Positions 1 through 21,037 of a stretch of 21,037 bases of DNA are shown piece after piece. The DNA is from Paludibacter sp. (lineage in GTDB: Bacteria > Bacteroidota > Bacteroidia > Bacteroidales > Paludibacteraceae), in the NCBI GenBank assembly GCA_030655595.1, contig JAUSNQ010000029.1:1-21037 (forward strand). The letters run 5' to 3'. The stretch's first letter is position 1, and each line of letters opens with the position of its first letter. A model generated the notes under the pieces. It made no database searches. It was not told the DNA's origin and saw only the letters and a list, made by a program, of their open reading frames with translations. Both the position numbers and the translations under genes were made by a program.

Positions 1-314
1 AAAAATTTGAGAATAGAAGGACAAACAGAAGCGTGAAAACGCATACCGCCTTTGTACGGACCAATCGAATTACAATGCTGAACACGGTAAGCCATGTTGG
101 TTTGCACATTGCCTTTGTCGTCAACCCAAGTTACACGGAAAGAGAAAATCCGATCGGGAATACAAAGTCTTTCAATTACATTTTGTTTTTCAAACTCGGG
201 GTGAGCGTTATACACTGCTTCGATTGAGTGTAATACTTCCTCAACAGCCTGATGGTACTCAGGTTCATTGGGAAAGCGTCTCTTGAGGTTGTCAAGAACT
301 TGATCTGCTTTCAT
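1..314 (-). CDS. gdhA: NADP-type glutamate dehydrogenase, N-terminal part (cut by window edge)
   Basis: This is the first 104 residues of a hexameric class I glutamate dehydrogenase, which interconverts 2-oxoglutarate plus ammonia and glutamate in the cytoplasm. The ATG is at 314-312 on the minus strand and the frame stays open to the left edge, so the catalytic core and Rossmann domain lie outside. Diagnostic stretches are NEPEYHQAVEEVL near residue 16, IERLCIPDRIF at 48-57, DDKGNVQTN near 65-73 and the substrate-binding GPYKGG at 85-90 with Lys88, followed by MRFHASV and SILKF. The family usually reads an Asn-Leu pair where this copy has Cys-Pro just before SILKF, a mild deviation. It is transcribed away from the OmpA gene's terminator and seems to be its own transcription unit. 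I am sure of the family; NADP rather than NAD preference is inferred from similarity to Bacteroides GdhA. Confidence 0.93.
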   Translation of the reverse strand, partial: MKADQVLDNLKRRFPNEPEYHQAVEEVLHSIEAVYNAHPEFEKQNVIERLCIPDRIFSFRVTWVDDKGNVQTNMAYRVQHCNSIGPYKGGMRFHASVCPSILKF

Positions 315-353
315 AAAAATGTTTCGTTTTTTAGTGATTTATTGTTTCGGCGG

Positions 354-388
354 CAAAAATACAAATTTTATTTAACAATGAAAGCAAA
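354..388 (-). promoter_or_regulatory. Putative Bacteroidales promoter of gdhA
   Basis: Read on the minus strand, TATTTTTG (361-354) fits the Bacteroidetes -7 consensus TAnnTTTG. A TTTG (388-385) lies 23 nt upstream, at the long end of the usual -33 spacing. The start codon is 39 nt downstream of the -7 box. A second copy of the same -7 sequence lies at 423-416 and is an alternative. No Shine-Dalgarno sequence is seen before the ATG, as is normal in this phylum. Confidence 0.45.
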
Positions 389-464
389 AATCAGATTTTT
401 TTTAATATTTAGTAGCAAAAATACCATTTAAACGTGTTTTCTCAATCAATCTTCCAAATAAACA

Positions 465-496
465 AATGTGTCTGAGAATTACTTCTCAGACACATT
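465..496 (-). terminator. Hairpin terminator after the OmpA-family gene
   Basis: A perfect 14-bp inverted repeat (AATGTGTCTGAGAA at 465-478 and its complement at 483-496) encloses the 4-nt loop TTAC. It begins 27 nt past the natural TGA stop (524-526) of the OmpA-family gene. On the minus strand it is followed by the T-rich TTGTTTATTTGG. Position and stem quality fit an intrinsic terminator that also insulates the divergently oriented gdhA promoter region. Confidence 0.8.
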
Positions 497-658
497 CACT
501 TGTGAAAAACCTAAATTATATAATCAAAAATTAACGATAAACTCAACACGTCTGTTTTGTGCTCTGCCCGCAGCAGTACTGTTATCAGCTACCGGAACTC
601 CTTCACCATGACCTTTAGAAGTTAACCTGTTTTCCGACACATTTTTTTCAACGAGGTA

Positions 659-661
659 CTA
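659..661 (-). other. In-frame amber codon interrupting the OmpA-family gene
   Basis: On the minus strand the codons read GCA GTA AAA TAG TAC CTC GTT, giving AVK-stop-YLV. Homologues have a single residue, usually Asn, Lys or Gln, at this point. No frameshift is needed to rejoin the two halves, so this is a point nonsense mutation, a base-call error or a suppressed codon. Confidence 0.9.
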
Positions 662-892
662 TTTTACTGCATCAGCGCGGTTCTGCGACAATATCAGGTT
701 TGCATCATCGGCACCCTGACTATCAGTATGTCCATTAATATCAAGCAAATATGATGTATTTTCTTTCATCACATCAACAACTTGATTTAAAATAGCGAAT
801 GATGTACTCTTGATAATGTCTTTATTGGTTTCAAAATGAATTCCAAGTAACGCCTGACTTAAAATTTTCTTAACTTCTTCTTTGATTTCAGG

Positions 893-1420
893 ACAACCCT
901 TATTGGCTATGATACCAGGAACATCAGGACATTTGTCTAAATAATCCGGAACACCATCATTGTCTGAATCTAATGGACAACCATTTTGATCTACCTGAAC
1001 ATCAGCAGGAGTATTGGGACATTTGTCTAAATAATCAGCAACACCATCATTGTCGGTATCTAACGGACAACCATGTTCATCAACTTTTACATTAGCCGGT
1101 GTATTCGAACATTTGTCAAGATAATCGGCTACTCCGTCATTGTCAGAATCAATCGGACAACCGTTTTTGTCAACTTTTATGCTAAGAGGCGTATTGGGAC
1201 ATTTGTCAAGATAATCAGCGACACCATCTTTGTCAGTATCAATTGGACAACCGTTTTGATCTACCTTTACATTAGCAGGAGTATTGGGACATTTATCCAA
1301 ATAATCAGCAACGCCATCATTGTCGGAATCAACAGGACAACCATTCTTATCAACTTCAACTTTAAGAGGTGTTTTAGGACAAAGGTCATATTTGTCTGCA
1401 ATACCATCTCTGTCAGTATC
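893..1420 (-). repeat. Six tandem TSP3 calcium-binding repeats of 30 codons (90 bp)
   Basis: Six consecutive units encode the pattern D-(S/T)-D-x-D-G-V-A-D-Y-L-D-K-C-P-N-T-P ... V-D-x-x-G-C-P (residues 217 to 392 of the OmpA-family protein). Units 1-5 are exactly 30 residues and unit 6 is shortened near its end. Asp-rich loops bind calcium and the paired Cys residues probably form disulfides in the periplasm. Unit 4 has Ser for the usual Pro after DKC (residue 321). The DNA units are similar but have drifted at synonymous sites, so this is not a very recent amplification. Confidence 0.9.
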
Positions 1421-2270
1421 TTTGGCTTTTCCTATTGAAAACACCAAACTAACTATGTGTTCACCAAATGCATCATTTCCTGGTTTTGCATCGTAAATAG
1501 GCACATTCGGTCCCCTGATTTCTTCACGATTATCATGATTGGTCAGAAAATACAAATATTGATATTGCACAGCAAAAAAATCTGTAATTTGATATTTTAG
1601 TCCAGCTCCCATAGGCACAATTAAATCGGCACCTCCAACAATTATCAAAGGATTAACCTCATCGTTTGATGGGAGACGACTGTAGGTTGCATATCCTACG
1701 CCTAATGCAAAAAACGGAGAGAGTTTTGAATTTTCCTCAATAATATAGCCATTGTTAATTTTATACTTCCCGAGCATATACATATCCAGTTTATTTCCTC
1801 TGAAAAGATTATCAACATCTTTAAAATAACCATATTCACCATAACTACCTTGCAAGCCAAAATCAAAAGAAGGGTTTAAGTAGGTAAACAGGGATATCCC
1901 GCTAGCGATAAAAACCCTGTTGAAATTAAACACACCGTTACCATAGTCGCCATTATACTCATTGAGTACACCACTCAATCCAATTGAGAATTTATGGTCG
2001 GCTGATTGTGCAGAAGCAAACTGCATAAATGCTAAAAAAGCAATTAGAATAAAAATTTTGTTCTTCATGATTGTATTCTTTTAAATTTTACAAGATTTGA
2101 TTCGTTTATTTGCGACAAAGTTCCGATTATTAACACATAATTATTTTACATTTTTAAGATAAATTGTTGCATGATTCACAGATTTTTTACATCCGTACAT
2201 AATAGTTTGCTTTTGATAAAATTAACAAACAATTTCAAAAGAATTATTCATGTATTTAAGTCGATTTTGT

Positions 2271-2278
2271 TAACTTTG
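2271..2278 (+). promoter_or_regulatory. Putative -7 element of the iorA operon promoter
   Basis: TAACTTTG matches the Bacteroidetes -7 consensus TAnnTTTG exactly and is followed by CA. No good TTTG is found about 19-21 nt upstream, so the call rests on the -7 box alone. Transcription would begin near 2285 and give a leader of about 88 nt before the iorA ATG. Confidence 0.5.
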
Positions 2279-2286
2279 CACTTTTT

Positions 2287-2346
2287 ATGGAAAAACACAG
2301 GCATCTACATGATTTATTGTCATATAGATTTCTAAATATGATATAA
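2287..2346 (+). CDS. Possible 19-codon leader mini-ORF before iorA (weak)
   Basis: ATG at 2287 opens a 19-residue frame (MEKHRHLHDLLSYRFLNMI) ending TAA, 26 bp before iorA and starting 9 nt after the -7 element. It holds three His in five residues plus one Tyr and one Phe. A hairpin (2303-2307 and 2309-2312 pairing with 2325-2329 and 2320-2323, 7-nt loop) lies within it. Short frames like this occur by chance and no T-rich terminator follows, so an attenuation role is speculative. Confidence 0.2.
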   Translation: MEKHRHLHDLLSYRFLNMI

Positions 2347-2372
2347 ACATAATACCATTTGAATATTAAAGA

Positions 2373-3968
2373 ATGACAAAAAAAAACGAACTGGTACTGG
2401 GAGCAGAAGCCATTGCTATCGCCGCTATCGACGAGGGAATTTCGGGCGTATATGCTTATCCGGGAACTCCTTCTACTGAAATCACTACCTACATCCAGCA
2501 ATCAGAAGTAGCCAAACAGCAAAAAATCCGATCTAGTTGGTCGGCAAACGAAAAAACAGCCTACGAAGCAGCCCTCGGCATGTCCTACGCCGGAAAAAGA
2601 AGCTTGGTTTGCATGAAACACGTCGGACTGAACGTAGCTGCCGATGCTTTTATCAACTCGGCGGTGACGGGTGTAAACGGCGGACTGGTACTCTTGGTTG
2701 CAGATGACCCATCGATGCATTCTTCTCAGAATGAACAAGATACGCGGTTTTACGCAAAATTTGCTTTCTTGCCTTTGCTTGAGCCATCCAACCAACAAGA
2801 GGCTTACCACTGTGTCCGTCATGCTTTCCGCCTTTCGGAAGAAGTCAAATTACCGGTGATTATCCGCATCACAACACGCCTTTCACATTCACGTTCGGTG
2901 ATTGAACGAACTGCGCCTGTCGAAGCAAATCCGTTGAATCCTGAAACTGATAAATTCAAATGGATTCTGCTACCTGCAAATGCCCGCAAAAGATATGGTG
3001 CTTTGTTGGAGATGCAAAAGAATTTGGTTGCACTTTCTGAAACTTCTGCATTTAATAAGGAAATCGCAGGTGAAGGAGATTTTGGCATCATCGCATTCGG
3101 ACTGGCCTTCAATTATGTTATGGAAATCAACACAGCTCATCAATTGAATATTCCAGTATTGAAAATATCGCAGTATCCGATTCCGGAGCAGACCATCAAA
3201 GCATTTTGCAGTCGCTATTCAAAAGTGATGATTGCAGAAGAAGGCTTCCCCATTTATGAAGAGTTATTGCGCGGGTTTTTCGACAATGGTAAATTCACCG
3301 GCAGATTAGATGGAACACTTCCGCGTACAGGTGAACTATCGCCGGATGCGTTGGCTAAAGCTTTGCTGAAAGAAACGAATGTCACCATGACCATCCCGGA
3401 AATTGTCGCCAACCGCCCACCGGAATTGTGCCAGGGTTGCAGTCACCGCGACTTATACGAAGCCCTAAACATAGCCATCGAAAGCTACGAAAACAAACAT
3501 GTTTTTTCAGACATCGGCTGTTACACACTCGGAGCACTTCCTCCGTACAACGCCATCAGCACCTGCGTAGATATGGGAGCTTCGGTGACCATGGCCAAAG
3601 GTGCTTCCGATGCAGGTCTACATCCTGCCGTGGCGGTTATCGGCGATTCGACCTTTACCCACTCCGGCATAACCGGTTTGTTGGATGCGGTAAACGACAA
3701 GACACCGATGACACTGATTATCTCGGATAATTATACAACGGCTATGACCGGGGGACAGGATTCATCCGGCACCAATAAATTGCAACAAATCTGTGAAGGC
3801 ATCGGGGTTGAAAAGGAACACATCCACATGATTGTTCCACTGAAAAAGAATCTCGAAGAAAATATAGCCACATTGAAATCTGCATTTGATTATCAAGGCG
3901 TTTCGGTTATACTGGCTTGCCGCGAGTGTATTCAAACATTAAGAAGAAGAAAAAATATAAAAAAATAA
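2373..3968 (+). CDS. iorA: Indolepyruvate:ferredoxin oxidoreductase, alpha subunit
   Basis: This is the thiamine-diphosphate catalytic subunit of the enzyme that oxidatively decarboxylates aryl pyruvates (indolepyruvate, phenylpyruvate, hydroxyphenylpyruvate) to arylacetyl-CoA with ferredoxin as acceptor. It can also run in reverse as a reductive carboxylase. The pyrimidine-binding domain is at about 5-180, with AYPGTPSTE at 28-36 and the likely catalytic Glu60 in SANEK. A middle domain follows at about 230-320. The TPP-binding domain runs from CQGCSH (353-358) through GDSTF (Asp425) to DNYTTAMTGGQ. At 531 aa it lacks the C-terminal two-cluster ferredoxin domain of archaeal IorA, which is about 100 residues longer; only a lone CREC remains near the end. 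The chosen ATG precedes a full family N-terminus. iorB starts 6 nt downstream, so the two are surely co-transcribed. Confidence 0.93.
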   Translation: MTKKNELVLGAEAIAIAAIDEGISGVYAYPGTPSTEITTYIQQSEVAKQQKIRSSWSANEKTAYEAALGMSYAGKRSLVCMKHVGLNVAADAFINSAVTGVNGGLVLLVADDPSMHSSQNEQDTRFYAKFAFLPLLEPSNQQEAYHCVRHAFRLSEEVKLPVIIRITTRLSHSRSVIERTAPVEANPLNPETDKFKWILLPANARKRYGALLEMQKNLVALSETSAFNKEIAGEGDFGIIAFGLAFNYVMEINTAHQLNIPVLKISQYPIPEQTIKAFCSRYSKVMIAEEGFPIYEELLRGFFDNGKFTGRLDGTLPRTGELSPDALAKALLKETNVTMTIPEIVANRPPELCQGCSHRDLYEALNIAIESYENKHVFSDIGCYTLGALPPYNAISTCVDMGASVTMAKGASDAGLHPAVAVIGDSTFTHSGITGLLDAVNDKTPMTLIISDNYTTAMTGGQDSSGTNKLQQICEGIGVEKEHIHMIVPLKKNLEENIATLKSAFDYQGVSVILACRECIQTLRRRKNIKK

Positions 3969-3974
3969 TACACC

Positions 3975-4547
3975 ATGATCAACAATATCATATTAGCAGG
4001 AGTTGGCGGTCAGGGTATTCTGACCATAGCGGCCATCATTGATTATGCCGCCATGCAAAAAAATCTTTTCATCAAACAGGCAGAAGTACATGGCATGAGT
4101 CAGCGTGGTGGTGCTGTAGAATCGCACCTGCGCATCTCCGACAGAGAAATCTATTCTGATCTGATTTCCAAAGGAGAAGCCAGCATCATTCTTTCACTTG
4201 AACCGATGGAAGCCCTGCGTTATTTGCCGTTTTTGGCCAACGACGGGGTTATCATCACAGCCACAAAACCTTTTGTGAATATCACGAATTACCCTGACGA
4301 ACAAGCAGTGCTTGAAAGTATCAAAAAGACTGGCAAATTTATTCAGTTGGTAGATGCTGAGGCCATTGCCACAAAGGCCGGAAGCATCAAAACGGTGAAT
4401 GTGGTGATGATCGGCGCAGCAGCCAACTACCTTGGATTTACCAAAGAAGAGCTGAGGGAAAGCATCCGCGCTATGTTCAGCAACAAAGGAGAAGCGGTTG
4501 TGGAGATGAATTTGAAGGCGTTTGAAATGGGATGTGAAACATATTAA
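3975..4547 (+). CDS. iorB: Indolepyruvate:ferredoxin oxidoreductase, beta subunit
   Basis: This 190-aa protein is the second subunit of the aryl-pyruvate oxidoreductase and carries the pyruvate/ketoacid oxidoreductase gamma-type domain. Family signatures are ILAGVGGQGIL at about residues 6-16 and AEVHGMSQRGGAVESHLR at about 37-54, which form part of the coenzyme A / interdomain region. The length is normal for bacterial IorB. Spacing of 6 nt after iorA and 15 nt before paaK indicates a tightly coupled operon. No iron-sulfur cysteine cluster is visible in this subunit, so, with the ferredoxin domain missing from IorA, electrons must pass to a partner encoded elsewhere. Confidence 0.92.
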   Translation: MINNIILAGVGGQGILTIAAIIDYAAMQKNLFIKQAEVHGMSQRGGAVESHLRISDREIYSDLISKGEASIILSLEPMEALRYLPFLANDGVIITATKPFVNITNYPDEQAVLESIKKTGKFIQLVDAEAIATKAGSIKTVNVVMIGAAANYLGFTKEELRESIRAMFSNKGEAVVEMNLKAFEMGCETY

Positions 4548-4562
4548 CACGAAAATACCACC

Positions 4563-5861
4563 ATGATTTGGAACGAATTTATTGAAACCGCCGACAGGGA
4601 AAAACTGAAGGAAATCCAAAATGAGCGTTTTATCAAGATGATTGAACGCATGTACTACAATGTACCTTTCTATAGGAGAAAACTGACTGAAGCAGGAATT
4701 GAACCGCGCGACATCAAAAGCATTGATCAACTGAAGGATTTGCCTTTCACTGTAAAAGATGACTTGCGCGATAATTATCCCTTCGGACTTTTCACCGTTC
4801 CCCAAAGTCAAATTGTCAGGCTGCACGCTTCCAGTGGCACAACCGGCAAACCGACTGTGGTGGGTTACACCAAAAACGACCTGCAACTGTGGAGCGAAGT
4901 CGTAGCCCGCTCGCTTACCATGGCAGGAGTTACCAAAGAAGACATCATACAGGTAGCTTATGGTTACGGATTATTTACCGGCGGTTTGGGTGTACATTAC
5001 GGTGCGGAAAAAGTTGGCGCTTCTGTAATTCCAATTTCAGGAGGTAACACAAAAAAACAATTACAACTGATGGTTGACTTCGGTTCCACCGTAATTGCCT
5101 GTACACCTTCGTATGCTGCACACTTAGGTGAGAGTCTTGCTGCCGCTGGAATCGACCGCAAAGAGGTCAAACTCAGAGCCGGGATTTTCGGTGCAGAGCC
5201 ATGGACAAACGAACTTCGCAAACAAGTTGAGAGCCTGCTCGGAATTAAAGCCTTTGATATCTATGGTTTGAGTGAAATAATCGGCCCGGGGGTTTCGATG
5301 GAGTGCGAATGTCAGAACGGTATGCATATTTTCGAGGACCACTTTATCCCTGAAATTATCGACCCGAAAACATTGGAAGTATTACCTTATGGCGAGTTGG
5401 GAGAATTGGTATTTACGACCATCACCAAAGAAGCCATGCCACTGCTCCGCTACCGCACCCGCGACCTCACAAGATTGCATATCGATAAATGCGACTGCGG
5501 TCGAACACTTGTCAGGATGGAAAAATGCATGGGCAGAAGCGACGATATGCTCATCATCCGGGGAGTCAACGTGTTCCCATCACAGGTCGAAGCTGTACTG
5601 CTCGAAATGAGTGAGGCCAGTCCGCACTACCAGTTGGTGGTCAACCGCGAAAACAACCTCGACACCCTGGAAATCAATGTCGAAATCGACGATCAGTTCT
5701 GGTCCGATGAAATCAAGACATTGGAGAACCTAAAAAAGAGATTCCAACATAACATCGCGAGCGCTTTGGGTATATCAGCCAAAATCAATTTGGTTGAACC
5801 ATTCTCCATCGTCCGTTCCGAAGGCAAAGCAAAAAGAGTAATTGATAACAGGAGCATCTAG
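4563..5861 (+). CDS. paaK: Phenylacetate-CoA ligase (AMP-forming)
   Basis: This 432-aa adenylate-forming enzyme links arylacetates such as phenylacetate or indoleacetate to coenzyme A using ATP. The P-loop-like motif [17 protein letters not shown] is at about residues 90-106. [16 protein letters not shown] carries the acyl-adenylate motif, and [19 protein letters not shown] and the hinge [21 protein letters not shown] complete the set, followed by the small C-terminal AMP-binding domain. Cys residues in KCDCGRT may bind a metal. Length and order are typical of PaaK, also annotated as coenzyme F390 synthetase in Bacteroides. It lies directly behind iorAB, so the product or substrate of IorAB, arylacetyl-CoA, is shared. 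The stop is TAG, which lies at the start of a 14-bp-period repeat (5861-5902). Confidence 0.93.
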
Positions 5862-5956
5862 TGGTTAGTGATTAGTGGTTAGTTTTGGGTTAAGGGTTTA
5901 AGAGATGTTTTTACTTTTGTGATTCCTTAGTATTCCTTTTGTGCCTTTTGTGGTTT
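5859..5956. repeat. Degenerate tandem repeats between paaK and the ACT gene
   Basis: The left half has three 14-bp units (5861-5902): GTGGTTAGTGATTA, GTGGTTAGTTTTGG and GTTAAGGGTTTAAG. The right half (about 5914-5956) has short units built on CCTTTTGTG, ending in CCTTTTGTGGTTT. Read on the minus strand, that end gives AAACCACAAAAGGCAC, related to the repeats at 6948-6976 and 6990-7020. No coding frame fits. It occupies most of the 121-bp gap. Confidence 0.65.
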
Positions 5957-5982
5957 AAAAATAAATAATAAACAATAAGATT

Positions 5983-6408
5983 ATGATCATCAAACAATTA
6001 TCTGTTTTCTTAGAAAACAAAACAGGCAGGCTCACTGAAATGACTAGAATTTTGACTGAAAACAACATCAACATTTCAGCTTTCAGCATTGCCGACACGG
6101 CTGATTTTGGCATTGTGAGGTGCATTGTATCCAAACCCGAAGAAGCCATCAAAGTATTGAAAGAGAATCATTTTTCAGTCAATATCACCGATGTGGTCTG
6201 CATGATTGTACCGCACGAACCTGGAGGATTATATCAGGCGTTGAAGATCCTATCCGACAACAATGTACCGGTTGAATACATGTACGCCTTTGCTTTCGAT
6301 AATGCTGCCAGCGTGGTTATCCGTTCCGAATCGAACGAGGAAGTAATTAAAGTGCTGGAGGTAAATCAGATGAAATTGCTGAAGGCAAGTGATATTTATC
6401 AGATTTAA
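5983..6408 (+). CDS. Tandem ACT-domain protein, probable amino acid sensor
   Basis: This small cytoplasmic protein of 141 aa consists of two ACT domains, about residues 3-68 and 71-137. The first begins IKQLSVFLENKTGRLTEMTRIL, with the usual ACT ligand-loop pattern (NKxGRL) followed by NNINISAFSIADTADFGIVRCIV. The second, at MIVPHEPGGLYQALKILSDNNVPVEYMYAF, repeats the pattern (PGGL). No catalytic domain is attached. Free-standing double-ACT proteins usually bind an amino acid and modulate a partner enzyme or regulator. Next to iorAB-paaK and an aminotransferase, an aromatic amino acid is the likely ligand; that is inference. It sits 121 bp after paaK across a repeat-filled gap, so it may be in the same transcript. 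Confidence 0.85.
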   Translation: MIIKQLSVFLENKTGRLTEMTRILTENNINISAFSIADTADFGIVRCIVSKPEEAIKVLKENHFSVNITDVVCMIVPHEPGGLYQALKILSDNNVPVEYMYAFAFDNAASVVIRSESNEEVIKVLEVNQMKLLKASDIYQI

Positions 6409-6427
6409 TGCAGATTTTTTGTTTTTT

Positions 6428-6457
6428 ACCATATAAGGCATATAAGAAACATATAAG
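6428..6457 (+). repeat. Intergenic repeat, copy 1 (ACCATATAAGGCA family)
   Basis: A 30-bp element starts ACCATATAAGGCATATAAG and ends AAACATATAAG. It matches the copy at 6990-7019 at 28 of 30 positions and is more distantly related to the copy at 6948-6976. It lies in the gap between the ACT gene and the thioesterase gene. Confidence 0.75.
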
Positions 6458-6499
6458 TTCTTTGTTATTTTCTGATGTGATAAGAATCTTATTTACATT

Positions 6500-6519
6500 A
6501 ATTTCTGACATGAGAAATT
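6500..6519. promoter_or_regulatory. Small inverted repeat upstream of the thioesterase gene
   Basis: AATTTCT and its complement AGAAATT flank the 6-nt centre GACATG, 21 bp before the thioesterase ATG. It could be an operator or a weak hairpin. No matching regulator is recognised in the window. Confidence 0.25.
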
Positions 6520-6540
6520 TGACATATACATACAAATAAC

Positions 6541-6942
6541 ATGAGCAGTAAGTGTTTTGAATACTTTAAAGGTGACAATTTTGCGCGGGAGAATGGGATT
6601 GAACTGGTAAGCTGCAGTCCCGGTCATGCCATTGCCAAAGTTGAAATAAACGAACGACATCTGAACGGAGCCGGCGTGGTACATGGCGGACTGCTATTTA
6701 CGTTGGCCGATTTCGCATTTGCTGCCGCCACCAATTCCTACGGGAAAGTTGCGTTATCAATCAATGCTTCCATTAATTTCTTCGAAAAAAGCAATTCAGG
6801 AACACTGATAGCAGAAGCAACGGAGATATCCCGCAGTAACAAGTTGATTCATTGCGACATCAATATCCGGCAAGAAAACGGTTCGCTACTCGCAAACTTT
6901 AAAGGAACGGCTTATGTAACAAAGACTGATATTGAATTTTGA
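6541..6942 (+). CDS. paaI: PaaI-type hotdog-fold acyl-CoA thioesterase
   Basis: This 133-aa single hotdog domain probably hydrolyses aryl-acetyl-CoA thioesters to the free acid and CoA. The active-site region NGAGVVHGGLLFTLADFAFA (residues 42-61) followed by AATNSYG closely follows the E. coli PaaI pattern, including HGG at 48-50 and the likely catalytic Asp57 (equivalent to PaaI Asp61). The length is normal for the family. PaaI enzymes act on phenylacetyl-CoA and hydroxylated relatives, which fits its place between iorAB-paaK and the aminotransferase. It would release arylacetate from the IorAB product or rescue trapped CoA. It follows the ACT gene by 132 bp, so a separate promoter is possible. 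Confidence 0.88.
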   Translation: MSSKCFEYFKGDNFARENGIELVSCSPGHAIAKVEINERHLNGAGVVHGGLLFTLADFAFAAATNSYGKVALSINASINFFEKSNSGTLIAEATEISRSNKLIHCDINIRQENGSLLANFKGTAYVTKTDIEF

Positions 6943-6947
6943 TTTAA

Positions 6948-7020
6948 ACCACATAAGGCACGTTAGAACACTTTAGTTTAGATAATATAACCATATAAGG
7001 CATTTAAGAAACATATAATA
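6948..7020 (+). repeat. Intergenic repeat, copies 2 and 3, running into the aminotransferase start
   Basis: Copy 2 (6948-6976) begins ACCACATAAGGCACGTTAG. Copy 3 (6990-7020) begins ACCATATAAGGCATTTAAG and ends at the ATG of the aminotransferase gene, whose first base it supplies. Both point the same way as copy 1 (6428-6457). They fill nearly all of the 77-bp gap between the thioesterase and aminotransferase genes. Confidence 0.75.
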
Positions 7021-8225
7021 TGACCCGATTTTCATCTTCCGTCAGCAATTTGCGTTCTTCCGAAATCCGAGATTTAATGAGCTTGGCAAACAAGCCGGGC
7101 ATGATTTTGTTTTCAGGAGGTATGCCCGATAATAATTTATTTCCGCTGAATCAAATTGATGACATTTTCAATCAGCTGACAGAAAAGGAGAAACAAATTG
7201 CCATGCAGTACGGTCCGACCAGCGGCTTGCCACAATTGCTCGATTCACTCAAAGAATTTCTGAGGAAGAAAGGATTGCCGGTTGATGAAAATAAACTCAT
7301 GATTACTACCGGTTCGTTGCAGGCCATCAACATCCTGGCAAAAGCTTTCATTGATCCGGGCGATACCATTGTGGTAGAGAATCCTTGTTTTATCGGAGCC
7401 ATCTCCGCTTTCAAATCTTATCAGGCAAATATCGTCTCAGTTCCCCTGACAGACCATGGGATTAATCTGGAAAAACTGAAAGAAACCCTGGCGAATGTAG
7501 CACAGAAACCCAAATTTGTCTATCTGACTCCAAATTTTCACAATCCTGCAGGGACATTATATACAATAGAAACTAAAAAAGCACTGATAGAAATACTTTC
7601 CGGTCAGGATATTCCGCTAATTGAAGACGATGCTTACAGCGACCTGTGTTATTACGAAGAAGACAAAAAACACCTCACCACCATCAAAGAAATGAATCCT
7701 CCGGGCATCGAAGTCTGTTATACCGGCTCCTTCTCCAAGATTCTGGGACCGGGCTTGCGTCTCGGCTGGATGCTGGTACCCGATAACATCTATCAAAAAT
7801 GCGAATTGATAAAACAATCCATTGATGCATGTTCGCCGAGTTTCACGCAAATGCTTGCGCACAAATTTGTGGAAACCGGTGCTGTTTACGATTATATTGA
7901 GGCAGTTAGAAAAGAATATAAGAACCGTGCCGAAGCCATGGTAGAAGCACTTCACAAACATTTACCAGCAAACATCACCTTCACTGCACCCCGCGGTGGT
8001 TTTTACATCTGGCTGCATTTGCCCGAACAAATGGATTCGACAGAAGTGCTGAAAAGCGCCATCGAAAAAGGCGTGGTTTTCGTCTCCGGAAAAACATTCG
8101 ACCCGCACGGTGTTATCAATAACACCATGCGTTTGTCGTTCTGTAATACATCTGTTGAAAAAATCAACGAGGGAATTCCGTTGGTGGCGGATGCAATAAA
8201 AGAAAAGATGAGAGAAAAAAAATAA
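7020..8225 (+). CDS. PLP-dependent fold-type I aminotransferase, likely aromatic amino acid
   Basis: This 401-aa cytoplasmic aminotransferase belongs to the class I/II group related to KAT-II, LysN and the MocR catalytic domain. Visible sites are GGMPDNNLFP at 33-42, the phosphate-binding TGSLQA at about 97-102, NPAG with Asn175, DDAY with Asp204 and Tyr206, the Schiff-base lysine in GSFSK (Lys240), RLGW with Arg247 and a C-terminal MRLSF arginine that should bind the substrate carboxylate. No DNA-binding domain is attached. Being last in the iorAB-paaK-ACT-paaI series, it probably interconverts Phe/Tyr/Trp and the aryl pyruvates used by IorAB. Members of this group also act on 2-aminoadipate, branched-chain amino acids or kynurenine, so substrate is inferred from context. 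It converges on the carboxyltransferase gene with 37 bp between them; no clear terminator is seen there. Confidence 0.88.
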   Translation: MTRFSSSVSNLRSSEIRDLMSLANKPGMILFSGGMPDNNLFPLNQIDDIFNQLTEKEKQIAMQYGPTSGLPQLLDSLKEFLRKKGLPVDENKLMITTGSLQAINILAKAFIDPGDTIVVENPCFIGAISAFKSYQANIVSVPLTDHGINLEKLKETLANVAQKPKFVYLTPNFHNPAGTLYTIETKKALIEILSGQDIPLIEDDAYSDLCYYEEDKKHLTTIKEMNPPGIEVCYTGSFSKILGPGLRLGWMLVPDNIYQKCELIKQSIDACSPSFTQMLAHKFVETGAVYDYIEAVRKEYKNRAEAMVEALHKHLPANITFTAPRGGFYIWLHLPEQMDSTEVLKSAIEKGVVFVSGKTFDPHGVINNTMRLSFCNTSVEKINEGIPLVADAIKEKMREKK

Positions 8226-8262
8226 ACTGAGAAATAGATTAAATGATGGGTGACCCAGCCTC

Positions 8263-9837
8263 TTAGTATTTCAGGCGACCTGAAAGTACCCACGGACTCA
8301 CCTGACGAATACTATTGATGGCGAATTTCGAGCCATTTTCGCTCTCCATGGCAGCTATCGCTGCTGATATTACAGCAACCATTTCATCATCGTTCACTTC
8401 AGCAGCATTATCCTCTGTTTCAGCAATCTCAGCAACAGGAACTTCAGGCTGAAAAACAGCTTCTTCAGCTACCGGCCCGGTAACATCCGACTGCATCTTC
8501 TGCTGGCGTTCCCGAAAGAACTTCTCGGCCACCTGAGGCAGAAGGGCATAAGTAAGCACATCTTCTTCCTGAATCATCAGATCTTTGATTGCTTCGCGGT
8601 TTTTTTCAAGTTCCGGTTCTATCAGGTCGGCCGGGCGACAGGTAATTGCCACTTCATCGCCGAGAATCCTTTTCCTGAACTCTTCTGAAATGGGTGAAGG
8701 AGTAGCACCGTATTCACCCTTCACAATACCTTTGGATTCTTTGGGCACCATTTTGTAGCGTTCACCCATCAGAACGTTGAAGACAGCCTGTGTGCCAACA
8801 ATCTGACTTGAAGGAGTTACAAGGGGAGGAAAACCAAAATCTTCACGTACACGCGGAATCTCCTTCAATACCTCTTCGTACTTATCCAGCGCATTTGCCT
8901 GCTTAAGTTGCGAAACCAGGTTAGAAAGCATTCCGCCCGGAACTTGATAGATAAGTGCGTTCACATCAACTCCCATCATTTTGGTATCGAGCAAGCCCGA
9001 CTCAATCCACTTGTCGCGCAACGGTCGGAAATACTCCGCTATCTCACTCAATTTTACCAGATCAAGTCCTGTATCGTATGGAGTTCCCTGCAATGATGCC
9101 ACCAAAGGTTCGGTAGCAGGCTGTGAAGTTCCGAGGGCTAAAGGAGATATGGCACAATCCACCACATCTACTCCTGCTTCAATGGCTTTCAGATAGGTCA
9201 TGGAAGCTACCCCGCTGGTGTAATGAGTATGCAGCTGTATCGGAATTTTCACTGTAGATTTAATTGCACTGATGAGCTCATAAGCATCATAAGGCCTTAG
9301 CAAACCCGCCATATCCTTGATGCAAATGGAATGCGCACCCATATCCTCCAACCTTTTAGCATCACGTGCAAAAAGCTCAAGACTGTGTACCGGACTGGTA
9401 GTGTATGAGATACAAGCCTGAGCGTGACCACCTTCTTTTATACAGGCACGAATAGAAGTTTCGATATTTCGCGGATCATTCAATGCATCGAAAATTCTAA
9501 TGATATCCATACCGTTGGCTATGGCTTTCTGTACAAAATACTCAACAACATCATCAGCATAGTGTTTGTATCCCAACAGGTTTTGACCACGCAACAACAT
9601 TTGCAGGGGCGTTTTCTTTGCCTTTTCCTTTATCTTGCGCAGACGATCCCAGGGATCTTCATTCAGAAAACGAATACAGGCATCAAAAGTAGCTCCACCC
9701 CATGCTTCTAAGGAGTGATAACCAATATTATCTAATCGTTCTACTATCGGCAACATCTCTTCGGTACGCATCCGGGTAGCTATCAGCGACTGATGTGCAT
9801 CGCGCAACACCGTCTCTGTAATTTTTACTCTTTTCAT
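8263..9837 (-). CDS. Biotin-dependent carboxyltransferase subunit (OadA/PycB/5S type) with OadG-like tail
   Basis: This transfers carboxyl groups between biotin and a keto acid or CoA ester. An HMGL-like TIM barrel spans about residues 1-270 with the metal/catalytic set Asp13 (ETVLRDAHQS), Lys174 (CIKD, the carbamylated lysine), His203 and His205 (LHTHYTSG). Spacing equals that reported for Vibrio OadA (D17, K178, H207, H209). A conserved PYC/OADA domain follows to about 445. There is no biotin domain; the carrier is the separate gene just upstream. After an acidic Ala/Glu/Val linker (452-483), residues 485-524 (EMVAVISAAIAAM ... SIRQVSPWVLSGRLKY) resemble the cytoplasmic tail of OadG/MmdD small subunits, but with no membrane helix. 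No oadB, biotin carboxylase or 12S gene is in the window, so oxaloacetate decarboxylase, pyruvate carboxylase B and transcarboxylase 5S all remain possible. Confidence 0.9.
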   Translation of the reverse strand: MKRVKITETVLRDAHQSLIATRMRTEEMLPIVERLDNIGYHSLEAWGGATFDACIRFLNEDPWDRLRKIKEKAKKTPLQMLLRGQNLLGYKHYADDVVEYFVQKAIANGMDIIRIFDALNDPRNIETSIRACIKEGGHAQACISYTTSPVHSLELFARDAKRLEDMGAHSICIKDMAGLLRPYDAYELISAIKSTVKIPIQLHTHYTSGVASMTYLKAIEAGVDVVDCAISPLALGTSQPATEPLVASLQGTPYDTGLDLVKLSEIAEYFRPLRDKWIESGLLDTKMMGVDVNALIYQVPGGMLSNLVSQLKQANALDKYEEVLKEIPRVREDFGFPPLVTPSSQIVGTQAVFNVLMGERYKMVPKESKGIVKGEYGATPSPISEEFRKRILGDEVAITCRPADLIEPELEKNREAIKDLMIQEEDVLTYALLPQVAEKFFRERQQKMQSDVTGPVAEEAVFQPEVPVAEIAETEDNAAEVNDDEMVAVISAAIAAMESENGSKFAINSIRQVSPWVLSGRLKY

Positions 9838-9851
9838 TAAACAGGAAATAA

Positions 9852-10223
9852 TTACGAAAATACAACCAATAATTCGCCGGCAGCTATACTCTTGCCTACT
9901 GAAGTACGAATTTCAGAAATAACTCCATCAACAGGTGAAGTAAGCTCATTTTCCATTTTCATTGCTTCAAAAACAAGTAACTTCTGACCTTTTTTGATGA
10001 TGTCGCCCGGGTTTGCAAATAAACTGATTACGGTTCCGGGCATGGGAGCAGCAACTTTACCAGCACCGGCGGGAACTTTTTTTGGCGAAGCTACAACAGG
10101 CTGACTAATTCCCATTTTTGGTGCCTGACGATGTGGATAGACCGGAGCAGTTGCAGTGGGTTTCACTTCGAGCACTTCAACTTCAAATTGATTCTGATTG
10201 ACTGTAATTAAATACTTTTTCAT
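9852..10223 (-). CDS. Biotin carboxyl carrier protein (1.3S/BCCP type)
   Basis: This 123-aa carrier subunit swings carboxybiotin between active sites. An N-terminal strand segment (1-22) is followed by a flexible Pro/Ala/Val-rich linker (about 23-56). The biotinyl domain (57-123) contains PMPGTV and the biotinylation motif EAMKMEN with Lys89, with the matching downstream hairpin GVISEIRTSVG. Length and modified-lysine number equal those of the Propionibacterium transcarboxylase 1.3S subunit, although the linker sequences differ. The carboxyltransferase gene starts 14 nt after its stop, so the two form an operon driven by the promoter at 10257-10288. It probably docks with that carboxyltransferase. 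Confidence 0.93.
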   Translation of the reverse strand: MKKYLITVNQNQFEVEVLEVKPTATAPVYPHRQAPKMGISQPVVASPKKVPAGAGKVAAPMPGTVISLFANPGDIIKKGQKLLVFEAMKMENELTSPVDGVISEIRTSVGKSIAAGELLVVFS

Positions 10224-10256
10224 TGACTAATTATGAATTTATGTTTGATTCGGGTG

Positions 10257-10288
10257 CAAATTTACAGTAAATTTATGATTCACACAAA
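10257..10288 (-). promoter_or_regulatory. Bacteroidales promoter of the BCCP-carboxyltransferase operon
   Basis: On the minus strand TTTG (10288-10285), a 20-nt spacer and TAAATTTG (10264-10257) match both halves of the Bacteroidetes vegetative promoter (TTTG, about 19-21 nt, TAnnTTTG) with no mismatch. Transcription should start near 10250, about 27 nt before the BCCP ATG. It is the best promoter in the window. Confidence 0.8.
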
Positions 10289-10442
10289 GGTTTGTATCGC
10301 ACGTAAAGCGCTAAAACATTGCTTTTTAACCATCTTAACATGTAAAGAGCTGATAATGAATAAAGAAAAATTTCTTTAATTAATAATAATTATGAAAATT
10401 GTAATCAGTCTGTAAGATATATTTGAAAAAGAAGCAGCTAAA

Positions 10443-10469
10443 ATGCACAAACCAACCCTGTTTGTGCAT
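10443..10469. terminator. Perfect 10-bp hairpin flanked by A/T runs (possible bidirectional terminator)
   Basis: ATGCACAAAC (10443-10452) and GTTTGTGCAT (10460-10469) pair perfectly around the 7-nt loop CAACCCT. The plus strand continues CATTTTAAGG and the minus strand TTTTAGCTGC, so a short T run follows in both directions. No gene ends here on either strand. It may end a small untranslated RNA or read-through, or be a regulatory hairpin. Confidence 0.45.
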
Positions 10470-10624
10470 CATTTTAAGGCTATCACTTATGATTTGAAAC
10501 AACCATTAATATTTATACTGAAAATTTGTCGAAAAGAAACAACTCTACTCTTAACTCCCAATTAACAGGATTAATTTGATAATTCAATTTAGAACACTAA
10601 TTTTGTTGTTTAAAAAAATAATGA

Positions 10625-10657
10625 GCATTGATAAAACTCAATCAGTTTGATCAATGC
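10625..10657 (-). terminator. Hairpin followed by a T tract on the minus strand
   Basis: GCATTGAT (10625-10632) pairs with ATCAATGC (10650-10657). After one A/G mismatch the stem continues with AAACT/AGTTT around the 5-nt loop CAATC. On the minus strand the next bases are TCATTATTTTTTTAAAC, a terminator-like T tract. It would stop minus-strand transcription coming from the sigma gene side. No minus-strand gene is recognised upstream of it. Confidence 0.5.
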
Positions 10658-10704
10658 AATTGCCAATAAACACATTAAATTTCCGCTAATTTTCGACTCT
10701 CCAT

Positions 10705-10735
10705 TCTGTTTTTACTAAAAAAATACGTAAGTTTG
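10705..10735 (+). promoter_or_regulatory. Putative promoter of the ECF sigma factor gene
   Basis: TAAGTTTG (10728-10735) is a perfect TAnnTTTG -7 element. TCTG (10705-10708), one mismatch from TTTG, lies 19 nt upstream. Transcription would start near 10742, only about 11 nt before the ATG at 10753, so the transcript would be almost leaderless. Confidence 0.6.
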
Positions 10736-10752
10736 CGGCAAAGTATTCAACA

Positions 10753-11334
10753 ATGCCCGATTTCCCATCAATAGAAAAGCAATATATTCTGGAATTAAAC
10801 CGTGGATCGTACAAGGCCTTCGATGCTCTGTACTCCTTATATTCAAGAAGATTATATGGGTTTGCACTCAAAATGACCAAATCACATGCTGATGCAAAAG
10901 AGATTGTGCAGGACACATTTGTCAGGCTTTGGCTCAATCGCGAAAATGTGTTACCTGAAGATACTTTTCAAGCCTACCTGTTTACCATCGCTAAAAATGC
11001 CATTCTGAACAAAATGCGCACGCTTATCAACACACCTGTCTTTGTAGATTACATGGAATATATGAACGAGCAGCGCCTATCGGAAGAAAACATTACGGAG
11101 TCGATAGAAATGGATGAGTTCAGAAAAAAACTTGAACATGCAAAAAAATCTCTCTCTGAAACACAATTAAATGTTTTCGAACTGAGCAAAGAAATGGGGT
11201 TCAGCCATACGGAAGTTGCCCAACAACTCAACCTAGGCGAACAAACCGTCAGAAATCAACTTTCTTTAGCACTTAAAACCCTCAGGGAAAAGCTTGCAGA
11301 TAACGCAGGTCTTTTCGCAGTATTCTTCTTGTAA
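10753..11334 (+). CDS. ECF-family RNA polymerase sigma factor (FecI-like)
   Basis: This 193-aa sigma-70 family factor directs RNA polymerase to a dedicated promoter set, probably the downstream uptake operon. Region 2 covers about residues 9-90, with FDALYSLYSRRLYGFALKMT and DAKEIVQDTFVRLWLNRE as typical core-binding and -10 recognition helices. Region 4 covers about 128-180, ending in the helix-turn-helix GFSHTEVAQQLNLGEQTVRNQLSLALKTLR. The C-terminal hydrophobic end AGLFAVFFL is common in Bacteroidetes FecI proteins beside susC genes. A FecR gene follows after 144 bp, then a susC with an STN domain, so activity is probably controlled by substrate sensing across the envelope. Confidence 0.93.
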   Translation: MPDFPSIEKQYILELNRGSYKAFDALYSLYSRRLYGFALKMTKSHADAKEIVQDTFVRLWLNRENVLPEDTFQAYLFTIAKNAILNKMRTLINTPVFVDYMEYMNEQRLSEENITESIEMDEFRKKLEHAKKSLSETQLNVFELSKEMGFSHTEVAQQLNLGEQTVRNQLSLALKTLREKLADNAGLFAVFFL

Positions 11335-11344
11335 TTTAATAAAA

Positions 11345-11386
11345 GCTATTTGTTATTCGCTATTAACCATTAGCTATTCGTTTATC
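11345..11386. repeat. Three 14-bp degenerate repeats between sigma and fecR genes
   Basis: GCTATT recurs at 11345, 11359 and 11373, exactly 14 bp apart. The units are GCTATTTGTTATTC, GCTATTAACCATTA and GCTATTCGTTTATC. The 14-bp period is the same as in the unrelated-looking repeat at 5861-5902. Confidence 0.65.
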
Positions 11387-11404
11387 GTTCCCCGCTTTTC
11401 GCTC

Positions 11405-11416
11405 AAAACATGTTTT
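11405..11416. promoter_or_regulatory. Perfect 12-bp palindrome upstream of fecR
   Basis: AAAACATGTTTT is its own complement and lies 62 bp before the fecR start. It could be an operator or part of an ECF-dependent promoter region. A palindrome this short in AT-rich DNA can arise by chance, and no TAnnTTTG element is seen between it and the gene. Confidence 0.25.
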
Positions 11417-11478
11417 ACAACATACAAACTTTTCGGTACAAATTTACAACCCTTGTGTATAACTTAATATAGCAACAT

Positions 11479-12492
11479 ATGAAAACTGAGCACATGACAG
11501 AATTATTGCAAAAATATGCAGAAAACCGCCTTTCGACTGAAGAAATTTCAGCATTAAAGAAAGGTATCAATACATCTTCCGATGAAGAATTGGACACATA
11601 TCTTCACGACTTATGGAAAAGCGAATCCGGCAAAAAGGTTGATCCGAACATTTTGTTTGAGATTAAACAGCATATCGACAAAGCAAATGCCAGTCGAAAA
11701 TGGTCAAAAACCATGTTATTTAGAAAAGCTTTTCGTGTTGCCGCCATCATTGCTGTACCCCTCTTTGCAACATTCATGTATTTTATGGCTGAAAGAATCC
11801 CGGCTCCTGCTGCGAGCGACATGATTGTATCAGTAGGTGCGGGCGAACGTGTTAGCATTGTTTTACCTGACGGAACGAAAGTAAACCTGAATTCAGAAAC
11901 AACGCTGAGTTACAATGTCAACGATTTCAACAGGAAGTTCCGGGAAATATCAATGGGTGGCGAAGCATATTTTGAAGTAGCTAAAAATGAAAAGGCACCA
12001 TTTATTATCAAAACCAATTCGATGGATGTGAAAGTACTGGGTACGGTGTTCAATTTACAAGCAAGGGATGAAGAGTTTACAACTGAAATCAACCTGATTG
12101 AAGGAAAAGTGGCACTGACAGCAGGTAACACCCGACAAGAGGTACTGTTGTTTGCGAACCAGCGTGCAGTGCTTGACAAACGCACCGGAAGCATCAAGGT
12201 GTTTGAGAACGACCCGCAAACAGCTGCTCCATGGATGAGAGGCGAACTGGTATTTCATGCAACGCCTATCCGCAATGTACTCAGGGCAATTGAACGTAGC
12301 TACGGAGTGAGTATTAATATTGCTCAGAATAAACTGCCGGATAATGATTTATTTACCGGAACATTCTCTATAAATAACCTGCATGAGACGCTGGAGATAC
12401 TTAGGATGCATTACCGCTTCGATTACGAAATAAAGGGTAAAAGTGTTGCCATTGAGCATTTCAGAATAAACAAGAATAGAAATATGAATTAA
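11479..12492 (+). CDS. FecR-family anti-sigma factor
   Basis: This 337-aa inner-membrane protein is predicted to hold the upstream ECF sigma factor inactive until SusC signals substrate. A cytoplasmic N-terminal part (about 1-85) should bind sigma. One membrane helix lies at about 86-104 (FRVAAIIAVPLFATFMYFM). The periplasmic FecR domain (about 117-215) contains GERVSIVLPDGTKVNLNSET and GGEAYFEVAKNEKAPFIIKT. A C-terminal DUF4974-type domain (about 255-320) with FHATPIRNVLRAIERSYGVSI should contact the STN domain of SusC. The start is the first Met; Met6 is an alternative. The susC ATG follows 67 bp after the stop. Confidence 0.92.
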   Translation: MKTEHMTELLQKYAENRLSTEEISALKKGINTSSDEELDTYLHDLWKSESGKKVDPNILFEIKQHIDKANASRKWSKTMLFRKAFRVAAIIAVPLFATFMYFMAERIPAPAASDMIVSVGAGERVSIVLPDGTKVNLNSETTLSYNVNDFNRKFREISMGGEAYFEVAKNEKAPFIIKTNSMDVKVLGTVFNLQARDEEFTTEINLIEGKVALTAGNTRQEVLLFANQRAVLDKRTGSIKVFENDPQTAAPWMRGELVFHATPIRNVLRAIERSYGVSINIAQNKLPDNDLFTGTFSINNLHETLEILRMHYRFDYEIKGKSVAIEHFRINKNRNMN

Positions 12493-12559
12493 GGAGTTGG
12501 ATACAACTTATCAGACAAATAGATCATTCAAACAAATAAAAATTAAATCGGAATACAGT

Positions 12560-15500
12560 ATGAGTTATACTAAAAAAGGATTATTGATTTTACTAGCATT
12601 CCTGCTTTATTGTTCGACAGGAATAATTAATGCCCAGGGTAAAACAATATCCATTGATGTAAAGAACGCCAACCTTGAACAAGTTTTCAGTCAGATAGAA
12701 AGACAGTCGGCATACAAATTTTCCTATCGCAACAGCATCATGGACAAGTCGCAGGACATCAATCTGAAACTGGACCTTGTGCCTGTTGAAGATGTATTGA
12801 AGGCGATTCTTCCGGCAAAAGGGTTACAATATAACATTGCATCTGAAAACTCCATTGTCATCACCCGAATAAGTGACGGCATAAACATTCAAACTCCCCC
12901 ACAAAAAAGGATTTCCGGTAACATTACCGATGAAAAAGGTGTAGCAATCATTGGGGCTAACATCCTGATAAAAGGCACATCCGTCGGAACCATTACCGAT
13001 TTTGACGGGAAATTCGAGATGGAAGCCCCTGTAAACGGAACGCTCTTAGTTAGTTACATTGGTTACCTGAACGAGTCGGTCAACATAGGAGATAAATCTT
13101 TTATAAGTTTAAAATTAAGAGAAGACACGAAAGTATTGGATGAAGTGGTGGTAGTTGGATATGGCACCCAGAAAAAAGTAAACCTGACCGGGTCTGTTTC
13201 TATGATTACCGCTGATGATCTGAACTCGAGACCGGTATCAAGTGTATCGGGAGGATTACAAGGTCTGTTGTCAGGGGTTACAGTGACAAATACATCCGGA
13301 CAGCCGGGAGCTAACAGCACCAGTATCCGCATCCGTGGATTAGGGACAATAGGCAATGCCAACCCTTTGGTATTGGTCGATGGTGTTGAAGGGGACATGA
13401 ACACGCTGAATCCGGAAGACATCCAAAGCGTATCCGTATTGAAAGATGCTGCTTCGGCTTCTATCTACGGTGCCCGTGCGGCCAACGGGGTTATTTTGGT
13501 AACCACGAAAAGATTAAACACAAAAGATCAAGCGCCAACGATATCATTTAATGCTTATTACGGAACACAAACGCCTACCCGTCTTCCTCAAATGGCAGAT
13601 GCTATCGAGTTTATGACTCTCGACAACGAAGCAAGAAATAATGTTGGTACCGGGATTGCATGGTTACAGTCGCACTTTGATCATGTAAAAAACGGAACAG
13701 CTCCGAATTATTTTGGTGATACCGACTGGGTATCTTCCGTCTTAAACAGCAACGCACCCCAACAAAATTATGCCGTTAACGTGAACGGTAATTTGGGCAA
13801 ATCCGGATATCTCCTATCATACAGGTATTTCGATCAGGCAGGTCTGACAGTAGGCAATTCAACCGGTGAACAACGTCACAACCTGCGTTTTAAAGTTGAC
13901 TCTCGCCTCCTCAATATCGTGGAAATTAGCACCAATATCGGATATACCATGCGGAACGTTGTTGCTCCGGTAGGCTCTCTGACAAGCGGAGGAGGTGCCA
14001 TATACACCGCAATGCGCATCGCTCCCAATGTTCCTGTTCGTTTCACCGATGGTTCGTGGGCGTATGGTGGAGGAAACACCAATCCTGTGGCCATTCTAAA
14101 TGATGGAGGAAACTCCATCCTCGATGCTGATGAAATCTCTTTGATGAATGTTGCTAAAATTGATCTGCTTAAAGGTTGGGATCTTACAGCAACTTATAGC
14201 ATCGTCAATAGAAATTCATTGTCGCAAATTCTCCGAAAATCTATTCCTTTCACCAATCCTGAAACACCTGAAACGCCTGTTTACATTTTCAACCAACCTA
14301 ATAGCTTGGCTAATACCGACATCCGTCAGAGACAACAAACGCTTATCATTCAGTCGAATTTTGAATTCGACATCGATAGGCACAAAATTTCCGGTGTTGG
14401 CGGTTTTTCTCAGGAATGGTCGGTTTTGCGTCAGTTTCAGGCATCACGTATCAACCTGATTACCGAACAGGATCCCACGCTTAATCTTGGATCAAAAGAA
14501 GGGATGAGCAACACGGGTGGCGCATCACAATGGGCTATCCGATCAGGGTTCGGTCGTTTAAATTATAACTATAACGACAGATACCTACTTGAATTAAACC
14601 TGCGATACGACCTGTCCTCGCGATTCCACAAATCGAATCGGGGCGGACTTTTCCCCTCATTCTCGGGAGCCTGGCGTCTGAGTGAAGAATCTTACATGCA
14701 ATTCTCAAGAGAAATCTTCGACAACATCAAAGTGCGAGCTTCCTGGGGTATGCTGGGTAATCAATATGTGGGATCAACCGATTACCCATATTTATCAGTA
14801 CTCAACGAAGTAAGCGGATTATCGGCCATCGGCACTCTGGGGACAATGGGTTATACCCAGACAACCCTTGCTAACCCTTTACTTACCTGGGAGAGAATTG
14901 ATATGCTTGATATTGGTTTAGATCTTACTTTACTGCGAAACAGACTTAATATTACTTTCGACTGGTACGACAAAAACACCAATGGAATTTTATTGCGACT
15001 CAACTACCCGAGTCAGATTGGTGCCAGTCCTTCGGAACAAAACGTTGGCTCTGTAAACAATCGTGGATGGGAAGTGGATGTCGCATGGCGCGATAAAATT
15101 GGAAAGTTATCATACGGCTTTGCTGTCAACCTGTCGGATGTAAAAAACAAAATTACTGACCTCGGTGAAACCTCTCCTGATCTGGGTTCATACATGATTC
15201 GTCGCGTTGGAGACCCCATCGATGCATTCTATGGTTATATCACTGAAGGTTTGATGACACCTGATAACTTTGGGTTTTATGATGAATACGAGAACAAATA
15301 CTACAGTCCTAATGTACCGGTTGTAATTGGTCCGGATTACCAGCCCGGTGACATTAAATATAGAGACATCAGCGGACCACAGGGAATTCCAGATGGTAGA
15401 ATTTCTCCGGAATACGACAGGGTTGTACTGGGTAGCTCAATGCCCCGCTATACTTATAGCTTCAGAACCGATTTGGCCTATCAGAATATTGATTTGTCAT

Positions 15501-15931
15501 TTGCACTTCAAGGTGTAGGGAAAGCCAACGGCTATCTGACCGGGTCAGCACGACATGCACTCCAGGATATGGCTGCATACCCGCAAAAAATTCACCTTGA
15601 AAGATACAATGTGGTATCCAATCCGAATCCGGATGCTTCTTATCCGCGTTTGACATACAATACCGATTTCAATCAGTCAACTTTTTCAACTTTCTGGCTT
15701 GAAGATGCATCTTACTTACGATTGAAAAATATCCAAATAGGTTATACCTTGCCAAAAGAAATTTCAACAAAAGTAAGTATTGAAAGGTGCAGGTTTTATG
15801 TCTCAGGCGATAACCTGTTAACATTGAGTAATTTCTTCTATGCATATGATCCGGAAACTCCGATTTCGAGTGGAGGGTATTATCCGCAAATCAAAACCTT
15901 TGTGGTCGGTGTAAATCTGACATTCAAATAA
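12560..15931 (+). CDS. susC: SusC/RagA-family TonB-dependent outer-membrane transporter with STN domain
   Basis: This is an outer-membrane import channel of 1123 aa. I start it at the ATG at 12560 because the following MSYTKKGLLILLAFLLYC is a proper signal peptide with cleavage near INAQ-G; an upstream in-frame TTG (12497) only adds an unlikely 21-residue leader. Order: STN secretin/TonB short N-terminal domain (about 28-105), carboxypeptidase-D-like regulatory domain (about 115-195), TonB box-like DEVVVVGYG, then plug with SVSGGLQGLLSGVTV, RIRGLG, PLVLVDGVEG and DAASASIYGARAANGVILVTTKR. A 22-strand-type barrel follows to the aromatic C-terminal end VGVNLTFK. The STN domain marks it as a signalling transporter that talks to FecR. 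The susD gene follows directly (stop and a possible susD ATG overlap as TAATG). Confidence 0.95.
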   Translation: MSYTKKGLLILLAFLLYCSTGIINAQGKTISIDVKNANLEQVFSQIERQSAYKFSYRNSIMDKSQDINLKLDLVPVEDVLKAILPAKGLQYNIASENSIVITRISDGINIQTPPQKRISGNITDEKGVAIIGANILIKGTSVGTITDFDGKFEMEAPVNGTLLVSYIGYLNESVNIGDKSFISLKLREDTKVLDEVVVVGYGTQKKVNLTGSVSMITADDLNSRPVSSVSGGLQGLLSGVTVTNTSGQPGANSTSIRIRGLGTIGNANPLVLVDGVEGDMNTLNPEDIQSVSVLKDAASASIYGARAANGVILVTTKRLNTKDQAPTISFNAYYGTQTPTRLPQMADAIEFMTLDNEARNNVGTGIAWLQSHFDHVKNGTAPNYFGDTDWVSSVLNSNAPQQNYAVNVNGNLGKSGYLLSYRYFDQAGLTVGNSTGEQRHNLRFKVDSRLLNIVEISTNIGYTMRNVVAPVGSLTSGGGAIYTAMRIAPNVPVRFTDGSWAYGGGNTNPVAILNDGGNSILDADEISLMNVAKIDLLKGWDLTATYSIVNRNSLSQILRKSIPFTNPETPETPVYIFNQPNSLANTDIRQRQQTLIIQSNFEFDIDRHKISGVGGFSQEWSVLRQFQASRINLITEQDPTLNLGSKEGMSNTGGASQWAIRSGFGRLNYNYNDRYLLELNLRYDLSSRFHKSNRGGLFPSFSGAWRLSEESYMQFSREIFDNIKVRASWGMLGNQYVGSTDYPYLSVLNEVSGLSAIGTLGTMGYTQTTLANPLLTWERIDMLDIGLDLTLLRNRLNITFDWYDKNTNGILLRLNYPSQIGASPSEQNVGSVNNRGWEVDVAWRDKIGKLSYGFAVNLSDVKNKITDLGETSPDLGSYMIRRVGDPIDAFYGYITEGLMTPDNFGFYDEYENKYYSPNVPVVIGPDYQPGDIKYRDISGPQGIPDGRISPEYDRVVLGSSMPRYTYSFRTDLAYQNIDLSFALQGVGKANGYLTGSARHALQDMAAYPQKIHLERYNVVSNPNPDASYPRLTYNTDFNQSTFSTFWLEDASYLRLKNIQIGYTLPKEISTKVSIERCRFYVSGDNLLTLSNFFYAYDPETPISSGGYYPQIKTFVVGVNLTFK

Positions 15932-15963
15932 TGAGAAGTTGTAAATCTGTAAAAAAAACAAGA

Positions 15964-17649
15964 ATGAAAAAATATATTGTCATATTAATTTCGGTGGTCA
16001 CATTCCTTTCATGCAACGACGATTTTCTTGAAAGACCACCTTTAGATACACTGACCAATGAAAATTTTTGGCAAAGTGAAGCACATCTTGTAAGTGCAGC
16101 CAATGCACTTTACACCGCAATGAATGGAAAAGACGTGTTAAACATGTTCGAATCGATGGGAGAAACAGCTCCCTGGGCAATAACTACTGCCTATCGTACG
16201 ATAGGGGGAGGGAATTATGCAACCGACATCACACAGATCAATAACGTCTGGGTAAGAGCTTATTACAACATCGGAAGGTGTAATTATTTTCTGAACAACT
16301 ACAAACGCGCTGTTACAGTTCCAGTAAATATCAGGGAGCGCTATGCGGCAGAGGCGTACTTTTTCAGGGCTTACGATTACTGGTTACTGACGTCTCTTTT
16401 CGGAAATGTCCCATACATTACCAAAGAACTGAATGTGTATTCTCCTGATGTTTATCGTGGAAGGGATAATCGCGAAGCAGTTATCGACAGCATTACTACT
16501 GAATTAGAAAGCACGTATCAAAATCTTCCCGCATTTATCGCTCCGGCTTCAGCACAGTTTGGTCGCATATCACAAGGTGCTGCCCTGACCCTGTTGTCAC
16601 GAATTTACCTGTATAATGAACAATGGGATAAAGCTGCCAATGCAGCCAAAAGAGCCATGGGACTTGGTTACCAATTATATTCAACCGGAAATCCTACAAA
16701 CGATTACCGCAACCTATTTAATTTTACAGGCAGAGCATCACGCATAGGCACAAACAAAGAAACTATCCTGGCTTATGTGTATAATTTTGATTTGGGTCAG
16801 GATGCGCGGTCATCACATAATTTATCGCGCGAACTTTGGGTTCCTAATGACTACTCTCGTTTTGCTCCTACCAACAAAATGATTGAGAAATGGCTTACCG
16901 CTGATGGTAGTATCTGGAATCCTGCGACTGTAAACACTTACGAGGAAGTTTTTGAAAACAGAGATCCCCGCATGAAGCAGTCGGTTTTAGCACCAAACAC
17001 TACATGGGAAGGTCGTAAAGACGGTAACCCAAACAACACAAACACATCCATATTTACTTATCCAAAATTCTCGAATGATAAAGACGGATGTATGACTTAC
17101 TCAGGATATTACCTTTACAAATATGTAGAGCCTTCTAAAGTTGGTCAGGTTAGTCAGGACGACAACGACATCATCTTCATCCGCTATGCCGAAGTATTAC
17201 TGAATTATGTTGAAGCATGCGAACGTGCCGGCTCAATTACACAGGCCACGCTCGACAGCACCATCAATTTGCTGAGAGACCGCGTGGGCATGGTACATCT
17301 TACCCTCTCGAATATTCCTGCAGGCTCAGACATCCGCACAGAAATCAAAAGAGAAAGAACGGTTGAACTCTTCTTTGAAGGCCACCGCTACCTCGATCTG
17401 ATTCGTTGGAAAGAAGCTGAAATACTCGGAGAAGATTTATTGGGAGTGAACCGTCGCTGGCTTGATCCTTCGAAACTTGCAGCTGGAGTATTGAATACGC
17501 TCAAATGGAAAAATGTAAGCGGAGAACAGTATTTGATCGTTGAATCGGGACGGACTTTTAACCCTGCAAAACATTATTTGTTGTCGTTGCCATTCACGCA
17601 AATGCAGCGCAATCCGAATTTAAGGCCAAATAATCCTGGATGGGATTGA
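15964..17649 (+). CDS. susD: SusD/RagB-family substrate-binding outer-membrane lipoprotein
   Basis: This 561-aa surface lipoprotein caps SusC and captures the ligand. I chose the ATG at 15964, which gives MKKYIVILISVVTFLSC with the lipobox Cys17 followed by NDDF, resembling Bacteroidetes surface-export signals. A start at 15931, overlapping the susC stop, would add 11 residues and cannot be excluded. Family marks are FLERPPLDTLTNENFW near the mature N-terminus, tetratricopeptide-like helices around AEAYFFRAYDYWLLTSLFGNVP and ALTLLSRIYLY, and the C-terminal TVELFFEGHRYLDLIRWKEAE. The length is typical. The binding pocket gives no readable clue to the ligand. The first hydrolase gene follows after 73 bp. 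Confidence 0.95.
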   Translation: MKKYIVILISVVTFLSCNDDFLERPPLDTLTNENFWQSEAHLVSAANALYTAMNGKDVLNMFESMGETAPWAITTAYRTIGGGNYATDITQINNVWVRAYYNIGRCNYFLNNYKRAVTVPVNIRERYAAEAYFFRAYDYWLLTSLFGNVPYITKELNVYSPDVYRGRDNREAVIDSITTELESTYQNLPAFIAPASAQFGRISQGAALTLLSRIYLYNEQWDKAANAAKRAMGLGYQLYSTGNPTNDYRNLFNFTGRASRIGTNKETILAYVYNFDLGQDARSSHNLSRELWVPNDYSRFAPTNKMIEKWLTADGSIWNPATVNTYEEVFENRDPRMKQSVLAPNTTWEGRKDGNPNNTNTSIFTYPKFSNDKDGCMTYSGYYLYKYVEPSKVGQVSQDDNDIIFIRYAEVLLNYVEACERAGSITQATLDSTINLLRDRVGMVHLTLSNIPAGSDIRTEIKRERTVELFFEGHRYLDLIRWKEAEILGEDLLGVNRRWLDPSKLAAGVLNTLKWKNVSGEQYLIVESGRTFNPAKHYLLSLPFTQMQRNPNLRPNNPGWD

Positions 17650-17722
17650 AACAGGTTGCTAACTAGGGAAAACTGTTGCTGATGCGTTTAATTCTTCAAT
17701 GTCAAAAACTAAATATCAATAA

Positions 17723-18511
17723 ATGGCTTATATAACAGCTCAATATAAAATAGTATTTTTTACTGCTTTGCTAATCATATTGGCTGGCTTTACTTCCAAT
17801 GCTCAATCATTATCAATCAGGGTGATTTCGATGAACATGAAAGAAGGAGGAAAACCAGCTAATTACAATGCTGAAGCATACAGCACATTCATCCGACAAT
17901 ACAATCCGGATGTGGTGGTATTTCAGGAGATGGATAATTTCACTACCCGCAACGGGAACATAGACCTGCTTACGGAAATGGCTGTGCAATTGGGCATGTT
18001 TCCTTACTACGGAAAGGCATTTACTTATGCTTCCGGTGATTTTGGGAATGCTATTTTATCGAAATATCCTTTTTATCATGCTCGTACCATCAGTGCCAAA
18101 CCAACGGGTGCAAATGAAATGAGATCATGTGCGTGGATTGACATCATGTTACCGAATAAGCGCAAAGTCAGGGTGGGCGTTACCCACCTCGATGTTGCAA
18201 ATGATGATCAGGTGCGTATCAGCATGTTAGCCACCATCAATGCCGGCATGTTAACCGACAACGAACTGCCTACCCTGCTGATAGGTGATTTCAATGCATC
18301 GCCGAATTCCGACACCATGAACTATGCAAGGTTCAGGTGGCAGGACATCGGAGTTGGAACCGGGAATACTATCCCAAGTACAAATCCCACAGCACGAATC
18401 GACTATGTGATGGGATATCCGAAAAGCTGGATTAAAAAAAGTTATCAAACCGTATGTGATCCGGGACTTTCGGACCATTGTTTTATCGTTGCCGATGTTG
18501 AACATCCTTAA
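17723..18511 (+). CDS. Secreted endonuclease/exonuclease/phosphatase (EEP)-fold hydrolase 1
   Basis: This 262-aa protein belongs to the DNase I / sphingomyelinase / inositol phosphatase superfamily and should cleave a phosphoester outside the cytoplasm. A signal peptide covers about residues 1-28 (hydrophobic 10-22, cleavage near SNAQ-S). All core motifs are present: Asn38, Gln68-Glu69 (FQEMD), GNAILSKYP at 109-116, His155 (VTHLD), Asp189/Asn191 in GDFN, Asp227 in RIDYVMGYPK and SDH at 250-252. The length is close to the bare EEP domain, so no extra binding module is attached. Hydrolase 2 (19320-20099) is a paralogue sharing the layout and the IDY-x-x-GYPK stretch. Substrate is unknown; it ends 9 bp before the next gene, so it belongs to the susCD operon. 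Confidence 0.88.
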   Translation: MAYITAQYKIVFFTALLIILAGFTSNAQSLSIRVISMNMKEGGKPANYNAEAYSTFIRQYNPDVVVFQEMDNFTTRNGNIDLLTEMAVQLGMFPYYGKAFTYASGDFGNAILSKYPFYHARTISAKPTGANEMRSCAWIDIMLPNKRKVRVGVTHLDVANDDQVRISMLATINAGMLTDNELPTLLIGDFNASPNSDTMNYARFRWQDIGVGTGNTIPSTNPTARIDYVMGYPKSWIKKSYQTVCDPGLSDHCFIVADVEHP

Positions 18512-18520
18512 ATTGCAAAA

Positions 18521-19306
18521 ATGAAAATGTATAAACTAAACATATTATTAATTCTAATCTTCACTGCAAGTATCAGCTTCTCGTGCAAAGATCCGGTTCT
18601 GGTGGATGAAGGTTACGAAGCTCCTGCACCTCCGGCAGAAGTTATCGATCGAAACCTGATCACCGTTGAGTTTTACTCGCGGTTGAATGAGGAATCCTTA
18701 TTTCAAAATAACGAGGTTGATGTTGTGGTCAACCGCATTTCCAGCATCACCGCTCCGTTAGCATACCTGTTCGATAGGTCGGATGCTTTTGTGGGAGAGA
18801 CTTCTCCCGTTGTTGAAATCGGTTGGCGTACAAGAACCAAATCATTTTTTGTACAAAACACCCTGAGTGAAAGTTTCTTTCAGGGAACCGGCATGATCGT
18901 CAGACCCATCATCAATGTGTTCGAAGGTGCAGCTATTCCCGACACCTTATTTGTCGGCGGATGCACCCTCATGGCTCCGCTTGGCAATCCGGTTGTATTG
19001 ACTCTGATGACCTGTCGGCTGGATGACAAGAAACAATTTCCTGCTCTTGTAAACATCCTCGGCGATGGTTTAAACACGAACAAGGTTGTGATTGGAACAG
19101 TAAAACAGGGACTTGCCGATGAAATGAAAAACTACCTGAAATACAACATGAAATATTTCAGATTATCATTCCACGCAACTGATTTAGCAGGAAAAACACA
19201 TCAGCTTTTCATACTGACACCCACCAACTTTGTCGGACGTGAAGTTATATCCACTGCCGTCGGAACTTTGCCCATGTATCAGTGTAAAATTGAATATATA
19301 CAATAA
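18521..19306 (+). CDS. Lipoprotein of unknown family between two EEP hydrolases
   Basis: I do not recognise this 261-aa protein. It has a lipoprotein signal peptide with lipobox SFSC (Cys22) followed by KDP and an acidic/proline segment (VLVDEGYEAPAPPAEV), which looks like a surface-exposed tether. The remainder is rich in beta-type segments with no visible catalytic motif: VEFYSRLNEESLF, VVEIGWRTRTKSFFV, GTGMIVRPIINVFEG and MKYFRLSFHATDLAG. It starts 9 bp after hydrolase 1 and ends 13 bp before hydrolase 2. By position it could be a surface ligand-binding protein or a partner of the hydrolases. That is inference from order only; a second short start (Met3) is possible. Confidence 0.85.
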   Translation: MKMYKLNILLILIFTASISFSCKDPVLVDEGYEAPAPPAEVIDRNLITVEFYSRLNEESLFQNNEVDVVVNRISSITAPLAYLFDRSDAFVGETSPVVEIGWRTRTKSFFVQNTLSESFFQGTGMIVRPIINVFEGAAIPDTLFVGGCTLMAPLGNPVVLTLMTCRLDDKKQFPALVNILGDGLNTNKVVIGTVKQGLADEMKNYLKYNMKYFRLSFHATDLAGKTHQLFILTPTNFVGREVISTAVGTLPMYQCKIEYIQ

Positions 19307-19319
19307 AATTATAAACAAT

Positions 19320-20099
19320 ATGAAATTCAGAGGATTATTCTTATCGTTTGCGCTTCTTATCAGCGCTGCCCTTTTCGCACAAACCACCGAACTGAACGTG
19401 ATGGCATTTAATCTGCGTTTCGGAGAACATGCATCATTAGAGCAAATGGCTGAATACATCAGCAGTCAGAAACCCGATTTGGTTGCTCTTCAGGAATGTG
19501 ACTGGAAAACAAATCGTGAACGTGCGCCACAACAAGCAGGAAAAGCTTTTGTCAACGAGCTGGCCTATCATACCGCTATGTTTGGCATATATGGCAAAGC
19601 CATTGATTACAGAGGCGGATATTATGGTGTTGGAATCCTTTCAAAATATCCGATCATCAAAAGTGAAAGGCTGCTTTTACCCAACCCTAACCCCAGAAAT
19701 GAACAACGAGTGATGCTCATTGCAGAAATTGAACTGGCTGATAAATCCATCATCACTTTTATTTCAACTCATCTGGAGGTATCATCTGAAATAGCAAGAA
19801 AAGCACAGATTGCATTCATCAATGAGAAAATAAAAGAAATTAAAACACCGATTATACTGGCTGGTGACCTGAATGCCATACCAACATCCGAAGAAATAAA
19901 AACAGGTTTCCAGAACTGGTTCAATGCCACCGATACCGTTTACACTTATTCGACCATCGAACCCAAAATAAAAATAGATTATATCTACGGTTATCCGAAA
20001 GAGCTTTTCAGTTTAGTCAGAACGGCCGTTGATACCGATTGTAAACTATCGGATCATTTTCCGGTATCATCGGTCATACGCATGAAAAAAAATAAATAA
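19320..20099 (+). CDS. Secreted endonuclease/exonuclease/phosphatase (EEP)-fold hydrolase 2
   Basis: This 259-aa paralogue of hydrolase 1 probably cleaves a related phosphoester. The start at 19320 is chosen because MKFRGLFLSFALLISAALFAQ is a complete signal peptide and lies 13 bp after the preceding stop; an earlier in-frame Met at 19230 lies inside the upstream gene. Motifs present are Asn31, Gln58-Glu59 (LQECD), GVGILSKYP at 103-111, His151 (STHLE), Asp183/Asn185 in GDLN, Asp220 in KIDYIYGYPK and SDH at 244-246. It differs from hydrolase 1 in having NRERAPQQAG after the Glu motif, resembling EEP enzymes of the sphingomyelinase-like branch in general layout. It ends 38 bp before the next lipoprotein gene. 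Confidence 0.88.
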   Translation: MKFRGLFLSFALLISAALFAQTTELNVMAFNLRFGEHASLEQMAEYISSQKPDLVALQECDWKTNRERAPQQAGKAFVNELAYHTAMFGIYGKAIDYRGGYYGVGILSKYPIIKSERLLLPNPNPRNEQRVMLIAEIELADKSIITFISTHLEVSSEIARKAQIAFINEKIKEIKTPIILAGDLNAIPTSEEIKTGFQNWFNATDTVYTYSTIEPKIKIDYIYGYPKELFSLVRTAVDTDCKLSDHFPVSSVIRMKKNK

Positions 20100-20137
20100 T
20101 CATCATACAATCAATTACTAACAAAAAAAATATCATT

Positions 20138-21037
20138 ATGAAAAAAATTAATTTTTTATTTCTGACAATGTTAGTCGCCATGACAACCCTGTTTGTTGCA
20201 TGCGACAAAGACGAAGTCAAAGAAGCTAATGTTCAATTTGCATTGAATCAGACAAGTTTCGAGACACTTCATTTTGCTGATGCTGTGCAGATTACAGGAA
20301 CAGTGACAGCCGACAAGGGCATAACCGGCATATTTTTCACCGGAGTTAAAAAGGAAAGTGAAATTTATGTTGCCAAAGGAGATGCTCAGGAATACTTAGC
20401 CAACGGTGCAACTACTGTGAATTTAAACATGGAGTATTTTGTTGACAGCAAAGAAATCACCCACATAGAAGTAAGAGTTGTGGTAGGCGATGCGTCAAAA
20501 AAAGCGTATATCAGCGTGGCATCTGTTACAGGCGAAGCCAAAGGTTCGGCTTTCATCGGACAAGTAATCCTTCGTGCCGACACCATGGTGTGGAATGCCG
20601 AAAATATGCCGGATGTTTATACTACTCCAAACACAGGCGCTTTGGCCAACACACCTTCATTTTTCTCTATTCATGGAGCTGAAATAAACGGACAAAAGAA
20701 ACATGCCTTATCAGCTGATGATTTGCGTTCGGTTCAGGGAGCAAATGGCAGTTTCTGTTTCCTCAATGTGCTGCAGAATACAGCCAACAAAGCTTATATT
20801 GGAAGTCAGCGTGGTTATATGTTCTCCAATCTCATACCTTCCCAGTTAGGCGGCGGAACAACCGGTCGTCAGTGTGACCTCTATGAAATCGGAGGCAATG
20901 CCATTCGTCAGGCAAATGTTGATACTACTCAATTCCGCATCATCGCAGGATCGTGGATTGGCGGAGACTGGAACGAAGCCCGTTACAAATTCGTTGATTC
21001 TCTCTTTTTGGTTGTAAACAACGAAGCAACGACTGAA
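20138..21037 (+). CDS. Lipoprotein of unknown family, N-terminal 300 residues (cut by window edge)
   Basis: An open frame begins at ATG 20138 and runs to the right edge, 300 codons without a stop. The signal peptide ends in the lipobox LFVAC (Cys22), followed by DKDEVKEA, an acidic stretch like Bacteroidetes lipoprotein surface-export signals. Residues about 32-135 alternate hydrophobic and polar in a way that suggests an Ig-like beta domain, beginning VQFALNQTSFETLHFADAVQI and including GIFFTGVKKE and HIEVRVVVGDASKKAYISVAS. Residues 140-300 (ILRADTMVWNAENMP ... GSWIGGDWNEARYKF) form a second domain that I do not recognise. Position after susCD suggests a surface ligand-binding protein (SusE/SusF or SGBP role); this is inferred from context, not from a motif. 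Confidence 0.8.
   Translation, partial: MKKINFLFLTMLVAMTTLFVACDKDEVKEANVQFALNQTSFETLHFADAVQITGTVTADKGITGIFFTGVKKESEIYVAKGDAQEYLANGATTVNLNMEYFVDSKEITHIEVRVVVGDASKKAYISVASVTGEAKGSAFIGQVILRADTMVWNAENMPDVYTTPNTGALANTPSFFSIHGAEINGQKKHALSADDLRSVQGANGSFCFLNVLQNTANKAYIGSQRGYMFSNLIPSQLGGGTTGRQCDLYEIGGNAIRQANVDTTQFRIIAGSWIGGDWNEARYKFVDSLFLVVNNEATTE

Follow-up and report, generated by a model that had tools for sequence, protein, structure and literature searches.

What does a Bacteroidales SusCD uptake locus harvest when the only enzymes recognised in its available part are two phosphoesterases? Within the window, by which we mean the whole 21,037-nucleotide stretch of DNA that was analysed, this part occupies positions 10753 to 21037 and runs off the end. 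The original prediction described it as a sigma-regulated SusCD locus with two secreted EEP-fold enzymes and two unrecognised lipoproteins, and matching the window's open reading frames to Pfam and NCBIfam profiles agrees with that description (Table 1). Adjacent SusC and SusD genes are present together with the phosphoesterases, a dedicated regulator is provided by the ECF sigma/FecR pair and the STN domain on SusC, and no CAZyme was recognised inside the window by either profile collection. The start of EEP2 was set at the ATG at 19320 instead of the TTG at 19230, and the window holds 300 of the roughly 420 amino acids of LipB, judging by the length of its relatives. We propose that these eight genes open a SusCD utilisation locus whose substrate is a polymer built from alpha-GlcNAc and D-glycerate with phosphodiester links, most likely a clostridial lipoteichoic acid (LTA) of the PS-III type known from Clostridioides difficile; to this reading we give an even chance.

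Table 1. Genes of the SusCD locus, in window positions.
Gene product	Position	Strand	Evidence
ECF sigma factor	10753..11334	+	Bacteroidetes family TIGR02985, 134 bits vs cut-off 126; Sigma70_r2/r4_2
FecR-type anti-sigma factor	11479..12492	+	PF04773 1.5e-20; PF16344 (FecR_C) 5.4e-15
SusC-like TonB-dependent transporter	12497..15931	+	TIGR04056 887 bits; Plug; N-terminal STN signalling domain
SusD-like surface lipoprotein	15931..17649	+	PF07980 (SusD_RagB) 5.8e-46; PF14322 9.1e-21; N-terminus inspected
EEP1, secreted phosphoesterase of the EEP fold, probably periplasmic (signal peptide by eye)	17723..18511	+	PF03372 5.6e-21
LipA lipoprotein; candidate surface binding protein or enzyme	18521..19306	+	no Pfam family; family found behind EEP1
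EEP2, second secreted EEP-fold phosphoesterase	19320..20099	+	PF03372 1.7e-21
LipB lipoprotein; candidate surface glycan-binding protein or enzyme	20138..21037, open at window end	+	no Pfam family

The two EEP proteins share 33% identity and score 75.7 and 77.4 bits against PF03372, for which the gathering cut-off is 24.5. Seven residues that we take to be catalytic (N38, E69, H155, D189, N191, D251 and H252) are kept in 66-68 of 68 EEP1 and EEP2 sequences. The comparison set consisted of 30 related loci (L001-L030), with counts limited by where contigs end. LipA lies directly after EEP1 in all 30 relatives, EEP2 comes next in 28 of the 29 whose sequence reaches that position, and LipB follows in 27 of 28. 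The susCD-EEP-lipoprotein-EEP order, which had been put forward as something to look for across Bacteroidales, thus recurs, and from these counts we conclude that the arrangement of two EEPs and two lipoproteins is not due to chance. Bacteroides xylanisolvens XB1A carries a cluster of the same parts, rearranged.

Neither lipoprotein has a Pfam match or any match to PDB sequences at E<=1, and a comparison of LipA with LipB found no kinship between them. The LipA family comprises 34 proteins at E<=0.001 among 5.8 billion, the window's own included. For LipB, 52 columns are invariant across 21 full-length copies. A search of 395 Bacteroidota genomes, scoring at most four candidates per genome, matched LipB in eight, seven of them weakly and at the N terminus only, and the single full-length match was that of the centre genome. 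Among 120 genomes of the family of L006, ten matched, eight weakly.

The gene right behind LipB is either a GH89 gene or a GntP-type permease in all 27 LipB-bearing relatives, and genes for GH89 alpha-N-acetylglucosaminidases lie beyond LipB in 22 of the 27. The claim that the EEPs are the only recognisable enzymes therefore holds inside the window but not for the locus. The GH89 copies scanned have NAGLU domains far above cut-off, and the two from L006 match the alpha-N-acetylglucosaminidase 4xwh at 9.5e-123 and 5.8e-171. In the one copy checked, GH89a of L006, both glutamate motifs align with 4xwh; their glutamates are presumably the catalytic residues. The L006 operon also carries NagB and NagB/PIG-L, and NagB/PIG-L is found near the operon of L013.

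In the other five relatives (L001-L004 and L010), which are the closest to the window with EEP1 proteins 78-80% identical, LipB is followed by the GntP permease and not by GH89. A glycerate kinase, of the MOFRL family, comes after the permease in L002 and L003, the two of these five with long enough contigs. In the window's own genome, LipB is predicted to be followed either by a GntP permease, as in L002 and L003, or by GH89, as in L006, with a glycerate kinase behind; that the window stops short of these catabolic genes weighs against our reading. Genomes G001, G002 and G004 are without any GH89, and G003 has one outside the locus. As far as the sequence of their operons goes, these five relatives contain no GH89, so removal of alpha-GlcNAc is left there without an assigned enzyme, which counts against the PS-III reading. 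A Gfo/Idh protein of L002 and L003 was considered as a possible GH109 enzyme, but this gained no support: none of the best 60 of its 71 PDB matches is named GH109, and the NCBIfam model it resembles most, with a score below cut-off, describes a UDP-GlcNAc 3-dehydrogenase. Paludibacter loci also encode an unclassified "choice-of-anchor Q" protein.

A glycerate kinase is present in 19 of the 21 loci whose sequence extends that far. The two loci without one, L014 and L023, have a PF02595 match elsewhere in the genome (partial for L023); L019 has a broken kinase and L021 a split one. The locus kinases belong to two unrelated families, MOFRL/DUF4147 and PF02595, each over its cut-off. The MOFRL kinase matches 2b8n, named "glycerate kinase, putative" in the PDB, and the PF02595 kinase scores 469 bits against TIGR00045. 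When we sorted the 23 locus-bearing genomes by kinase family, four had MOFRL, 16 had PF02595 and none had both; in the three with neither, the locus ends at the contig end. As a background, 118 Bacteroidota genomes were searched for PF02595; 31 had it, including one that bears the locus. In the surroundings of 20 of the 32 background matches, EEP, GH89 and LipB were each seen in none and GntP in one. That this locus can fill one role with either of two unrelated glycerate kinases suggests that the non-sugar moiety of the substrate can be read from the locus kinase. The kinases are accompanied by two GntP-type permeases that share only a 68-amino-acid match. The NCBIfam models closest to these permeases, which score below cut-off, describe gluconate symporters, and this counts against our reading.

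The presence behind LipB of GH89, or of a GntP permease (with a glycerate kinase in L002 and L003), points to the breakdown of a polymer that contains an organic acid, and not just to a supply of phosphorus. Capture of a phosphoester nutrient had been proposed originally, and part of that idea stands: the SusCD system with its own sigma/anti-sigma pair, the phosphodiester, the EEPs as core enzymes and the option of phosphorylated glycans are all retained. A system primarily for phosphorus or lipid-derived nutrients is not supported: a glycoside hydrolase beyond the window in the same operon, named beforehand as a finding that would weaken it, is present in 22 of the 27 relatives. Close to that idea is a phosphate utilisation system (PUS), in which SusCD and phosphoesterases would scavenge organic phosphorus under phosphate limitation. 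Such systems, as defined by Lidbury et al., combine SusCD-like proteins with phosphodiesterases or phosphomonoesterases, and in Flavobacterium low phosphate induces them (PMC8115612), yet the PUSI enzyme Fjoh_4172 is named as a phospholipase C-like phosphodiesterase and the one EEP protein in the relevant part of that account, Fjoh_0074, is an orphan. The locus in the window has its own ECF sigma/FecR/STN-SusC set, and its relatives carry genes for using glycerate and amino sugar as carbon sources. Both features lower the phosphate-scavenging reading, and we consider it highly unlikely.

The EEP fold, and the similarity of EEP2 to exodeoxyribonuclease III models below the NCBIfam cut-off, would also suit secreted DNases or RNases that open extracellular nucleic acid to uptake. 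Nucleic acid has been suggested as the target of CAZyme-free SusCD loci with phosphodiesterases (PMC6499787), and marine sediment commonly harbours Bacteroidota that have extracellular nucleases, in an account whose relevant part does not bring in SusC/SusD (PMC8289736). However, among the locus open reading frames scanned, which are a part of the loci's total, we found no nuclease beyond the EEP fold, nucleotidase, nucleosidase or lipase, and nucleic acid would leave GH89 and the glycerate genes without a role. Uptake of nucleic acid is therefore the explanation we find hardest to credit, with a very small probability.

Phosphodiester, alpha-GlcNAc and D-glycerate occur together in the LTA of C. 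difficile, PS-III, whose repeat is [->6)-aGlcNAc-(1->3)-[->P-6]-aGlcNAc-(1->2)-D-glycerate] (PMC5270738, PMC6972965, PMC10642750). About 15% of one GlcNAc occurs as GlcN (PMC10642750), PS-III is reported to be common to other Clostridia on the basis of antibody cross-reaction (PMC5270738), and synthetic oligomers exist (PMC6972965). The match of these three building features of the substrate to the three enzyme groups led us to propose the locus as a polysaccharide utilisation locus (PUL) for such an LTA. In contrast, the D-Ala esters and the glucosyl-lipid anchor of the polymer are without an assigned enzyme, and none for either was recognised in the locus. Among the titles listed from the open-licence literature, we found none linking a PUL to LTA.

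We directly observed which genes are present, their order, conservation and families, and that two unrelated kinases occupy one part of the locus; from these observations we infer every substrate and reaction step of the following scheme. Polymer fragments would bind SusD, LipA and LipB at the cell surface and be imported by SusC, with the STN domain signalling to FecR and the ECF sigma factor so that the locus may induce itself. In the periplasm, EEP1 and EEP2 would cut the 6-P-6 phosphodiester, the remaining phosphomonoester, or both. In most relatives two GH89 enzymes would then release the two alpha-GlcNAc residues, in some relatives after an HGSNAT-like enzyme has re-acetylated GlcN. The freed D-glycerate would enter by the GntP-type permease and be phosphorylated by glycerate kinase into glycolysis, and GlcN-6-P would pass to NagB.

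The gut-type relatives bear on this scheme through their sulfatases, which lie in or beside eight loci (L011, L012, L013, L015, L019, L022, L024 and L025; on the opposite strand in L013). An SGSH_C domain is present in those of L012 and L019, and the STPAR motif in all four checked (L011, L012, L015 and L019). No sulfatase match was found in the Paludibacter-type loci L002, L003, L004, L006 and L008 with extensions L150 and L151, or up to the sequence ends of L014, L018, L020, L021, L023 and L026-L029, several of which stop at or soon after the permease. The relevant parts of the C. difficile LTA descriptions mention no sulfate (PMC5270738, PMC6972965, PMC10642750), so these sulfatases count against PS-III.

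A sulfated or N-sulfated heparan-type alpha-GlcNAc glycan, with the EEPs handling a phosphorylated part, would accommodate them, including their SGSH_C domains and STPAR motifs. In the lysosomal exo-degradation of heparan sulfate, HGSNAT acts first and NAGLU follows. The GH89, HGSNAT-like and sulfatase genes copy this route: an HGSNAT-like gene adjoins GH89 in L014, L021 and L023 and lies more distantly in L031 (the L014 copy being the one compared with HGSNAT). Unlike the lysosomal route, the locus has two EEPs and the glycerate kinase/GntP pair, which have no place in heparan breakdown. The scanned reading frames of L003, L006, L013 and L014 contain no known polysaccharide lyase or uronidase family, including heparin lyase and unsaturated uronidase, and the Paludibacter-type loci searched are without the sulfatase. 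We judge a heparan-type substrate distinctly improbable.

The same enzyme logic would serve a different glycan that combines phosphodiesters with alpha-HexNAc and glyceric acid, such as a bacterial capsule, S-layer glycan or exopolysaccharide. The genes fix a parts list of phosphodiester, alpha-GlcNAc and glycerate, not the source organism, and the sulfatase of the eight loci hints that the gut substrate differs from plain PS-III. Glyceric acid phosphate is known from a Paenibacillus S-layer glycan. On the other side, we found no polymer other than PS-III that unites the three parts in the portions of the literature consulted, and its reported sharing by further Clostridia rests on the antibody cross-reaction (PMC5270738). 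We regard such another glycan as unlikely, with perhaps a minor share of the probability.

Taken together, we tentatively suggest, at somewhat below an even chance, that a dedicated Bacteroidales SusCD operon obtains carbon and nitrogen from the GlcNAc-GlcNAc-glycerate phosphodiester LTA of clostridia living nearby. Such a PUL, found in Paludibacter-type genomes, gut Bacteroidales and Bacteroides xylanisolvens, would be directed at a polymer of the Gram-positive surface and would include a branch for glycerate import. If so, clostridia, alive or dead, serve Bacteroidales as food through a surface polymer of the C. difficile kind. Duplicated GH89 in PULs and paired EEPs would then gain a substrate, and the locus would supply enzymes that cut an antigen under study for vaccines.

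The locus resembles the Sus-like PULs of Bacteroidota in its ECF sigma/FecR pair, SusC with STN, SusD, further lipoproteins and secreted hydrolases. It differs in that two EEP phosphoesterases form its conserved core, no glycoside hydrolase family other than GH89 was recognised from sigma gene to permease in the relatives, and an inner-membrane permease and a kinase for a C3 acid are built in there. GH89 is among the families duplicated in single-CAZyme-family PULs in a published survey, which fits the two GH89 genes of related loci, but the relevant part of the survey names no substrate and no EEP or glycerate genes (PMC6499787). The Flavobacterium PUS (PUSI-PUSIV, with six PusCD forms) likewise joins a SusCD-like pair to phosphodiesterases or phosphomonoesterases, but is induced by low phosphate and, in the relevant part of its description, carries other enzymes, phospholipase C-like and PhoA-like (PMC8115612), whereas the present locus brings a sigma/anti-sigma pair of its own and its relatives carry carbon-catabolic genes.

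All eight genes named in the original prediction were found in the locus: an ECF sigma factor, FecR, SusC with an STN domain, SusD, the phosphoesterase EEP1, the lipoprotein LipA, the phosphoesterase EEP2 and a truncated second lipoprotein, LipB. EEP1 and EEP2 are paralogues (33% identical), and residues N38, E69, H155, D189, N191, D251 and H252 (EEP1 numbering), which we take to be the EEP-type catalytic residues, are kept in 66-68 of the 68 EEP1 and EEP2 sequences from the window and its relatives' loci L001-L039. On visual inspection, the N-termini of the EEP and GH89 proteins look like those of secreted proteins or lipoproteins, and a lipobox cysteine is visible in each of LipA, LipB and SusD. 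Sequence searches with LipA and LipB returned no match to any Pfam family or PDB chain.

Among approximately 5.8 billion proteins, LipA had 34 matches and EEP1 had 127; the few with a named source were from Paludibacter, Paludibacteraceae, Bacteroidales, Tidjanibacter and one Pigmentiphaga. An EEP1 alignment, run against 84,980 species genomes, yielded 316 pattern stretches, 202 of which encode a relative; the best 80 were kept. We studied L001-L039 and left out L040-L080, in which the best segment is at most 32% identical. The SusCD-EEP-lipoprotein-EEP order, proposed earlier as worth searching for, is conserved in L001-L030. LipA lies behind EEP1 in 30 of 30 loci, EEP2 is next in 28 of 29 (L028 lacks it; L005 stops earlier and is not counted), and LipB follows in 27 of 28, with L007 as the exception and L005 and L030 stopping earlier. 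Of the 30, 28 show SusC and 29 show SusD; the remainder begin too late to include them. Full-length LipB is rare outside the locus: among 395 Bacteroidota it was found in the centre genome alone, and within the family of L006 in 2 of 120 genomes, both locus-bearing. The second regulator-SusC set of L007 could be a tandem copy, or could stem from a join in the assembly. The more distant arrangement of L033, L034 and L035 had no match to LipA, LipB or GH89.

What comes after LipB is GH89, the alpha-N-acetylglucosaminidase family, in 22 of 27 loci. The original prediction stands in part: the two conserved EEPs support a phosphodiester polymer, but a system primarily for a phosphorus or lipid nutrient is not supported, given GH89 behind LipB in these relatives. 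GH89a and GH89b are both present in 19 of the 22 loci; L014 and L023 have a single GH89, and L016 stops inside the first. Both GH89 proteins of L006 match alpha-N-acetylglucosaminidase structures (4xwh, 2vc9), with the glutamate motifs FNEM and APEGI of GH89a aligned to such structures. A GntP permease is directly behind LipB in L001, L002, L003, L004 and L010. In these loci, the closest to the window and of Paludibacter type, GH89 is absent from the operon as far as the sequence reaches. Of four genomes searched (those of L001-L004, completeness unstated, that of L010 left out), three (G001, G002 and G004) lack GH89 and G003 has one, outside the locus. Therefore, the alpha-GlcNAc step is unsupported for the window, and the expectation there is limited to the phosphodiester and glycerate parts.

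A glycerate kinase is present in 19 of the 21 loci whose DNA reaches the kinase position, MOFRL-type in L002, L003, L006 and L008 and PF02595-type in fifteen (broken in L019, split in L021). The exceptions, L014 and L023, have no kinase in the available part of the locus and PF02595 elsewhere in the genome, as a partial match for L023. The two kinase types are unrelated to each other in a sequence comparison, and the two GntP-type permeases, which among NCBIfam models come closest, below cut-off, to gluconate symporters, have just a 68-aa match in common; thus one role appears to have been filled on two occasions. L001-L031 come from 31 genomes; in the 23 that we tested, MOFRL was found in 4, PF02595 in 16 and both in 0; in the 3 with neither (L001, L004, L009), a contig end cuts the locus ahead of the kinase position. 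As a control, PF02595 was found in 31 of 118 Bacteroidota genomes, that of L014 among them. Around 20 of the 32 control matches, mostly the best-scoring and one in L014's genome, EEP, GH89 and LipB of the locus were found 0 times with a test that finds only fairly close relatives, GntP once and some SusC similarity 5 times. We conclude that glycerate kinase is not a usual SusCD neighbour. Judged by eye, the ORFs behind the stand-alone kinase of L014's genome are of the same kinds as some that precede the locus in the window.

Bacteroides xylanisolvens XB1A has a rearranged cluster (SusC 39%, SusD 32-33% identical) of SusC, SusD, EEP2, GH89, a PF02595 kinase, GntP, a DUF5009-like gene, GH89, sigma/FecR and EEP1. 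Behind EEP1 are a 259-aa ORF without a LipA match and an ORF weakly similar to LipB (51 bits). The adjoining PF00459 gene is possibly a pathway phosphomonoesterase, or unrelated.

DUF5009-like genes lie beside GH89 in L014, L021 and L023, and the L014 protein matches heparan-alpha-glucosaminide N-acetyltransferase (HGSNAT; 2.7e-15). The L006 operon continues with a 'choice-of-anchor Q' protein, whose type 9 sorting signal match is below cut-off, an EEP3-containing protein, NagB (TIGR00502, 409 bits) and a NagB/PIG-L protein; NagB/PIG-L is also near L013, on the opposite strand. A Gfo/Idh protein occurs further along in L002 and L003; in L003, EEP3 and 'choice-of-anchor Q' are separate genes with the Gfo/Idh gene in between. 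A sulfatase is present in L011, L012, L015, L019, L022, L024 and L025, and on the opposite strand in L013. Its closest PDB chain is 7oz8, 'Choline-sulfatase', and the four of eight copies checked have the STPAR motif. As far as the sequence reaches, no sulfatase was found in Paludibacter-type loci, nor in L014, L018, L020, L021, L023 and L026-L029; several of these loci stop at the permease or shortly behind it.

Positions of individual features in the window and in related DNA
DNA	Position	Strand	Feature
Window, left of locus	2373-10223	+	Look-alikes (by eye) of indolepyruvate oxidoreductase A/B, phenylacetate-CoA ligase, ACT-domain protein, thioesterase, aminotransferase; outside finding
Window	2373-10223	-	Decarboxylase/biotin-carrier look-alike pair (by eye); outside finding
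Window	2373-5861		Same gene kinds as in L130 (by eye)
L130 (around stand-alone kinase)	8428-13272		Indolepyruvate oxidoreductase and phenylacetate-CoA ligase look-alikes (by eye)
L007	7197-8523		Second sigma-FecR-SusC set (60%, 50%, 46% to the window's) after EEP2, at expected LipB position
L029	13911-18203		GH89a and GH89b share a single open frame (1430 aa), resembling a fusion
L031 (XB1A)	13310-14113		Inositol monophosphatase-family gene (PF00459) adjoining locus
L033	1-6541		Distant SusC-SusD-EEP (in L033-L035, EEP 29-31% identical to EEP1, SusC 29-30%); extra ORF of ~280 aa behind
L034	1829-7389		Distant SusC-SusD-EEP
L035	4918-11569		Distant SusC-SusD-EEP; extra ORF of ~280 aa behind
L150 (continues L006)	3642-5846		Third EEP (EEP3) fused to 'choice-of-anchor Q' region
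L152 (Paludibacter sp. 47-17)	1203-16545		Type I restriction-modification island look-alike ORFs (by eye) directly after EEP3

The gene set calls for a phosphodiester to match the two EEPs, alpha-GlcNAc to match the two GH89 (GlcN would go to the HGSNAT-like protein) and free glycerate to match the permease and the kinase. In the accessible text of PMC5270738 and PMC6972965, the repeat of the Clostridioides difficile lipoteichoic acid PS-III is [->6)-aGlcNAc-(1->3)-[->P-6]-aGlcNAc-(1->2)-D-GroA]. That of PMC10642750 describes two alpha-1,3-linked GlcNAc, 6-P-6 phosphodiester bridges and glyceric acid on C1, with about 15% GlcN at one GlcNAc position. Every part of this repeat could be given a candidate enzyme from the locus, and the 6-phosphate would suit NagB. 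From this match of parts to repeat, we propose, at roughly even chances, that the locus is a PUL for PS-III-type lipoteichoic acid. Against this, plain PS-III offers no role for the sulfatase of eight loci, and genes acting on D-Ala esters or on the lipid anchor were not recognised. Also against it are the GH89-free operons nearest the window and the permeases' below-cut-off similarity to gluconate symporters. Anti-PS-III antibodies cross-react with other Clostridia (accessible text of PMC5270738), so the source of the polymer need not be C. difficile.

By its regulator, SusCD and lipoproteins, the locus belongs with the Sus-like PULs. The available portion of the PUL survey PMC6499787 reports duplicated GH89 in single-family PULs. 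It also reports 576 of 14,713 SusCD loci that, lacking CAZymes, sulfatases and peptidases, bear phosphodiesterases of other Pfam families, with nucleic acid as the suggested target. No PUL is assigned to lipoteichoic acid in that portion or among the titles listed by searches of the mainly open literature. Our reading of the locus yields a specific, testable substrate prediction. Judging from the accessible text of PMC8115612, the locus would share part of its mode of action with the phosphate utilisation systems of Flavobacterium, but those systems are induced by low phosphate and the enzymes described for them differ.
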